From positions 5,580,001-5,644,000 of the forward strand of contig NZ_CP011125.1 of assembly GCF_000737325.1 (NCBI RefSeq): 64,000 bases of DNA, read 5' to 3'. The notes beneath the pieces were generated by a model, which was not told the DNA's origin, did not search any database, and saw nothing but the letters and a program-made list of their open reading frames with translations. This DNA comes from Sandaracinus amylolyticus. Lineage in GTDB: Bacteria > Myxococcota_A > Polyangia > Polyangiales > Sandaracinaceae. Position numbers and translations under genes: made by a program. Below, piece after piece: positions 1 to 64,000 of the stretch; the first letter of the stretch is position 1, and each line of letters begins with the position of its first letter.

Positions 1-68
1 GCGCCTTCGAGGACGTGCTCGTCGAGTACCTCGCGCGCGGCACACCGGGCGCCGCCAGAGCGGTGTGA
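1..68 (+). CDS. C-terminal end of an upstream gene (partial, unidentified)
   Basis: An open frame enters from the left edge and ends at TGA 66-68. Only about 21 residues are visible, ending in LARGTPGAARAV. No family can be assigned from this tail. The stop overlaps the next start by one base (TGATG), so the gene belongs to the same operon as the following BatA/VWA genes. In such operons the preceding gene is often a DUF58 protein behind a MoxR ATPase. That identity is inference from context only. Confidence 0.6.
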   Translation, partial: AFEDVLVEYLARGTPGAARAV

Positions 69-1993
69 TGGAGCTGCTCTCCCCGGCGTCGCTCGCGTGG
101 CTCGGCCTGCTCGGCCCGCTGGTGCTGCTCTACGTGCTCAAGCGGCGCCGCGAGGCCCGCGTCGTGGGCTCGACGCTGCTCTGGGAGCAGGCGCTGCGCG
201 ATCTGCGCGCGGAGCGCCCGTGGAAGAAGCTGATCCCGCACCTCTCGCTCCTGCTCCAGGCGCTCGTGCTGATCGCCGGCGCCGTCGCGCTCGCGCGTCC
301 CGCGGGCGCGGGACAGATCCCGCAGGGCGCGCGGCTCGCGGTGATCGTCGACACCTCCGCCTCGATGGCCGCGCGCGAAGCAGACGGACGCTCGCGCCTC
401 GATCACGCGAAGAGCGCGGCGCGCGCCCTCGCGCGCTCGCTGCCGCCGGGCGGCACGATGATGCTCGTCGAGGCCGGCGCCGAGGCCGCGGTGCTCGCGC
501 CCGCCACCAGCGACGGCTCTATCCTCGAGCGCGCGATCGATCGACTCCGCACCCGCGGCAGCGGCGCCGGCATCGAGGGTGCGGTCGCGCTCGCCGCCGA
601 GCGTCTCCGCGATGCGAGCGCGGGCTCGCGCATCGTGGTGCTCACCGACGCCGCGATCGACGGCGACGTCGTCCTGGCCGGGGGCGTACCGGTCGAGGTG
701 CAGCGCGTCGGCGCAGCCGGCGAGAACACCGCGATCGTCGCGATCGACGTGCGCGCGAGGCCGAGCGAGGAGTCGCCCGATCGCGCCGAGATCTTCGCGC
801 GCCTCGTGCGCTTCGGGACGACCGACGCCGAGGTCTGGGTGAGCGCGATCGTCGAAGGCCGCGGCGTCGTCGCCTCGCGCCGCGTGCGCGTCGCGCCCGA
901 TCGCGCCGAGGGCGTCGTGATGCTCGCGGATCTCCCGCCCGACGCGTCCGGTCGCGCGGCCGTGGTGCGCGTCGAGCTCGCCTCGGACGAAGAAGGCACC
1001 CACGGCACCGGCGACGCGCTCTCGCTCGACGACGTGGCCGTCGCGCCGAGCCCGGGCGCGCGTCGTCTGCCCGTCTTCCTCGTCGGCGACGCGCCCGAGT
1101 CGATCCGTCGCGTGCTGCTCGCCGACCGCGACGTCGAGCTCTTCGCGACGAGCCCCGAGGCGCTCGCGCAGCGCCGCGCCGACGATCCCGACGCGCCCGA
1201 CCTCGATGGGCTCCTCGTCTTCGCGGGCGCGACCCCCGACGCGCCGCCGAGCGGCGCTCGGCTCGCGGCCGACGCGCTCGCGATCGCGCCCACCGGCGAC
1301 GCCGCGCTCGGCGTGACGCTCGGCCCCGAGGCGACCGGCCCGGCGATCGTCAGCTGGGACGAGGGCGATCCCCGCCTGCGCTTCGTCTCGTTCCGCGACG
1401 TGCGCGTCGCCTCCGCGCGCCCGATCACCGGCGCCTCCGCGCGCCCGATCGTCACCAGCGAAGCGGGCCCGATCGTCGCCGTGCTCGAGCGCCCCGACGG
1501 CGAGGCCACGATCGTCGCCTTCGATCCCGATCGCAGCGACTGGCCGCGCGGTCCCGGGTTCGTCGTGTTCGTGCGCAACCTGCTCGAGCGCGTGCGCGCG
1601 CGTCGCGCGGCCGGCGGCATCGCGCCCGGCGCGATCGGCGAGCCGTTGCGCGTGCCCGCGGCCGACGGCGAGACCGTCGTCGTGCGCGCGCCCGACGGCA
1701 GCTCGTCGTCCGCCACCGCGCGCGGCGGCGTCGCGATCGTCGACGTGCCCGCGGTGCCCGGCACGTACCAGGCGGAGGTCGGCCGGCGTCGCGTGCACGC
1801 GCTGCGCAACCTGCTCTCGAGCGAGGAGAGCGACGTGCGGCCCCGCGCGCGATTCGTGTCGCGCGAGGGCGGCGCGGAGGTGAGCGCGAGCGAGCGCCGC
1901 GAGCCGCGCGAGGCGTGGCCGTGGCTCGCCGCGGCGCTGCTCGTGATCCTCGCGATCGAGGTGGTCTGGGCCACGCGCAAAGGTGCCGCGTGA
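68..1993 (+). CDS. BatA-type membrane protein with VWA domain
   Basis: The product is 641 aa. Two N-terminal membrane segments (about residues 8-24 and 57-76) flank a basic loop, as in the BatA/aerotolerance N-terminal domain. A von Willebrand A domain follows with MIDAS motif DTSAS at 95-99. The C-terminal half is probably periplasmic beta-rich sequence, and a last membrane helix lies just before the C-terminus (WPWLAAALLVI). ATG 68 overlaps the previous stop (TGATG); a GTG three bases upstream is a weaker alternative. The gene overlaps the next by four bases (GTGA). Such proteins sit beside MoxR ATPases and DUF58 proteins and are thought to act in envelope stress or complex assembly. The exact role is unknown. 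Confidence 0.85.
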   Translation: MELLSPASLAWLGLLGPLVLLYVLKRRREARVVGSTLLWEQALRDLRAERPWKKLIPHLSLLLQALVLIAGAVALARPAGAGQIPQGARLAVIVDTSASMAAREADGRSRLDHAKSAARALARSLPPGGTMMLVEAGAEAAVLAPATSDGSILERAIDRLRTRGSGAGIEGAVALAAERLRDASAGSRIVVLTDAAIDGDVVLAGGVPVEVQRVGAAGENTAIVAIDVRARPSEESPDRAEIFARLVRFGTTDAEVWVSAIVEGRGVVASRRVRVAPDRAEGVVMLADLPPDASGRAAVVRVELASDEEGTHGTGDALSLDDVAVAPSPGARRLPVFLVGDAPESIRRVLLADRDVELFATSPEALAQRRADDPDAPDLDGLLVFAGATPDAPPSGARLAADALAIAPTGDAALGVTLGPEATGPAIVSWDEGDPRLRFVSFRDVRVASARPITGASARPIVTSEAGPIVAVLERPDGEATIVAFDPDRSDWPRGPGFVVFVRNLLERVRARRAAGGIAPGAIGEPLRVPAADGETVVVRAPDGSSSSATARGGVAIVDVPAVPGTYQAEVGRRRVHALRNLLSSEESDVRPRARFVSREGGAEVSASERREPREAWPWLAAALLVILAIEVVWATRKGAA

Positions 1994-4875
1994 GCCTGCG
2001 TCTCGCCGCGCCGCTGCTCCTCGCGCTCGGGCTCCCGCTCGTGCTGCTCGTCGCGTGGCGCGTGCGCTCGCTCCCCTCGTCGCACGCCGGGCCACGCCGC
2101 CGCGCGATCCAGATCGCCCTCGTGCTCGCCGCCCTCTGCGCCGCGCTCGCGCTCGCACGGCTCGAGCTCGGCTCGCGGCTCGATCAGGTCGCGGTCGTGT
2201 TCGCGATCGATCGCTCGCGCAGCGTCGATCGCCCGGGCGACGAGGGCGCGGCGCACGCGTTCGACGCCGCACGTCGCGCCACCGAGTCGATGCGCGCCGA
2301 CGACCTCGCCGGCGTCGTCGTGTTCGGCGCCGAGGCCGCGACCGAGGTCGTGCCCTCCCCGCGCCCTCCCCTCGCCCGCTCCACCGCGTCGATCCCGCGC
2401 GACGCGACCGATCTCGGGGCCGCGATCCGCCGCGCGCTCGCCGATCTCCCCGCCGAGCACTCGGGGCGGATCGTGCTCGTCAGCGACGGCGTCGAGACCC
2501 AGGGCGACGCGCTCGCCGCCGCGCAGATCGCCGCCGGCCGCGGCATCGCGATCGACGTGCTCCCGATCGAGCGCGCGCCCCGCCCCGAGATCGCCGTCGA
2601 GCGCGTGCAGCTCCCGCGCGCCGCCGATCCCGGCCAGCCCATCGAGCTGCGCATCGTCACCCGCGCGACCCACGACGCCGAGGTCCGCGTGCGCGTCTCG
2701 CGCGACGGCGCGCCGATCGCCGAGGGCACCACCCACGTGCGCGCCGGCGGCGACGTGCTGACGATGCGCGACGTCGCGAGCGACCCCGGCGTGCACCGCT
2801 ACGACGTGCTCATCGAGCCCGTCGAAGCGAGCACCGACGGCGCGCCCGAGAACAACGAGGGCGGCGCGTTCCTCCGCGTCTCGGGCGCGTCGCGCGCGCT
2901 CGTGCTCTCCGATCGCCCCGAGGAAGCGGGCGCGCTCGCGGAGGCGATCCGCCGCGCCGGCCTCCAGGTCGAGGTGCGCGGCCGTGAGGGCGTGCCGGTC
3001 GATCTCGGCGAGCTCGCGTCCTTCGATCTCCTCGTCCTCTCCGACCTCAACGCGCGCGCCTTCACCCAGGAGCAGATGCAGGCCGTGCGCGCGTACGTGC
3101 GCGACATGGGCGGCGGCCTCCTGATGACCGGCGTGCGCGACGCGTTCGGCCTCGGCGGCTACGCGTACACGCCGATCGAAGAGGTGCTCCCCGCGACGTT
3201 CGACCTGCGCCGCCGTCGCGATCGCGCGTCGCTCGCGATGGTGATCGCGATCGACAAGAGCGGCTCGATGACGGTCGAGGTCGCGCCCGGCGTGATGAAG
3301 CTCGACCTCGCGAACGAGGCGGCCGCGCGCTCCGCCGAGCTCCTCTCGCCGATGGATCGCGTCGCGGTCACCCACGTCGACACCGAGGTCACGTGGACGC
3401 TTCCGATGACGTCGGTGACGAATCCGGCGGCGCTCGCCGGCCCCATCCGCGCCGCGCAGCCTGGCGGCGGCGGCATCTACGTCGACGTCGCGCTCGAGGC
3501 GAGCTACTCGCTGCTGCGCGAGCAGCAGACCCAGCTGAAGCACCTCCTGCTCTTCAGCGACGGCTCGGACTCCGAGGAGATGAACCGCGCCCGCGCGCTC
3601 GTGACCGAGGCCGCGCGCGCCGGGATCACGACGTCGATCGTCTCGATGGGCGCGGGCCCCGACTCGCCCGAGCTCGAGGTGCTGTCGCGCCTCGGCAACG
3701 GTCGCTTCTACATCGTCGACGACATGACCGAGCTCCCGCGCATCTTCACGCAGGAGACGATCGCCGCGAGCCGCTCCGCCGTCGTCGAAGAGGCGTTCCG
3801 CCCGACGCCCGGCGCCGCATCGCAGGCCACCGAGGGCGTCGACTTCGCGTCGGCGCCGGCGCTCGACGGCTTCGTCGTCGTCAACGCGCGACCGCGCTCG
3901 AGCACGCTCGCGATCGCGCGCGGCGAGGACCCGCTGCTGCTCGAGTGGCAGGCGGGCGTCGGGCGCAGCGCGGTGTTCGCCACCGACGCCGGCGCGCGCT
4001 TCGCGCGGAGCTGGCTCTCGTGGCCCGGCTACGCGCGGATGTTCGGCCAGCTCGCGCGCACCCTCGCGCGCTCGCCCGAGCGACGCGACGCCGGCGTGCA
4101 CCTCGCGATGCGCGGCGGCGAGGGCGAGATCCGCGTCGAGGCGATCGACGAGGACGGCCGCTACCGCAACTACCTCGAGCTCGTCGCGACGGTCGCGGCG
4201 CCGGGCGGACGCTCGATCGAGGTCCCGCTCGCGCAGACCGGGCCCGGTCGCTACGAGTCGCGCTTCGACGCGAGCGCGCCCGGCTCGTACCTCGTCACCG
4301 TGCGCGAGGTCGCGGACGACGAGGGCAGCGGTGGCCTCGTCGGCACCGCGGGCCTGGTGCGCGCGCGCGGCGACGAGCTGCGCGGCGAGGGCACCGATCG
4401 CGCGCGGCTCGCGCAGATCGCCGCGCTCACCGGCGGGCAGGTCCTCGGGGATCTCGATCGTGTGTTCGTCGATCGCCCCGCGCCCGCGTGGGCGTACGCG
4501 CCGCTGTGGCAGGAGCTCTTGCTCGCGGCGATGTGGCTGATGCTGATCTCGGTCGCGCTGCGCCGGCTCGTGCTGCCGCGCGCGTGGCTCGAGCGCCTGG
4601 TGCCCGCGCGCTTCCGTGCGCCGGCGCGGAGGCCGGTCGCGCCCACGCCGCTTGCGACCCTCGAGGCACTGCGCGGCGCGAAGCAGCGCGCCCATCCCGA
4701 GGTCGCCCCCGAGATCGCCCGCGCCCAGACGTCCATGAGTGCGGACATCACGCCACCGATCGTCGCCCCTCCGCCCTCCGGCCCCGCCGAGAAGGCTCCC
4801 GACGTGCCCCGTAGCCCCACGCCGCCGTCCTCGCTCGCGGAGAGCCTGCTCGAGCGCAAGAAGAAGCGCCGCTGA
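1990..4875 (+). CDS. Large membrane protein with two VWA-like domains and a GATase-like domain
   Basis: The product is 961 aa with a GTG start inside the upstream stop (GTGA), indicating translational coupling. Two membrane helices lie near residues 5-23 and 38-57. A VWA-like domain follows with DRSRS at 74-78. A class-I glutamine-amidotransferase-like fold covers roughly 295-410 (RALVLSD..., then MGGGLLMTG) and shows no obvious catalytic Cys. A second VWA domain has a full MIDAS, DKSGS at 422-426. A further membrane helix sits near residue 840, before a basic, Pro-rich cytoplasmic tail. This layout matches the large VWA/GATase-like partner of BatA operons in myxobacteria and planctomycetes. 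Function is probably metal-dependent protein binding in the envelope; this is inference. Confidence 0.83.
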   Translation: MSLRLAAPLLLALGLPLVLLVAWRVRSLPSSHAGPRRRAIQIALVLAALCAALALARLELGSRLDQVAVVFAIDRSRSVDRPGDEGAAHAFDAARRATESMRADDLAGVVVFGAEAATEVVPSPRPPLARSTASIPRDATDLGAAIRRALADLPAEHSGRIVLVSDGVETQGDALAAAQIAAGRGIAIDVLPIERAPRPEIAVERVQLPRAADPGQPIELRIVTRATHDAEVRVRVSRDGAPIAEGTTHVRAGGDVLTMRDVASDPGVHRYDVLIEPVEASTDGAPENNEGGAFLRVSGASRALVLSDRPEEAGALAEAIRRAGLQVEVRGREGVPVDLGELASFDLLVLSDLNARAFTQEQMQAVRAYVRDMGGGLLMTGVRDAFGLGGYAYTPIEEVLPATFDLRRRRDRASLAMVIAIDKSGSMTVEVAPGVMKLDLANEAAARSAELLSPMDRVAVTHVDTEVTWTLPMTSVTNPAALAGPIRAAQPGGGGIYVDVALEASYSLLREQQTQLKHLLLFSDGSDSEEMNRARALVTEAARAGITTSIVSMGAGPDSPELEVLSRLGNGRFYIVDDMTELPRIFTQETIAASRSAVVEEAFRPTPGAASQATEGVDFASAPALDGFVVVNARPRSSTLAIARGEDPLLLEWQAGVGRSAVFATDAGARFARSWLSWPGYARMFGQLARTLARSPERRDAGVHLAMRGGEGEIRVEAIDEDGRYRNYLELVATVAAPGGRSIEVPLAQTGPGRYESRFDASAPGSYLVTVREVADDEGSGGLVGTAGLVRARGDELRGEGTDRARLAQIAALTGGQVLGDLDRVFVDRPAPAWAYAPLWQELLLAAMWLMLISVALRRLVLPRAWLERLVPARFRAPARRPVAPTPLATLEALRGAKQRAHPEVAPEIARAQTSMSADITPPIVAPPPSGPAEKAPDVPRSPTPPSSLAESLLERKKKRR

Positions 4876-5175
4876 GGCTTCCGACGGGCCCGAAACGCTT
4901 CCGACGCCCTCCTCCGGCCCGATCGGCGCGCGTCGGAAGCCGCCGGAGCGCGTCGGAAGCTCCCGGAGCGCGTCGGAAGCTCCCGGAGCGCGTCGGAAGC
5001 TCGCGAGAACGCGCCATCTGGCCCGCTGGCGCCCGTCGGAAGCCTCCGGCGCGCGTCGGAAGCCTCGGAAGCGCGGCATCCGGCCCGGCGGCGCCCGTCA
5101 CGCACCGCGGCGCGCGCGCAACGCCGGGTCTGGCTTCGGCCGAGCCCACGTGGTACCCGTCCCCACGCTTCGCCC
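4876..5175. repeat. Gene-free spacer with 20-bp-periodic CGTCGGAAGC repeats
   Basis: The core CGTCGGAAGC begins at 4931, 4951, 4971, 4991, 5034 and 5054. Its reverse complement GCTTCCGACG begins at 4877 and 4897. Spacing within each block is exactly 20 bp. Units from 4940 to 5000 also carry a GGAGC...GCTCC dyad, so each can form a small hairpin, and the inverted and direct blocks can pair around a loop of about 24 nt. A partial copy lies at 5065-5072. The array starts one base after the 4873-4875 stop and precedes the lipoprotein gene at 5176. Nothing else is visible in this spacer. It could be a terminator-like structure, a multi-site protein-binding array, or an expanded simple repeat. Confidence 0.85.
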
Positions 5176-6264
5176 ATGCATCGGCGCCTTCTCATCCTCC
5201 TCGCCCTCTCGGCCCTCGGCTCCATCGCGCTCGCGTGCGGCGACGACGGCGACACCCCCGCGGCCACCACCCAGACGGGCACCTCCGCGGAGCCGACGCT
5301 GCGCCACGGCCTGACCGAGGCCCAGGCCGCCGAGGCGCTCGCGAAGATCGGCGACCGCACGATCACCGTCGGCGAGTTCGCCGACGAGATCGCGTCGAAG
5401 GGCCCGTTCCTCCGCGCTCGCTACAACAGCCCGGAGCGCCGCCGCGAGCTCATCGACCAGATGGTGCGCTTCGAGCTCCTCGCGCAGGAGGCGGACCGCG
5501 AGGGCTTCGACGAGCTCCCCGACGTGCAGCGCACGCGGAAGCAGATCCTCATCCGCCGCTTCCTCAAGCAGCAGTACGAGGATCGCATCCAGCTCTCGGA
5601 CGTCAGCGACGAGGACGTGCGGCGCTACTACGAGTCGCACCGCAGCGAGTTCAACAAGCCCGAGCAGGTGCGCGCGAGCCACATCTTCATCCGGAGCCGG
5701 GCGACGGCAGAGCGCGTGCTTCGCCAGGTGCTCGAGGACCCGACGAACGTGCGTGCGTTCCGCGAGCTCGCCGAGCGGCACAACGAGGACGCGGAGACGC
5801 GCGATCGGTTCGGCGATCTGCGCTTCTTCTCGCGCCCCGAGGAGCGCCAGCCCGAGGATCCGGCGGTGCCCGACGAGGTCGCGCGCGCCGCGTTCTCGAT
5901 CCCGACGATCGGCGGCGTGCACCCCGAGCTGGTGCAGACCGAGCGCGGGTTCCACATCGTGAAGCTCACGGGGCGTCGCGCCGCGCTGAGCCGCAGCCTC
6001 GAGGAGGCGACGCGTCCCATCCGCCACCGGCTGTGGCGCGAGCGCCGCGAGCAGGCCGTCGAGGAGCTGGTGACGCGGCTGCGCGGCGAGGCCGACGTCG
6101 AGGAGAACCTCGACCTCCTGTCGCAGGTGCACATCGACGCGCCCGCCGACGCGACGCCGACCCAGCCCACGACCCCCGAGCCGACGACGCCGCCCGCGAC
6201 CACGCCGACGCCGCGCCGCCCGCGCCCGCAGTCGCCCGCAGCGCCGTCGCCGGCGCCGCAGTGA
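5176..6264 (+). CDS. Parvulin-type peptidyl-prolyl isomerase lipoprotein
   Basis: The product is 362 aa. A type II signal peptide ends at lipobox IALAC (Cys21). A SurA/PrsA-like helical region covers roughly 45-150 (KIGDRTITVGEFADEI...). A PpiC rotamase domain covers about 155-260, with RASHIFIRS near its start and ERGFHIVKLTGR near its end. The tail is Pro/Thr-rich. The product should act as a periplasmic prolyl isomerase or chaperone tethered to a membrane and helping outer-membrane or secreted proteins fold. It overlaps the possible GTG start of the next, related gene, so the two are probably co-translated. CACGCT lies 6 nt before the ATG, a weak match to the short-spaced -10 motif seen elsewhere in this window. 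Confidence 0.88.
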   Translation: MHRRLLILLALSALGSIALACGDDGDTPAATTQTGTSAEPTLRHGLTEAQAAEALAKIGDRTITVGEFADEIASKGPFLRARYNSPERRRELIDQMVRFELLAQEADREGFDELPDVQRTRKQILIRRFLKQQYEDRIQLSDVSDEDVRRYYESHRSEFNKPEQVRASHIFIRSRATAERVLRQVLEDPTNVRAFRELAERHNEDAETRDRFGDLRFFSRPEERQPEDPAVPDEVARAAFSIPTIGGVHPELVQTERGFHIVKLTGRRAALSRSLEEATRPIRHRLWRERREQAVEELVTRLRGEADVEENLDLLSQVHIDAPADATPTQPTTPEPTTPPATTPTPRRPRPQSPAAPSPAPQ

Positions 6265-6272
6265 GCACGCCG

Positions 6273-7262
6273 ATGACGACGCGCCGCACATCCCTTCGTC
6301 GACTCGTCGGGCTCGTCCTCGCGTCGTCGCTGCTCTCGCTCTCGGTCGCCGCGACCACACACGCCGAGGTGATCGAGCGCGTCGTCGCGGTGGTGAACGA
6401 CGAGGCGATCTTCCTCTCGGACCTCCGCCAGAAGGCCGCGCCGTTCCTGCGCCGCGCGATGCAGGCGCCGACCGAAGCGCAGCGCATGCAGGCGGTGCAG
6501 CAGATCTACACGCAGCTGCTCGATCGAATGATCGACGAGCGCCTGATCCTGCAGGCCGCGGACGAAGAGGACGTGACGGTCTCGACGTCCGAGGTGTCGA
6601 CCGCGATCGACAACGTGCGGACCCAGAGCGGCCTCGAGGAGCGCGAGTTCTGGGAGGCGGTGCGCGCGCAGGGCTTCACGCCGCAGCAGTACCGTCGCGA
6701 CGTCCGCCAGCAGCTGCTGCGCCTCAAGGTGCTCAACCAGCGGGTGCGCGGCCGCGTGAACATCACCGAAGACGACGTCCGCGCGCGCTACGACGAGATG
6801 GCGGTGCGGGCGCGTCGCGAGGCGACGTTCGAGGCGGAGTACATCCGCCTGCCGCTGCCCGCGGACGCGAGCGCGACCGACATCCACCAGGCGATGCGCG
6901 ACGCCGAGGACATCCGCGCGGGCATCGAGAGCGAAGACGACTTCGCGAGCGCGATGGACGAGCACGGCGGCGGCTCGACGGGCCGCATCTCGGAGCGCGA
7001 CCTCGCGCCCGAGCTCTCCGAGGTCCTGCTGACGCTCGAGGAGGGCGAGGTCTCGGCGCCGGTGCGCAGCGAGGCGTCGAACGCGGTGTTCATCCTGCAC
7101 CTCGTGAACCGCGATCTCGCGAGCGACGCGCTGCCGGCGTACGACGACGTCCGCATGGACGTGTACCGCGAGATGATGCAGGAGGCGATGACGCGGCAGG
7201 AGGAGCTCTTCCTCGAAGAGCTGCGCCGCCGCGCGATCATCGAGCGTCGCCTCGAGCAGTAG
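6273..7262 (+). CDS. SurA-like periplasmic chaperone/PPIase
   Basis: The product is about 329 aa. A Sec signal peptide ends near THA|EVIERVV. A SurA N-domain motif follows (VVAVVNDEAIFLSDL) and then a helical chaperone core. A divergent parvulin domain (about 190-290) carries GGGSTGRISERDLAPE and NAVFILHLV. ATG 6273 gives a clean signal peptide. GTG 6261 overlaps the upstream stop (GTGA) and is an equally plausible coupled start adding four residues. The tandem with the preceding lipoprotein PPIase suggests paired folding factors for outer-membrane or exported proteins. It differs from E. coli SurA (about 430 aa) in having only one rotamase-like domain. Confidence 0.85.
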   Translation: MTTRRTSLRRLVGLVLASSLLSLSVAATTHAEVIERVVAVVNDEAIFLSDLRQKAAPFLRRAMQAPTEAQRMQAVQQIYTQLLDRMIDERLILQAADEEDVTVSTSEVSTAIDNVRTQSGLEEREFWEAVRAQGFTPQQYRRDVRQQLLRLKVLNQRVRGRVNITEDDVRARYDEMAVRARREATFEAEYIRLPLPADASATDIHQAMRDAEDIRAGIESEDDFASAMDEHGGGSTGRISERDLAPELSEVLLTLEEGEVSAPVRSEASNAVFILHLVNRDLASDALPAYDDVRMDVYREMMQEAMTRQEELFLEELRRRAIIERRLEQ

Positions 7263-7286
7263 AGAACGTCCCTCTCGGCTCCTTGC

Positions 7287-7313
7287 GGGAGGGGTCTTCG
7301 GAAGCCCCCTCCC
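7287..7313 (+). terminator. Strong hairpin downstream of the folding-factor operon
   Basis: GGGAGGGG (7287-7294) pairs with CCCCTCCC (7306-7313). The loop contains a further CTT-CGG-AAG stem, giving an almost continuous hairpin 25 bases after the stop at 7262. There is no clear T-run after it, so it may be a Rho-assisted or mRNA 3'-end structure. The remaining spacer to 7457 is GC-rich with no further gene visible. Confidence 0.5.
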
Positions 7314-7457
7314 CCCGACCGGCGGAGCCGGCTCGGGCCCCCCGCCCCGAACGCTGCGCGCGGGGCCCCAACCCCGCTTGCTCTCGCTCGGTGCGCATCG
7401 CGCGGTCTGGGCTCTCGACGTGCGAGGCGGCACGCGGTACGGCTCTTCGAGCACCGC

Positions 7458-8183
7458 ATGCCTCTCCCCGAGTTCAGCGCCTACGCCCCGAGCACGCTCC
7501 GCGCGCGGAGCCCGGTCGCCGCGGACCAGATGACGCTCGAGCTCGACGCGCCGGAGGGCGCGCTCGAGCGCTTCGAGCGCGCCGGACAGTTCTGCAGGGT
7601 GCGCGTGGGCACCGAGGGCGGCCCGCTGCACGAGGGCATCTTCGCGATGCTCTCGGCGCCCCACGAGCGCGCGCTGCGCTTCCTGATCCGCACGCCGAAC
7701 CCGGAGGGCGGCGAGGCCGCGGATCGTCTCGCGGCGATGGCGGTCGGGAGCCCGCTCGAGGTCACGATGCCTGCCGGCGAAGGCTTCGCGCTCGACCGCG
7801 CGGCGGGCCGGGACCTGTACTTCGTCGCGACCGGCACCGCGATCGCCCCAGTGCGATCGGCGCTGGAGAGCGTGCTGCGCGAGCGCGGCCGTTGGGGCGC
7901 GCTGTCGCTCGATCACGGCCTGCGCAGCGAGGCGCACCTCGCGATCCCCGAGGACGTCGAGCGCTGGCGCGATCGCGGCGTCGACGTGCGCCTCCACTAC
8001 TCGTTCCCGCGCCCCGACGGCACGCTGAGCGGGGTGCGCGCGCAGGACGCGGTGCTCGAGCGCGTGCGCGACTTCGGGCGCGCGGCGTTCGTCGCGGTGG
8101 GCCAGAGCGCGATGGTGAAGGAGCTCCGCGCGATGGTCGCCGAGCGCGGCGGCGACCCGTCGCTGGTCCTGCACAACTACTAG
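7458..8183 (+). CDS. FNR-like flavin/NAD(P) oxidoreductase
   Basis: The product is 241 aa with a two-domain ferredoxin-reductase layout. A beta-barrel flavin domain covers about 1-105 (AGQFCRVRV..., then FAMLSAPHE where RxYS is typical). A nucleotide-binding domain covers about 110-241, with YFVATGTAIAPVRSAL matching the GTGIAPxRS pyrophosphate loop. The RxYS flavin motif is replaced by FAMLSAP, as in some NAD(P)H-flavin reductases and dioxygenase-reductase-like proteins. No 2Fe-2S Cys cluster is visible. The partner protein is unknown, and the gene stands alone between two spacers. Confidence 0.78.
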   Translation: MPLPEFSAYAPSTLRARSPVAADQMTLELDAPEGALERFERAGQFCRVRVGTEGGPLHEGIFAMLSAPHERALRFLIRTPNPEGGEAADRLAAMAVGSPLEVTMPAGEGFALDRAAGRDLYFVATGTAIAPVRSALESVLRERGRWGALSLDHGLRSEAHLAIPEDVERWRDRGVDVRLHYSFPRPDGTLSGVRAQDAVLERVRDFGRAAFVAVGQSAMVKELRAMVAERGGDPSLVLHNY

Positions 8184-8274
8184 CCGGCGCGGGGCGCGTC
8201 TGCGCGCGCGTGGTGCCCGGTCGCGTCTCGGCGTCCGTGATGCCGCCGCGATCGATGTGGCGCGTGCGCGGCGG

Positions 8275-8922
8275 CTACCACTCGCAGAGGAAGTCCGCGG
8301 CGTCCGCGGCGCGCATCCGGATCTTCACGGTCCCGCGCACGCCCGCGTAGCTCATCGCGCCCTCGAGCACGCCGACGTGGTGCGAGTCGAGGAGGAACGG
8401 CACGCGCTCGAGGCGCACGACCGCCGCCTGGGGCGCCGACTCGACGATCTCCGCGTGCGCCGGCTTGATGTTCGTGTTGTACGTCTTCGCGATCGCGTCG
8501 AGCGACTGCAGGACGCCCTCCGCCGTGCCGAGCACGATCTTCCCGAGCGTCGTCTGCACCAGCGCCCTCGGCGCGCCGCGACCCAGCTTGCGCAGCGCCT
8601 CGCGCATCGAGAGCTCCGGGAAGAGCGCCTGCGTGCCCTCGACGAGCACCGTCACGTGCTCGCGCAGCGGATAGAACTGGAACGCGACGTAGCGCTGCCG
8701 CGCGGACGGCAGCGCGCGCCCGAGACGTCGCGCCTCGCGCACCAGCGGCTCGAGGTACATCCCGGCGATGGTCGAGCTCTCGGGGATCGCGCGGATCGCG
8801 GCCTGTGCGTCGAGCGGCGCGTTCCACGGAGGATCGGCGAATCCGCTCGGGTCCGAAGGGAACGCGCTGCGTGCCACGCGCCCGAGTGTGCGCTGGTCGC
8901 GGCGAGCGCGTCGAGAGACCAC
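8275..8922 (-). CDS. DUF2378 (TIGR02265) family protein
   Basis: The product is 215 aa from GTG 8922; GTG 8877 would give 200 aa starting MARSAFPSDPSG. Neither start has a clear ribosome binding site. The family signature is visible: FADPPWNAPLD near the N-terminus, then LEPLVREARRLG, RYVAFQFYPLREH, and SMREALRKLGRGA. DUF2378 is a paralogous family that I know only from Myxococcales, and its function is unknown. The C-terminal half resembles a small alpha/beta ligand-binding fold, but that is a guess. It lies downstream of the RND operon on the same strand, separated by the dispersed element at 8964-9040. Confidence 0.8.
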   Translation of the reverse strand: MVSRRARRDQRTLGRVARSAFPSDPSGFADPPWNAPLDAQAAIRAIPESSTIAGMYLEPLVREARRLGRALPSARQRYVAFQFYPLREHVTVLVEGTQALFPELSMREALRKLGRGAPRALVQTTLGKIVLGTAEGVLQSLDAIAKTYNTNIKPAHAEIVESAPQAAVVRLERVPFLLDSHHVGVLEGAMSYAGVRGTVKIRMRAADAADFLCEW

Positions 8923-8963
8923 GCGCGCGGGCCCGTGCTCGGGACCGCGCGCGAGGACCTCGA

Positions 8964-9040
8964 AGACTTCGACACATCGGCTCGCCCGCCGGTCCCTACG
9001 TCCGCGCGCGACGCGCGCTCCGTCCGGGACCCGCGGGACG
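8964..9040 (+). repeat. Dispersed intergenic element, copy A
   Basis: A 24-base core at 8976-8999 (ATCGGCTCGCCC...CCTAC) is identical to the reverse complement of 30431-30454. Similarity extends on both sides across about 75 bases with small indels. It contains a dyad, GGTCCC (8991-8996) with GGGACC (9026-9031). It starts within the 3' flank of the RND pump gene (stop at 9046). The structure and the 3'-end location suggest a REP-like or terminator element. Confidence 0.7.
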
Positions 9041-9045
9041 CGCGC

Positions 9046-12420
<3,375 letters not shown>

Positions 12421-12444
12421 CGCTGAGCTTCTCCTTCTCGAACG

Positions 12445-13704
12445 TCAGGGCTGGGGCGTCGGCGCGCTGGGCGCCGTCGCCGTGGCCGCGCCCGCGGGCG
12501 CGACGCGCACACCGTCACCGAGCTGATCGAGCGAGTCGGTCGCGACCTCTTCGCCCGGGCGCAGGCCCTCGGCGATGACGATCTCCTCGGAGGTTCGCTC
12601 CGCGATCGACACGACGCGCTCCTCGATCGCTCCGTCGACGACGACGAACACACGATCGACGCCCGCTTCCGTCATCACCGCGGACGCCGGGACCACCGCG
12701 ACGTCCTGCTGCGAGCCGGTCTCGATGCGCGCGGTCGCGAAGAGGCCCGGGCGCAGCAGGCGCTCGGGGTTCGGCACCACGGCCTCGACGGTCAGGCCGC
12801 GCGTCTCGCGCTGCACCGCGGCGCTCACGTAGCGCACCGTGCCCTCGAACGTGCGGTCCGGCACCGCGTCGACGGCGATGCGCACGGTCTGCCCGGGACG
12901 CACGGCCATCAGGTGCTGCTGCGGCACCTGCACCTCGATCCGAAGCGGATCGGTGCGCACGAGGCTGACGATCGGCGACTGCGGCGTGACGTACTCGCCG
13001 ACCGAGACGTTGCGGCTCGCGATCTCGCCCGAGAAGGGCGCACGCACCGTCGCCTCCGACGCGGACGTCGCGGCCTGCGCGAGCGTCGTGCGCGCCGCCG
13101 AGAGCGAGGAGATCGACGCGCGCGCGTTGTTGAGCGTCGTCTGGTATTGCTCGCGCGCCTGCGCGGCGCGGGTGCGCGTCTCGTCGAGCGCCTGCTGCGC
13201 GAGCACGCCGCGCTGCGCGAGCTCTTCCGCGCGCTGCAGGTTCGCCTGCGCGAGCTCGAGCGCCGACTGCGCGGCGCGCACGTCGGGCATGTCCTCGGCG
13301 CGCGGCACCGGGCCGTTCTCTTCCATGCCGAGGCGAGCGCGCGCCTGCTCGACCTGCGCGCGCGCCGACTGCGCCTGCAGGCGGTAGTCGACGTCGCGGA
13401 GCCGCACGATGGGCTGCCCCTCCTCGACGACCGCGCCGCGCTCGACGAGGACCTCCACGACGCGACCCGCGACGACCGACGTCAGCTGCGACTCCTCGTC
13501 CGCGACGAGGGTGCCGTCGAGCGTGAGCGTCACGGGCTGCTGTCGACCTTGGGCGGTCGTGGTGCGCACCGCGACCGCGGGCGTCTCGGCCTCGGAGCGC
13601 TGCGAGGCCTGCGCGTGGTCTCCGCCGCCGCCGCCGCACGCCGCGAGGCTCGACGCGAGGAGGAGGGTGATCGCGAGTCTTCTGTACCTATCTGCGACGT
13701 GCAT
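12445..13704 (-). CDS. RND periplasmic adaptor (membrane fusion) lipoprotein
   Basis: The product is 419 aa. The signal peptide ends at lipobox SLAAC followed by a Gly run. A biotinyl-lipoyl-like half (GRVVEVLVERGAVVEEGQPIVRL) precedes a long coiled-coil hairpin rich in Ala, Gln, Glu and Arg (about 120-220). The second lipoyl half is APFSGEIASRNVSVGEYV, followed by beta-barrel and membrane-proximal domains. ATG 13704 is preceded by a GAGGACC purine stretch. The start overlaps the tetR stop by 17 bp. It links the pump at 9046-12420 to the TolC-like channel. The longer frame upstream to 13980 is the tetR gene read out of frame and is not part of this protein. Confidence 0.92.
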   Translation of the reverse strand: MHVADRYRRLAITLLLASSLAACGGGGGDHAQASQRSEAETPAVAVRTTTAQGRQQPVTLTLDGTLVADEESQLTSVVAGRVVEVLVERGAVVEEGQPIVRLRDVDYRLQAQSARAQVEQARARLGMEENGPVPRAEDMPDVRAAQSALELAQANLQRAEELAQRGVLAQQALDETRTRAAQAREQYQTTLNNARASISSLSAARTTLAQAATSASEATVRAPFSGEIASRNVSVGEYVTPQSPIVSLVRTDPLRIEVQVPQQHLMAVRPGQTVRIAVDAVPDRTFEGTVRYVSAAVQRETRGLTVEAVVPNPERLLRPGLFATARIETGSQQDVAVVPASAVMTEAGVDRVFVVVDGAIEERVVSIAERTSEEIVIAEGLRPGEEVATDSLDQLGDGVRVAPAGAATATAPSAPTPQP

Positions 13705-14353
13705 TCGGTCCTCGTGCCGCGCGGGGGGTTGCACGGCGCGTGTCTTGTGGGGCTGACGACGGACGGAGCAAACGAAGAATCGTGTCCGTCCGGGGGATGG
13801 GGAACGGGAGGTGCGGCATGTCGGGCGCGCGCATCGACAGACCACGCATGAGGCAGACGAGCGCCGAGGCGAGCTCGACGGGGTCCGCATCCGGCTCGAT
13901 GTCGCCGTCCCGCTGGGCTTCTTCGATGCGCTCGGCGATGCGGCGATGAAGGCGACCGAAGTGCTCGTGGATGCGACCACGCAGGTGATCGGGGATGACC
14001 CCCTGCATCATCGCCTGCGCCACGACACGGCCCGGCTCGAGGCCGCCCGCACAGACACGGTCGCGCGAGCGCTCGATGCCCGCGACGAGCCGCTGGTACG
14101 CCGTGAGCTCGCCGTCCGACGCGAGATCCGCGTCGATCTTCGCGATCATCTGGTCGACGATCGCCCCGAAGATCGAGTCCTTGCTGTCGAAGTAGTGATA
14201 CACGAGGCCGTGCGAGAGGTTCGCGGCCGCCGCGATGTCGGAGATCTTCGACTGCGACAGGCCCTTCGCCGCGAAGACCCGGGCCGCCGCCGCGAGGATC
14301 TCCTCTCGGCGGGCATCACGAATCTCCTGGTTGTCTTTCGGCGAGCGCGGCAT
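13688..14353 (-). CDS. TetR-family repressor of the RND efflux locus
   Basis: The product is about 221 aa from ATG 14353 (MPRSPKDNQEIRD). An upstream in-frame ATG at 14392 lies inside the probable operator and is therefore less likely. The N-terminal HTH matches TetR (ILAAAARVFAAKGLSQSKISDIAAAANLSHGLVYHYFDSK, about residues 17-56). The ligand domain follows, with an Arg-rich tail. It is the first gene of the adaptor-pump operon, so it should autoregulate and also control the divergent outer-membrane gene. Its ligand is unknown. Confidence 0.9.
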   Translation of the reverse strand: MPRSPKDNQEIRDARREEILAAAARVFAAKGLSQSKISDIAAAANLSHGLVYHYFDSKDSIFGAIVDQMIAKIDADLASDGELTAYQRLVAGIERSRDRVCAGGLEPGRVVAQAMMQGVIPDHLRGRIHEHFGRLHRRIAERIEEAQRDGDIEPDADPVELASALVCLMRGLSMRAPDMPHLPFPIPRTDTILRLLRPSSAPQDTRRATPRAARGPNARRR

Positions 14354-14373
14354 CAGAAACTCGACGCGTTGAT

Positions 14374-14391
14374 TGACTGGTCGGTCAGTCA
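14374..14391. promoter_or_regulatory. TetR operator of the efflux locus
   Basis: TGACTGGTCGGTCAGTCA is an imperfect 18-bp palindrome with TGACTG/CAGTCA outer arms. It sits 20 bp upstream of the tetR ATG (14353) and 55 bp upstream of the divergent TolC-like gene. The position is right for one site to control both promoters. Binding is inferred from symmetry and position. Confidence 0.7.
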
Positions 14392-14446
14392 TTGGATCCG
14401 GGCGCTCTCGACGTCAAGCAGCTCGGACCCCACGGAGGCCCTCGAC

Positions 14447-15727
14447 ATGGATCGTGTTGTTCCCGTCCTCTCGCTCGTCGCGCTCGTGACGGCGCTCGTC
14501 GCCTCGCCAACCGGGGCCCACGCGCAGCAGCCGCTGCGCGAGTTCCTCGCCGCGCGCGGCACCGGCTCGCTCGACGTCCGCGAGGCGCGCGCGGCGCTGC
14601 GCCAGGCGCAGTCGCAGGTCGACGAAGCGCGCGCGCGGCTGCTGCCGAGCTTCACCGCGCAGGGTGGCTACCAGCGCAACGAGTTCGAGGCTGGGTTCAC
14701 GAACCCGGTGACCGGCGGACAGGTGGTCATCCAGCCCTTCGACTCGCTCACCGCGCAGTTCACCGCGACGGTGCCGCTGATCGACATCGGCAGCTGGTCG
14801 GTCTTCTTCCAGACCGAGGCCATCGCGGACTCGCAGTCGGCGCGGCTCGAGCTCGCCGACCAGAACGTCGCCGTCGCGATCGTGCAGATCTGGCATCAGC
14901 TGGTGGGCTCGCGCGCGGTGGTCGAGGCCTCGGAGCGCAACCTCGAGGCGCTCGAGCGCAACCGCGAAGCGGCGGCCGCGCGCGTCGAGGTCGGTGTCGC
15001 GGCGCAGCTCGAGCTCTCGCGCGCGGAGACCGAGGTGACGCGCGCGCAGCAGTCGCTCGCCGAGGCGCGGCTCGCGGTGGTGCTCGCGGCGCGCAACCTC
15101 GAGAACCTCACGGGCCTCACGCCGATCGACGAGCGCCCGTCGCTCGAGGAGGTGCCGCCGCACCTCGAGCCGTTCGACGCCTACATGGCGAACTCGAGCG
15201 ACCTCCCGGCGGTGCGCGCGGCGCGCGCGGCGTCGCGCGCGGCGGACATCGCGGCCGACACGGCGTGGACGTCGCTGCTGCCGATCATCAGCGGCTACGC
15301 GCGCGAGAGCGGCTCGAACGCCGCGGGTTTCCAGGGCGCGAACTGGTCGTACGCGCTCGGCGTGCAGGCCGTGTGGACGCTCGACTTCCTGCGTCCGGCG
15401 CAGATCGGAACACGCCAGGCGGCGGCCGAGGTGACCGAGGTGCAGCTCGAGCGCGCGGTGCAGCAGACCGAGACGTCGATCTTCGACGCGTACCAGCGCG
15501 TCGGCGCGGCGCGCGCACGGACGGACGCGGCGACCGCGGGCGTGGCGTCGGCGCAGCGCGCGGCCGAGGACGCGCGCGTGCGCTTCGAGGCGGGCGCGGC
15601 GACGCAGCTCGATCTGATCCAGGCCGAGCGCGATCTCTTCCAGGCCGAGGTGCTGCGCATCCAGGCGCTCGCGGATCTCCACGTCGCGCACGCCACGCTG
15701 CGCATCCGCGCCGGGATGGAGCTCTAG
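14447..15727 (+). CDS. TolC-like outer-membrane efflux channel
   Basis: The product is 426 aa, typical of TolC-family outer-membrane factors. The signal peptide ends near AHA|QQPLREF. Two internally similar halves are rich in Ala, Glu, Gln and Arg helices (REARAALRQAQSQVDEARARL near the start, AARARTDAATAG in the second half), alternating with beta segments such as SLTAQFTATVPLIDIGSW. A GGAGG site lies 8 bp before ATG 14447. The gene is divergent from tetR-adaptor-pump and shares the operator. It should supply the exit duct for the RND pump. Confidence 0.9.
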   Translation: MDRVVPVLSLVALVTALVASPTGAHAQQPLREFLAARGTGSLDVREARAALRQAQSQVDEARARLLPSFTAQGGYQRNEFEAGFTNPVTGGQVVIQPFDSLTAQFTATVPLIDIGSWSVFFQTEAIADSQSARLELADQNVAVAIVQIWHQLVGSRAVVEASERNLEALERNREAAAARVEVGVAAQLELSRAETEVTRAQQSLAEARLAVVLAARNLENLTGLTPIDERPSLEEVPPHLEPFDAYMANSSDLPAVRAARAASRAADIAADTAWTSLLPIISGYARESGSNAAGFQGANWSYALGVQAVWTLDFLRPAQIGTRQAAAEVTEVQLERAVQQTETSIFDAYQRVGAARARTDAATAGVASAQRAAEDARVRFEAGAATQLDLIQAERDLFQAEVLRIQALADLHVAHATLRIRAGMEL

Positions 15728-15734
15728 CGTCTGG

Positions 15735-15767
15735 TATCCTCCTCGACTGAATCGCCGTTCAGCCGAG
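15735..15767 (+). promoter_or_regulatory. Putative -10 (TATCCT) and dyad before the acyl-CoA dehydrogenase gene
   Basis: TATCCT (15735-15740) is followed at once by a dyad. CTCGACTGAA (15742-15751) and TTCAGCCGAG (15758-15767) are complementary at nine of ten positions around a 6-nt spacer. The location is near the transcription start and just before the GAGGAGG ribosome site. This fits an operator for a fatty-acid regulator or a 5'-UTR hairpin. No divergent regulator gene is adjacent. Confidence 0.5.
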
Positions 15768-15777
15768 GAGGCGCGCC

Positions 15778-16923
<1,146 letters not shown>

Positions 16924-16978
16924 CCGCGTCTGCTCCGCGGGTTCGTGATACACACGGGCCCGCGGAGGAAGCGCACGG

Positions 16979-17923
16979 ATGCTGGTCCCGTCGAAGGTCT
17001 CGTGGTGGCGTCTCGTCTTCGCGTACAAGGGAAGCGAGCTCCCGCGGACCAAGTACCGCATCGCCGGCGTGCTCATCGTCTCGATCTTCGTGACGATCCT
17101 CGAGGAGCTGCACGACTGGCACCCGAACCTGAAGCCACTGCCGTTCACGCTCGTCGGCGTCGCGCTCGGCATCTTCCTCGGCTTCCGGAACAACGCGAGC
17201 TACGACCGCTGGTGGGAGGGCCGCAAGCTCTGGGGCGCGCTCGTGAACACGACGCGCACGTTCACGCGGCAGGTGCTGACGATCATCGGCACGCAGCCCG
17301 ACGGCGCGCGCGTCGACGAGGGCGAGCTGCGCGCGTTCCAGCGCGAGATCGTGCTGCGGATCGCGGCGTTCGCGCACGCGCTGCGGCTCGCGCTGCGCGA
17401 CGAGGACGACCTCGCGCAGCTCGCGCCGTTCCTGCCGGCCGAGGAGATCGAGCAGCTGCGCAAGGAGAGCAACCGCCCGTTCGCGATCACGCAGGGCACC
17501 GCGGAGCGCATCCGCGCGGCGTGGCAGCGCGGGTGGATCCACACGATGCATCTCCCGGTGCTCGAGCAGTCGATGACGTCGCTCACCGACATCCAGGGCG
17601 GCTGCGAGCGCATCAAGGCGACGCCGATCCCGTTCTCGTACACCACGCTGATCCACCGGATCACGGCGGTGTACTGCTACGTGCTCCCGTTCGGGCTCGT
17701 CGACGAGATCGGCATCTACACGCCGTTCGCGGTGGGCATCGTCGCGTACGCGTTCTTCGGGCTCGACGTGGTCGGCGACGAGATCGAGATGCCGTTCGGC
17801 ACCGACCCGAACGACCTCCCGCTGCGCGCGATCTCGCGGATGATCGAGGTCAACCTGAGGCAGCGCATCGACGACCCCGAGCCGCCGCCGCTCCTGCGCC
17901 CGGTGGACGAGATCCTCGACTAA
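16979..17923 (+). CDS. Bestrophin-family (YneE/UPF0187) channel-like membrane protein
   Basis: The product is 314 aa. The N-terminal half has membrane helices around 27-45 and 55-70 and the bestrophin-typical LGFRNNASYDRWWEGRKLWGALVN. The C-terminal half has a further helix pair (RITAVYCYVLPFGLVDEIG; TPFAVGIVAYAFFGLDVVGDEIEMPFG) ending in the acidic region typical of the family. GGAGGAA precedes ATG 16979. Bacterial homologues form pentameric ion channels. Ion selectivity cannot be read here. The stop TAA (17921-17923) directly abuts the stop of the convergent gene. Confidence 0.87.
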   Translation: MLVPSKVSWWRLVFAYKGSELPRTKYRIAGVLIVSIFVTILEELHDWHPNLKPLPFTLVGVALGIFLGFRNNASYDRWWEGRKLWGALVNTTRTFTRQVLTIIGTQPDGARVDEGELRAFQREIVLRIAAFAHALRLALRDEDDLAQLAPFLPAEEIEQLRKESNRPFAITQGTAERIRAAWQRGWIHTMHLPVLEQSMTSLTDIQGGCERIKATPIPFSYTTLIHRITAVYCYVLPFGLVDEIGIYTPFAVGIVAYAFFGLDVVGDEIEMPFGTDPNDLPLRAISRMIEVNLRQRIDDPEPPPLLRPVDEILD

Positions 17924-19858
17924 CTAGAACACCAGCGAGCCGCACTGGCGCGTGACCGTGAGCGAGGTGAGGCGCGGCGAGATGATCTCCGTCGCGCTCG
18001 AGCGCATCGCCTCGAGCTGCACCTCGACCTCGATCCATCGCTGCGGCTCGACCGACGCCGCCACGAGCGCATCGTCGATCGACAGCGGCGACGTCGCAGG
18101 AGGCGCCTCGCCGACGAGGATCCACATCGCGCTCGCGAGCGCTTCGCGCGTCGCCGCGGTGCGCACGCGGAAGCGCATCAGCGTGCCGGGCGGGATCGAT
18201 CCCTCGAAGCGCAGCTCGCGCCACTCGGTCTCGACGTCGGCGCCCTCCGGGCATCCCTCGAAGGGCCGCCGATACCAGCCGCGCGGATCGGTCGCGAGGC
18301 GCAGCTGCTGCCCCGTCATGTCGGAGTACGTGTAGCGCTCGATGCCCGCGGGCACGACGCTCGTCGTCACCGTCGCATCGCCGAGCGTCGCGCCCGGCTC
18401 GATCACGGTCGCGTCGTCGGTGCCCTGGTTGATCGACCAGACCTGGCCGTCGAAGTCGATCGCCATGCCCTTGCTGCCGCGACCGTCGGTGCCCGGGACG
18501 ATCGAGAACATCGTCGGATCGTCGGCGTCGAGCCGCACCACGCCCGCGCCGTATCCCGCCGCCCAGACCCAGCCCGCGCCGTCGGCCGCGATCCCGTGGC
18601 AGTCGACGCCGACGTTCACGAACGTCCACCGCGCGCCCGCCGCGTCGTGATCGTAGCGGCCGATCGTGCTGGTGCCGTGCATCGCGACCCACACGCGCTG
18701 ATCCGCGTCGACCGTGATCCCGTACGGGTTGTGGCCCTCGGGGATCGAGACCTGCTGTTTGATGCACGAGTCTCCGTCGTCGCCGCACGGCGCGACGTCG
18801 CAGCTCGCGGTGTCGAGGCAGCGGCGCGTGTCGATGCGCCCGAGCACGCGCGCGCTGCGCCCCGCGATCCAGAGGTTCCCCGCGCCGTCGAGCGCGAACC
18901 CGTAGTTGTTCGTCGGCGACGCGGTGCGCACGACGATCGCGCCGTTCTCGCCGTCGAGCTTCCACGCGAGCCCTTCCCAACCGCCGACCCACACCGCGGT
19001 GATGATCTCGCCGTCGGGTCCGAGCGTGTCCTGCGCAGCGAGCGCGCGGAGGATGCCGCCATCGGGCAGCGACACGTTCCACAGCACGCAGTCGTCCTGG
19101 CCCCACGGCAGCACGTCGGTCGGCCCGGTCGAGGTGCGCACCACGCCGTCGCCGTCGGTGTCGGTGCAGTCCGCGCCGAGCACCGAGATCTTCGTGACGC
19201 TGCGGCCCGCGCGGTTCGCGACGTACACGTCGCCGAGCGAGTTCACCGAGGTCCGCGAGGGATCGTCGGCGCCGCCCGCGGGACCGGTGCGATACCGCGC
19301 AACCTCGACGCGAGTGCGCGTGTCGACCTTCGAGACGGTCCCGTCGCCGGTGTTCGCGATCCAGATGAACGCGGTCTCGATGCGCCGCGAGTCGAGGACG
19401 ATCGCGCCGTCGTCGTCGAGCCCCACGCCCTCGCTCTCGCTCCCGTCGGTGTGGCCTTCGGGATCGAACGGCGTGCCGGTGCCCGGCCCGAGGTGCTCTC
19501 CTTCGCACGACGGATCGCAGTCGCCGCAGCTCGAGAGCACGCCATCGTCGATCTGTCCGTCGCAGTCGTCGTCGCGGCCGTTGCACGCCTCGGCGACCGG
19601 CACGGGGGGATCCGACGTGCACGACCCGATCGCGCCTCCGTCGGTCGTGCCGGTGCCGTCGCACACGCCGTCGACGCACGCGCTCCCGGTCGGACACTCG
19701 GCGCTCGTCACGCACGGTGTGCCCCCGCCGTCGATGCGACCGCTGCAGTCGCAGCCGGCGAGGAGCATCGCGGGGACGACGAGCCCCAGGACGAGCGCGA
19801 GAGCGGGGACGCGAGTCTCCGGCGCGCGGAGGACGTGCGCCGGACGAGCGGATCTCAT
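17924..19858 (-). CDS. Secreted lipoprotein with MopE-like Cys motif and beta-propeller (NHL/Vgb-like)
   Basis: The product is 644 aa from ATG 19858, preceded by GAGGTG. The lipobox MLLAGC has Cys36. The N-terminus is Cys-rich: CVTSAECPTGSACVDGVCDG is a myxobacterial disulphide repeat, and CNGRDDDCDGQIDDG is a MopE-like Asp-rich motif that may bind Ca or Cu. Residues 150-520 repeat blades of the type FIWIANTGDGTVSKVDTRT and DVYVANRAGRSVTKI, as in NHL or virginiamycin-lyase-like propellers. The C-terminal domain is beta-rich. It is probably exported to the cell surface. Function is unknown. Confidence 0.75.
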   Translation of the reverse strand: MRSARPAHVLRAPETRVPALALVLGLVVPAMLLAGCDCSGRIDGGGTPCVTSAECPTGSACVDGVCDGTGTTDGGAIGSCTSDPPVPVAEACNGRDDDCDGQIDDGVLSSCGDCDPSCEGEHLGPGTGTPFDPEGHTDGSESEGVGLDDDGAIVLDSRRIETAFIWIANTGDGTVSKVDTRTRVEVARYRTGPAGGADDPSRTSVNSLGDVYVANRAGRSVTKISVLGADCTDTDGDGVVRTSTGPTDVLPWGQDDCVLWNVSLPDGGILRALAAQDTLGPDGEIITAVWVGGWEGLAWKLDGENGAIVVRTASPTNNYGFALDGAGNLWIAGRSARVLGRIDTRRCLDTASCDVAPCGDDGDSCIKQQVSIPEGHNPYGITVDADQRVWVAMHGTSTIGRYDHDAAGARWTFVNVGVDCHGIAADGAGWVWAAGYGAGVVRLDADDPTMFSIVPGTDGRGSKGMAIDFDGQVWSINQGTDDATVIEPGATLGDATVTTSVVPAGIERYTYSDMTGQQLRLATDPRGWYRRPFEGCPEGADVETEWRELRFEGSIPPGTLMRFRVRTAATREALASAMWILVGEAPPATSPLSIDDALVAASVEPQRWIEVEVQLEAMRSSATEIISPRLTSLTVTRQCGSLVF

Positions 19859-19940
19859 GAGCACCTCGGTGATCGAGAAGAGGACGACCGCGCCCCATCG
19901 CACGATGCGAGCCACCTTCCGCGCGCCGTGCCACCCGCGC

Positions 19941-19946
19941 TACGCT
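19941..19946 (+). promoter_or_regulatory. Short-spaced -10 hexamer TACGCT before GTG 19953
   Basis: TACGCT ends 6 nt before GTG 19953 and no ribosome binding site is visible, so transcription would start at or very near the start codon. This supports the GTG 19953 start for the next gene over the longer ATG 19905 form. Confidence 0.5.
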
Positions 19947-19952
19947 GCTCTG

Positions 19953-20363
19953 GTGCCCCGGCAGTTCGAGAGCGCGAAGGCCCTCGCGCAGGTGCGCCGC
20001 ATCCTCGACTACGCCGCGGCCGGCGTCGGCGGGATCGCGTGCATCGCGACCTGCCACGGCGACGTCGTCGAGCACGTCGCGCACGCGGACTGGGTCGACG
20101 CGGCGGACGTCGCGCGCTGGGGCGCGGTCGCGTGCGCCGGGATCCACGCGGATCCGACGCAAGAGCGCGATCACGTCTCGCGCGTGCTCGGCCCCGCGAC
20201 CGCGCACGCCGCGCCGCTCGGTCGCGGGTACGTCCTCGCGCTGCTCGCCCCCGAGACGGTGCCCGGCAGCATCGCGCTGCACCGCCTGCTGCGCGCTCGG
20301 CCGCTCCTCGAGCGCATGCTCCGCCGCCCGAGCACACCCGCGCCGCGACGCAACCTCGCCTAG
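19953..20363 (+). CDS. Hypothetical protein, possibly roadblock/LC7-like
   Basis: The product is 136 aa from GTG 19953; an in-frame ATG at 19905 would add 16 residues. It begins with a helix (FESAKALAQVRRILDYAAAG), followed by an alternating beta/alpha region (GGIACIATCHGDVVEHV, then GRGYVLALLAPETVP). The order helix, short strands and GYVLALL strand resembles roadblock/LC7 proteins, common in myxobacterial GTPase and kinase modules. That assignment is weak. It lies 54 bp upstream of a Ser/Thr kinase gene on the same strand and may be expressed with it. Confidence 0.6.
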   Translation: MPRQFESAKALAQVRRILDYAAAGVGGIACIATCHGDVVEHVAHADWVDAADVARWGAVACAGIHADPTQERDHVSRVLGPATAHAAPLGRGYVLALLAPETVPGSIALHRLLRARPLLERMLRRPSTPAPRRNLA

Positions 20364-20417
20364 CGCGCGTGACCCGATCGAGCGCGGCCCTCCCACTTCG
20401 GATCCGGAGGGCAGCCG

Positions 20418-21734
20418 ATGTCGCGCTCCACATCGATCCGGGGCCAGGCAGACGCACGCGAGAGCGGCGTCAGGTTCGGCGACTACGAGCTGGTCGCACG
20501 CATCGCGAACGGAGGCATGGGCGCGGTGTGGGCGGCGCGCGCACCGGGCCCGCGCGGCCTCGCGCGCTGCGTCGCGATGAAGGTGCCGTATCGCGCGAGC
20601 GAGGACGCGGACGCGATCCTCGACGAGGCGCACATCGCGCGTGCGATCGATCATCCGCACGTCGTCCGCGTGCTCGACGTGGCGACCGACACGACGGGCA
20701 ACCGCGCGCTCGTGATGGAGTTCGTGGACGGCGCGTCGCTGCGCGAGCTCTTCGAGGCCGAGGCGGTCCCTCCGCGCATCGCGATGCGCGTGGTGCACGA
20801 CGCGCTGCTCGGGCTCGAGGCTACGCACGAGGCGCGCGACGAGAGCGGACGTCTGCTCGAGATCGTGCACTGCGACGTCTCGCCCGCGAACATCCTCGTG
20901 CGCACCGACGGGCACGCGCTCCTGACCGATTTCGGCGTCGCGCGCACCGCGGATCACGCGCCGCGCACGCCGCCCGGACGCGTGAAGGGCAAGGTCGGCT
21001 ACCTCGCGCCCGAGCAGATCCGGAGCCAGCGCGTCGACCGGCGCACCGACGTCTACGCGATGGGCGTGGTGCTCTGGGAGATGCTCGCGGGCCGTCGTCT
21101 GTTCGAGGGCGGGCTCGCTGCGCTCCTGCGCGAGCCCGAGCGCGAGGCGCCGCCGATCGCGACCATCGCGCCCACCGCGATCGCGCTGCAGGGGACGCTC
21201 ACGGGCGCCCTCGCGCGGGATCGCGCAGCGCGCTTCTCGAGCGCACGGGACTTCGCCCACGCGCTCGAGCGCGCCGCGCCCGCGCTCGGGGGGCTCGCGA
21301 CGCGCGACGAGGTCGCGCGCCACGTGCGACGCGTCATGGGCGACCGCATCGAAGGGGCGCGCGGCGCGATCATCGCGGCGCTCGAGCAGCACGCGGACGT
21401 GATCACGCGCGACGTCGCGCCGATGCGGCGGCGCGAGCGGACCGGCGCGTACGCGAAGCGGCGCGATCAGGACGCGACGCGGGGCGCGCGGCCGTCTGCG
21501 GTGGCGGAGATGGCGGCGAGCGGTGTGCGACGCCGCGTGCGCCTCGAGGAAGCGTCGACCGAGCTCGCGATGGCCGTTGCCGATCCCACGCTGATCGACG
21601 CGCCGCTCGCCGTCGCGCCGATCGGCCCCGCGGCGCGCGCTCGCCTCGCGCTCGCGATGATGCGGACGCGCGGTCTCGCGCTCGCCCACGAAGCGCTGCG
21701 CTGGGTCGCCGCGCTGATCGCGCGCTGGCGCTGA
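20418..21734 (+). CDS. Hanks-type Ser/Thr protein kinase (non-RD)
   Basis: The product is 438 aa; GGAGGG precedes ATG 20418. The kinase domain covers about 21-290: Gly loop IANGGMGAV, catalytic Lys55 (CVAMKV), probable alpha-C Glu70, catalytic loop HCDVSPANIL (151-160), DFG at 171-173 and YLAPEQ. The Arg of HRD is Cys152, so this is a non-RD kinase that may not need activation-loop phosphorylation. The C-terminal 150 residues are Arg-rich and lack a clear transmembrane or PASTA region, so the protein is probably cytoplasmic. TGA 21732-21734 abuts the convergent stop in TGATCA. Confidence 0.9.
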   Translation: MSRSTSIRGQADARESGVRFGDYELVARIANGGMGAVWAARAPGPRGLARCVAMKVPYRASEDADAILDEAHIARAIDHPHVVRVLDVATDTTGNRALVMEFVDGASLRELFEAEAVPPRIAMRVVHDALLGLEATHEARDESGRLLEIVHCDVSPANILVRTDGHALLTDFGVARTADHAPRTPPGRVKGKVGYLAPEQIRSQRVDRRTDVYAMGVVLWEMLAGRRLFEGGLAALLREPEREAPPIATIAPTAIALQGTLTGALARDRAARFSSARDFAHALERAAPALGGLATRDEVARHVRRVMGDRIEGARGAIIAALEQHADVITRDVAPMRRRERTGAYAKRRDQDATRGARPSAVAEMAASGVRRRVRLEEASTELAMAVADPTLIDAPLAVAPIGPAARARLALAMMRTRGLALAHEALRWVAALIARWR

Positions 21735-22448
21735 TCAGGCCGCGGCGCGCAGCTCCGACGCCGTCGGCTGCTCGGGACCGACGAGCGACTCGATCGTCTC
21801 GTCGACCAGATCGACGTCGAGCGCGAGCTCTCGGCGCACCTCGGCGAGCGGACGCTCCCAGCGCTCCGCCCAGCGGTACCCGAAGAGCGAGCGCGCGCGC
21901 TTGCCGAGCAACCAGCCGCGCGAGATCGCGCGCATGCGCGCGTCGCGATCGTCCATCGCGTAGAAGAGCGTGTTCAGCATGCCGACGGTCAGCAGCATCG
22001 ACGCGAGCGGCGCGCGGAACTGCGCGAGATAGAACGCCTGCAGGCCGAGCTCGCCCGCGACGTCGGTCGGGAAGCCGGTCGCGACGTGCCAGACGTCGTG
22101 CGTCTCGCGCAGGTGCGCGCGGACGAAGTCGAAGTCGCTGTGCACCGCGTTGACCTCGATGTCCTCGGGGTCGAGCTGGTTGTCGATCAGGAAGTCCGCG
22201 AACGCGCGGCCGAGCGAGCCCTCGGGCATCGCCGCGAGCTTCGCGACCTCGATGCGCCCGATGCGCGGCCGATCACGGAGCGCGTCGAGGTGCTCGGGGT
22301 GGCGCCGGAACTCCTCTTCGACGCGCGCGGCGAGCTCCGCGGACTCCATCGCGTCGGCGATGCGGAACACCTCGTCGAGACGACGCGGGTCGCGCACCAG
22401 ACGCAGCACCGCACGCACGAGCAAGAGCGAGTTGAGCGGCTTCCACAT
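21735..22448 (-). CDS. Coq4-family protein
   Basis: The product is 237 aa from ATG 22448, preceded by AGGAGG. It carries the Coq4 metal motif HDxxH-x11-E: HDVWH at 117-121 and Glu133, followed by LGLQAFYLAQFRAPLAS. Eukaryotic and bacterial COQ4 proteins act in ubiquinone biosynthesis, and oxidative decarboxylation of the quinone ring has been reported for them. No other quinone gene is nearby. It is divergent from a TetR gene with a dyad between them, so expression is probably repressed by that regulator. The frame is open to 22583, but the extension would overlap the operator. Confidence 0.82.
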   Translation of the reverse strand: MWKPLNSLLLVRAVLRLVRDPRRLDEVFRIADAMESAELAARVEEEFRRHPEHLDALRDRPRIGRIEVAKLAAMPEGSLGRAFADFLIDNQLDPEDIEVNAVHSDFDFVRAHLRETHDVWHVATGFPTDVAGELGLQAFYLAQFRAPLASMLLTVGMLNTLFYAMDDRDARMRAISRGWLLGKRARSLFGYRWAERWERPLAEVRRELALDVDLVDETIESLVGPEQPTASELRAAA

Positions 22449-22479
22449 CGCGATGTGCCTCCTAGCGCGGGTCGAGATA

Positions 22480-22503
22480 GAATGTGAGCCACAGCTCACG
22501 TTC
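22480..22503. promoter_or_regulatory. Probable TetR operator between coq4-like and tetR genes
   Basis: GAATGTGAGC (22480-22489) and GCTCACGTTC (22494-22503) form 10-bp arms with one mismatch around CACA. The site is centred in the 73-bp divergent spacer, 31 bp from the Coq4 start and 18 bp from the TetR start. Repressor binding is inferred from position and symmetry. Confidence 0.68.
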
Positions 22504-22521
22504 TTCCACTCGCATTCCCGC

Positions 22522-23139
22522 ATGGCACGGCGCGCCGACACCACCCCGAGAAAGCGGCCTTCGCAGCGACGTGCGCAGGACACGGTCGACGCGATCCTCG
22601 ACGCGACCGCTCACATTCTCGTGCGCGACGGGTACGACGCGCTCTCGACGAACCGCGTCGCGGAGCGCGCGGGCGTGAGCATCGGATCGCTCTACCAGTA
22701 CTTCCCCAACAAGGAGTCGCTGGTGGGCGAGCTCGTCGATCGCCACTCCGCGTTCCTCTTCCAGATGGTCGTCGACACGTTCGCCGCGATGAGCGACCAC
22801 GCGCCGCGCACCGTCGCGGGCGCGCTCGTGAGCGCGATGATCGCGAGCAAGCGCGAGCGCCCGAAGCTCGCGAAGGTGCTGCGCGAGCAGATCCCGCGCA
22901 CCGGGCGGCTCGCGCGCTACGAGCAGGAGCTCGATCGCGTCATCGACATCGCGAAGGCGTACCTCGACGCGCACTGCGCGCTGCTGCGCGTCGAGGACAC
23001 GCGACTCGCGGCGTTCGTCGCGGTGCACATGGTCGACGCGCTCACGCACGCAGTGACGACGCAGCGCCGCGAGACCGACGACGAGGAGATGGTCCGCACG
23101 ATCACCGACGTGGTGACGCGCTACTTGCTGAAGGACTGA
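22522..23139 (+). CDS. TetR-family regulator
   Basis: The product is 205 aa from ATG 22522; the frame is open further left, but the HTH geometry fits this start. A basic N-terminal arm (RRADTTPRKRPSQRRAQ) precedes the TetR HTH (ILVRDGYDALSTNRVAERAGVSIGSLYQYFPNKESL). The C-terminal ligand domain is of the common TetR_C type. It probably represses the divergent Coq4-family gene through the 22480-22503 dyad. The TGA stop abuts the convergent stop in TGATCA. Confidence 0.88.
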   Translation: MARRADTTPRKRPSQRRAQDTVDAILDATAHILVRDGYDALSTNRVAERAGVSIGSLYQYFPNKESLVGELVDRHSAFLFQMVVDTFAAMSDHAPRTVAGALVSAMIASKRERPKLAKVLREQIPRTGRLARYEQELDRVIDIAKAYLDAHCALLRVEDTRLAAFVAVHMVDALTHAVTTQRRETDDEEMVRTITDVVTRYLLKD

Positions 23140-23547
23140 TCAGCGGCGCGTGACGTAGTACGTGCCGTCGACGTGCCCCGTCTGATCGAAGCCGACGACG
23201 AGCGTCGGGCCGGCGGGGAGCTGCGGATCGTTGGGGTCGCGGCCGACGTCGTAGACCCAGTCGCTCGGGCGGAACCCGTGCTCCGAGCAGAGCGCGCGCA
23301 CGCCGCACTCCTCGCCGCGGCCGATGCGCTCCTGCACCTCGTGCTGGCGCAGCCCGTCGAGCGCGCCGCTCCGGACCACGTTCTCGACGAGCTGGTTGTG
23401 ATCCTCGAGCTGCGTGGGCGTCGCGATCGGTGCGTCGATCGCGTCGCGCAGGCGCGCGAGCGTGGCGGTGTGATCGGTCGCCGCGCCGCATCCGGCGGAG
23501 AGCGCGCCCGCGGCGAGCGCGAGCAGCACGAGGTCCTTCGTCGTCAT
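23140..23547 (-). CDS. Small lipoprotein of unknown function
   Basis: The product is 135 aa. The signal peptide has lipobox ALSAGC. The mature part has a predicted helix (TATLARLRDAIDAPI), a charged helix with two Cys (GRGEECGVRALCSEHG), and a C-terminal beta segment (TLVVGFDQTGHVDGTYYVTR). No family is recognised. TAGGCT (complement of 23556-23561) lies 8 nt before the ATG with no ribosome site, so the transcript may be leaderless. Confidence 0.78.
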   Translation of the reverse strand: MTTKDLVLLALAAGALSAGCGAATDHTATLARLRDAIDAPIATPTQLEDHNQLVENVVRSGALDGLRQHEVQERIGRGEECGVRALCSEHGFRPSDWVYDVGRDPNDPQLPAGPTLVVGFDQTGHVDGTYYVTRR

Positions 23548-23600
23548 GGGCGGCGAGCCTATCACGCGCGCTCGGCACGCCGCGGCACACGCATTCCGGC

Positions 23601-23625
23601 TAGAATTGCCGCATTTCGTGCGGCA
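23601..23625 (+). promoter_or_regulatory. Putative -10 (TAGAAT) and start-site hairpin
   Basis: TAGAAT (23601-23606) is directly followed by a dyad, TGCCGCA (23607-23613) and TGCGGCA (23619-23625), with a 5-nt loop. Transcription would start within it, giving a leader of about 55 nt with GGAGGGG before ATG 23668. The hairpin could be an operator or a stabilising 5' structure. Confidence 0.5.
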
Positions 23626-23667
23626 CGAGCACTGCAACGCGGCACCGCGATCTGGAGGGGAACCGTC

Positions 23668-24246
23668 ATGACTTCGCGCTTCGTTCGCTCGCTGCTCGTC
23701 GCTCTCGCGCTCACTGCGCCCACGCTCCAAGGATGTGCCGCGAGCCACTCCACCGAGTCGCTCGAGGTCGAGGCGTCGATCGCGTCGGTGACGCTCGCGG
23801 AGGACTGTCCCGACGCGCAGCCGGCCGCACCGCGCGAGCCCGGGCTCATCGGTGACTGCGCCGAGGACGGGCCGTGTGGTTGGTGCACGCAGAGCAGCGT
23901 GCAGCTCGCGATCCGCGCCGGTGAGGGCGACGCGGCGGTGCCCTTCGAGGTCGTCTCGATCCGCCTGCGCACGCTCGACGGCGAGCTCGTCGACGAGCTC
24001 GAGCCGCGCGGCGCGCAGGTCTTCCTGGGCGAGACGTTCGGCGCGTGGGACGAGCGCATCGAGCCCGGCGCGGAGCTCGACGTCCGCTACGACACGAGCG
24101 CGCCCGACTGGAGCGCGATCGGCAGCGGTGAGGCGTACCGCTCGTACGGCGTGCAGCTCCGGATCGAGATGCGCGTGCGCATCGACGGCGTCGAGCGGAC
24201 GCTCGAGCTCGCGCCGGTGAGCCGGGAGCCCGAGATCGTCACCTGA
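23668..24246 (+). CDS. Lipoprotein of unknown function with CxxC
   Basis: The product is 192 aa. A type II signal ends at LQGC. The mature protein has paired Cys residues, including EDGPCGWCTQSS, and then a beta-sandwich-like C-terminal domain (VQLAIRAGEGDAAVPFEVVSIRLRT, GVQLRIEMRVRIDGVERTLEL). No family is recognised. GGAGGGG precedes ATG 23668. Its stop overlaps the next start by one base (TGATG), so it is co-translated with the di-haem cytochrome lipoprotein and may be its periplasmic or surface partner. Confidence 0.78.
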   Translation: MTSRFVRSLLVALALTAPTLQGCAASHSTESLEVEASIASVTLAEDCPDAQPAAPREPGLIGDCAEDGPCGWCTQSSVQLAIRAGEGDAAVPFEVVSIRLRTLDGELVDELEPRGAQVFLGETFGAWDERIEPGAELDVRYDTSAPDWSAIGSGEAYRSYGVQLRIEMRVRIDGVERTLELAPVSREPEIVT

Positions 24247-25565
24247 TGCGCGCATGGCTCGCGATCGCGCTCCTGATCGCCGCGTGTGACGCGCCGCGGG
24301 AGCCGATCGCGCCCTCCACGCCTCCGATCGATCCCTCGCTCGAGCCGTGGAGCGATGCGTGGCTCGACGCGCACGCGACGCGATACCTCGACGACGCGCG
24401 CGCGCGGCGCGATGCGCTCGAGGCCTCGCTCACGAACCCCGAGAACCTCTACTCGCAGACGCGGCTCGCGGCGTACGGACGCGAGCGCAGCGGGTGGGAC
24501 GTGCTGCCGGTGTGGAGCCCGCGCGTCCGTCGCATCGACGCCGAGGTCGCGGTGGCGATGGCGCGCGGCGAGACGCCGGCGATCGACGAGCGCGTCGCGC
24601 CGCTCTGGGCCGGCACGCGGCCGACGACGCACGACGCGTGGATCGCGCTCGGAGAGCGCGTGTTCTTCGAGCTGCCGCTGCGCACCGAGCCGTTCTGGGA
24701 TCGCGCGATCCGCGATGCCGAGCACGGCGCGAGCGTGGGCGTCGAGCGCGCGCCCGACGGCAGCGTGCCCGGGCTCGTGCTCACGCGCGACGTCGAGGGG
24801 CGCACGGGAGTCGGGATCACGTGCGCCCTCTGCCACAGCGCGCGCGACGCGAGCGGCGCGATCGTCGCAGGGCGCGCGCGGCGCACGCTGGACTACGGAC
24901 GCGTGCGCATCGACTTCTACGAGGCGCGCGGCGCGGCGATCGATCCGCACACGCGAGCGCGCTGGGAGAGCTGGGGCCCGGGTCGCGCCGACGTGCTCGA
25001 GGACGTCGCGGATCTGCCGATCGCGATCCCGGACCTCTGGGGCTTGCGTCATCAGCGGCTGCTCACGCAAGCGGGCACGCTGCGTCACGCGACGCCGCTC
25101 GCGCTCGCGATCCGTCAGGAGACGCAGTACGTGCAGGCGAACCACCATCGGACGCGCCCGCCGCGCGAGCTGATGTGGGCGCTCGTGGCGTACCTCGAGT
25201 CGCTCGAAGCGCCCGCCGCGCCGGCGTACGTGGGAGCGACGCGCGATCGCGAGCGCGGCGCGCTGGTGTTCGCGCGCGAGTGCGGTCGCTGCCACGCCAA
25301 CGCGGTGGGCAGCGGAGACCTCGTGCCGATCGACGAGATCGGAACCGACGCGGAGCTCGCGACGGGCCGCGCGCGAGGAACGGGTGGGTACCGCCCTGCC
25401 CCGCTGGTGCGCGTCGCCGACGCCGCGCCGTACCTCCACCACGGCGTGGTGCCGACGCTCGAGTCGCTGCTCGATCCCGCGCGCGAGGAGCCCGGACATC
25501 GCTTCGGGATGGAGCTCGACGACGACGAGCTCGGGCTGCTGATCGCGTACCTGCGTTCGCGCTGA
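24246..25565 (+). CDS. Di-haem cytochrome c lipoprotein
   Basis: The product is 439 aa. The lipobox LLIAAC has Cys14. Two haem-binding motifs are present, CALCH at 193-197 and CGRCH at 346-350, the second within a typical cytochrome c start (RGALVFARECGRCHANAVGSG reduced). The sequence PYLHHGVVPTLESLL near the end resembles the C-terminal region of di-haem peroxidase or thiol-oxidase-like proteins. It is coupled to the preceding lipoprotein (TGATG). It probably transfers electrons in the periplasm, anchored by lipid. The redox partner is unknown. Confidence 0.85.
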   Translation: MRAWLAIALLIAACDAPREPIAPSTPPIDPSLEPWSDAWLDAHATRYLDDARARRDALEASLTNPENLYSQTRLAAYGRERSGWDVLPVWSPRVRRIDAEVAVAMARGETPAIDERVAPLWAGTRPTTHDAWIALGERVFFELPLRTEPFWDRAIRDAEHGASVGVERAPDGSVPGLVLTRDVEGRTGVGITCALCHSARDASGAIVAGRARRTLDYGRVRIDFYEARGAAIDPHTRARWESWGPGRADVLEDVADLPIAIPDLWGLRHQRLLTQAGTLRHATPLALAIRQETQYVQANHHRTRPPRELMWALVAYLESLEAPAAPAYVGATRDRERGALVFARECGRCHANAVGSGDLVPIDEIGTDAELATGRARGTGGYRPAPLVRVADAAPYLHHGVVPTLESLLDPAREEPGHRFGMELDDDELGLLIAYLRSR

Positions 25566-25612
25566 GCGCGGAGCTCTCGGGTTCGAGAAGCGGGCGGAGC
25601 CCCCTCGGGGAA

Positions 25613-26146
25613 TCAGTCGTCGCGGTGCAGCGCCCAGAGATCGTGCTGCATGCCGCCGTGCATCACGCGGCCCTCGATGCGCATCCCGAGCCGCTGCGCG
25701 ACCGCGATCGAGCGCTCGTTGGTCGGCACGATCGCCGCGACGACGCGCGCGAGCCGAAGCCGATCGAACGCGTGACGCACGAGCAAGCGCGCCGAGCGCA
25801 CCGCGTAGCCGCGACCCCAGCACCCGCGCCGCAGGTGCCAGCCGATCTCGAGATCGCCGCGCGCGAACGGCGCCGGTTGGAGCACGACGTCGCCGACGAT
25901 GCGCGTGCCCGGATCGTCGATCGACTCGTCCACGATCGCCCAGAAGCCGATGCCCTGACCGCGACGCGCGCGCGAAGCGATGACGCGCTCGAGCCGCGCT
26001 CGGCTCGCTTCGCGATCGGGATCGTGGCCCCACCAGATCACCTCGGGATCGCCCCAGATCGCGTGGAACGCGTCGTGATCCTCGAGCGAGAAGCCGCGCA
26101 GCCGCAGCGTGCCCTCGGGCTCGTTCAGCTCCACTTCGCCAGCCAT
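25613..26146 (-). CDS. GNAT acetyltransferase (RimJ-like)
   Basis: The product is 177 aa from ATG 26146, which overlaps the photolyase stop by 22 bp. It shows the RimJ/RimL layout: LRLRGFSLEDHDAFHAIWGDPEV, then IVGDVVLQPAPFARGDLEIGWHLRRGCWGRGYAVRSARLL, where the R/QxxGxG/A-type acetyl-CoA loop is GCWGRGYA, then VVAAIVPTNERSIAVAQRLGMR. The substrate is probably an N-terminal or small-molecule amine. It is the last gene of a three-gene operon. No promoter of its own is visible. Confidence 0.85.
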   Translation of the reverse strand: MAGEVELNEPEGTLRLRGFSLEDHDAFHAIWGDPEVIWWGHDPDREASRARLERVIASRARRGQGIGFWAIVDESIDDPGTRIVGDVVLQPAPFARGDLEIGWHLRRGCWGRGYAVRSARLLVRHAFDRLRLARVVAAIVPTNERSIAVAQRLGMRIEGRVMHGGMQHDLWALHRDD

Positions 26147-27588
26147 CGCTTCATCCGCAGCTTCCGCTTCGCGCTCTCGCTCGTCATGTAGCGCACGCTG
26201 CCGTAGATGGGCCGCTTCGGCGCCCACGGGCGATCATACGCGCCGAAGACCCATCCGACGTTGAGCCAGGAAGCCGGGTCGCGCCCGTCGATCGAGTAGC
26301 GGTCGTTCAGCTCGACGAGGAGGTCGAACGCCTCGCGCGGATGCGCGGTCCACGCGAGGACGCGCTTGCCCCAGAGCATGCGCAGATAGTTCTGGATGCG
26401 GCCTTCCGCGAGGAGCTGGCGCTGCGCCGCGTTCCACACGGGATCGTCGGTCTCCGCGCGCACCAGGCGCGCGCGGTCGTAGAGCGCGGGGCGCGGATCA
26501 CGCGCGTGCTGCTCGAGCGTCTCGCGCGCCCATGCGGGCAGTCCTTCCCATCGCATGAAGTCGTCCGTGTGCGCGCAGCGCACCGCGCCGAGCTCGCGCC
26601 ACGTCACGAGCTCGTCGAGGAACGCGTCGCCCGCATCGCTCACGTTCCACCAGCCCTCGCGCGTGCCGGTGGGCTTCTTGGCGATCTTCGCGGGCGTCCA
26701 GCGCTCGCGCGCGCCGAGCGCGCCGAGCACCTCGTGCGACGAGACGTGCCCGAAGTGCAGCCACGACGAGAGCCGGCTCGACGCGTCGTCGTCGGGGTGA
26801 CTGCGATTGGGATAGCGATCGATCCCGTCCTCGAGGAACGCGGCGAGCCGTGCGCGCGCGGCGGTGTGGCCTCCCCGATCCTCGATCGCACCGATCGTGT
26901 GATCGATCGGAAGTCGCGCGATCAGCGCCGCGGGATCGCGCAGCTCGTCGCGATCGAGCGCGGGCCATCGCTCGGTGATCTCGCGCGGAAGCGCGCGCAG
27001 GCGCGGCAGCACGAGGTGCGCGAAGGGATCGTCGTTCGGCCACGCCGCGAGGTGCGCGGGCAGCTCCTTCTGGAGAAAGCGGCGGAACGCATGCGCGACC
27101 GGGAACGCGCGCGGCGTCGCGCGGAGCGGCATCAGCCCGTGGTGATCGACGCGCTCGACGCGGATCGGCACGCGCTCCGCGGCGGCGCGCACCATCCCGC
27201 GCAGCCACGGGATCGGCGAGTCGTCGGCGACGATCACCGACGCGTGCGAGGCGAGCGCCTCGATCAGGCCGCGCCCTTCGCCGCGACGGCGCTCGACCCA
27301 CGGGTGATGGAGCACGGGCGCGCCCGCGAAGGCGCGCGCGTTGTCGGCCATGCCGTCGACGACGAAGCGATGGAAACGATCGCTCGCGAACGGGTAGTCG
27401 CAGCGCAGCGGCTCGAGGATCACGAGCGGCCGATCGAGCTCCTTCGCCCACGCGATCGCGCGCTCGAGAGGGAACGACGAGCGCGCGCGGCGGTTCGCGA
27501 TCATCCAGTAGAGGACGAACGCGCCGTCGCGGCGCACGGGACGTGCGTTCACCTCCGCGACGCGGATCGCGGGCGCTCCATCGATCAT
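26125..27588 (-). CDS. Class II deoxyribodipyrimidine photolyase
   Basis: The product is 487 aa; GGAGG lies 7 nt before ATG 27588. The N-terminal alpha/beta domain has FVLYWMIANRRARSSFPLERAI. The C-terminal FAD domain carries the class II signatures SSWLHFGHVSSHEVL, ARDPRPALYDR, RIQNYLRMLWGKRVLAWT and the end motif GRDPASWLNVGWVFGAYDRPW...RPIYGSVRYM. It repairs cyclobutane pyrimidine dimers in DNA using FADH- and blue light. It is co-transcribed with a small membrane protein (18 bp upstream) and a GNAT enzyme (22-bp overlap). Confidence 0.93.
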   Translation of the reverse strand: MIDGAPAIRVAEVNARPVRRDGAFVLYWMIANRRARSSFPLERAIAWAKELDRPLVILEPLRCDYPFASDRFHRFVVDGMADNARAFAGAPVLHHPWVERRRGEGRGLIEALASHASVIVADDSPIPWLRGMVRAAAERVPIRVERVDHHGLMPLRATPRAFPVAHAFRRFLQKELPAHLAAWPNDDPFAHLVLPRLRALPREITERWPALDRDELRDPAALIARLPIDHTIGAIEDRGGHTAARARLAAFLEDGIDRYPNRSHPDDDASSRLSSWLHFGHVSSHEVLGALGARERWTPAKIAKKPTGTREGWWNVSDAGDAFLDELVTWRELGAVRCAHTDDFMRWEGLPAWARETLEQHARDPRPALYDRARLVRAETDDPVWNAAQRQLLAEGRIQNYLRMLWGKRVLAWTAHPREAFDLLVELNDRYSIDGRDPASWLNVGWVFGAYDRPWAPKRPIYGSVRYMTSESAKRKLRMKRWLAKWS

Positions 27589-27606
27589 CTCGAGACCTCC
27601 GCGGCT

Positions 27607-27756
27607 TCAGCGCTTGGGCTTGCGCACCAGCGAGCCCGCCGCGACGTCGGGCTTCGCCGCGGGCGGCGCGGCGCGACGACCGAGCACCAGCCGCTGCACG
27701 AGGAACGCGATCGCGGCGAGCTCGATCAGCAGCACCAGCGCGGTCTGCCAGTCCAT
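27607..27756 (-). CDS. Small single-span membrane protein
   Basis: The product is 49 aa: one hydrophobic helix (TALVLLIELAAIAFLVQRLVL) and a basic, Pro/Ala-rich tail ending VRKPKR. Arg/Lys on the tail predict an N-out, C-in orientation. TAACGT (complement of 27764-27769) ends 7 nt before the ATG and there is no ribosome site, so the mRNA is probably leaderless. The stop is 18 bp before the photolyase start. Function is unknown. Confidence 0.65.
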   Translation of the reverse strand: MDWQTALVLLIELAAIAFLVQRLVLGRRAAPPAAKPDVAAGSLVRKPKR

Positions 27757-27856
27757 CCGGTCAACGTTAGGGCACGCCTGGAGCCGAGGAAAGGCCTGCT
27801 CGTGCGTGCCACCACGCCTCACCGCGCATGGCATCTCCGCTGCAGCGTGCGACCGC

Positions 27857-28912
27857 ATGCGGACGCGCTCTTCTTCGCAGCACCGGGTCGCGCTCACCCT
27901 CGCCGCGGCGGTCGGCATCGGCGGCCTCGTGCTCGCCACGCGCGCGGCGCGACGACGTGCGCAGCGCGAGTCGCTGCGCGGTCAGGTCGTGGTGATCGTC
28001 GGTGGGACGCGCGGGCTGGGGCTCGCCATGGCGCGCCGCTTCGTCGCGCTCGGATGTCCCGTCGCGGTCTGTGGCCGCGACGAGGAGACCGCCGAGCGCG
28101 CGCGCCTCGATCTGATGGAGCGTGGCGGCACGGTCGTCGCGGCATCCTGCGACGCGACCGACGAGGCAGAGGTGGCGCGTTTCCTCGATCTGGTGCTCGC
28201 GAACCTCGGGCGCGTCGACGTGCTGATCACGTGCGCGGCGACGATCGGCGTGGGTCCGGTCGAGTCGATGACGACGCGCGACTTCCAGGAAGCGATGGAG
28301 TCGATCTTCTGGTCGTCGGTGCACCCGACGCTCGCCGTGCTGCCGATCATGCGCGGGCACGGCGGCGGACGGATCGCGCACGTCACGTCGATCGGCGGTC
28401 GCGTCCCGATCCCGCACCTGCTCGCCTACAGCGCCGCGAAGTTCGCGGAGGTCGGCTTCAGCGAGGGCCTGCGCGCCGAGGTCGCGAAGGACGACATCGC
28501 GGTGACGACGATCGTGCCCGGCCTGATGCGGACGGGCTCGTACGTGCGCGCCTACTACCACGGAGACGTCGTGAAGGAGCAGGCGTGGTTCGGCACCGCG
28601 TCGATCGCGCCCGCGCTCTCGATGGACGCGGATCGTGCTGCATCTCAGATGATCGACGCGATCGCGGCGAGGCGTGGGCGCGTGGTCGTGGGCATGCCCG
28701 CGCGCGCGGCGATCGCGGCGTACGAGATGTTCCCGCGCTCCACGAGCCGCGCGCTCGCCGTGACCGATCGCGTGCTGCCCGCGCCGCCGGTGGATCCGAC
28801 CTACGAGCACCGCGTGGTGTTCGAGGAGACCGAGGACGAGCGGACCTCCGTGCGCGCCGTGCAGGACGCGGGGCGCGCCTACCAGGAGCGCTTCCAGCAC
28901 ATGTCGCGCTAG
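27857..28912 (+). CDS. Membrane-anchored SDR-family oxidoreductase
   Basis: The product is 351 aa from ATG 27857 (MRTRSSSQ). A hydrophobic N-terminal anchor (VALTLAAAVGIGGLVLATRA) is followed by a Rossmann domain: GGTRGLGLA cofactor loop, acidic/basic turn GRDEET, CAATIG in place of NNAG, HVTSIGG with catalytic Ser, and YSAAKFA with catalytic Tyr and Lys. The C-terminal 80 residues extend beyond the usual 250-aa SDR length. The substrate is unknown. The TAG stop overlaps the convergent gene's stop on CTAG (28909-28912). Confidence 0.85.
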   Translation: MRTRSSSQHRVALTLAAAVGIGGLVLATRAARRRAQRESLRGQVVVIVGGTRGLGLAMARRFVALGCPVAVCGRDEETAERARLDLMERGGTVVAASCDATDEAEVARFLDLVLANLGRVDVLITCAATIGVGPVESMTTRDFQEAMESIFWSSVHPTLAVLPIMRGHGGGRIAHVTSIGGRVPIPHLLAYSAAKFAEVGFSEGLRAEVAKDDIAVTTIVPGLMRTGSYVRAYYHGDVVKEQAWFGTASIAPALSMDADRAASQMIDAIAARRGRVVVGMPARAAIAAYEMFPRSTSRALAVTDRVLPAPPVDPTYEHRVVFEETEDERTSVRAVQDAGRAYQERFQHMSR

Positions 28913-29697
28913 CGCGTATAGCGGGCGGCGGGCGTCGCGAGCGACAGGTGCGGGCGCATGGCGACGCGCGCGCGCTCGTACGCGTCCCACTGCGCGACGT
29001 CGGGCAGCGCAGGGATCGTCACGACCTCGCCCTGATCGAGTGCAGCGAGCGCGGTGTCGACCATGTCCTCCGCGGACATGACGATCTCCTTCGGCAGGTG
29101 CTCGATCGGGCGGCCCGAGCGCGCCCACAGATCGGTCGCGGTCGCGCCGGGGAGCACGACCTGCACGCGCACGCCGCGCGGCGCGAGCTCGTGGTGCAGC
29201 GACTGGCTGAACGCGAGCACGAACGCCTTGCTGCCGCCGTACACGCCGTTGAGCACCTCGGGCGCGATCGCGGTGATCGACGAGATGTTCACGAGCGTGC
29301 CGCGGCGCGCGACGAGGCCCGGCGCGGCCGCGTGGGTCAGGCGCACGAGCGCGCCGACGTTGAGCGTGACGATCTCCGACATCGCGCGCGGATCGGCGTC
29401 GACGATCGACGACACGGCCGCGACGCCGGCGTTGTTGACGAGCATCGTCAGCGTCGTGCTCGCGCGCACCTCGTCCTCGACGCGCGCGAGGTCGCGCTCG
29501 TCGGTGAGGTCGGCCGCGATCGTGCGCACGCTCCTGCCGGTCTCCGCGACGATCTGCGCCGCGAGCGCGTCGAGGAGCTCACGACGCCGCGCGACGAGCA
29601 CGAGGTCGTAGCCGCGACGCGCGAGGCGGTCTGCGTAGATCGCGCCGATGCCCGTCGACGCGCCGGTGATCAGGGCCGTTCCCTTGCCGTTCTGCAT
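28909..29697 (-). CDS. SDR-family oxidoreductase (DltE/YbbO-like)
   Basis: The product is 262 aa, a classic-length SDR: cofactor loop TGASTGIG (11-18), NNAG, catalytic Ser in ISSITA, and Tyr/Lys in YGGSKAF. The RRRELL turn after strand 2 suggests NADP preference. It is divergent from a TetR gene. The spacer holds two copies of TGTACC-N4-GGTACA, so expression is probably repressed by that regulator. The physiological substrate is unknown. Confidence 0.88.
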   Translation of the reverse strand: MQNGKGTALITGASTGIGAIYADRLARRGYDLVLVARRRELLDALAAQIVAETGRSVRTIAADLTDERDLARVEDEVRASTTLTMLVNNAGVAAVSSIVDADPRAMSEIVTLNVGALVRLTHAAAPGLVARRGTLVNISSITAIAPEVLNGVYGGSKAFVLAFSQSLHHELAPRGVRVQVVLPGATATDLWARSGRPIEHLPKEIVMSAEDMVDTALAALDQGEVVTIPALPDVAQWDAYERARVAMRPHLSLATPAARYTR

Positions 29698-29717
29698 GAT
29701 CTCTCTCGCTCCCGTTT

Positions 29718-29733
29718 TGTACCTGCCGGTACA
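29718..29733. promoter_or_regulatory. TetR operator 1 (TGTACC-N4-GGTACA)
   Basis: This is a perfect 6-bp inverted repeat with spacer TGCC, about 21 bp upstream of the SDR start at 29697. It is nearly the same as operator 2, 49 bp away centre to centre. Its location fits control of the minus-strand SDR promoter. Confidence 0.78.
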
Positions 29734-29766
29734 CTACAGCGCGAGACGCCAGGCGCAAGCGTTATT

Positions 29767-29782
29767 TGTACCGCGTGGTACA
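29767..29782. promoter_or_regulatory. TetR operator 2 (TGTACC-N4-GGTACA)
   Basis: This has the same arms as operator 1, with spacer GCGT. Its right arm overlaps TACATT (29779-29784), the likely -10 of the tetR gene, which ends 9 nt before ATG 29794. Binding there would block transcription directly (autorepression). Confidence 0.78.
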
Positions 29783-29793
29783 TTATCCACGTC

Positions 29794-30375
29794 ATGCCGC
29801 GACCCCGTGCATTCGACGTCGACGAGGCGACCGATCGCGCGCTCGAGCTCTTCTGGACGAGGGGCTTCGAGGGCGCGACGCTCGATCAGCTCACGACCGC
29901 GATGGGCATCAACCGCCCGAGCCTCTACGCGACGTTCGGCAGCAAAGAAGGGCTCTTCCAGCGCGCGCTCGAGCGCTACGTGGCGGGGCCCGCCGCGCCG
30001 GTGCTCGCCGCGATCGAGGCCGAGACGGCGCGAGATGCCGCGTTCCGCATGATGCGCTTCTACTCGGACGCGGTCGGCATCGCCGGGCGTCCTCGCGGAT
30101 GCTTGCTCGTGCAGGGCGCGCTGGTGTGCAACGACGCGAACGTCGGCATCCGTGACGTGCTCTCCGCGAAGCGGCAAGCGACGCTCGCGCTGCTCACGAA
30201 GCGCTTCGAGCGCGCGAAGCGCGAGGGCGAGCTCCCGAAGGACGCGTCGGCCGCGGACCTCGCGCGCTACGTGTGGTCGGTCTGCCAGGGGCTCGCGGTT
30301 CAGTCGATGGACGGCGCGACGCGCGAGCAGCTGCGTCGCGTCGTCGACCTCGCGATGCAGGCGTTCCCCTGCTGA
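29794..30375 (+). CDS. TetR-family regulator of the adjacent SDR
   Basis: The product is 193 aa. It starts MPRPRAFDVDEATDRALELFW and has the HTH GFEGATLDQLTTAMGINRPSLYATFGSK. The YcdC/AcrR-like ligand domain holds the conserved Cys stretch RGCLLVQGALVCN, with Cys residues that could sense electrophiles. It lies divergent to the SDR gene with twin operators in the spacer, so it very likely controls both. A Cys-based sensing mechanism is inference. The transcript appears to have almost no leader. Confidence 0.88.
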   Translation: MPRPRAFDVDEATDRALELFWTRGFEGATLDQLTTAMGINRPSLYATFGSKEGLFQRALERYVAGPAAPVLAAIEAETARDAAFRMMRFYSDAVGIAGRPRGCLLVQGALVCNDANVGIRDVLSAKRQATLALLTKRFERAKREGELPKDASAADLARYVWSVCQGLAVQSMDGATREQLRRVVDLAMQAFPC

Positions 30376-30387
30376 CTCCTTGCCGGA

Positions 30388-30470
30388 GTGGTCGTCCCCC
30401 GGTCCCGGACGGGAGCGCGAAGCGCGGACGGTAGGGACCGGCGGGCGAGCCGATTTCTCGAAAGTCTCGA
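30388..30470 (-). repeat. Dispersed intergenic element, copy B
   Basis: Core 30431-30454 is the exact reverse complement of 8976-8999, and flanking similarity extends over about 75 bp. An 8-bp dyad CCGGTCCC (30399-30406) / GGGACCGG (30434-30441) encloses a GCGC-GAA-GCGC mini-hairpin. It fills the convergent spacer between the TetR stop and the stop at 30472, so it may act as a bidirectional terminator. A smaller ACTCC/GGAGT hairpin lies at 30375-30389. Confidence 0.72.
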
Positions 30471-30471
30471 C

Positions 30472-30842
30472 TCAGCGGTACTCGGTCGTGCTCGCCTCGG
30501 GCGCGACCACGAGCGTCGTCTGCTGCCACGGGTCCGAGTAGCCCTCGCTCAGCACGCGGCACGCGAGCAGGCGCCCGACGACGCGCTCCGCGACCTCGAG
30601 GTCGTCGCGCACGCTCATCGCGACGGGCGCGTTCCAGCGGATCGCCTGCTCGTCCTGGAAGTGCCACGAGCGCCCGTACACGACCCCGGTCTCGAGATCG
30701 CGCACGAGCGGCTCGTCGATCTGCGGCACCTTCGCGACGCTGAACACGCCCTCTTCGCGCGCGAAGATCGTGACCTCGACGCGACGGCCGACGGGCAGCG
30801 CGATCACGCCTCCGATGACGAACGTGCGATCCGCGGCGCCCA

Positions 30843-30843
<1 letters not shown>
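30472..30843 (-). CDS. Hypothetical protein coupled to metH
   Basis: The product is 123 aa. ATG 30843 overlaps the metH stop by one base (TGATG). The sequence is mostly beta, with segments such as RTFVIGGVIALPVGRRVEVTIF and GVVYGRSWHFQDEQAIRW, then a helix-strand region ending LACRVLSEGYSDPWQQTTLVV. No signal peptide, Cys pair or recognisable family is seen. Coupling to metH suggests a role linked to methionine synthase or simply shared expression. Confidence 0.72.
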
Positions 30844-34531
<3,688 letters not shown>

Positions 34532-34535
<4 letters not shown>

Positions 34536-35554
34536 CGGGGCGATCTCCGTGCAGCTCGAGAAGGACGGGAAACGGGCGACGACGTGGCCGGCGCGGGCTT
34601 GCGCGCGGACGCCGTGACGACCTGGAAGAAGGGCTCGCGTCGCTCGCGCGACGTGACGTCGCACGCGTCGACCTCGAGGCCGGCGGCGGCGATCATGGAC
34701 TCGAGGCGGCGCGGGCGGAACCCCGCGTGGACGTGGCCGTAGGAGGCGGTGAGCTCGGCGTGATCGTGCGCGTCGAGCACCAGCACCGAGAGCGTGCCGC
34801 AGGGGCGCAGGACGCGCGCGGCCTCCGCGAGCGCGCGCTTGGGGTCCTCCGCGCAGGTGAGCACGTGGAAGAAGAGGACGGCGTCGAACGAGGCGTCGTC
34901 GAAGGGCATCGTGTGCACGTCGCCGAGGACCGTGCGCACGTTCGCGAGCGACGCGAGGCGCGACGACGCAGCCTCGATCATGCGCGGGGATCGATCGAGG
35001 CACGTGACGCTCGCGGCGCGGGGCGCGACGAGCGACGCGACGGTGCCGTCTCCGCAGCCCGCGTCGAGCACGTCGCCCGCCTGTAGCATCGTCAGCACGC
35101 CGTGCGCCATCGACTCCCACGTGCGGCCCGGCGAGTAGTGGCGCTCCATGTGGCCCGCGACCGACTCGAGCCACGTGACGCCGCTCTTGCGACGCTTCAC
35201 GACCGAGTCGGCGCGGCGCGCGTCGGCCTCGAGCGTCGCGTCCTTCAGCTCGCCGCGCACGAGCGAGAGCACCTTGCGCGTGGGCTCGCTCATCCCGGCG
35301 TCGTTGAGCGAGTAGAACGCCGAGCTGCCCTCGCGACGGTCGCGCACGACGCCCGCTTCGCGGAGACGACCGAGGTGCGTGGAGACGCGCGACTGGGTGA
35401 CGCCGGTGATCTCGACGAGCTCGGCGACGGAGAGCTCCTGCGCGGCGCCGGTGGCGGCATCGCCGTCCGTGAGGTGGGCGAGGATCGACACCAGGCGCAC
35501 CCGCGTGGGGTCGCCCAGGAGGCCGAGCAGGTTCGTCGCCGCGCCGAGGTCCAT
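34532..35554 (-). CDS. ArsR-family regulator fused to a SAM methyltransferase domain
   Basis: The product is 340 aa. Residues 1-100 form an ArsR winged helix ([32 protein letters not shown]). Residues about 120-310 form a class I methyltransferase: [12 protein letters not shown] motif I, then [21 protein letters not shown] and a Ser/Arg-rich tail. It is coupled to metH by ATGA overlap. This domain pair is like the SahR group, which I recall senses S-adenosylhomocysteine to control the methionine cycle. The equivalent role here is inference. The start codon overlaps a 24-bp palindrome, so it is probably autoregulated. Confidence 0.88.
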
Positions 35555-35576
35555 CCGCCTATCCGGATGAACGGAT
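35553..35576. promoter_or_regulatory. Probable ArsR-type operator of the metH operon
   Basis: A 24-bp dyad on the + strand has half-sites ATCCGCCTATCC and GGATGAACGGAT, matching at nine of twelve positions, with the central octamer ATCCGGAT. It overlaps the regulator's own ATG (35552-35554). A bound dimer would block initiation of the regulator-metH-30472 operon. Confidence 0.65.
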
Positions 35577-35608
35577 TACCCCGTCGCGGCGCGTTCGGCA
35601 ACTCGGCT

Positions 35609-35626
35609 CGCCGGCCTCCGCCGGCG
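35609..35626 (-). terminator. Hairpin after the giant lipoprotein gene
   Basis: CGCCGG (35609-35614) and CCGGCG (35621-35626) form a 6-bp GC stem with a 6-nt loop, 13 nt after the stop of the gene at 35640-43004 in the direction of transcription. There is no T-run, so factor-independent termination is uncertain. Confidence 0.4.
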
Positions 35627-35639
35627 CGACGCGCGGACG

Positions 35640-38600
35640 TCAGGGCACCGGTCCGACTTCGACCACGCGCAGGCCGCCGACCGAGAGGAGCCCGACCGCG
35701 CTCCACACGCTCGCGGGCACGTAGCCGCTCGAGACGTGCACGTTGCCGTTGGTGGGATCGACCTCGCGGAAGCCGCGTCCGTCGTGGAACGCGACCCACG
35801 CGTGCGCGACCGCCTCCTGGCCGTCGATCGCGAAGCCCTCGCGGAGCTCCGCGGGGACACCGGCGGCGCGGAGCAGCGCGACCGAGAGGCGGCTCAGCTC
35901 GCTGCAGTCGCCGCGACCGCGCGCGAGCACGCTCGCCGCGTCGAGCTCCTCGGCGGTGAGCTCGTAGCGGATGTTCTCGTGCACCCACGCGACGACCGCG
36001 CGCGCCGCCTCCTCGGGGCGTGCGCCCGCGGGAACGATCTGCGCCGCGAGCGCGCGCACCCGCGGCGCGTCGCTCCCGTATCCACGCGTCAGCCGCGCGC
36101 GAGCGGCGTCGTCGATCGCGACGTCGCTGCCCTCGCTGGGCATCGGCGTGATCACGACCTCGAGGTGCCGTGGATCGATCACGCGGGTGCGCGAGCGCGC
36201 GCCGCGGACGAACACGCGCGCGGCGACCGCCTCGGGCTCGTCGCTCTCGAGCACGAGGCGCAGCGGTGCGCGCAGCTCGATGGGCTCGATCACGCGCGGC
36301 AGGCGCACGGCGTTGCGCGGGTTGCGCAGCACCTCGTCGATGATGTGCTCGCTGCCCTCGGCGCGGAGCGTCGGCTCGACGTGCGCGACGACGACGAGCT
36401 GACGGCGCCGCGTGTCGACGTGGCCGTCGAACGAGAGCTCGCGTCCGGCGCCGAGCAGCGCCGCGAACATCTGGAGCTGCGTGCGGCGCGGATCGCCCTC
36501 GGGCAGCGCACCGACGAGCCCGATCAGCGCGCGCGCGGCGCCGAGGCCGTCGAGGTGCCCGCTGCCGACCTGCACCTCGCCTCCGTGCGCCGGGAGCGGT
36601 CTCGCGAGCGCCGCGCGCACGTCGGCCTCGAGCGGACCGAGGACCCAGCGCGCGCCGCGACGCGCGAAGCGCACGCCCGCGTGCTCGAGCAGCGCGCCCT
36701 CCGCGGGCGGCGTGATCCCGCGCGCGGCCAGCGCACGATCGAGGCTCGCGCCCTCGGCGACGATCACCCAGCGATCCCAGAGCTCGCCGCCCGCGCGGGG
36801 CATCCACGCGAACGCGAGGCGCTCCGCGGCGTCGCTCGCGAGGCGCGCGGCTTCACCCGCGTCGCGCAGCGGAGGCCGCGGCTCGATCGGCGCGTCGACC
36901 TCACGGGCACGACGGCGCGGCGCGTCGTCCTCGGCGCCTGCGATCGCGAAGCGCGCGGTCGCGTCGGCGGGCAGCATCGCGACGAGCGCGCCGACGTCGC
37001 CCGGCGTGCCTGCGAACGGCGCGCGCATGCGCAGCACGAGACCGGTGCCCTCGACCGCGATCTCGAAGCTCGCGTCGGCGCGCTCGACGAGCGGCATCTC
37101 GCCGTCCGACTCGCCGCGCCATCCGACGCTCGCCATCTGCAGCGCGGCGCCGTCGGCCCAGTCCTCGGTGAGGCGCCGGAACGTGGGATCGCCCGCGAGC
37201 GTGCGCGCGATCGGCAGCGGGCCCGTGACGACGGCGCGCGCCATCTCCTCGAGGCCGAACACGATCATGCGATCGCCGGTGAAGAGGTAGTGCTCGGTGT
37301 CGACGCCCGAGCCCTCGTGCTCGCGGCGCACGAACGTCGCGAAGCGATCGAAGCGGACCCCGTCGAGCGAGACCTCGACGCGTGCGCGCTCCGCGAAGAG
37401 CAGCGCGCCTCCGTCGCGGCGGCCTCCGCCGCCTTCGCTCGAGTCCGCGGCGTCGGGATCGACGCGCAGCATGCGATCGAGCGCGAACGGCGTGGCGCCC
37501 GCGACCATCGGCAGCGTGCGCGCGAGGTTCGCCGCGTCGACCGCGAGCCACGGCGCGCTGTTCGTGCCCATGCGACGGCGCGCGAGGATCGCGCGGGCAC
37601 GATCCGCGTCGCGCACGTGCACCGAGCACACCCAGGAGCGCGGCCAGCGATCGGCCATCGCGCACTCGATCGGACGATCGAGATCGAGGCCGCCCTCGGG
37701 GCCGAGCAGCTCCGCCCCCGCGCGCTCCGCCATCCACGCGAAGGCAGCGCGCGCGACCGCGGCGTCGGTCGAGCCCGCGCTGTCGAGGCGCTCGTACGCG
37801 GACGTGAGCGTCGCGATCAGCAGCGACGGCTGGGGCACGCGCACGTAGCGCCAGTGCGTGCCGGGGAGGAAGCGCGCGAGCGGCTGGGTCGCGAGCAAGC
37901 GCGCGGCCTCGGGCGACACGCGCGAGCGCGCGCGCTGGGCGCGCAGCCACTCGGCGCGCGCGGCGAAGCGCTCGTCGAGCGACTCGATCGGAGCGCGCTC
38001 GAGCGCGGCGGCGTGGGACTCCGCGTGCCACTCGACGTTGCGCGCGGCCGCCTCGCCGTACGGCGCGTCCTCGGCGGAGAGGCCCTCGCGCGCGAGCGCG
38101 GCAATGCGCGTGAAGCGCTCGCGATCGCGCGGATCGAGGCCGCGCGAGAGCACCCACGCGGCGGTGCGCAGCAGCGCTCGCTGCTCGTCGTCGAGCGGCG
38201 CGCGCATCGCGTCGAGGCGCGTGCGGATCGCCTCGAGCTCGGCCGCGCTCGGGGCGTTCCAGTGCGCGTGCACGGCTTCGATCGCGAGCCCGGGATCGCC
38301 CGTCGTGACGATGCGCGCGAGCGCGTCGGGCGCGATCCCGCCGGGCAGCACCTGCTCCGCGACGAGCGCGAGCAACGCGAGCCGGCGATCCGTTCCGCCG
38401 ACGAGCTCGGTCGTCAGCGTGCGTCGCTCTTCGGTCGGCAGCGCGGCGAGCACCTCGACCGCGCCCAGCGGCGGCAGCGCGGTGTCGGCGCGCGACGCGA
38501 GGCCCGACGCGGCGACCGTCACCGGCGCGCGCACCACGGCGCATGCCGCGGCGAGAGCGCCCGCACGATCGGCGCTCATGAGAGCGCGGCCGCGCGCGTG

Positions 38601-41600
38601 AATGGCCGGATCGGGATCGAGCACCGCGGCGACGCCGAGCGCGCCGTGATCACCGGCTCCCTCGGGCACGCATGCGAGGAGGCGACGGCGTGCGCTCGGC
38701 TCGGGCGTCGCGAGGAGCAGGTCGCGCAGCAGCGCCGGCGCGAGCGCGGCGTCGATGCGACGTACTTCGTCGAGCTCGGCCGTGATCGTGCAGCCCTCGC
38801 CCGGCGCGAGCGCTGCGCGCAGCGCCCGGGCTCGCACACCGGGCGGCGCGGCGCCGCTCACCGCGCGCAGCGCCTCCGCCCATGCGGCGCCGACGAGCCC
38901 GTCCAGCGGCCGCATCGACGCCTCGGCGAGCGCGAACGTCGGCAGCAGCTGCGAGATCGTCGTGGTCGGGCCCGCGGCGATCGACACGACGAGCCGCGCG
39001 CCGCGGGGGACCACGCCGAGCACCATCACGTGCGTGCCGTTCGTCATCAGCGCTCGCGCGCCCGCGCCGATCGGCAGCGTGAGCGGCGCCGACCAAACGT
39101 GGCGGAACCCCGTCCGCTCGATCGCGGGCACGAGCGCGTCGAGGCACGTCTGCGGGGTGCAGTCGGACTGGCGCGGCTCGCTCACGACGACGATCCGCGC
39201 GCCGCCCTCGAGCGCGCCGCCCGCACCGCCGAGCGGCGCGAGCCACGACGGCAGCGTGACCTCGACGGCGTGCTGCACCGAGACGCGCCGCTCGAGACCG
39301 CGGAGGCGCGCGACCATCCGATCGACGTCGACGTCCGCGAGCGCGGCGTCGAAGGCCTCGGCGCTCGCGAGCATCGGCGGTAGCGCGGCCTCGGCCTCGG
39401 CGTCGCCCGAGAGCCGCGGATCGTCGGGGAATGCCTGGCGGCCGCGCGCACGCAGCGCGTCGAGCTCCGCGCGCCCGCGCATCGCGATCAGCGCCGGCGT
39501 GATCGTGACGACGTAGGTGCCGCGCACGCCTTCGCGCTCGACGATGCCGCCCCATCGCAGCGCGGCTTCGTGATCGCCGCGCCGCAGCGCGCGCACCATC
39601 GCCGCGTACGCGACGAGGATCGACTCGGGGTACGCGCCGACGAGCGCGTCGGTTCGATCGTCGAAGTCGTCGATGCGCGTCGCGTCGAACGCCATCAGTC
39701 CGTCGGGCGTCAAGCGGCCCGCGTCGAGATCGGCGTGGGCCCACGCGATCACGTCGCCCGCGGCGAACGCGCGCACCGCGCCCTCGTCCTGCGGGCGCGC
39801 GCGTGCGAACGCGGTCGCGGCATCGGCGTAGATCGAAGCCGCAGCCAGGCGCGCATCCCCGAGCGCCTGGAACGCGAGCTCGCTCCAGCTCGCCTCGCCG
39901 CTCGCGACGTACGACGCGCGCACGCTGGGCCCGCGCCACCGCAGCTGCGCGAGATCGTCGCGCGAGGTCTCGTCGACCACCCACCCGCGCGCCTGCGCCG
40001 CGAGCTCGACCGCGGCCGCGCGCTCGTGCTCGCCGCTTCGCGAGAGCCAGACCGAGTTGTTGTGGAGCAGCACGCTCGACGCGCGATCGCCCAGCGCGCG
40101 CGTCGCGGTGTCGAAGAACGCAGCAGGCGCGAGGCCCCGGGCCCGTGCGTGCTCCGTCGCTTCGAGCACCGCCCACGAGAGCGCCTGCGCGACGATCGGC
40201 TGACCGGGATCGGCGCGGAACGCGGGCCCGCACTCGTCGATGACGCGCGGCGCGAGCTCGCTCGTCGTCGTGAGCTCGTGGCAGAAGAGCGCGCGCACCG
40301 CGGAGCTCGTGCCCGCTCGCGCGGCGAGCGCATCGAAGACGTCGGGCGCCGTCTCGTCTCGCGCGTCGGCGACGATCAGGCGCCACGTCGTGGTGTCGTC
40401 GAGCGCACGACGCGCCGACGCGAGCAGCCGCAGCCGATCGTCGGCGAGCAGCGGTGCCTCCGTCTCGGTGTCGATCTCGGGATCGACCGGGCGATCCGCG
40501 ATCTCGAGGGCGCGCTCGGTCTCACCGAGCAGGACGTGCAAGCGCACCCGCGTCCGTCGCCACGCGCCAGGCCCGTCGGCCGCGCTCGTCGCGAACGGGA
40601 GCAGCTCGCGCGCCGACGCGATCGCGCTCGCCGCGTCCGGCGCGTCGACGATCGCACCGCGGATCAGCGCGCGCAGCCGATACGAGACGGCGAAGGTGCG
40701 CGTCAGCGCCGGGCCGCGCGCCCGCAGCGCCGCGACGTCGAGCTCGCCCGCGAGCGGTGGCTCGAGCACCGCTCTCAGCTGGTCGACGTCCGCGAGCGGA
40801 CCGTCGAACGCGAGATCGATCGCGCTCGGATCGACGCTCTCGAGCGCGGCGCGCGCGGCATCGAGCGGCACCGTGGGCTCACCGGCGCGCCATGCCGCGA
40901 GCCAGCGCCGCACGAGATCGCGCGACTCCGGCCACGTGACGAGCGCGCCCGCGTAGGCATCGCGCGCCTCCCCGGCGAGCGCCTCGAGCAGGCGACCGAG
41001 CGCGCTCCCGGGCAGTGCCGCGCGCACGCGCTCCACGATGCGCGCGAGATCCTCCGCGCGCCCCGCGCGCTCGAGCACGATCGCGGACAGCGCGGCCGCG
41101 TAGAGCGCGCTCGTATCACCGCGCTCGATCAGCGGCGCCAGCGCGTCGAGCACCTGCGCCTCGCGACCGGGCTCGTCGAAGTGCGTCTCGGCGATCGCCA
41201 GGCGCGACACGTTCGACGCGCCGAGCGCGACCTCCTCGCGCTCGTCGTCGATCGCGATCCGCTCGATGCGCTCGGCGGGCGACCCGAGGAGCAGCGCGCG
41301 CTCGAGCACGTCGCTGCCGACCTCGCGCCCCGCCGCGAGATCGTCGAGCCAGAGCGCGAGCACCGCGCGACGCGACCACGCCAGCACGCGCCCCGCGTCC
41401 TCGAGCACGCTCCGCGCGCCGGCGACGTCGCCTCCGCGCGCGAGCACGCGCACCCGCGCCTCCACGACGGCGGGATGCAGCGCGTGCCGCGACGACTCGA
41501 GCTCCGCGAGCCACGCCTGCACGAGCTCGCCGGCCTCGTCGTGATCGAAGAGCTCCGGGAGCGGCAGCAGCACCTCGTCGAGATCGCGCGGGCGGCGCGC

Positions 41601-43004
41601 GAGCTCCTCGTCGTCCGCCCAGCCGTCTCCGTCGACCCAGCGCTGTCGCTCGCTGCACTCGCCCCACGCGAGCCCGTCGCGCGCGCACTCGGCGAGCACG
41701 CGCGCAGCCGCGCGATCGAGCGCCCACATGCGACCGAGCGCGAGCGCGCGCAGCGACTCGTCGCCCGTCGAGTCCGCCGCGATCGACGCGGTGGCGTCGT
41801 AGTCGCCGACGCCGAGCTCGACCAACGTGCGCTGGGCGCGCGCCGCGCGCGCGAGGAGCGGCGGCGACGCGATCTCCGATCCTGCCCACTCCGCGATGCG
41901 GCGCTCGATCCACGGCGAGCGCGACACGCCCGCGTCGCGCTCCCACGCCTCGAGGCGCTCCGCGCTCGCCGTCACCACCGTCGCGAGCGCGGCGATCTCG
42001 TCGGCGAGCCGTCGCGCATCGTCGTCCCGCGCGAGCGTCCGCGCCTCGAGCGCGCGATCGTACGCGTCGCCCGCGAGGCCCTGCTCGAGGCAGCGCGCGG
42101 CGAGCGCGAGCTGGTGCGCGGCCGAGCTCGGCCTCGCGAGCGCGGCCTGCAGCAAGCGCGCGATCGCCACGCCGCGATGCCCCGGCGCCGCCGTGCCGAC
42201 CACGTCGATGGCCGCCTCGCGATCGCCCTCGCGCGCGACGAGCAGCGCCGCGGATGCCAGCGGATGCGCGCGATCGATCGACACCAGCGCGCGCGCGATC
42301 GCGAGCACCGCCTCGCCGTCCTCGCGCTCTCCCGCTTCATGCCAGCGTCGCTCGAGGACGACGAGCGCTCGCGCGCCCTCCCCCGCGATGCGATCGAGCG
42401 ACGGCCGCGTCGCGCCGCGCGGGACCGCACCGAGCCGCTCCACGTCGACGCGCGCGCTCTCGTCGAGCCCGTTCCACAGCGCGATCGGCACCGGGCGCAC
42501 GAGAGCCCCGCCCGCATCGGCGCGCAGCCGCAGCAGCCGCGCGACGACGTCGCGCGCGTCACCCGGCGCGTCTCGACCCACCACCGCGAGCGCGAGCCCG
42601 ACGTCACCGAGACGCTCGGCGCGCGCGAGCGCTTCGGCGCGCACCACGCTCCACACCCGACGCGCCTCCTCACGCGACGCCTCGGGCGCGAGCACCGTGC
42701 GCGCGCGCGCCACCGTGACCGCGCGCGTGGTCGCCTCGACCGCCGACGTCGCGTTCCCGGCGCGCTCCTCGAGCGCCGCGATCGCCCGCAGGCGCTCCAC
42801 CTCGCGCGCGGGATCGCCCGCGGGATCTCCCTCGACGTGACCGAGCGCGACGCGCGCCCGACGATCCGCCTCCGACCATCCGTGCGCGTCGAGCGGCGGC
42901 CTCCACGTCGCCGCCGCGCCGCAGCCGGACAGCAGCACGATGCACGAGAGCCACCAACCCGCGGCGCACGACACGCCTGGGCGCGACGACGAACCGATCG
43001 ACAC
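35640..43004 (-). CDS. Giant TPR-rich lipoprotein with C-terminal transglutaminase-like domain
   Basis: The product is 2,454 aa. GTG 43004 is chosen because GGAGG lies 6 nt upstream; ATG codons at 43061 and 43037 lack this. The signal peptide ends at lipobox VLLSGC. Residues about 40-1400 are Ala/Arg/Leu-rich helices in TPR-like pairs. A central region (about 1450-2250) of mixed alpha/beta resembles DUF3352-like protein. The last 130 residues are a transglutaminase-like/papain-fold domain with a full triad: Cys2367 (GDCSEL), His2401 (AHAWVAF) and Asp2416 (VDPTNG). It is probably a secreted, membrane-tethered protein-modifying or scaffold protein. The function is not described as far as I know. 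Confidence 0.85.
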   Translation of the reverse strand: MSIGSSSRPGVSCAAGWWLSCIVLLSGCGAAATWRPPLDAHGWSEADRRARVALGHVEGDPAGDPAREVERLRAIAALEERAGNATSAVEATTRAVTVARARTVLAPEASREEARRVWSVVRAEALARAERLGDVGLALAVVGRDAPGDARDVVARLLRLRADAGGALVRPVPIALWNGLDESARVDVERLGAVPRGATRPSLDRIAGEGARALVVLERRWHEAGEREDGEAVLAIARALVSIDRAHPLASAALLVAREGDREAAIDVVGTAAPGHRGVAIARLLQAALARPSSAAHQLALAARCLEQGLAGDAYDRALEARTLARDDDARRLADEIAALATVVTASAERLEAWERDAGVSRSPWIERRIAEWAGSEIASPPLLARAARAQRTLVELGVGDYDATASIAADSTGDESLRALALGRMWALDRAAARVLAECARDGLAWGECSERQRWVDGDGWADDEELARRPRDLDEVLLPLPELFDHDEAGELVQAWLAELESSRHALHPAVVEARVRVLARGGDVAGARSVLEDAGRVLAWSRRAVLALWLDDLAAGREVGSDVLERALLLGSPAERIERIAIDDEREEVALGASNVSRLAIAETHFDEPGREAQVLDALAPLIERGDTSALYAAALSAIVLERAGRAEDLARIVERVRAALPGSALGRLLEALAGEARDAYAGALVTWPESRDLVRRWLAAWRAGEPTVPLDAARAALESVDPSAIDLAFDGPLADVDQLRAVLEPPLAGELDVAALRARGPALTRTFAVSYRLRALIRGAIVDAPDAASAIASARELLPFATSAADGPGAWRRTRVRLHVLLGETERALEIADRPVDPEIDTETEAPLLADDRLRLLASARRALDDTTTWRLIVADARDETAPDVFDALAARAGTSSAVRALFCHELTTTSELAPRVIDECGPAFRADPGQPIVAQALSWAVLEATEHARARGLAPAAFFDTATRALGDRASSVLLHNNSVWLSRSGEHERAAAVELAAQARGWVVDETSRDDLAQLRWRGPSVRASYVASGEASWSELAFQALGDARLAAASIYADAATAFARARPQDEGAVRAFAAGDVIAWAHADLDAGRLTPDGLMAFDATRIDDFDDRTDALVGAYPESILVAYAAMVRALRRGDHEAALRWGGIVEREGVRGTYVVTITPALIAMRGRAELDALRARGRQAFPDDPRLSGDAEAEAALPPMLASAEAFDAALADVDVDRMVARLRGLERRVSVQHAVEVTLPSWLAPLGGAGGALEGGARIVVVSEPRQSDCTPQTCLDALVPAIERTGFRHVWSAPLTLPIGAGARALMTNGTHVMVLGVVPRGARLVVSIAAGPTTTISQLLPTFALAEASMRPLDGLVGAAWAEALRAVSGAAPPGVRARALRAALAPGEGCTITAELDEVRRIDAALAPALLRDLLLATPEPSARRRLLACVPEGAGDHGALGVAAVLDPDPAIHARGRALMSADRAGALAAACAVVRAPVTVAASGLASRADTALPPLGAVEVLAALPTEERRTLTTELVGGTDRRLALLALVAEQVLPGGIAPDALARIVTTGDPGLAIEAVHAHWNAPSAAELEAIRTRLDAMRAPLDDEQRALLRTAAWVLSRGLDPRDRERFTRIAALAREGLSAEDAPYGEAAARNVEWHAESHAAALERAPIESLDERFAARAEWLRAQRARSRVSPEAARLLATQPLARFLPGTHWRYVRVPQPSLLIATLTSAYERLDSAGSTDAAVARAAFAWMAERAGAELLGPEGGLDLDRPIECAMADRWPRSWVCSVHVRDADRARAILARRRMGTNSAPWLAVDAANLARTLPMVAGATPFALDRMLRVDPDAADSSEGGGGRRDGGALLFAERARVEVSLDGVRFDRFATFVRREHEGSGVDTEHYLFTGDRMIVFGLEEMARAVVTGPLPIARTLAGDPTFRRLTEDWADGAALQMASVGWRGESDGEMPLVERADASFEIAVEGTGLVLRMRAPFAGTPGDVGALVAMLPADATARFAIAGAEDDAPRRRAREVDAPIEPRPPLRDAGEAARLASDAAERLAFAWMPRAGGELWDRWVIVAEGASLDRALAARGITPPAEGALLEHAGVRFARRGARWVLGPLEADVRAALARPLPAHGGEVQVGSGHLDGLGAARALIGLVGALPEGDPRRTQLQMFAALLGAGRELSFDGHVDTRRRQLVVVAHVEPTLRAEGSEHIIDEVLRNPRNAVRLPRVIEPIELRAPLRLVLESDEPEAVAARVFVRGARSRTRVIDPRHLEVVITPMPSEGSDVAIDDAARARLTRGYGSDAPRVRALAAQIVPAGARPEEAARAVVAWVHENIRYELTAEELDAASVLARGRGDCSELSRLSVALLRAAGVPAELREGFAIDGQEAVAHAWVAFHDGRGFREVDPTNGNVHVSSGYVPASVWSAVGLLSVGGLRVVEVGPVP

Positions 43005-43067
43005 GCGACACCTCCCCGAGGAACGGCGCGCGAGCATGACCCCGCGCGCGCGTCCGCGCATCGAGGA

Positions 43068-43973
43068 TCAGATCACGACGCAGACCCGGTTCCGGCCCTG
43101 GTGCTTCGCCTGGTAGAGCGCGCGATCCGCGAGCACGACGAGCTCGCTCGGATCCTCGACCTTCGCCTGCGGCACCGCGGTCACACCGACGCTGACCGTC
43201 ACGGTGATGCGCACGCCGTCGTGCATGATCGGATAGCCCTCGATCGCCGTGCGCAATCGCTCCGCGAAGCGCGACGCACCGTCGAGTGGGATCCCGCGAG
43301 AGAGGATCCCGAACTCCTCGCCGCCGTAGCGCGAGAACACGTCCTCGGTGCGGATGATCCGCAGCACGTGGCGCGAGAGGCCCACGAGCACCGCGTCGCC
43401 CGCAGGATGTCCGTACGTGTCGTTGATCCGCTTGAAGTGGTCGACGTCGAAGAGCAGCAGCGAGAGCGGCGAGGCGTGGCGCTGCGCGTACGCGAGCTCG
43501 CTCTGCAGGCGATCGAGCAGGTACTTCCGGTTGTACGCGCGCGTCAGCGGATCGCGGAGCGCGGACTCGTACATGTGCCGCTGGAAGCTCTCCTCCAGGC
43601 GGTCGTGCACCGAGAAGCGCAGCACCGTCGTCGCGCCGACCTGGATCTTGTCGCCGTCCTGCAGCGCCTTGCGGCGCACCGCGGTGCCGTTGAGGAACGT
43701 GCCGTTCTTCGAGCCGAGATCCTCGACGAGGATGTCCTTGCCGAGCACCGCGATGCGCGCGTGCCGACGCGAGATCTCGTCGTCCATCACGCGGATGTCC
43801 GCGTCGGCGCCGCGCCCGATCACGAGCCCGCCGCCGACCGGGTACATCTCGCCGACGTTCGCGCCCGCGATCACCACGAGGTACGCGCGGTCGCGCTGCA
43901 GCGTCGCCTCGCTCACGAGCGCGCGCTGCCCGATGATCGTCACCTCGCCGGTCTCGTCGTCCTCGCGAGCCAC
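43068..43973 (-). CDS. FHA-GGDEF diguanylate cyclase
   Basis: The product is 301 aa from GTG 43973; TACGCT lies 10 nt upstream, with no ribosome site. FHA domain, about 47-120: VIGRGADAD, SRRHARI and GSKNGTFLNG, the phosphothreonine-binding features. GGDEF domain, about 135-300: DPLTRAYNRKYL, FDVDHFKRINDTYGHPAGD, active site GGEEF at 217-221 and inhibitory I-site RTED at 208-211. It should make cyclic di-GMP from GTP, with product inhibition and control by a phosphoprotein. A Ser/Thr kinase gene is at 20418, but a link is speculative. ATG 44066 would add 31 residues. Confidence 0.92.
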   Translation of the reverse strand: MAREDDETGEVTIIGQRALVSEATLQRDRAYLVVIAGANVGEMYPVGGGLVIGRGADADIRVMDDEISRRHARIAVLGKDILVEDLGSKNGTFLNGTAVRRKALQDGDKIQVGATTVLRFSVHDRLEESFQRHMYESALRDPLTRAYNRKYLLDRLQSELAYAQRHASPLSLLLFDVDHFKRINDTYGHPAGDAVLVGLSRHVLRIIRTEDVFSRYGGEEFGILSRGIPLDGASRFAERLRTAIEGYPIMHDGVRITVTVSVGVTAVPQAKVEDPSELVVLADRALYQAKHQGRNRVCVVI

Positions 43974-44087
43974 TGACGCGCCGAGCGTACAGCGGATGAC
44001 CCGCGGTCGAGAAGACGCTCGTTCGAGCCGCGGCGAGGCGTGACGGTACGCACCACGTCCGCGCACCGTCCCGCGAGCCGCGCGACC

Positions 44088-46358
44088 TCACTCCGTCGGC
44101 GCGCTCGCGGCGGCAGTCGTGAGCCCGAGCGCGTGCTCCACGAAGGCGTAGAGGCGCGTGTACCGGCTCACGAGATCCGACAGGCGCGTGCCCGCCCCGT
44201 GCCCCACGAGCTGCTCTCGGTAGAACCACACGCGCGGATCCGCCTCGCCGGTCGACTCCTGCAGGCGCGCCGCGAACTTCGTCGAGTGGCCCCAGTGGAC
44301 GCGCGTGTCGTGATCCGCGGTCTCGATCAGGATCGCGGGCAGTCGCACGCCCTCGCGCACGCGGTGGTACGGCGAGTACGCCACCAGCCACTGGAGCTGC
44401 GTCGCGTCGTCGCTCGAGCCGTACTCGCTGATCCAGAGCTCGGCCGGCGGGAAGCGGTGGTAGCGGACCATGTCGTACAGACCGACGTACGACGCCGCCG
44501 CCGCGAACGCGTCGGGCGCGCGCGTGATCATCGCGCCCATCAGCAGTCCGCCGTTCGATCCGCCGGTGATCGCGATGCGATCGGGGCGCGAGATCCCCGA
44601 GCTCGAGAGCCAGCGGATCACCGACTCCATGTCCTCGAAGACGCGCTCTTTGTTCGCGAGGTTGCCGGCACGGTGCCAGTCCTCGCCGAACTCGCCGCCA
44701 CCCCGCAGGTTCGCGACCGCGAACACGCCGCCGCGCGAGGCCCAGTAGAGCGGGCTGCGCTGGAAGCCGGGCAGCAGCGACACGTTGAACCCGCCATAGC
44801 CGTTGAGCAGCACGGGGCTCTCACCGTTGCGCTCGAGCCCACGACGGTGCAGCAGGTGCACGTTGATCGGCGTGCCGTCGCGCGAGGGCACGCGCTCCTG
44901 CGTGAGCTCGAGCTCCGAGAGATCGACCGGCACGTCGACCGCCGCGAGCTGCGTGAGCTGACGACCACGCGCGTTCCAGAGGTGCATCGCTGGCGCATGC
45001 ACGAAGCTCGAGAACCCGAGCACGAGACGTCCGGTCCGCGGATCGCCGTCGAGGCTCCCCACCTCACCGCGCCCCGGCAGCTCGATCTCGCCATCGGCGC
45101 GACCATCGAGGCGGAACACGCGCACCCGCGAGCGCACGTCGTCGATCACGTGCACCGCGATGCGATCGCCGGCGATCGTCCAGCTCTCGATCGCGCTGTC
45201 GCCCTGCGGGATCACGTCGCTCCACGCCGCGCGATCCGTCGCGCGCGCCGGATCGGCCACCACGATGCGGTAACGCGGCGCGTCCACGTTCGTCGTCAGG
45301 TAGAGCCGCCCGCCGTGCACGCGCCCCGACGTGAGGTGATCCTCCCCCGCGATCACCGTCACGAGCGCGTGCGCCTCGTCGGGACGGACGACTCGATTGG
45401 CACGCTGCGCGCCGCGATCGAGCAGATACACGTCCGACTGCGACCATCCGCGGAAATTGCCGATCACGACCCAGCGGTCGTCGTCGCTCACGGTCGCGTC
45501 CGGGAAGTCCGTGCCGTTCGGCGGCGAATAGACGAGCACGTCGTTCGCCGGGTCGTCGCCGAGACGATGGAAGAACAGGCGCGGGTGATAGCTGTCGGGC
45601 TGCGCTGCGTCGTAGTCGGGCTCGCCCTCACGCGGATATCGACGGTAATAGAAGCCGTCCTCGGAGTGCAGCCACGCGACGGTCGACCACTTCGCGTGCG
45701 CGATGACGTCGGGCTGCACCGTGCCCGTCGCGACCTCGACGACGCGCAGCGTGCTGCGCTCGTCGCCGTTCTCCGAGATGCCGAACGCGAGATGACGACC
45801 GTTCGGCGAGAGGTAGTACCAATCGAGCGCCGCGCGCTCTCCGTACGTCTGCGGATCGACGAGGATGCGCGCCTGCCCGACCGGCGCGCCGGTGCGCGAG
45901 AGCGACTGCACGAAGAGCGCAGGCTGCTCGCGATCCGCGTCGCGCCGCGCGTAGATCGCGACATCGCCGGCGATCGCGCCGCCCGAGATCGTCCCGATCG
46001 CGAGCACCTCGCGGATGCGCTCCGCCATGTCGGCGCGCGACCAAGACGCGAGCGCCTCGCGCGAGCGCGCCGTCTGACGCTCGATCCACTCGCGCGTGAT
46101 GTCGGAGTCCGACTCCAGCGCTCGATACGGATCCTGGATCGCGACGCCGTGGAGCGTGTCGGTGGTCTCGCCCGCTGCGCGCGCCCGCGCGTTGAGATCC
46201 TGCAGCCAGCTCATCGCGGGACGGCTCTCTTCTCCCGCGCTCGGCGCCGGCGCGGGTGTGCTCATGGACATCGACTCGCCGCCCCCGCACGCCGTGAAGG
46301 CGCCGAGGGCGACGGCGACGCTCGTGACACGAATCGATCGAGACGGGCAACGCGACAT
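44088..46358 (-). CDS. Prolyl oligopeptidase-family serine peptidase (lipoprotein)
   Basis: The product is 756 aa. The signal ends at FTACGGG, so it is a predicted lipoprotein. A seven-bladed-propeller-like domain covers about 120-480. The alpha/beta-hydrolase domain has catalytic Ser601 (GGSNGGLL), Asp near 684 (ETADHDTRV) and His720 (GHGAG). The motif YGGFNVSLLPGF and the propeller position fit S9A prolyl oligopeptidases. It should cleave short proline-containing peptides outside the cytoplasm, in contrast to the mostly cytoplasmic relatives. It follows the FAD protein by 39 bp and may share its transcript. Confidence 0.9.
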   Translation of the reverse strand: MSRCPSRSIRVTSVAVALGAFTACGGGESMSMSTPAPAPSAGEESRPAMSWLQDLNARARAAGETTDTLHGVAIQDPYRALESDSDITREWIERQTARSREALASWSRADMAERIREVLAIGTISGGAIAGDVAIYARRDADREQPALFVQSLSRTGAPVGQARILVDPQTYGERAALDWYYLSPNGRHLAFGISENGDERSTLRVVEVATGTVQPDVIAHAKWSTVAWLHSEDGFYYRRYPREGEPDYDAAQPDSYHPRLFFHRLGDDPANDVLVYSPPNGTDFPDATVSDDDRWVVIGNFRGWSQSDVYLLDRGAQRANRVVRPDEAHALVTVIAGEDHLTSGRVHGGRLYLTTNVDAPRYRIVVADPARATDRAAWSDVIPQGDSAIESWTIAGDRIAVHVIDDVRSRVRVFRLDGRADGEIELPGRGEVGSLDGDPRTGRLVLGFSSFVHAPAMHLWNARGRQLTQLAAVDVPVDLSELELTQERVPSRDGTPINVHLLHRRGLERNGESPVLLNGYGGFNVSLLPGFQRSPLYWASRGGVFAVANLRGGGEFGEDWHRAGNLANKERVFEDMESVIRWLSSSGISRPDRIAITGGSNGGLLMGAMITRAPDAFAAAASYVGLYDMVRYHRFPPAELWISEYGSSDDATQLQWLVAYSPYHRVREGVRLPAILIETADHDTRVHWGHSTKFAARLQESTGEADPRVWFYREQLVGHGAGTRLSDLVSRYTRLYAFVEHALGLTTAAASAPTE

Positions 46359-46397
46359 GCGGCGTTCGTCGCATTGTCGCGTTGCGAATTCAAGCGA

Positions 46398-48050
46398 TCA
46401 CGGCCCGGTTCCGTCGAGGAGGTGTCGGACGTGCTCCTCCGCGTCCGCCGCGGCCTGGGCGAGCACCCAGGGCAACGAGCGCTTCGGGAACATCGTGTTC
46501 TGGAAGTACTCGTAGAAGAAGAACGCTTCGCTCGCGAGCTCGAACGGATAGGTGAACTGCGGACAGAGCTTGTTCGCGATTACCATCGCCGAGATCAGCG
46601 CGCCTTCTTCGGAGTCGACGGTCGTGTTGTTCCCCGCGAACCAGATGTGGCCGAGGCCCTGCACGCGGTGGAGCTCCTTCTTCGCCTTGTCGAAGAAGCT
46701 CGCGACCCAGCGCCCGTGTCGCCACGTCTTCACGTGGATCGTCTTCGCGGGATCGGGCAGCCGCGCGCCCGAGTGCTCGGCATACATCGACACGTGGCAG
46801 TCGACCGGCGTGCCGAGGATGTTCTTCATCAGGTAGGTCTGGAAGGACGTCTGGAGGTTGTACGGCAGGCTGTACGCATTGCCGCCCAGCGCAGTCTCAC
46901 CCCACGAGTACGCGCCGACGAACTGACCATCTTCGAGCTTGTCGCGCAGGTGCGGAGAGAGGCACTCGTCGTCCTGGTGGATGTAACAAATCCCCGGGAT
47001 CAGCGCGAAACGGTCGCCCGCGATGTAGTCGCGCTGCGTCGCATACAGCCCGTTGTCCGCGTTGTTCAGCAGCGCCCGGTTGGTCGTCATGTCGGTGGTG
47101 AGGACGACGTCGTCGAACTCCGCTTCGTCCACCGGCACCGGGTGCGTGGGATCGACTCGGTTGCGCTCGACGTCCTCGGTCGGCGCGAAGCGGATCCGCA
47201 CCGTGCCGTCTGCGCGCGGCCACACCGCGAGCACCGTCGTGCCGAGCTTCAGCGATGCGCCCTTCGTCGTGCCGTAGTTCGCCATCGCGAGGCACCACGA
47301 GGTCGATCCGTCGGTGAATCGATCCCAGCCCTTGCCCGGCTCGGTGAACGAGCCATACGGGCCGAGCTTCTGCAGCCCGGGGATCTTCGTGAAGATCGGG
47401 AAGAGATCCTCGAACGTCGTCTCGAGGAGATCGCCAGTCCCGTACCCGTTGATGATGCAGAGATAGGGAATCAGTAGATATCGAAAGAAATTAGACGACC
47501 AGGGCACGCCCTCGAGCTGGAGATATCGCTCCATCGTCGTCGAGAACGTGATTCCGTCGAGCGGCGTGAACGGCGCGTACTTGAGGTCCTTCTGGAACTC
47601 GACCGCGAGCTCGCGCGTCGCCCCGTCGTAACAGCCGTCGAACCGTGGGCCCGACTGGTACGCTGGGAAATTGCCCCAATTGAGCGTCGGCGAGAACGAG
47701 CCCGAGATGCGCAGCGCCGGGTGGTTGGTCAGTCGGACGCTGTTCTGGAACTCGGGTCGCTCGAGCTGCTGATAGAGGTTCGGATAGAGCGTCGGACAGA
47801 CGAACTGCACGCCGATGTCGACGGGGTACGTCTGCTTGCCCGCGGGCGCGGGGCTCGACGCGGTCGCGACGTGGCCCTTCCCGGCGTCGTCGAACCACAC
47901 CGGGATCGTCTTGCTGTGCCCGCCGACCTCGTCTTCGTCGTGGAAGAGCGTGACCTCCACCTGATCGTCGCACTGCGGCTGCAAGAGCGACCACACGAGC
48001 GCGCACCCGGACGCGCCTCCACCGATCACCGCGACTCTCTTCTTCGCCAT
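46398..48050 (-). CDS. FAD-dependent NAD(P)-binding oxidoreductase (amine-oxidase-like)
   Basis: The product is 550 aa from ATG 48050 with GGAGG upstream. The N-terminus is a dinucleotide-binding fold: VAVIGGGASGCALVWSL, then the acidic end of strand 2 (FHDEDEVGGHS). The C-terminal FAD contact region is probably GHIWFAGNNTTVDSEEGALISAM. It resembles the flavin amine-oxidase/phytoene-desaturase superfamily rather than a known enzyme. Codons for residues about 180-196 are unusual for this GC-rich genome (TCT, AAT, TTT, CGA, TAT, CTA, ATT). The substrate is unknown. Confidence 0.8.
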   Translation of the reverse strand: MAKKRVAVIGGGASGCALVWSLLQPQCDDQVEVTLFHDEDEVGGHSKTIPVWFDDAGKGHVATASSPAPAGKQTYPVDIGVQFVCPTLYPNLYQQLERPEFQNSVRLTNHPALRISGSFSPTLNWGNFPAYQSGPRFDGCYDGATRELAVEFQKDLKYAPFTPLDGITFSTTMERYLQLEGVPWSSNFFRYLLIPYLCIINGYGTGDLLETTFEDLFPIFTKIPGLQKLGPYGSFTEPGKGWDRFTDGSTSWCLAMANYGTTKGASLKLGTTVLAVWPRADGTVRIRFAPTEDVERNRVDPTHPVPVDEAEFDDVVLTTDMTTNRALLNNADNGLYATQRDYIAGDRFALIPGICYIHQDDECLSPHLRDKLEDGQFVGAYSWGETALGGNAYSLPYNLQTSFQTYLMKNILGTPVDCHVSMYAEHSGARLPDPAKTIHVKTWRHGRWVASFFDKAKKELHRVQGLGHIWFAGNNTTVDSEEGALISAMVIANKLCPQFTYPFELASEAFFFYEYFQNTMFPKRSLPWVLAQAAADAEEHVRHLLDGTGP

Positions 48051-48138
48051 CAGCTCCCTCCTGCTGGGCCCGATCGACTGCCTCGGTGCGCGAGGATGCT
48101 CGCCCGCGATGTGTGCTCTGCGCAACGAATCGCGGTGC

Positions 48139-48144
48139 TAAGGT
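48139..48144 (+). promoter_or_regulatory. Short-spaced -10 hexamer TAAGGT
   Basis: TAAGGT ends 8 nt before ATG 48153 and no ribosome site is present, which predicts a leaderless transcript for the Sel1-like lipoprotein gene. Confidence 0.5.
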
Positions 48145-48152
48145 CGCGCGCC

Positions 48153-48806
48153 ATGCAGATCCGTCTGGGCTCTCTCGTCGTCTTCGTGTGTCTGTCGGCG
48201 TGCGCGAGCGCGCCGTCGCGTCAGGGCGCGCCGGCGCGCAACGCCTCGTCGCTCTCGGCGCAGGCGTGTCTCGCCGACGCGCTCCCGGTCGCACCAGCGC
48301 CTCAGAGCTTCGTTTGGCGCGATCACGAGTGCGGCTTCGGCGGACCGGCGTGTGTCGGCGCGTGCGAAGCAGGGGATGCCGATGCGTGCCTGGCGCACGC
48401 ATACGCGATCGAAGCCGCGGGGCACGACGCGCTCCGCACGCGACGCTGGTACGAGCGGGCGTGTCGTCTCGGGAGCCTGAACGGCTGCACGAACTGGGGC
48501 GCGGGGTTCGGAACGACCGACGCGACGCCCGGCGAGCTCGTGTGCGCGACGCGTGTGTTCGAGCGGACGTGCGCGGGTCGAGAGCCGTGGGGCTGCGGCA
48601 TGTGGGGCATGGCGCTCGTCTACGGCCGAGGCATCGCGGCGGACGCGCAGCGGGGGCTCGCCGTGCTCGATCGCGCGTGCCGCGAGCTCGGTCACTTCCC
48701 GTGCGTCGTGCTCGCGACGGCGATCGAGGAGCGCGACCCGGAGGCCGCCAGCGCGCTGTACGAGCGCGCGTGCGCCACCGGGTATGCCGACGCGTGCGAG
48801 CCCTGA
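48153..48806 (+). CDS. Lipoprotein with Sel1-like repeats
   Basis: The product is 217 aa with lipobox VCLSAC (Cys17). Cys-containing helical repeats of about 36 residues follow, e.g. RRWYERACRLGSLNGCTNWG, TRVFERTCAGREPWGCGMWG and LYERACATGYADACEP, typical of Sel1-like (TPR) proteins with extracytoplasmic disulphides. It probably binds proteins at the membrane surface. It lies divergent from the FAD gene. Confidence 0.82.
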   Translation: MQIRLGSLVVFVCLSACASAPSRQGAPARNASSLSAQACLADALPVAPAPQSFVWRDHECGFGGPACVGACEAGDADACLAHAYAIEAAGHDALRTRRWYERACRLGSLNGCTNWGAGFGTTDATPGELVCATRVFERTCAGREPWGCGMWGMALVYGRGIAADAQRGLAVLDRACRELGHFPCVVLATAIEERDPEAASALYERACATGYADACEP

Positions 48807-48860
48807 CCACGCGCGACGTGCGCTCGCTCTGCGCGCGAGTTCGCGTCACGCTTCCCGCGC

Positions 48861-50705
48861 ATGTCCTTCACTTGGTGGTCGCGGGCTGACGCCTCGCGCG
48901 TGCTCCTGGTGCTGGCTTCGGTCGCGACGATCTCCGGGTGCCCAGGGCCCGACCGCGACGACCCCGACGCGTCGATGCGCGACGCGATGCAGGATCCGCC
49001 CGACGATGCCGCGGTCGACGCGACCACGCCGGTCGACGCGAATGCGCCGCTCGACGCGCCGTTCGACGGTGGTTGCGAGGGCGGTCCGTGCGGGCTGCGC
49101 GAGCTCGGCGCCGCGTGCGACGCGCACGCCCAGTGCCTCTCGGCGTTCTGCGAGAACGACGTCTGCGCGACCGCGCCCGGCATGCCGCCCGTGCTGCTCT
49201 CGGAGACCGATCTCACCACCGGCCACGACGCGGGGATCGTGCTGCTCGCGGATCGGCTCCGGTTCGAGCAGCGTGGCGGCATGTACGGCGGCGTTCGTTC
49301 GGACGCCGCGATCGCACCGCGCTCGGGCGTCTTCTACTTCGAAGCGAAGCGCCTGATCGCGCGCACCGGCGCGTGGGGCTTCGGCATCGCGTCCGCGAGC
49401 GCGCCGCTCGACGCGATCCCGGGCGCGAACGGCCTGAGCGCAGGCATCGCGACCGCAGGGCAGATCCAGGCCGAGGGCCGCGGGACCTGCACCGGTCCGG
49501 TGTGGTTCCCGAGCGAAAACGAGGTCTACGGCTTCGTCGTCGACTACCGAGCAGCGAATCCGATCCTGCACGTCGTGCTCGACGTCTTCGGCACGCTCGA
49601 GGTGCGTCGCAGCTGTGCGCTCGCGGTGGTCGACGAGCCCGTGCACGCGATCTACGGCGGCTGGCGGCACGACGTGCCGGCGATGGGCGCGTTCAACTTC
49701 GGCAACGACACGACGAACCATCCGTTCTTCTACACGCGCGCGCAGATCGAGGCCGCGCTCACGGCCGCGAGCTTCGACGACGTCGCGAGCGCGCTCGTCA
49801 TGGGCTTCGGTCGCGAGCGCTGGCTCCCGCGCTCCGAGGCGCCCGAGCTCGACGTCGACGCTGCTGCCACGGTCGCGCTGGGCGCCGCGATCACGCTGAG
49901 CGCGAGCGCCACCGATCTCGAGGACGGTGATCTCTCGACGACCATCCACTGGCACGATCGCGCCGCGACGCACCACCCCGCGACCGAGCACGACGGCGCG
50001 ACCTGGACGTACACCCCGGTCGAGCTCGGACGCCACGCGATCGACCTCAGCGTCACCGACTCCGCGGGACTGACCACGACTCGCACGCTGACGCTCACCG
50101 TGACTGGCACGCTGCCGCAGTCCAATCCGGTGCGGCTCGTGCCCGACGCGATCGCAGGCAGTCAGGTGATGCTGTCGAGCGATGGGCTCTCCGTGTCGTT
50201 CCACGGTCCGGGCAAGTACGGGATCCGCGCGAATCAGCCGATCTACGGGCAATTTTGGTATTTCGAGGTCACGCGCCTGGTCGGCCCGGTGAACATGGGC
50301 TTCGGGCTCGTGACCGCCACGGGCGTGCTCGATCCCTACGACTCCGAGGACGTGCCGTGGTCGATGTCGATCAACACGACGGGCGCGATGTGGCGAGAGC
50401 TCGTGTGGCAGCACGACGTGCCGACGACGAGCACCACGTACGGCTTCGCCGTCGACTACCGCGGTGCGAGCCCGATCGTCTACGTGATCATCGGCGGCGC
50501 GCTCGTCTCGACGCTGGAGATGCACGAGGTCACCGTGCCGCTCCATCCGATGCTCTACGGCAACCCCACCGGGAGCACGCCGCCCGCGTTCGATCAGCGC
50601 GCGAACTTCGGCGCGAGCGCGTTCGTCTACGACCCGGTCGCGATCCTGGCCGCGCAAGGAGTGACCGGCGTCGAGGTCGGCTGGGGCGACGCGAACACGC
50701 CCTGA
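48861..50705 (+). CDS. Lipoprotein with two SPRY-like domains and an Ig-like spacer
   Basis: The product is 614 aa with lipobox TISGC (Cys27). An Asp/Ala-rich linker follows (about 30-70), then Cys-rich CDAHAQCLSAFCENDVC. SPRY-like domain 1 covers about 115-320 (FYFEAKRLIARTGAWGFGIA; EVYGFVVDYRAANPILHVV). An Ig/PKD-like stretch is at about 330-420. SPRY-like domain 2 covers about 435-600, with the same beats (FWYFEVTRLVGPVNMGFGL; TYGFAVDYRGASPIVYVI). Tandem SPRY-like modules on a bacterial lipoprotein are uncommon. A binding or adhesion role is a guess. CACGCT lies 8 nt before the start. Confidence 0.78.
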   Translation: MSFTWWSRADASRVLLVLASVATISGCPGPDRDDPDASMRDAMQDPPDDAAVDATTPVDANAPLDAPFDGGCEGGPCGLRELGAACDAHAQCLSAFCENDVCATAPGMPPVLLSETDLTTGHDAGIVLLADRLRFEQRGGMYGGVRSDAAIAPRSGVFYFEAKRLIARTGAWGFGIASASAPLDAIPGANGLSAGIATAGQIQAEGRGTCTGPVWFPSENEVYGFVVDYRAANPILHVVLDVFGTLEVRRSCALAVVDEPVHAIYGGWRHDVPAMGAFNFGNDTTNHPFFYTRAQIEAALTAASFDDVASALVMGFGRERWLPRSEAPELDVDAAATVALGAAITLSASATDLEDGDLSTTIHWHDRAATHHPATEHDGATWTYTPVELGRHAIDLSVTDSAGLTTTRTLTLTVTGTLPQSNPVRLVPDAIAGSQVMLSSDGLSVSFHGPGKYGIRANQPIYGQFWYFEVTRLVGPVNMGFGLVTATGVLDPYDSEDVPWSMSINTTGAMWRELVWQHDVPTTSTTYGFAVDYRGASPIVYVIIGGALVSTLEMHEVTVPLHPMLYGNPTGSTPPAFDQRANFGASAFVYDPVAILAAQGVTGVEVGWGDANTP

Positions 50706-50707
50706 GC

Positions 50708-50713
50708 TAGAAC
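50708..50713 (+). promoter_or_regulatory. Short-spaced -10 hexamer TAGAAC
   Basis: TAGAAC ends 6 nt before ATG 50720. It begins 3 nt after the upstream stop, so the DUF423 gene could have its own leaderless promoter even though it is close to its neighbour. The final base is C, not T. Confidence 0.4.
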
Positions 50714-50719
50714 GCGCTG

Positions 50720-51103
50720 ATGGACCGCGTCCTCGTCATCCTCTCCGGTGTGTTCGGCTTCCTCGGCGTCGGTCTCGGCGCGTTCGGCGCGCACGGGCTG
50801 CGCCGCTCGCTCGAAGGCCTCGAGGACGCGGCGCGACGGCTCGAGTGGTGGGAGACCGCAGCGCGATATCACCTGATCCACGCGCTCGCGATCGCGTTCT
50901 GCGCGTGGCTCGCGTCGCGCGGCGAGGGGCTCGGCGCGCGCGCGGCCGGGCTCTGCTTCGCGGCGGGCATCGTGGTGTTCTCGGGCTCGCTCTACACGAT
51001 GACGATCACCGGCGTGCGGTGGCTCGGCGCGGTGACCCCGTTCGGCGGGCTCTTCCTGATGGCCGGCTGGGCGTGCGTGATCTGGGCCGCGCTGCGCCCG
51101 TGA
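50720..51103 (+). CDS. DUF423 membrane protein (YgdD-like)
   Basis: The product is 127 aa with four predicted helices and the DUF423 signature: VFGFLGVGLGAFGAHGLR, ARYHLIHALAIAF, GLCFAAGIVVFSGSLYTM and VTPFGGLFLMAGWA. The family is widespread, small and without an assigned activity. It is placed 14 bp after the SPRY-like lipoprotein gene and 21 bp before the PRPP-synthetase paralogue. A short-spaced -10 element suggests separate expression. Confidence 0.88.
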   Translation: MDRVLVILSGVFGFLGVGLGAFGAHGLRRSLEGLEDAARRLEWWETAARYHLIHALAIAFCAWLASRGEGLGARAAGLCFAAGIVVFSGSLYTMTITGVRWLGAVTPFGGLFLMAGWACVIWAALRP

Positions 51104-51111
51104 TCCTGGTC

Positions 51112-51117
51112 TACGCT
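51112..51117 (+). promoter_or_regulatory. Short-spaced -10 hexamer TACGCT
   Basis: TACGCT ends 7 nt before ATG 51125 with no ribosome site visible, predicting a leaderless transcript for the PRPP-synthetase-like gene. This is the same hexamer as at 19941. Confidence 0.5.
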
Positions 51118-51124
51118 GCGCGCC

Positions 51125-52060
51125 ATGAGCCTCGCTCTCGTCGTCGGCACAGCGAACCCCAGCCTCGGTGGCGCGATCGCGAACGCGCTCGGGGTCGAGC
51201 GGCATCCCTGCATCGCGGAGCGCTTTCCCGACGGCGAGATCCGCGTCGAGCTCGGCGGGACACTCCGCGGATGCGACGTGTTCGTGGTGCAGCCGACGGC
51301 GCCGCCGGTGGGCGACTCGCTGCTCGAGCTCGTGCTGCTCGGAGACGCCGCGCGCCGCGCGGGCGCCGCGCGCACCGTCGCGGTGCTGCCGTACTTCGGC
51401 TATGCGCGCGCGGATCGCCGCACCGGAGAAGGCCAGCCGCTCGCCGCGCGCCTCGTCGGCGATCTGATCGGATGCGCGCGCTTCGATCGCGCGATCACCG
51501 TCGACCTGCACACCCCCGGCGTCGAAGGCCTGCTGCCGATGCCCGTCGATCACCTCAGCGCGATCCCGACCGTCGTCTCGGCGCTCGCGGCCCACGCGCC
51601 CGAGGACGCGGTGATCGTCGCGCCCGATCTCGGCGGCGCGAAGCGCGCCGACGCCTTCGCGCGAAGGCTCCACCGGCCGGTCGCGGTCGTGCACAAGACG
51701 CGCATCAGCGGGCGCCAGGTCGAGGCGCACGGCATCACCGGAGAGGTCGCGGGACGAACGCCGATCCTCGTCGACGACATGATCTCGACGGGCAGCACGA
51801 TCGTCGCGTCGATCGAGGCCCTGCGCGCGCACGGATGCACCGCGCCCGCGATCGTCGCCGCGACGCACGGACTGCTCGTCGGGCCCGCGCGCGAGCGCCT
51901 CACGAGCCTCGCGCCCGCGCACGTCGTGCTCACCGACAGCGTCGCGCACGACGCGAGCGGACTGCCCGAGCACGTCGCGAGCATCGCGCCGCTGCTCGCG
52001 GACGCGATCCGTCGCATCCACGAGCGACGCTCGCTCGCAGACCTGCTGCACGCGTCGTGA
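51125..52060 (+). CDS. Ribose-phosphate pyrophosphokinase paralogue
   Basis: The product is 311 aa, the normal PRPP synthetase length. Features: FPDGEIRVEL, PYFGYARADRRTGEGQP (usually PYFGYARQDR), DLHT, and the PRPP-binding loop ILVDDMISTGSTI. The flexible catalytic loop reads HKTR where DKRR is usual, keeping Lys and one Arg. It should make PRPP from ribose-5-phosphate and ATP, but the divergences suggest a paralogue; the housekeeping prs gene may be elsewhere. The TGA stop abuts the convergent gene's stop in TGATCA. Confidence 0.85.
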   Translation: MSLALVVGTANPSLGGAIANALGVERHPCIAERFPDGEIRVELGGTLRGCDVFVVQPTAPPVGDSLLELVLLGDAARRAGAARTVAVLPYFGYARADRRTGEGQPLAARLVGDLIGCARFDRAITVDLHTPGVEGLLPMPVDHLSAIPTVVSALAAHAPEDAVIVAPDLGGAKRADAFARRLHRPVAVVHKTRISGRQVEAHGITGEVAGRTPILVDDMISTGSTIVASIEALRAHGCTAPAIVAATHGLLVGPARERLTSLAPAHVVLTDSVAHDASGLPEHVASIAPLLADAIRRIHERRSLADLLHAS

Positions 52061-52879
52061 TCAGATCGCGAGCGGCGCGATCGCGACGCCGTCGATCGAC
52101 GCGTGCACCGCGCCGGGGAGCACCTCGCGCATCGTGATCGTCTCGAGCAGGCCGCCCTCGAGATCGAGCGCGAACACCGCCGACGCGACCGCGTCCGCCA
52201 CGTAGACGCGGCCTTCCGGCGTGATCGCGATCGATCGAGGCACGCGCATCGCGCCGCCCGCGTCGTAGTCGGCGATCACCTCGCCGCTGCGCGCGAAGAT
52301 GCGCACGCGCGCGTTCCCGCCGTCGACGACGTGGAGGTGATCGAGCGCGTCCACGGCGAGATCCGCGGGCCCGTTGAGCGGGCGCTCGTGCCCGCGTGGT
52401 GCGCCGTACGAGGCGGTCACCGCGCCTGCGAGCGAGAGCCCGATCACGCGGTGGGCGTACCCGTCGGCGACCAAGAGGCCGCGCGCTCCGTCGGCCACCA
52501 GCGCGGCCGGGCGATGCAGCCCGTCGCGCTCGCCTGCCGCGCGCACGACGCGCCGCTCGTGCATCGCCGCATCGAGCTCGACGATGCCGCGCACCGTGTC
52601 GGCGACCACGATCGCGCCGTCGTCCAGCCCGACCGCATCGACGGGATCGACGAAGGTGCCCTCTGCGGAGACCGCGAGCTCACCACCGCGATCGTCGCGA
52701 ACGCGCACGAGGCGTGCGTGGCGATCGACCTCGAGCACGCGCCCGAGCACGTCGACGCGCCCCGCCGGCCCGCTCGCGACGACGCGCGCCGAAGGCTCGC
52801 CCGCGCATCCCAGCGACGAGAGAAGGAGCGGCGCAGCGCCGCTCGACCACACGGCTCGGAAGAACGTCCTGCGGATCAC
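52061..52879 (-). CDS. Tat-type NHL-repeat lipoprotein, last gene of the fibre operon
   Basis: The product is 272 aa from GTG 52879, with GGAGA about 6 nt upstream. The N-terminus MIRRTFFRAVW has twin Arg and lipobox SSLGC (Cys25), so it may use the Tat pathway. NHL-type blades follow: DAIVVADTVRGIVELD-like, GARGLLVADGYAHRVIGLSL, DHLHVVDGGNARVRIFARSG and EGRVYVADAVASAVFALDL. These suggest a six-bladed propeller. It starts 13 bp after the DUF6916-like gene on the same strand. Role is unknown; a surface or periplasmic binding platform is plausible. Confidence 0.78.
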   Translation of the reverse strand: MIRRTFFRAVWSSGAAPLLLSSLGCAGEPSARVVASGPAGRVDVLGRVLEVDRHARLVRVRDDRGGELAVSAEGTFVDPVDAVGLDDGAIVVADTVRGIVELDAAMHERRVVRAAGERDGLHRPAALVADGARGLLVADGYAHRVIGLSLAGAVTASYGAPRGHERPLNGPADLAVDALDHLHVVDGGNARVRIFARSGEVIADYDAGGAMRVPRSIAITPEGRVYVADAVASAVFALDLEGGLLETITMREVLPGAVHASIDGVAIAPLAI

Positions 52880-52892
52880 GGCGTCTCCTGCT

Positions 52893-53195
52893 CTAGTTGA
52901 AGATCACTTCGTATCGCATGCGCGCGCCGGGCCCCGGCCCGATCGGGACGACGAGCAACACCTGCTCGCCCAGCTCGGAGCACGTCAGTCGATGCGTGCC
53001 CTGAGGCGCGTACGACTGGCCCTCTCGCTGCGCGAACACGAGCGAATAACAAGACAGTCCATCACGCGTACCGAGATCGCGCACCGACTCGAGCACGAGA
53101 GAGAGCGTCCAGCGCTCGTCGTCCGACGTCGGTGCGAGCGTGAACTCGCGCCCTTCGAGCGCGCGATATCGCGACACGTCGAGCCGCTCGCTCAT
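52893..53195 (-). CDS. DUF6916-like small protein
   Basis: The product is 100 aa. Its ATG overlaps the GNAT stop by four bases (ATGA). Motifs fit DUF6916: GREFTL near the start, LSLVLESVRDL, CYSLVFAQREGQSYAPQGTHRLTCSELGEQVLLVVPIGPGPGARMRYEVIFN reduced to LxxG-YxL and VPIG...YEVIFN. I recall this family occurring beside MdpB-type tail-collar proteins, but no function is assigned. There is no signal peptide, so it is probably cytoplasmic and may be a chaperone or regulator of the fibre proteins. That role is inference. Confidence 0.72.
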   Translation of the reverse strand: MSERLDVSRYRALEGREFTLAPTSDDERWTLSLVLESVRDLGTRDGLSCYSLVFAQREGQSYAPQGTHRLTCSELGEQVLLVVPIGPGPGARMRYEVIFN

Positions 53196-53707
53196 GCGCG
53201 CCCCGCCGAATGCGCGAGGAAGAGATACACGCCGCGATCCTCCTCGACGCGGAACCCGAGCCGCTCGTAGAGCCGCAGCGCGGGGTTGTTGCGCTCGACG
53301 TGGATCGTCACGCTCGCGCCTTCTTTGCGGGCGCGCGCGATCACGCGCTCGATCAGCGACGCTCCGATGCCGCGGCCGCGGTGCGAGGGGATCAGGGCGA
53401 TGTCGACGATGCGGATCTCCCGCTCTCCGCGCGAGAGATAGAGTCGCCCGATCGGCGCGCCGTCCTCCTCGATGACGTCGAATCGCGCGCCGTCGTAGTG
53501 CTGCTGATAGTGCGCGTGCTGGAGCGCGTACTGCGACGCGAGGAACGCCGTCTTCTGGGCGTCGCTCCACGGCACCGGGCGCAGCTCTTCCTCGCGCGTC
53601 GACGCGTAGAGCCGCTCGAGGAACGGACGGTCCGCGTCCGTCATCGGCCGGAGCGTCACGCGGGACATCGGATCGAGCGCGAGCTCGACGTAGCGCTCGG
53701 CGCTCAT
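53192..53707 (-). CDS. GNAT acetyltransferase of the fibre operon
   Basis: The product is 171 aa. ATG 53707 overlaps the preceding tail-collar stop (ATGA). The GNAT motif order is IRIVDIALIPSHRGRGIGASLI (acetyl-CoA loop RGRGIG) then VTIHVERNNPALRLYERLGF. The RimI-like layout suggests acetylation of a protein amine, perhaps the tail-collar proteins made just upstream. That substrate is a guess from operon position. Coupling to both neighbours is strong (4-bp overlaps on each side). Confidence 0.88.
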   Translation of the reverse strand: MSAERYVELALDPMSRVTLRPMTDADRPFLERLYASTREEELRPVPWSDAQKTAFLASQYALQHAHYQQHYDGARFDVIEEDGAPIGRLYLSRGEREIRIVDIALIPSHRGRGIGASLIERVIARARKEGASVTIHVERNNPALRLYERLGFRVEEDRGVYLFLAHSAGRA

Positions 53708-54234
53708 GGACGCGGCGGGAAGACGCCCTGCAGTGCGATGCAGAACGTGATCGCGAGGTACGGCATCAGGTTGTTGTGCGGCTGCGAGCTACCGCTCACG
53801 CCCAGCGCCAGCGGGCTCATCGCGGTCGTCGGCGACGATGCGCCGGGAGGCGCGTACAGCGCGAGCCCACCCTGCGTCATCGCGGGCTGACCGGCGCCTG
53901 GATGGCCTTCGTAGCTCTCCGCGCGAGAGAACGACACGCCGTGGCCGTGCGCCGGAATCTCCGTCGTCAGGAGCGTCACGGTCGCGCTGCCGCCCACCGC
54001 GCCGAGGGGACGCGGCGTGAGCCCCGGCCCGTGCCCCGCGCCCATGGCCGCGGCGCCCTGCAGGTTCGGCAGTCCGAACGTGCTGCGCCCGTCGCCGCCG
54101 TACGTCGTGCCGAGCAGCGAGAAGAGCGCGGTGTTCTGGGCGATCGCCATGATCTGCCCGTTGCACAGCGCCCATCCGCGCGGCGCGAAATTGAGGCCGA
54201 ACATGCGCACTTCGGCGACGAACGGATCTGCCAT
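53704..54234 (-). CDS. Phage-tail-collar (MdpB-like) protein 3
   Basis: The product is 176 aa. The tail-collar domain (PF07484-like) lies at the N-terminus: FAPRGWALCNGQIMAIAQN, LFSLLGTTYGGDGRSTFGLPNLQG. The rest is Gly/Ala-rich, with EIPAHGHGVSF and SSQPHNNLMPYLAITFCIAL near the end, the microcystin-dependent-protein (MdpB) layout. No signal peptide. It is the third of three tandem paralogues, 13 bp after the second. Confidence 0.9.
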   Translation of the reverse strand: MADPFVAEVRMFGLNFAPRGWALCNGQIMAIAQNTALFSLLGTTYGGDGRSTFGLPNLQGAAAMGAGHGPGLTPRPLGAVGGSATVTLLTTEIPAHGHGVSFSRAESYEGHPGAGQPAMTQGGLALYAPPGASSPTTAMSPLALGVSGSSQPHNNLMPYLAITFCIALQGVFPPRP

Positions 54235-54247
54235 GGTCTCGCTCCGC

Positions 54248-54754
54248 TCAGGGACGTGAGGGGTAGAGGCCGTAGAGCGCGATGATGTAATTCAGCGCGA
54301 CGTACGGCTGCATGTTGTCGTGCGGCTGCGAGCCACCGACGACGCCGACCTGTGGGGACGACGTCACGTGGGGTGCGTCGACACCGTACGCCGTGACCGC
54401 GGCGCTCGGCATCGCGGCGAGGAACGCGTTCGTCGGGCTCGTGGTGCTCGCGTTCGCGTCGCTCGCGTGCAGCGCGTGCGTGTGCGCGGGGATCTGGCTC
54501 GTCGTCAGCGTGACCGTCTCGGCTCCGCCGCCCTCGCCGAGCACGTGCCCGGTGCCGACGTGCACGGGCACGCGCCCGCGGAGATCGGGCAGCGCGAACG
54601 TGCTCACGCCGTCGCCGCCGTGGGTCGTGCCGACCACCACGAAGAGGAGCTCGTTCTCCGCGATCGACACGAGGCTGCCGTCGCAGATCGCCCATCCCAC
54701 GGGCGCGAAGTTGCCGGCGAAGAGCCGGATCTCACCGACGTACGGTTCCGACAT
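54248..54754 (-). CDS. Phage-tail-collar (MdpB-like) protein 2
   Basis: The product is 168 aa. It opens YVGEIRLFAGNFAPVGWAICDGS and keeps TTHGGDGVSTFALPDLRGRVPVHVG, IPAHTHALHA and SQPHDNMQPYVALNYIIALYGLYP. It is more divergent from copies 1 and 3 in the initial motif (CDG rather than CNG). It lies 19 bp after copy 1. It probably forms a trimeric fibre or collar-like assembly with its paralogues. Assembly is inferred. Confidence 0.9.
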   Translation of the reverse strand: MSEPYVGEIRLFAGNFAPVGWAICDGSLVSIAENELLFVVVGTTHGGDGVSTFALPDLRGRVPVHVGTGHVLGEGGGAETVTLTTSQIPAHTHALHASDANASTTSPTNAFLAAMPSAAVTAYGVDAPHVTSSPQVGVVGGSQPHDNMQPYVALNYIIALYGLYPSRP

Positions 54755-54773
54755 CGCATCTCCTCCCGACGAC

Positions 54774-55283
54774 TCAGCTGCGGCTCGGATAGATGCCCTG
54801 CAGCGCGATGCAGAACGTCAGCACGCGATAGGGCTGTCGATTCTCGTGCGGCTGCGAGCTGCCCGTGGTCGTGATGGCGCCCAGCGCCATCGGCACGAGC
54901 GCGCTCGTCGACGTCGAGTACGCGGGCTGTCCGCGGCTCGTCGCGAGGGTCGCGCCGGCGCTCGGCACGATCTCCGTCGCGACCTCGCTGCGCGCGACGA
55001 GCGCGTGCGTGTGCGCGGGGATCTCGTGGTTCGTCAGCGTGTGCGCCGCTTCGCCGCCGCGCTGCCCCTGCACGAACCCGGGCCCGACGTGCACCGGGAC
55101 GCGCCCGCGCAGATCGGGCAGCGCGAACGTGGTGCGCCCGTCACCGCCGTACATCGTGCCGAGCAGCGAAAAGAGCGCCTGGTTCTGGTTGATCGCGAGG
55201 ATCTGCCCGTTGCACTGCGCCCATCCGCGAGGTGCGTAGTCGAACGCCATGATCCGAATCTCGGACAGGAACGGCTCGGCCAT
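54774..55283 (-). CDS. Phage-tail-collar (MdpB-like) protein 1
   Basis: The product is 169 aa with the full collar motif FDYAPRGWAQCNGQILAIN, MYGGDGRTTFALPDLRGRVPVHVGPG, IPAHTHALV and a SSQPHENRQPYRVLTFCIALQGIYP end. It lies 21 bp after the giant surface protein and starts the three-paralogue run. Full-length phage tail proteins carry this domain at one end, but here it stands alone, which suggests a non-phage function. Confidence 0.9.
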   Translation of the reverse strand: MAEPFLSEIRIMAFDYAPRGWAQCNGQILAINQNQALFSLLGTMYGGDGRTTFALPDLRGRVPVHVGPGFVQGQRGGEAAHTLTNHEIPAHTHALVARSEVATEIVPSAGATLATSRGQPAYSTSTSALVPMALGAITTTGSSQPHENRQPYRVLTFCIALQGIYPSRS

Positions 55284-55304
55284 CGATCTCCCTCTCGTCG
55301 GTGC

Positions 55305-58300
55305 TCAGGGGGCCACGCAGGACGTGAAATTCGACGTCGCGCCGGAGAGCGCGACGGTGCCGCCGAGCGGATTCTGCGACTGGACGTACGACACCACGCT
55401 GCTCGGCGTCGTGGAGCCGAGCCCCACGATCCCGAAGCGGTCGCCCGCCTCGAGGCGCAGCGAGAAGCCGGTGCCGCCGCGGTTCCCCGACATCTGCGCG
55501 CACACCGTGCTGAGCCCGCTCGCGGCGGTGCCCGATTGCACACGCACGCCCGCGACACCGCTGCTCGGCATCGTGAGCGTGTTGTCGCGCAGCACGAGCG
55601 CGAGCGTGCCGTCGACCTCGACCGAGCGCAGCCACACCGCGTAGCCGCTCGTGCCCGAGATCGAGTTGTTCTCGATCACGACGCGCGCATACGGCATCTC
55701 GATCGCCGGATCGAGATCGTCGCCGAGCGCGATCGTGAGCCCGTTCGCGCCGAGGTCGGTGCCGACCGTCGTCATCGTGTTGGCGCGCACGACGACGTCG
55801 TCGGCGCGCGCGGTGCCGAGGAGCTCGACGCGCACCGCGGTGAACGTGACGTTCGAGACCGTGTTGCCCTCGAACGTGAGGCTCGAGATGGTCCCGGCCG
55901 CGTTCACGATCGCGAGCGCGCTCGTGCTCGCGTTGCGCAGCTCGCAGCCTCGCACGACGACCGCGCCGCTCAGCATCGTCGGGCTCGCGACGGTCGCGTC
56001 GTCGAAGTCGAGCGCGGTCGCGGTGCCGGTCACGCGCATGCCCTCGAGCGTGATCCCGTCGACGACCACGCCGCGCACGCCGCTGGCGGTGGGAGCGTTC
56101 GCGATCGCGAGCGACCGGAGCGTCACGTTGCGCGCGTTGGTGAGGAGCACGCCGTCGGACGTGGTGCTCTGGATCGTGCCGCCCGATCCGTTGTTCGCGC
56201 CGGTCCCGTCGCCGACGATCGAGAACGAGCCCGTGTTGTTGGTGACGACGATGCCGTTCGGTCCGCCGGTCGCGCTCACCGCGCGCAGCGCGATCGTGCC
56301 GCCGACGTTCGTGAGGTGCACCGCCTCCGCGCCGCTCGCGGTCACCGACACGAGCGCGACGTCGACGCCACTGGCGCCGCTCGCGACGAGACCGCGCGAC
56401 GACGACGAGACCACGACGTCGATGCCGCGCACGTACACGCTCGTCCCGAGCGTCAGCGTGCCCATCCGCGGCGCGACCGCCGACACCGCCGGGAACGCGC
56501 GCGCGTAGGTCGCGGGCGCGAACCCGAGGTGCGCCGTCGTGACGGCGATACCCTGGCCCAGCAGGCGGACGCCTGCGCCGAGCGTGTACGCCGAGTACGC
56601 CGCACCGCTGCCCGCGACGTGCACGACGTCGCCGCTCGACGTCGCGGGGAGCTCGCCGAAGTTGCGCACCGGCCGCACGCGCGTCCCGCTGCCGCCCGCC
56701 GCCGCGCTCGCGTCGACGAACCACACGCGGTTCTGGATGCCGAGCGAGACCGTCGCGACCACCGACGCCGCGGCGTTGGTGATCGTGTACGCGAACGCGT
56801 CGTTCGCGATCGCGCCCGCGGGCGGCTCGTACACGAACGTTCCGTCGGACTGCAGCACGACACGGCCGCCGAGCATCGTCGTGAGCGGCGCGCCGACCGC
56901 GGTGGTCGAGGCCGCGACCGAGCTCGGGCCGTAGCCCGTGATCGTCGCGCCGTTCAGCGTGTCGTTCGCGAGCACGCTGCCCGCGAGCGGCACGTCGATC
57001 GGCACGTTGCCGGTCACCCCGTACGCGTCGTTCGTCACCGTCGGCGGCGAGACCGGCGCGACGACCGTCATCGAGAACGTGATCGTCGCGGCGGTGCCGA
57101 CGCCGTTCTGCGCGCGCACCACGACGTTCGCGTAGGTGCCCGCCGTGGTCGGCGTGCCCGAGATGCGGCGCGTCGCCGAGTCGAGCGCGAGCCCGGGCGG
57201 GAGCGTGCCGGAGATGACGGCGAGCGTCGGCGCGGGGTGGCCCGAGACCGTGAACGTGTGCGAGTACGCGGTGCCGACGGTGAGCGATCCCGGCGGCGTG
57301 CCGGCGATCGACGCCGCTTCGTTCACGGTGAGCGTGAAGCTCTGCGCCGCGACGTTGCCGAGACCGTCGCTCGCGGTGAACGTCAGCGGGTACGTGCCGC
57401 CGGTGCCCGCCGCCGGCGTGCCGCTCAGCGTGCGCGTCGCCGCGTCGTAGACGACTCCCGTCGGCAGCGTGCCGGCGAGCGCGACCGTGGGCGCGGGGAA
57501 GCCCGTCGCGGTGGCGGTGAACGTGCCGGCGGTGCCGACCGTGAAGGTCGTCGCGCTCGCCGACGTGATCGCCGGCGGCTGTCGCACCGTGACCGTGACC
57601 GAGAGCGTCGCGTCCGCGCCGACGCCGTTCGTCGCGGTGACCGTGACCGGATACGTGCCTCCGGTGCCCGCCGCGGGCGTGCCCTGGATCCGGCGCGCCG
57701 CCGCGTCCAGCGCGAGGCCGCTCGGAAGCGAGCCAGTCAGCGCGAGCGTGGGAATCGGATATCCCGCGCCCGTGAACGCATACGTGCCATTCGTGCCGAC
57801 GGTGAACGTCGCAGTCGCCGCGCCGCTCAGCGCGGGTGCTTCGCGGATCGTCAGCGTGAACGACTGCGTGGCGACGGTGCCGACTCCGTTGCTCGCGGTG
57901 AACGTGAGCGCGTAGGTCCCGCCGGTGCCGGGCGCGGGCGTGCCGCCGAGCGTGCGCGTCGCGGGATCGAACACGACGCCGGTGGGCAGCGCGCCCGCGA
58001 TCGAGACCGTCGGCCTCGGCGTGCCGATCACGGCGACCGCGAACGACCCCGGCGTGCCGACGGTGAACGTCGTCGCGTCGGGCGAGCCGATCACGGGCGA
58101 CTCGCGCACGTCGATCGTGACGTCGAGCGCCACGTCGGGACCCACGCCGTTGCTCGCGATGATCGAGACGGGATAGGTGCCGGCCGAGCCCTCGGCGGGC
58201 GTGCCCGAGATCGTCCGGGCGGTCGCGTCGAACACGAGGCCGATCGGGAGCACATTCGAGAGCATCGCAGTCGGCGCGGGATATCCGGACATCGAGAACG

Positions 58301-60071
58301 AATAGGACTGCGCCTGTCCGACTCGGAACGTGGCAGTCGCCGCACCGGTGATCACGGGCGCCTGCTCGACCGTCAGCGAGAACGTCTGCGTCGCCTCGGG
58401 CGCGACGCCGTTCCGGGCACGGACCGTGAACGAGTACGCGCCGCCCGAGGTCGCGCTCGGCGCGCCGACGAGCGACGACGTCGCGGTGTCGAACGTCACG
58501 CCGCTCGGCAGCGTCCCCTCCACCGTGATCGACGGCGTCGGGTGCCCGGTCGCGACGAACGCGAACGGAAGGCCCGAGGAGTCGCCCGCGCGCAGCGTGA
58601 GCGACGACCCGCTCGTGATCGCGGGCGCGCGCTCGACGGTCACGCGCACCGTGCCGCGATCCTCGCCCTCGGCGTTCGCGATGACGTAGTCGAACGTCAC
58701 CTCCCCGCCCGAGCTCGCGCCGGCGACGAACGTGAGGCTCCCGTCCGCGCGCACCGTGATCGCGTCACTGCCGACGGTGACCGTCGCGCCCGCGGCATGA
58801 TCGGTGTCGCTGCCGCCGAGCGATCCGCCGCCGAACGAGACCAGCTCCGGCGCGGGCGCGCCGACGTCGTCGGCGAGCAGCGACGTGGGGTCGCTCGCCG
58901 GGATCTCGAGCGTCTCGCCCGCGCGCACGGTGAACGCGTCGTCGGTCGCGAGCGGCGCGTCGCGCACGTCGATGCGCACGACGCCGATCGACGTGCCCGT
59001 CGCGTTCGCGAGCTGGTACTCGAGCTCGAACGGCCCGACGAACGCAGGCGCGGGTGCGAAGGTGAGCGTTCCGTCGGCCTCGACCGTGACGCTGCTGCCC
59101 GCGACCGTCGCGGTGCTGCCCGCGGCGTGATCGGTCACGTCGCCGCCGAGCGAGCGCGCGCCGAACGACGTGATCACCGCGAGCGGCGCACCGAGCGCGT
59201 CGTTCGCGAGGAGCGTCGGGTGCGTGGTGCCGTCGGCGACGAGCGTCGCGCCGCGCGCGACGGCGTACGCGAGATCGTCGACGGCGGTGGGACGCGCGCT
59301 CACGTCGATCGTGACCGTCGCGGTCACCATGCCCGCGACGTTCGCGAGCCGGTACGTGAACGTGTCGTCGCCCTGGAAGCCAGTCGCAGGCGTGAAGACG
59401 AGCCCACCGTCGGGCGCGAGCGCGACCGTGCCGCCTTGCGTCGAGGTGGTGTCGAACGCGTCGATGCGCGCGCCGTTCGGCGCGTCGTTCGCGAGCACAC
59501 CGGGCGCGTCGATCGTGAGCGCGGTGTCGGGCAGCGTGCCGTAGCGATCGTCGGTCGCGACCGGCACGTCGACGAGCGTGAGCGTGACCGTCGCGGCGGT
59601 GGTGCCCAGCGTGTACGTGAAGTCGTCGTCGATCGGCGGCGTGTCGGTGATCGACGGCGGCGTGTAGACGAAGCTGCCGTCCGCGGAGAGCGCGACGACG
59701 CCGCCGAGGCGCGAGGTGGCGTCGAACGCGGTGATCGTCGCGCCCGCGATCGTGTCGTTCGCGAGCACCCCGGGCGCGTCGACCGTGTGGGCCGCGCCGA
59801 TCGCGATCTCGAACGCGTCGTCGACCGCGAGCGTCGTGTCGACCTGCGCGTCGAGGTCGCCGGCGTCGTCGTCCGGGATCGCGCCGTCGTCGGGGACGCT
59901 GGCCGCGTCGTGTCGCGACGCGTCCGCGCCGCTCGCGTCCGCAGCGCTCGCGTCGACGACGCCGGCGTCGTCGATCGAGCCGTCGTCACCGCCGCACCCC
60001 GCGGCGAACGGAGGCAGCGCGGCGAGCGCAGCGAGGACCAGGATTGGCGTGGAACGCGACGTCGACCGCAT
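55305..60071 (-). CDS. Giant lipoprotein: cadherin-like, Ig and beta-helix domains
   Basis: The product is 1,588 aa with lipobox PFAAGC (Cys26), then an Asp/Ala-rich linker to about 80. Four cadherin-like units follow (80-480), recognised by beats such as VDAPGVLANDTI and TATVTIDV. Six He_PIG-type Ig repeats of about 87 aa follow (484-1010), each with a beat like PTGVVFDPATRTLGGTP. A fifth cadherin-like unit is at about 1010-1110. The C-terminus (about 1115-1588) is a right-handed beta-helix with parallel-beta repeats such as NVTLRSLAIANAPTASGVRG. It is first in the tail-collar operon and is probably a lipid-anchored surface fibre or adhesin. Binding target unknown. Confidence 0.88.
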   Translation of the reverse strand: MRSTSRSTPILVLAALAALPPFAAGCGGDDGSIDDAGVVDASAADASGADASRHDAASVPDDGAIPDDDAGDLDAQVDTTLAVDDAFEIAIGAAHTVDAPGVLANDTIAGATITAFDATSRLGGVVALSADGSFVYTPPSITDTPPIDDDFTYTLGTTAATVTLTLVDVPVATDDRYGTLPDTALTIDAPGVLANDAPNGARIDAFDTTSTQGGTVALAPDGGLVFTPATGFQGDDTFTYRLANVAGMVTATVTIDVSARPTAVDDLAYAVARGATLVADGTTHPTLLANDALGAPLAVITSFGARSLGGDVTDHAAGSTATVAGSSVTVEADGTLTFAPAPAFVGPFELEYQLANATGTSIGVVRIDVRDAPLATDDAFTVRAGETLEIPASDPTSLLADDVGAPAPELVSFGGGSLGGSDTDHAAGATVTVGSDAITVRADGSLTFVAGASSGGEVTFDYVIANAEGEDRGTVRVTVERAPAITSGSSLTLRAGDSSGLPFAFVATGHPTPSITVEGTLPSGVTFDTATSSLVGAPSATSGGAYSFTVRARNGVAPEATQTFSLTVEQAPVITGAATATFRVGQAQSYSFSMSGYPAPTAMLSNVLPIGLVFDATARTISGTPAEGSAGTYPVSIIASNGVGPDVALDVTIDVRESPVIGSPDATTFTVGTPGSFAVAVIGTPRPTVSIAGALPTGVVFDPATRTLGGTPAPGTGGTYALTFTASNGVGTVATQSFTLTIREAPALSGAATATFTVGTNGTYAFTGAGYPIPTLALTGSLPSGLALDAAARRIQGTPAAGTGGTYPVTVTATNGVGADATLSVTVTVRQPPAITSASATTFTVGTAGTFTATATGFPAPTVALAGTLPTGVVYDAATRTLSGTPAAGTGGTYPLTFTASDGLGNVAAQSFTLTVNEAASIAGTPPGSLTVGTAYSHTFTVSGHPAPTLAVISGTLPPGLALDSATRRISGTPTTAGTYANVVVRAQNGVGTAATITFSMTVVAPVSPPTVTNDAYGVTGNVPIDVPLAGSVLANDTLNGATITGYGPSSVAASTTAVGAPLTTMLGGRVVLQSDGTFVYEPPAGAIANDAFAYTITNAAASVVATVSLGIQNRVWFVDASAAAGGSGTRVRPVRNFGELPATSSGDVVHVAGSGAAYSAYTLGAGVRLLGQGIAVTTAHLGFAPATYARAFPAVSAVAPRMGTLTLGTSVYVRGIDVVVSSSSRGLVASGASGVDVALVSVTASGAEAVHLTNVGGTIALRAVSATGGPNGIVVTNNTGSFSIVGDGTGANNGSGGTIQSTTSDGVLLTNARNVTLRSLAIANAPTASGVRGVVVDGITLEGMRVTGTATALDFDDATVASPTMLSGAVVVRGCELRNASTSALAIVNAAGTISSLTFEGNTVSNVTFTAVRVELLGTARADDVVVRANTMTTVGTDLGANGLTIALGDDLDPAIEMPYARVVIENNSISGTSGYAVWLRSVEVDGTLALVLRDNTLTMPSSGVAGVRVQSGTAASGLSTVCAQMSGNRGGTGFSLRLEAGDRFGIVGLGSTTPSSVVSYVQSQNPLGGTVALSGATSNFTSCVAP

Positions 60072-60236
60072 CGAGGCCAGGCTTGCTCCAGGATCCGTCG
60101 GCGACAGAATCGTCCGCCTGAACGGGATCCGAGCCGCCGATTAGCAGCGAACGCGGCCGCCGTGTCAAGCGGGTCGACGCGACCGACCTCGCGAGCGTCC
60201 TCGAGCCACCGCGATCACCCCGTTGCGCGCGGCTGC

Positions 60237-60242
60237 TATCGT
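60237..60242 (+). promoter_or_regulatory. Short-spaced -10 hexamer TATCGT
   Basis: TATCGT ends 7 nt before ATG 60250, with no ribosome site. It serves the two-gene operon 60250-62369 and is divergent from the giant lipoprotein gene. The remaining divergent spacer 60072-60236 shows no further clear dyad. Confidence 0.5.
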
Positions 60243-60249
60243 CGCGCCG

Positions 60250-61095
60250 ATGCGTGCGCTCGTGTTGATCGTCGCCCTGCTCGTCGCGCCGAGCGTCGTC
60301 CGTGCCCAGGACGACGACGAAGCGCTGCCGATCGATCCTCCGGCGGACGCCCAGCCACCCGCGGACACCTCGCGCGACGAGGAGGCACGCGCGCTCTTCG
60401 CGGCCGGTCGCACGGCGTTCGAGGCGGGACGCTTCTCGGACGCGCTGTCGTACTTCCAGCGCTCGTACGAGCTGAGCGGGCGCTCGATGTTGCTCTTCAA
60501 CATCGGGAGCGCGCACGACCGCATGCGCCAGGACGTGGAGGCGCTCGCCGCGTTCGAGGCCTACCTGCGCGCGGTGCCGAACGCGCCGAACGCCCGCGAG
60601 GTCGAGGCGCGTGTCGAGGTCCTGCGCCGCGCGATCGCGCAGCGCGAGCCAGCGCCGGAGACGACGGTCGAAGCGCCCGCGCCCGAGCCGGAGATCGCGA
60701 TCGCGCCCGAGGTCGACCCCGCTCCGGTCGCGCCGCAGCCCGCACCGGAGCGCGCGTTCGCGCCGATCGGCTCGTCGATCCTCGGAGGGCTCGCGCTGAT
60801 CACCGGGGGCGTGGCCGTGTGGTCGTGGGTCGACGCGAACGCGCGCTACGAAGGTCTCGAGACCGGGTGCTTCGCGATGCGCGGCGCATGCACCGACGCC
60901 GAGATCGACGCGAGCGGCGTGGACACGCAGGTCACGGTGACGAACGTGCTCCTCGCGTCGTCGCTCGCGCTCGCGGCGGCGGCGGTCGTGGTGCTCGTGC
61001 TCGAGATCCCGATGGGTGGCGACGACGACGAGGGCGCGCCTGCCGTCGCGCTGCGCGCAGGCCCGACGTCGGTCGCGGTGGAGGGGCGATTCTGA
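60250..61095 (+). CDS. TPR-containing membrane-attached protein
   Basis: The product is 281 aa. The Sec signal ends near VRAQ. A TPR pair lies at about 50-120 (EARALFAAGRTAFEAGRFSDALSYFQRSYELS, LLFNIGSAHDRMRQDVEALAAFEAYLRAVPNAP). A Pro/Glu/Ala-rich linker (about 140-175) and two hydrophobic helices (ILGGLALITGGVAVWSW; VLLASSLALAAAAVVVLVLEI) follow. Such proteins are frequent in myxobacteria and may scaffold envelope complexes. Its stop overlaps the next start (TGATG), so the pair is co-translated. Confidence 0.82.
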   Translation: MRALVLIVALLVAPSVVRAQDDDEALPIDPPADAQPPADTSRDEEARALFAAGRTAFEAGRFSDALSYFQRSYELSGRSMLLFNIGSAHDRMRQDVEALAAFEAYLRAVPNAPNAREVEARVEVLRRAIAQREPAPETTVEAPAPEPEIAIAPEVDPAPVAPQPAPERAFAPIGSSILGGLALITGGVAVWSWVDANARYEGLETGCFAMRGACTDAEIDASGVDTQVTVTNVLLASSLALAAAAVVVLVLEIPMGGDDDEGAPAVALRAGPTSVAVEGRF

Positions 61096-62369
61096 TGCGC
61101 AAGCTGCTCTGGCTGGGCTGCGTCCTCGCGCTGGTCGCGACGGGCTGCTCGCTCGATCTCGATCGGCTGCGCGGCACCCCCGACGCGGGCGACGAGATGG
61201 ACTCCGGGATCGCCGATGCGTCGATGCCGATCGACGCGCCGATGCAGCGCGAGGACGCGGGCCTCGATGCCTCGACCGACGCGTCGACCGACGATGCCGG
61301 AAGCGACGGCGGCGTGCGCTGCACGGCGACGTGCGCGGCGAGCGCGACGTTCGGCGCGCCGCGCGACGTGAGCCTCGCGAGCGCGCCCGTCGACGTGGAG
61401 CTCGGGGACATCACGGGCGACGGCTTCCTCGACGTCGTGGTGCTCACGATGGACGGCTCCGTCCTCGTGCTCTCCGCCGAGCCGGATGGCGCGGGGTGCG
61501 GGTCGCGCGCGCTCAGGGCGACGGACACCGTCGCGTCGACGTCGGGCGCCGCCGACCTCGCGCTCGGCGACGCCGACGACGACGGCCGCCTCGACGCCGC
61601 GGTGGTCGGGACCGGCGGCGCCCTCGCGCTGCACACGACGGACGCGGCCGGCAAGCTCGGCGCGGCGCAGACGCTCGACTTCGAAGGGAACGCGTTCGGC
61701 GTGACGTTCTCGGGCCGGCGCATCCACGTCGCGGGCGGCGGCACGTCGGGCGCCGTTCGCGCGTTCGAGCTCGCGGGCGGCGCGCTCGTCGAGCTCGAGA
61801 GCGCGAGCGCGCCGCCCCTCGTCGAGATCGCGTCGATGACGCTCGCGGACGGAACGCCCGGGCTCGCCTCGAGCAGCCTGATCGGCGCCGCAGTGCTGGT
61901 CGATCGCGTCCAGGAAGCGGGCGCGCCCACGCGCGTCGCGACGGTCCCGGTGAGCGCGGGCAGCCACATCGCGTCCGGGGATCTCGACGGCGACGGCGAC
62001 GACGACCTCGCGATGAACGCGATCGGGACGAGCCGCGTGACGATGATCCTCGCCGACGGAGACACGTTCACGCTCGCGCCGCGCGCCGATGCGTCGGGCG
62101 TCGTCGATGCGCTCGCGATCGGCGCGCTCGACGACGACGAGCAGGTCGACGTCGCGGTGATCGTCGGCACCGCGGTGTACCCCTACGTGCTCGGCGATCC
62201 GCGCGTGCCGGGCGGGGCGCTGATCGGACGGCCGGGCGTCGCGCTGGACGGCGAAGGACGCGACGTCGTGATCGGTGATCTCGACGGAGACGCGCTTCCG
62301 GACCTCGTCGTGATCGGCGAAGCGAGCGGCGGACACGAAGTGCGCGTCGTGCCCGGCGCGTGCCCGTGA
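61095..62369 (+). CDS. FG-GAP/VCBS-repeat lipoprotein
   Basis: The product is 424 aa with lipobox VATGC (Cys18). An Asp/Ala-rich linker (about 25-75) precedes repeating Asp-rich Ca-binding loops: LGDITGDGFLDVVVL, LGDADDDGRLDAAVV, SGDLDGDGDDDLAMN, GALDDDEQVDVAVIV and IGDLDGDALPDLVVIG. These are integrin-like propeller (FG-GAP) motifs. It is probably a surface propeller stabilised by Ca. It is coupled to the TPR gene by TGATG. Its ligand is unknown. Confidence 0.88.
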   Translation: MRKLLWLGCVLALVATGCSLDLDRLRGTPDAGDEMDSGIADASMPIDAPMQREDAGLDASTDASTDDAGSDGGVRCTATCAASATFGAPRDVSLASAPVDVELGDITGDGFLDVVVLTMDGSVLVLSAEPDGAGCGSRALRATDTVASTSGAADLALGDADDDGRLDAAVVGTGGALALHTTDAAGKLGAAQTLDFEGNAFGVTFSGRRIHVAGGGTSGAVRAFELAGGALVELESASAPPLVEIASMTLADGTPGLASSSLIGAAVLVDRVQEAGAPTRVATVPVSAGSHIASGDLDGDGDDDLAMNAIGTSRVTMILADGDTFTLAPRADASGVVDALAIGALDDDEQVDVAVIVGTAVYPYVLGDPRVPGGALIGRPGVALDGEGRDVVIGDLDGDALPDLVVIGEASGGHEVRVVPGACP

Positions 62370-62380
62370 CGAGGAAAACG

Positions 62381-62417
62381 CGAACGGCGCGCCGACTCTC
62401 GTCGTGCGCGCCGTTCG
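62381..62417 (-). terminator. Intrinsic terminator between convergent genes
   Basis: CGAACGGCGCGC (62381-62392) pairs perfectly with GCGCGCCGTTCG (62406-62417), 12 bp, and the loop carries a further CGAC/GTCG pair. AAAA at 62375-62378 gives a T-run after the stem in the minus direction, so it best serves the DUF4340 gene. It may also end the + strand pair. Confidence 0.75.
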
Positions 62418-62442
62418 TCGGGCGATCGATGACGTGGCCCGG

Positions 62443-63720
62443 TCAGGGCCCGGCACCGCCTCCGAGGCCCTGCTGCTCGAGCTGGCGACGGATCTGCTCC
62501 ATCACCTCGGGCGGGAGCTGCGCGCCGCCACCTTCACCGCCCGGCATCGGCATCGGCATGCCCTCGCCGGGCGCGCCCTCGCCTTCGCCCGGCGGGGTCG
62601 CGGGCGCGCTCTCCGTGAACGACGTCGCAGTCGGGCTCACGCGCTCGCCGAGGAACCGGCTGATCACGTAGATCGTCGGCTCGCCCTCGCGCTGCGCGTA
62701 GAAGTCGTGCCGCTCCGCGTTCGCCTCGTTGCCGAGGATCACGGTGAACGTCTGCGGGCCCTCGTCGCCCTCGCCGCGCGTCGTGAGCGTCACGCGCGCC
62801 GCATCGGGGCCGAGCCCCGCGCTCTCGGGCGTCACGTCGGGCCCTGCGAAGTCGGCCGCGCGCATGCGCGCGAGGCTCGCGACCATGCTGCGCACCTTGC
62901 TCGCCTGGAAGCCCTCGATCGCCGTGAGCGGCGCCGGCGCGGCGGGCTCGGGCGGAGGACGACGTCCGGCCGGCGGCGTCTCGGGCGCCGCGGGCGCCGG
63001 CGGGACGTACGAGATCTCCGCCTGCCGCCACTCGCCGAGCGTGGGCTGCGCGGGGGCCTCACCCTCGCCCTCCGGCGCGGCGGGCGCCGCGGCGGGCGCG
63101 CGATCGAAGCGGAACGTGCCGTTCGGCCCGCGCCACGCGACCTCGGTCACGTCGTCGGCCTCGACGTTCAGGATCGCGCGGTCACGCCAGTCGCGCAGCT
63201 CCTTGTTGAACGCGAACTTGATCGAGCCGCGCACCGAGACGACGCGCTCCTCGCCCTCGAGCCGCACCATCGTGTTGCCCGAGCGGTACGCGCCGATCCA
63301 GAGGTCCGCGAGCGCGTTCCCGTCCGCGCCGCGCGCGACCACGCGCACGCCGTGCGCGGGATCGACCTCGAGGCGCTCGTGGAACTCGGGGTTCGACGCC
63401 GCGACGCCCGCGACCTCCATCTCGTCGAGCTTGTCGAGCGCCGTCGAGACCGCGCTCTGATCCGCGATGACCTCGATCGGCTGCGTGACGAACCACTGCT
63501 CTTCGCGGCGCTCGAGGCGGATCGTCTGACCCTCCGCCTCGGGCCGCGTGATCTCGATCACCGAGATCTGATCGCGCGACAGATCCGGGAACCCGCGCGC
63601 CTGCTGCGTCTCGCGCACCGGCGTGTCCCCGGTGCGCACGCCCCACGCCCAGATCGCGAGACCGCCGACTGCGATCAGCAGAAGGCCCGCGATGGGCAGC
63701 CTGTTCTTGTGCCAGTCCAT
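62443..63720 (-). CDS. DUF4340 membrane-anchored protein
   Basis: The product is 425 aa. A single N-terminal anchor (RLPIAGLLLIAVGGLAIWAWGV) precedes the DUF4340 region: ISVIEITRPEAEGQTIRLERREEQWFVTQP, and later DLWIGAYRSGNTMVRLEGEERVVSV. A Pro/Ala-rich insertion lies at about 205-275, and the tail ends with MPMPMPGGEGGG and QLEQQGLGGGAGP. Proteins of this family follow GldG-type genes in ABC-transporter clusters linked to gliding or export. The GldG-like gene ends 12 bp upstream, as expected. Confidence 0.85.
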   Translation of the reverse strand: MDWHKNRLPIAGLLLIAVGGLAIWAWGVRTGDTPVRETQQARGFPDLSRDQISVIEITRPEAEGQTIRLERREEQWFVTQPIEVIADQSAVSTALDKLDEMEVAGVAASNPEFHERLEVDPAHGVRVVARGADGNALADLWIGAYRSGNTMVRLEGEERVVSVRGSIKFAFNKELRDWRDRAILNVEADDVTEVAWRGPNGTFRFDRAPAAAPAAPEGEGEAPAQPTLGEWRQAEISYVPPAPAAPETPPAGRRPPPEPAAPAPLTAIEGFQASKVRSMVASLARMRAADFAGPDVTPESAGLGPDAARVTLTTRGEGDEGPQTFTVILGNEANAERHDFYAQREGEPTIYVISRFLGERVSPTATSFTESAPATPPGEGEGAPGEGMPMPMPGGEGGGAQLPPEVMEQIRRQLEQQGLGGGAGP

Positions 63721-63732
63721 CGTGTCTGCGCC

Positions 63733-64000
63733 TCAGAGCTTCAGGGTGGCCTTCTTGCGCTGGCGCATCTGCCAGCGGATCAGACCGAACGCCGCGACCG
63801 CGAGCGGGATCGCGAACGTGTTGCCCCACTTGAAGAGGTTCTTGCGCTGATCCCACGCGCGCACCGCGGCCTGACGACGCTCGAGCGCGTCCTGCGCGCC
63901 CGCCTCGTCTTGCCCCTCGAACGCCGTCATCGCGTCCTCGGTCGCCTCGGTCACGCCGCGCGGAACGTCGAGCGCGGGCTCCTCGATCGACTTCGCGCGC
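63733..64000 (-). CDS. C-terminal end of a GldG-family ABC-associated protein (partial)
   Basis: The gene runs off the right edge; about 88 codons are visible. The end has an acidic helix (EDAMTAFEGQDEAGAQDALERRQAAVRAW), a hydrophobic membrane segment (TFAIPLAVAAFGLIRW) and a basic tail RQRKKATLKL. That matches the C-terminal anchor of GldG/ABC-type substrate-binding-like proteins. Placement directly before DUF4340 supports this. Internal GTG 63954 is not needed as a start because the frame continues upstream to the edge. Confidence 0.75.
   Translation of the reverse strand, partial: RAKSIEEPALDVPRGVTEATEDAMTAFEGQDEAGAQDALERRQAAVRAWDQRKNLFKWGNTFAIPLAVAAFGLIRWQMRQRKKATLKL

Follow-up and report, generated by a model that had tools for sequence, protein, structure and literature searches.

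Enzymes of the transglutaminase (TG) fold are common in bacteria, and the substrates of few of them are known. The best profile match of the family described here among solved structures is TgpA of Pseudomonas aeruginosa (6g49 and 6g4h), whose periplasmic domain, according to PMC3507681, incorporated amine into CBZ-Gln-Gly in vitro and was insensitive to EDTA. A different kind of envelope system, LbcA-CtpA, is also found in P. aeruginosa: LbcA is a TPR spiral of the outer membrane and has been proposed to wrap substrates for the hydrolase CtpA (PMC8764530).

In the present study, a soil bacterium's gene for a lipobox-bearing protein with both a long TPR-type scaffold and a TG module was analyzed within a window of 64,000 nucleotides, corresponding to positions 5,580,001-5,644,000 of a single 10,327,335-base contig. 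The TG superfamily and the logic of TPR lipoproteins are already known; the combined layout is the new part. A first-pass annotation of this DNA had named no described family of this layout, and the whole layout was found in no Pfam or NCBIfam family, nor was a paper combining these parts found in open-licence PMC text. The TG-like domains described in PMC7159879 and PMC8195603 belong, as presented in those reports, to conflict systems of a different layout.

Gene and domain layout

The minus-strand open reading frame is genuine, as annotated, according to its frame composition—with a third-position G+C of 0.92 overall and of 0.87-0.95 in each 200-codon block—and to a GTG start with a ribosome-binding-like site. 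The GTG at 43002-43004 yields the 2,454-residue product, a single chain of ~267 kDa, and the longest open reading frame begins at 43061 (2,473 residues). Relatives were compared in an alignment of 20 rows, comprising 18 fetched regions, L001, and the window; 18 rows bear the TG domain and two are TG-less paralogues. Contig ends truncate the TG-bearing rows L043, L047, and L001; the 2,498-residue frame of L042 is included, and the sequences from G217 (last 155 residues only) and G109 (contig equal in length to L001) were left out. Identity to the window protein is 86% for the copy in the sister genome (L037) and 25-35% in the 16 more distant TG-bearing rows. The features of the gene are listed below.

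35640..43004 (-): whole gene, 2,454 residues, GTG start (open reading frame, frame composition, collinear relatives)
43011..43017 (-): predicted ribosome-binding-like site GGGGAGG, with a 6-base spacer to the GTG
42921..43004 (-): predicted signal peptide and lipobox, with Cys28 as the mature N-terminus (Cys in 16 of the 16 rows that reach the column)
39324..42923 (-): TPR-type solenoid, residues 28-1227, with Cys pairs 440/450 and 908/925 (model, profile and fold matches)
38898..39242 (-): DcrB/PsbP/Eag-fold domain, residues 1255-1369, with Cys pair 1282/1287 (model and fold search)
37995..38852 (-): ARM/HEAT-like helical repeats, residues ~1385-1670, with Cys pair 1405/1445 (model and fold search)
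36378..37865 (-): alpha/beta region, residues ~1714-2209, with Cys pair 1781/1793 (model, conserved columns, dN/dS)
35643..36353 (-): TgpA-like module, a strand-rich lead-in plus Transglut_core, residues ~2218-2454 (Pfam, profile, fold)
35904..35906 (-): predicted catalytic Cys2367 codon (18 of 18 TG-bearing rows)
35802..35804 (-): predicted catalytic His2401 codon (18 of 18 TG-bearing rows)
35757..35759 (-): predicted catalytic Asp2416 codon (18 of 18 TG-bearing rows)

The gene is, as judged from sequence comparison with the sister copy, under purifying selection, with an overall dN/dS of 0.25. By segment, the values are 0.32 for the TPR half, 0.11 for residues 1704-2240 covering the alpha/beta region, and 0.09 for the TG part, the lowest value among these segments; the alpha/beta region is nearly as constrained.

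The assignment as a lipoprotein holds, given the lipobox LLSGC and its conserved Cys. Residue +2 after this Cys is Asp or Lys in none of the 16 rows, and Ala occupies position +7 in two of them (L039 and L052). For Myxococcus xanthus, PMC3222651 reports that 8 of the 12 lipoproteins assigned putatively to the inner membrane have Lys at +2 and that +7 Ala is a sorting mark of extracellular-matrix lipoproteins. Thus, on the M. xanthus pattern, the +2 residues point to the outer membrane, on which the window protein is most likely anchored. The family has five Cys pairs, and the partners of each are conserved or lost together, which fits disulfides in an oxidizing compartment. Pairs 440/450 (18/18 rows), 908/925 (17/17), and 1781/1793 (20/20, the TG-less paralogues included) are invariant, and pairs 1282/1287 and 1405/1445, each present in 17 of 19 rows, are jointly absent in the two paralogues. 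Taken together with the lipobox, the conserved Cys pairs suggest an exported protein. The eight strongest 19-residue hydropathy windows do not exceed 1.71, and one of these is the signal peptide.

Two structure models were computed, for residues 28-1227 (pLDDT 85.9, pTM 0.85) and 1255-2454 (pLDDT 83.8, pTM 0.80), leaving residues 1228-1254 outside both. The first of these models is entirely helical. Pfam sees no TPR in the window sequence itself; at the level of the family, TPR_19 matches 6 of the 18 members scanned, and the family profile of this half matches solved structures of designed TPR proteins (best E = 3.3e-41) as well as the TPRs of O-GlcNAc transferase (1e-12). The fold matches listed for this half include IFT-A subunits, Ski3, and LbcA, which are long TPR proteins. 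The designation "TPR-like half" of the first-pass annotation is thereby upheld for the family; where that annotation gave ~1,300 residues of helical repeats, the repeats comprise ~1,200 residues (28-1227) and, in addition, a second helical stretch at ~1385-1670. The second stretch was matched to designed armadillo proteins and importin at Z 10-12, a range that any helical repeat may reach.

The protein resembles LbcA in being a lipid-anchored TPR spiral, which in P. aeruginosa serves an envelope hydrolase (PMC8764530). The window protein has both the lipobox and the TPR spiral that mark LbcA, with no claim of membership in the LbcA family, as the TPR match is generic. LbcA matched the family profile at E = 7.2e-6 over a stretch of only 59 positions, and its fold match (Z 9.2, rmsd 21.3, 309 aligned residues) is one of 50 listed within Z 2.2 of one another, in the range of any helical repeat; the stretch common to both proteins is short and the resemblance generic. 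LbcA and CtpA are, moreover, two proteins, with a Ser-Lys-Gln protease, whereas the window protein is one chain with a Cys-His-Asp site in a TG fold.

Between the two helical stretches, residues 1255-1369 matched the folds of EagT6 (Z 13.5, rmsd 2.2, 109 aligned residues), PA94 (Z 13.0), SciW (Z 12.8), and DcrB (Z 11.4). This segment gave no Pfam match at E 10 in the window protein and none at 0.01 across the 20 members. The alpha/beta region carries a conserved motif, GGLDLxRPIECA, which includes the Cys pair common to all 20 rows. No enzyme family in Pfam was matched by the sequence of the central region, either in the window protein or in the 20 members, so the refuting outcome named in the first-pass annotation, a known enzyme family in this place, was not found; the fold of this region was barely probed, since the other parts filled the matches listed for the 1,200-residue C-terminal model. 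When the alpha/beta region was compared with itself by hhalign for internal duplication, the probabilities came to 1.8 and 4.2% (E 0.027 and 0.0098). DUF3352 (PF11832), considered as a look-alike of the alpha/beta region, was set aside: the window protein gave no Pfam match to it, and a whole-genome search with PF11832 found two places only, both under the cut-off and outside the window gene.

The C-terminal module was matched by Transglut_core (PF01841; E = 2.4e-17, 63.6 bits against a gathering cut-off of 23) and by Transglut_core3 (29.7 bits, cut-off 26); nothing else was found in the window protein by Pfam, and NCBIfam gave no match. PF01841 at E ≤0.01 and Transglut_core3 (PF13471) each match 18 of the 20 family members. 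The Cys2367-His2401-Asp2416 triad lies where it was annotated and is degenerate in none of the 18 TG-bearing rows, 17 of which were also aligned in a second comparison. Among the C-terminal fold matches listed, 3isr has Z 14.6 (187 aligned residues), and TgpA (6g4h) has Z 12.0 (rmsd 3.6, 188 aligned residues, 26% identity). The family profile matches TgpA (6g49) at E = 4.3e-11 over a region reaching upstream of the TG core, with the window sequence alone giving 6e-4. Thus, the likeness to TgpA comprises a homologous Transglut_core, the order Cys-His-Asp, the upstream lead-in, and an envelope location. The two differ in anchoring, with TgpA attached at the inner membrane (PMC10318531) and the window protein bearing a lipobox; in DUF3488, which TgpA carries (PMC3507681) and to which neither the window protein nor the 20 members gave a match; and in length, the repeats and domains of the window protein adding ~2,200 residues.

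Other TG-fold proteins were also compared. The nearest TG domains among those searched (E 5e-21 to 7e-27 with the TG profile of the family) are those of shorter proteins of the phylum (L029-L032 and L036, 514-731 residues), whose length leaves no room for the TPR and ARM/HEAT-like parts; two of these (L030 and L032), read by eye, combine a lipobox-like start with a TG core. The NCBIfam model of lasso-peptide B2 leader peptidases (NF033537) matches 16 of the 20 family members (best E = 7.3e-9), in contrast to the window protein itself, which has no NCBIfam match; these matches could be a trap for misannotation. LapG/BTLCP (PF06035) was matched neither by the window protein nor by the 20 members at E 0.01.

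Distribution of the family and its TG-less paralogues

Using the C-terminal 754 residues as the query, matches at E 1e-12 or better were found in 23 of 289 genomes of the window's class, its own included. Nineteen of these contain the full-layout family, 15 as full-length frames (~2,300-2,700 residues, from 2,301 upward) and four cut by contig ends (G062, G108, G109, and G217); the remaining genomes, G004, G023, G027, and G279, have a shorter TG protein only. These class-wide holder counts are lower bounds, because few candidates per genome were scored, and fuller scoring of one bacterial family returned the same 11 of 29 genomes as before. Within the window's order, 5 of 183 genomes match at E 1e-30. 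Across the phylum (377 genomes), full-length members were found within the class only; the 11 matching genomes outside it have just the TG part, in frames of 275-560 residues. A search of a plasmid collection gave no match, and a pattern scan of genome contigs with a single-protein query, a type of scan that reaches close relatives only, returned L001 as the sole match. Overall, the search for homologues of the full architecture revealed collinear relatives in which repeats, triad, and lipobox are kept together. In a tree of TG domains, drawn without support values, the family rows cluster. The exceptions are L116, which represents the gene of L038 again, and an L114 fragment that was taken for an artefact.

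The window's genome and its sister each have a second copy of ~2,500 residues that ends ahead of the TG domain:

L049:6565-14154 (-): TG-less paralogue in the window's genome
L048:5034-12503 (+): TG-less paralogue in the sister genome

Their overall identity to the window protein is 38-39%, consisting of 39-40% in the TPR part, 36-37% in the ARM/HEAT-like part, and 42-44% in the alpha/beta region. The DcrB-like stretch is only 17-20% identical, a longer, poorly alignable segment taking its place. A genome search had shown the L049 match continuing beyond its TGA; profile search in six frames detected no TG domain in either 20-kb locus, and reading of the stretch after the TGA of L049 showed none either. 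Thus, the scaffold can be retained without the enzyme and has some use of its own, and the loss of two Cys pairs together with the divergence of the DcrB-like stretch indicates that the paralogues may have changed function.

Lysine content, neighboring genes, and possible function

The window protein contains no lysine in its 2,454 residues, and lysine is scarce in the sampled lipoproteins of its genome, as called by a simple lipobox rule with crude gene calls in 20 sampled regions: 0.17% in lipoproteins versus 1.86% in other proteins (29 and 181 genes; ratio 0.09; p 3.5e-9). A similar depletion was observed in the sister genome (0.38 vs 1.82%; 9 and 58 genes; p 0.0017) and in G184, another genome of that bacterial family, although the search did not find the protein there (0.34 vs 2.51%; 5 and 42 genes; p 0.0091). 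G141, which holds the protein, leans the same way (0.38 vs 1.72%; 4 lipoproteins; p 0.097). No depletion was seen in G130 (3.17 vs 1.90%; 7 and 67 genes; p 0.26) or G115 (5.77 vs 3.31%; 10 and 61 genes; p 0.0069), two genomes of the class, similar in G+C, in which the family was not found, or at the loci of more distant holders (2.60 vs 2.30%; 3 lipoproteins; p 0.97). The sample contained one lipoprotein from G248 and none from G216, G234, G188, or G102. Relatives of the protein from other genera have up to 67 lysine residues. Since the trait is present in G184, the lysine poverty is not caused by the window protein. A lysine-free sequence as a guard against self-cross-linking was considered and rejected, because the TG-less paralogues, with 2 and 3 Lys, are nearly as lysine-poor and because G184 shows the trait. 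An Ig-repeat protein encoded at 55305-60071 in the window also has no lysine, in 1,588 residues.

Upstream of the TG gene, an FHA-GGDEF diguanylate cyclase gene (43068-44066, minus strand) ends 63 bases before it, preceded on the same strand by a prolyl oligopeptidase gene (44088-46358); downstream lie an ArsR-methyltransferase gene (34532-35554) and metH (30843-34580). This order is kept in 1 of the 18 fetched loci, that of the sister genome, which is also the one locus with the FHA-GGDEF neighbor; L038 also has, at its edge and ~5.7 kb away from the gene, a metH fragment of 100 residues. Control by c-di-GMP of the LapG type, suggested by the FHA-GGDEF gene, was therefore rejected, given the occurrence of this neighbor in a single locus and the lack of a PF06035 match. 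At the other loci, shared neighbors belong mostly to members of one genus. Two neighboring genes recur at L046, L047, and L054; their L054 copies code for a mechanosensitive channel and a DUF481 protein. One cluster of neighbor genes spans five loci, the three scanned members all being protein kinases. Overall, no partner gene conserved beyond a genus names the substrate.

The first-pass annotation had envisaged a surface cross-linking or peptide-cleaving enzyme with its own substrate-binding scaffold. Triad, lipobox, and the long helical scaffold in collinear relatives sustain the anatomical part of that proposal, and its cross-linking branch is weakened: lysine is the usual acceptor, yet it is nearly absent from the lipoproteins sampled in the genus and absent from the window protein, so protein cross-linking is less likely. 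The reading that we prefer, tentatively and with somewhat less than even confidence, is an exported, envelope-anchored thiol amidase or peptidase with its own substrate-capture scaffold, which would place the logic of LbcA-CtpA in one chain. From the computed anatomy, collinear conservation, intact triad, Cys pairs, and lipobox, we infer substrate capture, catalysis, a reaction type, and a membrane face along the following lines. The N-terminal lipid would tie the protein to the membrane, and the ~1,200-residue TPR superhelix, aided by the DcrB-like and ARM/HEAT-like parts, would capture a protein or peptidoglycan-linked partner. The TgpA-like module could then attack a peptide or glutamine amide bond via Cys2367, activated by His2401 and with Asp2416 as the orienting residue. 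The acyl-enzyme would most likely be resolved not by protein lysine but by water, as in a peptidase or amidase, or by an amine that is small or not part of a protein; the lysine-poor self lipoproteins make us lean, with modest confidence, to hydrolysis or a non-protein amine.

One counterweight to a peptidase is that TgpA is a reported transglutaminase; its amine incorporation would favor transglutaminase chemistry here. Also weighing against the preferred reading are the strong constraint on the alpha/beta region, for which that reading does not account, and the generic nature of the LbcA fold match. A true transglutaminase would join Gln to amines; it might cross-link proteins of the envelope or of prey, or attach polyamines, diaminopimelate, or amino sugars. 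We consider this alternative rather unlikely: it draws on the in vitro activity reported for TgpA (PMC3507681) and on a TG domain above the PF01841 cut-off, and it is opposed by the few self acceptors in the genus, although non-protein amines and foreign proteins may serve as acceptors and the relatives of other genera contain lysine. The catalytic domain as the core of the family is called into question by the TG-less paralogues, in which the TPR, ARM/HEAT-like, and alpha/beta parts persist, and a scaffold or receptor could be primary, with the TPR and alpha/beta parts doing the main work and the TG domain a losable accessory. The 39-44% identity of the TPR and alpha/beta parts in L048 and L049, and the GGLDLxRPIECA Cys pair shared with them, agree with this idea; we nevertheless judge it distinctly unlikely, as 18 of the 20 rows retain TG with an intact triad in the most constrained segment compared, and the paralogues, with two Cys pairs gone and the DcrB-like stretch diverged, may differ in function. 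An enzyme of predation or competition, acting from the surface on other cells, would suit the inferred myxobacterial lineage and the patchy distribution (19/289 class genomes, 11/29 in one bacterial family). It appears quite improbable in view of the Pfam scan of 15 other window genes, in which no toxin-immunity or secretion-system family was found, the neighborhood that is not conserved beyond a genus, and the +7 Ala sorting mark, as reported for M. xanthus (PMC3222651), in only 2 of 16 rows.

The preferred reading, that of a thiol amidase or peptidase with a built-in scaffold, may be extended to a one-chain adaptor-plus-protease in which the TPR/ARM superhelix captures envelope proteins and feeds them to its own TG-fold Cys site. 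This would be a machine of Polyangia-type myxobacteria, so far undescribed, for quality control or cell-wall regulation, with the alpha/beta region as a new domain. This extension is speculative, and we would hold it somewhat unlikely; if true, it would add a further route, beside NlpI-Prc and LbcA-CtpA, to a substrate-selective envelope hydrolase. Since the putative enzyme carries a large scaffold of its own, the TPR half, used as bait in a pull-down, could identify the substrate directly, and a strongly conserved alpha/beta region without a match in the libraries tried adds interest to the family.

Several minor observations were made along the way. Two other giant proteins, L128 (G141:C101) and L127 (G188:C290), have open frames of ~2,450-2,490 residues and were not matched to the window protein by BLAST at E 0.001; L128 has a sacsin-type domain near the N-terminus (PF25794, E 3e-11) and a C-terminal Transglut_core (E 1.8e-5). 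Within the window, a tRNA-Arg (gcg) called by ARAGORN at 13130-13222 (+) lies inside an opposite-strand HlyD-type membrane-fusion gene (12445-13980) and is probably false. A protein with weak cytochrome-c matches (RoxA-like, PF21419) is encoded at 24246-25565 (+), and a DUF4340 protein at 62443-63720 (-).

Follow-up and report, generated by a model that had tools for sequence, protein, structure and literature searches.

The window analysed here, a stretch of 64,000 nucleotides from Sandaracinus amylolyticus, contains a seven-gene operon on the minus strand (52061–60071) that encodes a giant lipoprotein, three tail-collar proteins, a GNAT acetyltransferase, a DUF6916 protein and an NHL beta-propeller protein. 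When re-derived from the open reading frames of the window, the coordinates and spacings matched the first-pass annotation exactly, with intergenic gaps of 21, 19 and 13 bp, then two 4-bp overlaps and a last gap of 13 bp, and the domain identities it had assigned were confirmed by Pfam (three PF07484, GNAT, DUF6916 and NHL, with He_PIG, Big_9 and Beta_helix in the giant). A divergent gene (60250–61095, plus strand) and a convergent gene (51125–52060, plus strand) flank the operon, and its G+C content equals that of the window, 72.4%. Across the 10.3 Mb genome, the only PF07484 matches are the three collars of the operon, DUF6916 occurs only as the operon copy and the giant is single-copy.

The giant (1588 aa; 55305–60071, minus strand) has a leader, read from the sequence, that ends ...PPFAAGC, followed by a D/A-rich spacer, Big_9/cadherin-like and He_PIG Ig-like repeats and a C-terminal right-handed beta-helix domain (aa 1115–1588; 55308–56729, minus strand); the last of these was recognised from profile matches and an AlphaFold2 model whose confident part starts near residue 110 of the modelled stretch. 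The collars follow in tandem on the same strand in the order alpha (54774–55283, 169 aa, PF07484 E 4.5e-29), beta (54248–54754, 168 aa, E 4.9e-26) and gamma (53704–54234, 176 aa, E 6.3e-27), one for each class in the tree; all three are leaderless and score 91–101 bits against a PF07484 cut-off of 24. The GNAT gene, of the collar-linked type (53192–53707, minus strand, 171 aa, PF00583 E 1.9e-17), overlaps that of the leaderless DUF6916 protein (52893–53195, minus strand, 100 aa, PF21880 E 1.4e-16, 60.8 bits against the Pfam cut-off of 27). The last gene (52061–52879, minus strand, 272 aa, PF01436 E 1.2e-12) encodes the NHL protein, which has at its N-terminus a leader resembling those of twin-arginine (Tat) lipoproteins, VIRRTFFRAVWSSGAAPLLLSSLGC.

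As judged from sequence comparison, this operon represents a conserved module, copies of which occur in at least 11 phyla, on both chromosomes and megaplasmids. The broad comparison covered 80 loci of many phyla and 91 three-collar arrays, with 88 triples classed. A dedicated GNAT lies near 65 of the 91 arrays, DUF6916 near 62 and both near 54, in agreement with the first-pass remark that these two occur beside stand-alone collars. That annotation had also raised the prospect of homologues scattered without one another; the neighbourhood survey found otherwise, with collars present in 34 of 37 Pseudomonadota loci that were sampled by DUF6916 alone. Three-collar arrays with GNAT and DUF6916 were found in Myxococcota, where all 11 genomes with DUF6916 also hold collars, compared with 51/282 overall, and plasmid copies of the same set occur in Aminobacter, Comamonas, Ruegeria, Azospirillum and Pontibrevibacter. 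In Acaryochloris, three collar genes, an acetyltransferase gene and genes for two hypothetical proteins, all within one block of locus tags (AM1_3684 to 3690), are co-induced (PMC11633204). A search of the open-access literature on MdpB, DUF6916 and three-collar operons, with bioRxiv and most subscription papers outside its scope, found no description of the system.

By their placement in the tree, the alpha, beta and gamma collars are three ancient paralogue classes. One of each was present in 77 of the 88 triples, against a mean of 19 and a maximum of 33 in shuffles, and in about 15 of 18 triples of the DUF6916-drawn sample. Among 20 module-bearing genomes the collar count was three in 16, six in two, nine in one and 17 in one. 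For the three classes, distances are correlated (r 0.77–0.83), which partly reflects shared ancestry. In seven Myxococcota arrays the collars cannot be sorted into the three classes, and one- and two-collar variant loci exist in the DUF6916-drawn Pseudomonadota sample. As the three collars represent three ancient classes, a heteromer of different subunits is likelier than three copies of one. The domesticated surface-fibre system of the first-pass annotation is upheld in part, as something conserved that is not a prophage remnant, with its three collars now sorted into three ancient classes.

An H-x-H motif, a putative metal site, is kept in 252 of 264 collars (74/80, 99/103 and 79/81 by class). 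Each class also has its own fast-evolving middle segment, which in the collars spans 45 residues at 27–29% identity compared with 82–84% in the collar part. Positive selection on this segment was considered and dropped, as dN/dS is about 0.5–1; because the ratio does not clearly exceed 1 and the segment evolves no faster within species, it is possibly a loose loop. A hydrophobic leader is absent from 267 of 273 collars, which counts against the export proposed below. We note that the first-pass annotation overlooked this mismatch between collars lacking an export signal and an exported giant.

A gene of at least 800 aa directly adjoins 61 of the 91 three-collar arrays, compared with 4 of 246 distant genes. 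The proposal that the three collars and the giant form a system gains from a strong linkage, but an obligatory giant is not supported, as in Myxococcota it directly adjoins only 5 of 16 arrays. The surface anchors of the giants, as seen in their sequences, differ by lineage and include SLH domains, T9SS tails, autotransporters and lipoboxes. The beta-helix domain is common to collar-linked giants of many phyla, and in this data set its profile matches only genes that lie one to four genes from collars; Bacillota giants are without it. With a strict sequence signature for the domain, the giant of the window was the sole match, and Foldseek returned no significant solved match for the beta-helix domain.

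Both the GNAT and the main form of DUF6916 are leaderless, and exported DUF6916 copies also occur. The AlphaFold2 model of the DUF6916 protein (mean pLDDT 93) is all-beta and split-barrel-like; its top seven VIA rows were YcgR, MrkH, MotI and VCA0042 (Z 7.6–8.6), the best being the YcgR N-domain, for which the Foldseek E was 0.29. Foldseek gave no significant solved match, and a sequence search of the PDB gave no relative of DUF6916. Relatives of the NHL protein adjoin collars in other Myxococcota. Operon partners carry Tat-type leaders more often than distant genes do (27/116 compared with 22/378, p 4e-7). Tat piggyback export was rejected as a universal rule and kept as a partial idea, as a motif test placed a Tat-type partner in only 25 of 90 loci.

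The tip of T4 gp12 is a trimer with metal-binding histidines (Thomassen 2003, cited in PMC4949626). T4 gp12 and other PF07484 tail-fibre tips (PDB 1ocy, 8kec) share the collar domain with the operon proteins, and the 8kec tip also shares their L-P-x-H-x-H motif. In phage PF07484 proteins, however, the collar lies within a long, virion-joined fibre, and the PHROG families embed it in models of several hundred residues, whereas the operon collars, whole proteins of 168–176 aa, do not qualify as long fibres and stand alone, grouped in threes alongside bacterial partners. Bdellovibrio chimeric fibre (MAT) proteins are phage-fibre-like trimers at a bacterial surface, but they are single-chain long fibres and are not known to come with three-class stand-alone tips, GNAT or DUF6916. 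The C-terminal domain of the giant has, among its best structural matches, the Streptococcus pneumoniae adhesin PfbA, a right-handed beta-helix surface protein; this match is at the level of fold only (E about 0.01, 11% identity) and no collar partners are known for PfbA. Stand-alone collar proteins bear the same annotation as MdpB, the COG4675 'microcystin-dependent protein', although this is a single-gene label and no multi-gene system is described for MdpB in the open-access papers searched. A bacterial operon with a non-phage PF07484 protein, RhiB, is also found in Rhizobium leguminosarum as rhiABC(D), which can influence nodulation (PMC13133039, citing Cubo 1992). On its description, the rhi operon is set apart by a single collar, RhiA/C/D and LuxI/LuxR regulation, in contrast to the three collars, GNAT, DUF6916 and giant present here.

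We propose, with a probability of about one half, that the operon specifies a tail-fibre tip of several subunits, domesticated for use at the cell surface, with the giant usually serving as its stalk. By analogy with the T4 gp12 homotrimer, the gp12-like alpha, beta and gamma collars would form a heteromer on folding in the cytoplasm, most probably a trimer that has one subunit of each class. GNAT and DUF6916 may help at this stage, for example through N-terminal acetylation or in an adaptor or chaperone role. Once folded, the tip would be exported, at some loci perhaps alongside a partner with a Tat signal (here the NHL protein), and would act outside as an adhesive or receptor-binding tip, usually partnered with the anchored Ig/beta-helix giant. 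A stronger version, which we advance only tentatively, is that the module is a horizontally spreading, undescribed surface appendage: an obligate alpha-beta-gamma heterotrimer derived from phage tail-tip proteins. In this version a dedicated acetyltransferase and DUF6916 would serve its cytoplasmic assembly, it would be exported without a signal of its own, and it would sit on a giant whose mode of anchoring (lipid, SLH, T9SS or autotransporter) varies from lineage to lineage.

An unlikely though not negligible explanation for the data is that the collars are ligand-binding proteins of lectin-like or matrix type, set free to act in the medium or matrix, and that the giant is a separate adhesin under the same expression programme. 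Detection of a PF07484 protein in the culture exoproteome of Ruegeria pomeroyi (PMC4949626) and of COG4675 proteins in soil metaproteomes (PMC5579227) would fit release, as would the arrays that lack an adjacent giant and the Sec-type leaders on two collars of one genome; the strong linkage to giants that carry a collar-specific beta-helix domain and the leader missing from most collars argue against it. Leaderless collars, together with a leaderless GNAT and main DUF6916 form, would suit proteins that act inside the cell, where they might for instance decoy or inhibit the tails of infecting phages or serve as a scaffold, with the giant as an unrelated neighbour. We regard this as improbable given the linkage to surface-anchored giants, the exported DUF6916 copies and the same exoproteome detection; moreover, anti-phage defence was rejected as none of the seven operon proteins matched a PADLOC family. 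It is also rather unlikely that the three classes are alternatives, each a homotrimer that binds a different ligand, to give a three-tip repertoire on the same stalk. The separate middle segment of each class and the occurrence of one-collar loci are consistent with this, but compact arrays almost always hold one collar per class and genome counts are mostly multiples of three, so that a fixed stoichiometry fits better than a free repertoire.

Three similar collar genes in Caulobacter K31 have been interpreted as a prophage or tailocin remnant (PMC4221894), and the collars of the operon do match phage tail families (best phrog_9116), with phage relatives at up to 42% identity. For the present operon such an origin is scarcely credible. 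Capsid, terminase, sheath, tube and baseplate genes were not recognised in the gene calls of the window, in the scanned proteins or among the annotated neighbours of the plasmid copies, which accords with the first-pass report of no phage structural genes and contradicts the degraded prophage that it had named as an alternative. In addition, strong constraint across phyla acts on the gene set, the class composition and the flanks, and the collars have bacterial partners in GNAT, DUF6916 and the giant, with no PHROG match for DUF6916.

Current annotation masks the module as 'tail fiber protein' or phage debris (PMC4221894). Its recognition would supply DUF6916 with a context and make a testable system of what is now the orphan annotation 'microcystin-dependent protein'. 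The apparent conversion of a phage homotrimer to a three-subunit complex could be studied with one-collar loci as natural comparisons, and the module poses the puzzle of how leaderless tip proteins reach a surface-anchored partner. DUF6916 is present in 36 of 299 sampled Pseudomonadota genomes (~12%) and nearly all of its loci hold collars, which points to widespread bacterial biology.

The first-pass annotation's seven-gene operon (52061-60071, minus strand) was reproduced by the window gene calls at identical coordinates and spacings, and Pfam upheld each of its gene labels: a giant Ig/beta-helix lipoprotein of 1588 aa (55305..60071), three stand-alone PF07484 tail-collar proteins, a GNAT, a DUF6916 protein and an NHL protein. 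Custom scripts were used for gene calling and profiles. On one side the operon is flanked by a gene in divergent orientation, on the other by a convergent one. The Sandaracinus amylolyticus genome is one contig of 10.3 Mb, in which the only PF07484 and DUF6916 proteins are those of the operon and no full-length paralogue of the giant was found. FG-GAP and Big_9 lipoproteins encoded nearby (61095-62369 and 48900-50705, both plus strand) have a D/A-rich stretch after the cysteine, as in the giant. A 2454-aa probable lipoprotein (35640-43004, minus strand) has Pfam matches to C-terminal transglutaminase cores only, and its size is unusual for that domain.

Three collar genes in Caulobacter K31 have been interpreted as a phage region (PMC4221894). 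For the present operon a prophage origin was rejected: among the window gene calls and scanned proteins, none was recognised as a capsid, terminase, sheath or baseplate component, and the degraded prophage that the first-pass annotation named as a refuting outcome was not seen. Bacterial copies are also closer than phage ones: the top phage hit to the middle collar has 42% identity, against up to 56% over 99% of its length for plasmid-borne bacterial copies, and the matching phage families are longer proteins of which the collar is one part.

The gene set is real, widespread and co-inherited, and carries three collar classes. It was sought in 282 genomes of the window's phylum, in plasmid records and by a scan of genome contigs with the collar alignment. 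DUF6916 was present in 11 of the 282 Myxococcota genomes, all 11 of which had collars (51/282 overall), and local gene calling in most of these gave three tandem collars with GNAT and DUF6916. Plasmids of Aminobacter, Comamonas, Ruegeria, Azospirillum and Pontibrevibacter carry three collars with GNAT, those of Deinococcus and Paenibacillus three collars with GNAT in some, and those of Hymenobacter and Aliiroseovarius single-collar loci. The contig scan gave at least 80 loci in Chloroflexota, Pseudomonadota, Bacteroidota, Actinomycetota, Acidobacteriota, Bacillota, Verrucomicrobiota, Planctomycetota, Hydrogenedentota and Myxococcota; with Deinococcota from the plasmids, the conserved non-phage system that had been proposed recurs in at least 11 phyla. 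Among the pooled three-collar arrays (at least 91), GNAT lies near 65/91, DUF6916 near 62/91 and both near 54/91, which are minimum counts, as many contigs break off close by. The association of collars with GNAT and DUF6916 mentioned in the first-pass annotation is a recurrent one, and the scattered occurrence that it named as a refuting outcome was not seen. In an independent sample of 299 Pseudomonadota genomes drawn by DUF6916 only, 36 had DUF6916, and 34/37 loci had at least one collar within the fetched 5-17 kb. Neither collars nor DUF6916 were found in G149, a sampled genome of the window's own family. This patchy presence, together with collar flanks that between phyla can differ at only ~5% of nonsynonymous sites (dS is limited in informativeness by high G+C), suggests horizontal spread. 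One locus (L061, G147:C73) has GNAT and DUF6916 together with no collars nearby, the collar of that genome being on another contig.

The 264 collars of 88 triples fall in a tree into three groups, of which gamma and alpha are clades and 'beta' is the remainder. Single-fork support was modest, and composition was therefore chosen as the test: 77/88 triples contain one of each class (shuffles: mean 19, maximum 33), as do ~15/18 triples of the DUF6916-drawn Pseudomonadota sample by class profiles. Alpha-beta-gamma is the order in 56 arrays, that of the window among them, whereas 18, chiefly from Bacillota, run beta-alpha-gamma. Of the arrays that do not conform, seven are Myxococcota loci with all their collars in the remainder group. 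Among 20 carrier genomes, 16 have three collars, two have six, one nine and one 17. Sulfidibacter corallicola (G287, the genome of L161) has 17 PF07484 matches, apparently five triples and two weak ones, and a Pirellulaceae locus (L153) has two full triples with a single GNAT between, apparently an array duplication. Pairwise-distance correlations, to all of which common descent contributes, were 0.77-0.83 among collar classes and, for collars, 0.45-0.50 with the beta-helix domain of the giants, 0.31-0.36 with GNAT and 0.26-0.27 with DUF6916. Phage gp12 tips are homotrimers, and by analogy we infer that the three classes may form an alpha-beta-gamma heterotrimer. On that view, loci with one collar would represent the homotrimer form; those in Pseudomonadota (L239, L240, L243, L244, L245 and L248) have GNAT and DUF6916, in many cases a giant too, and offer a natural comparison.

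We propose that the collar complex would act outside the cell as a binding tip. All classes have ~45 fast-diverging residues between a constrained collar part and a likewise constrained C-terminus, with identity of only 27-29% in pairs that share 82-84% of the collar part; dN/dS, with the same limit on dS, is ~0.5-1 there in most comparisons and roughly 0.05-0.45 in the flanks. This segment could be a variable ligand-facing tip, and a loosely constrained loop fits equally well. A gene of at least 800 aa directly flanks 61/91 arrays, compared with 4/246 distant genes of the same loci (p ~5e-39), although only 5/16 in Myxococcota, where some arrays have other large secreted proteins one or two genes off. 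Linkage of the arrays to giants is strong without being obligatory. These giants have Ig/cadherin repeats in common and differ in anchor (among 23 scanned, SLH in five, a T9SS tail in three and autotransporter barrels in two; the window giant has a lipobox, and one Microbacteriaceae protein ends in an LPxTG-like motif). As all are surface-type anchors of different lineages, the surface is, judged from these motifs, the common denominator across envelope types. A C-terminal beta-helix domain (~490 columns) recurs; matches outside the training set of its profile, built on collar-adjacent giants, all lie within four genes of collars and include T9SS and Chloroflexota giants, in which it is internal, while Bacillota giants are without it. 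The window domain is predicted to be a right-handed beta-helix ending in a small helix and strands; the nearest solved folds, none of them a significant match, belong to polysaccharide-active enzymes, tailspikes and the adhesin PfbA.

Of the collars, 267/273 have no hydrophobic leader; L082 (G070) departs from this pattern, with two collars that appear to carry Sec-type leaders. Tat-type leaders occur in 27/116 operon partners, including the window NHL protein, compared with 22/378 distant genes. Since the Tat pathway exports folded proteins, a tip that has folded and has no leader of its own might leave with a Tat-signal partner; however, such a partner is present by motif in only 25/90 loci, and piggybacking cannot, on this count, be the general answer. 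GNAT and DUF6916 would be cytoplasmic helpers. The main DUF6916 form is leaderless (~97 aa), and many loci have an additional longer copy with a Tat-type leader. The window protein is modelled as all-beta (mean pLDDT 93), its best structural rows being YcgR-type N-domains (Z 8.6, rmsd 2.5 over 87 residues), which may reflect only a shared arrangement. That GNAT targets the collar N-terminus is speculation; its sole prompt is residue 2, which is Ser or Ala in 184/264 collars.

No paper describing the module was found in the open-access literature. In Acaryochloris marina MBIC11017, low far-red light co-induces a set of genes with neighbouring locus tags, three of them annotated 'phage tail collar', one as an acetyltransferase and two as hypothetical; several of the set are also induced in strain MU13 (PMC11633204). 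A PF07484 protein was detected in the Ruegeria pomeroyi exoproteome (PMC4949626). RhiB of rhizobia contains a collar domain, and a link of the operon encoding it to nodulation has been described (PMC13133039). Collar triples on plasmids of Azospirillum oryzae (L095) and Deinococcus sp. QL22 (L099) adjoin lasso-B2 and PqqD genes, the former alone also having asparagine-synthetase and 2OG-oxygenase genes, and a peptide-modification cluster is possible at both.
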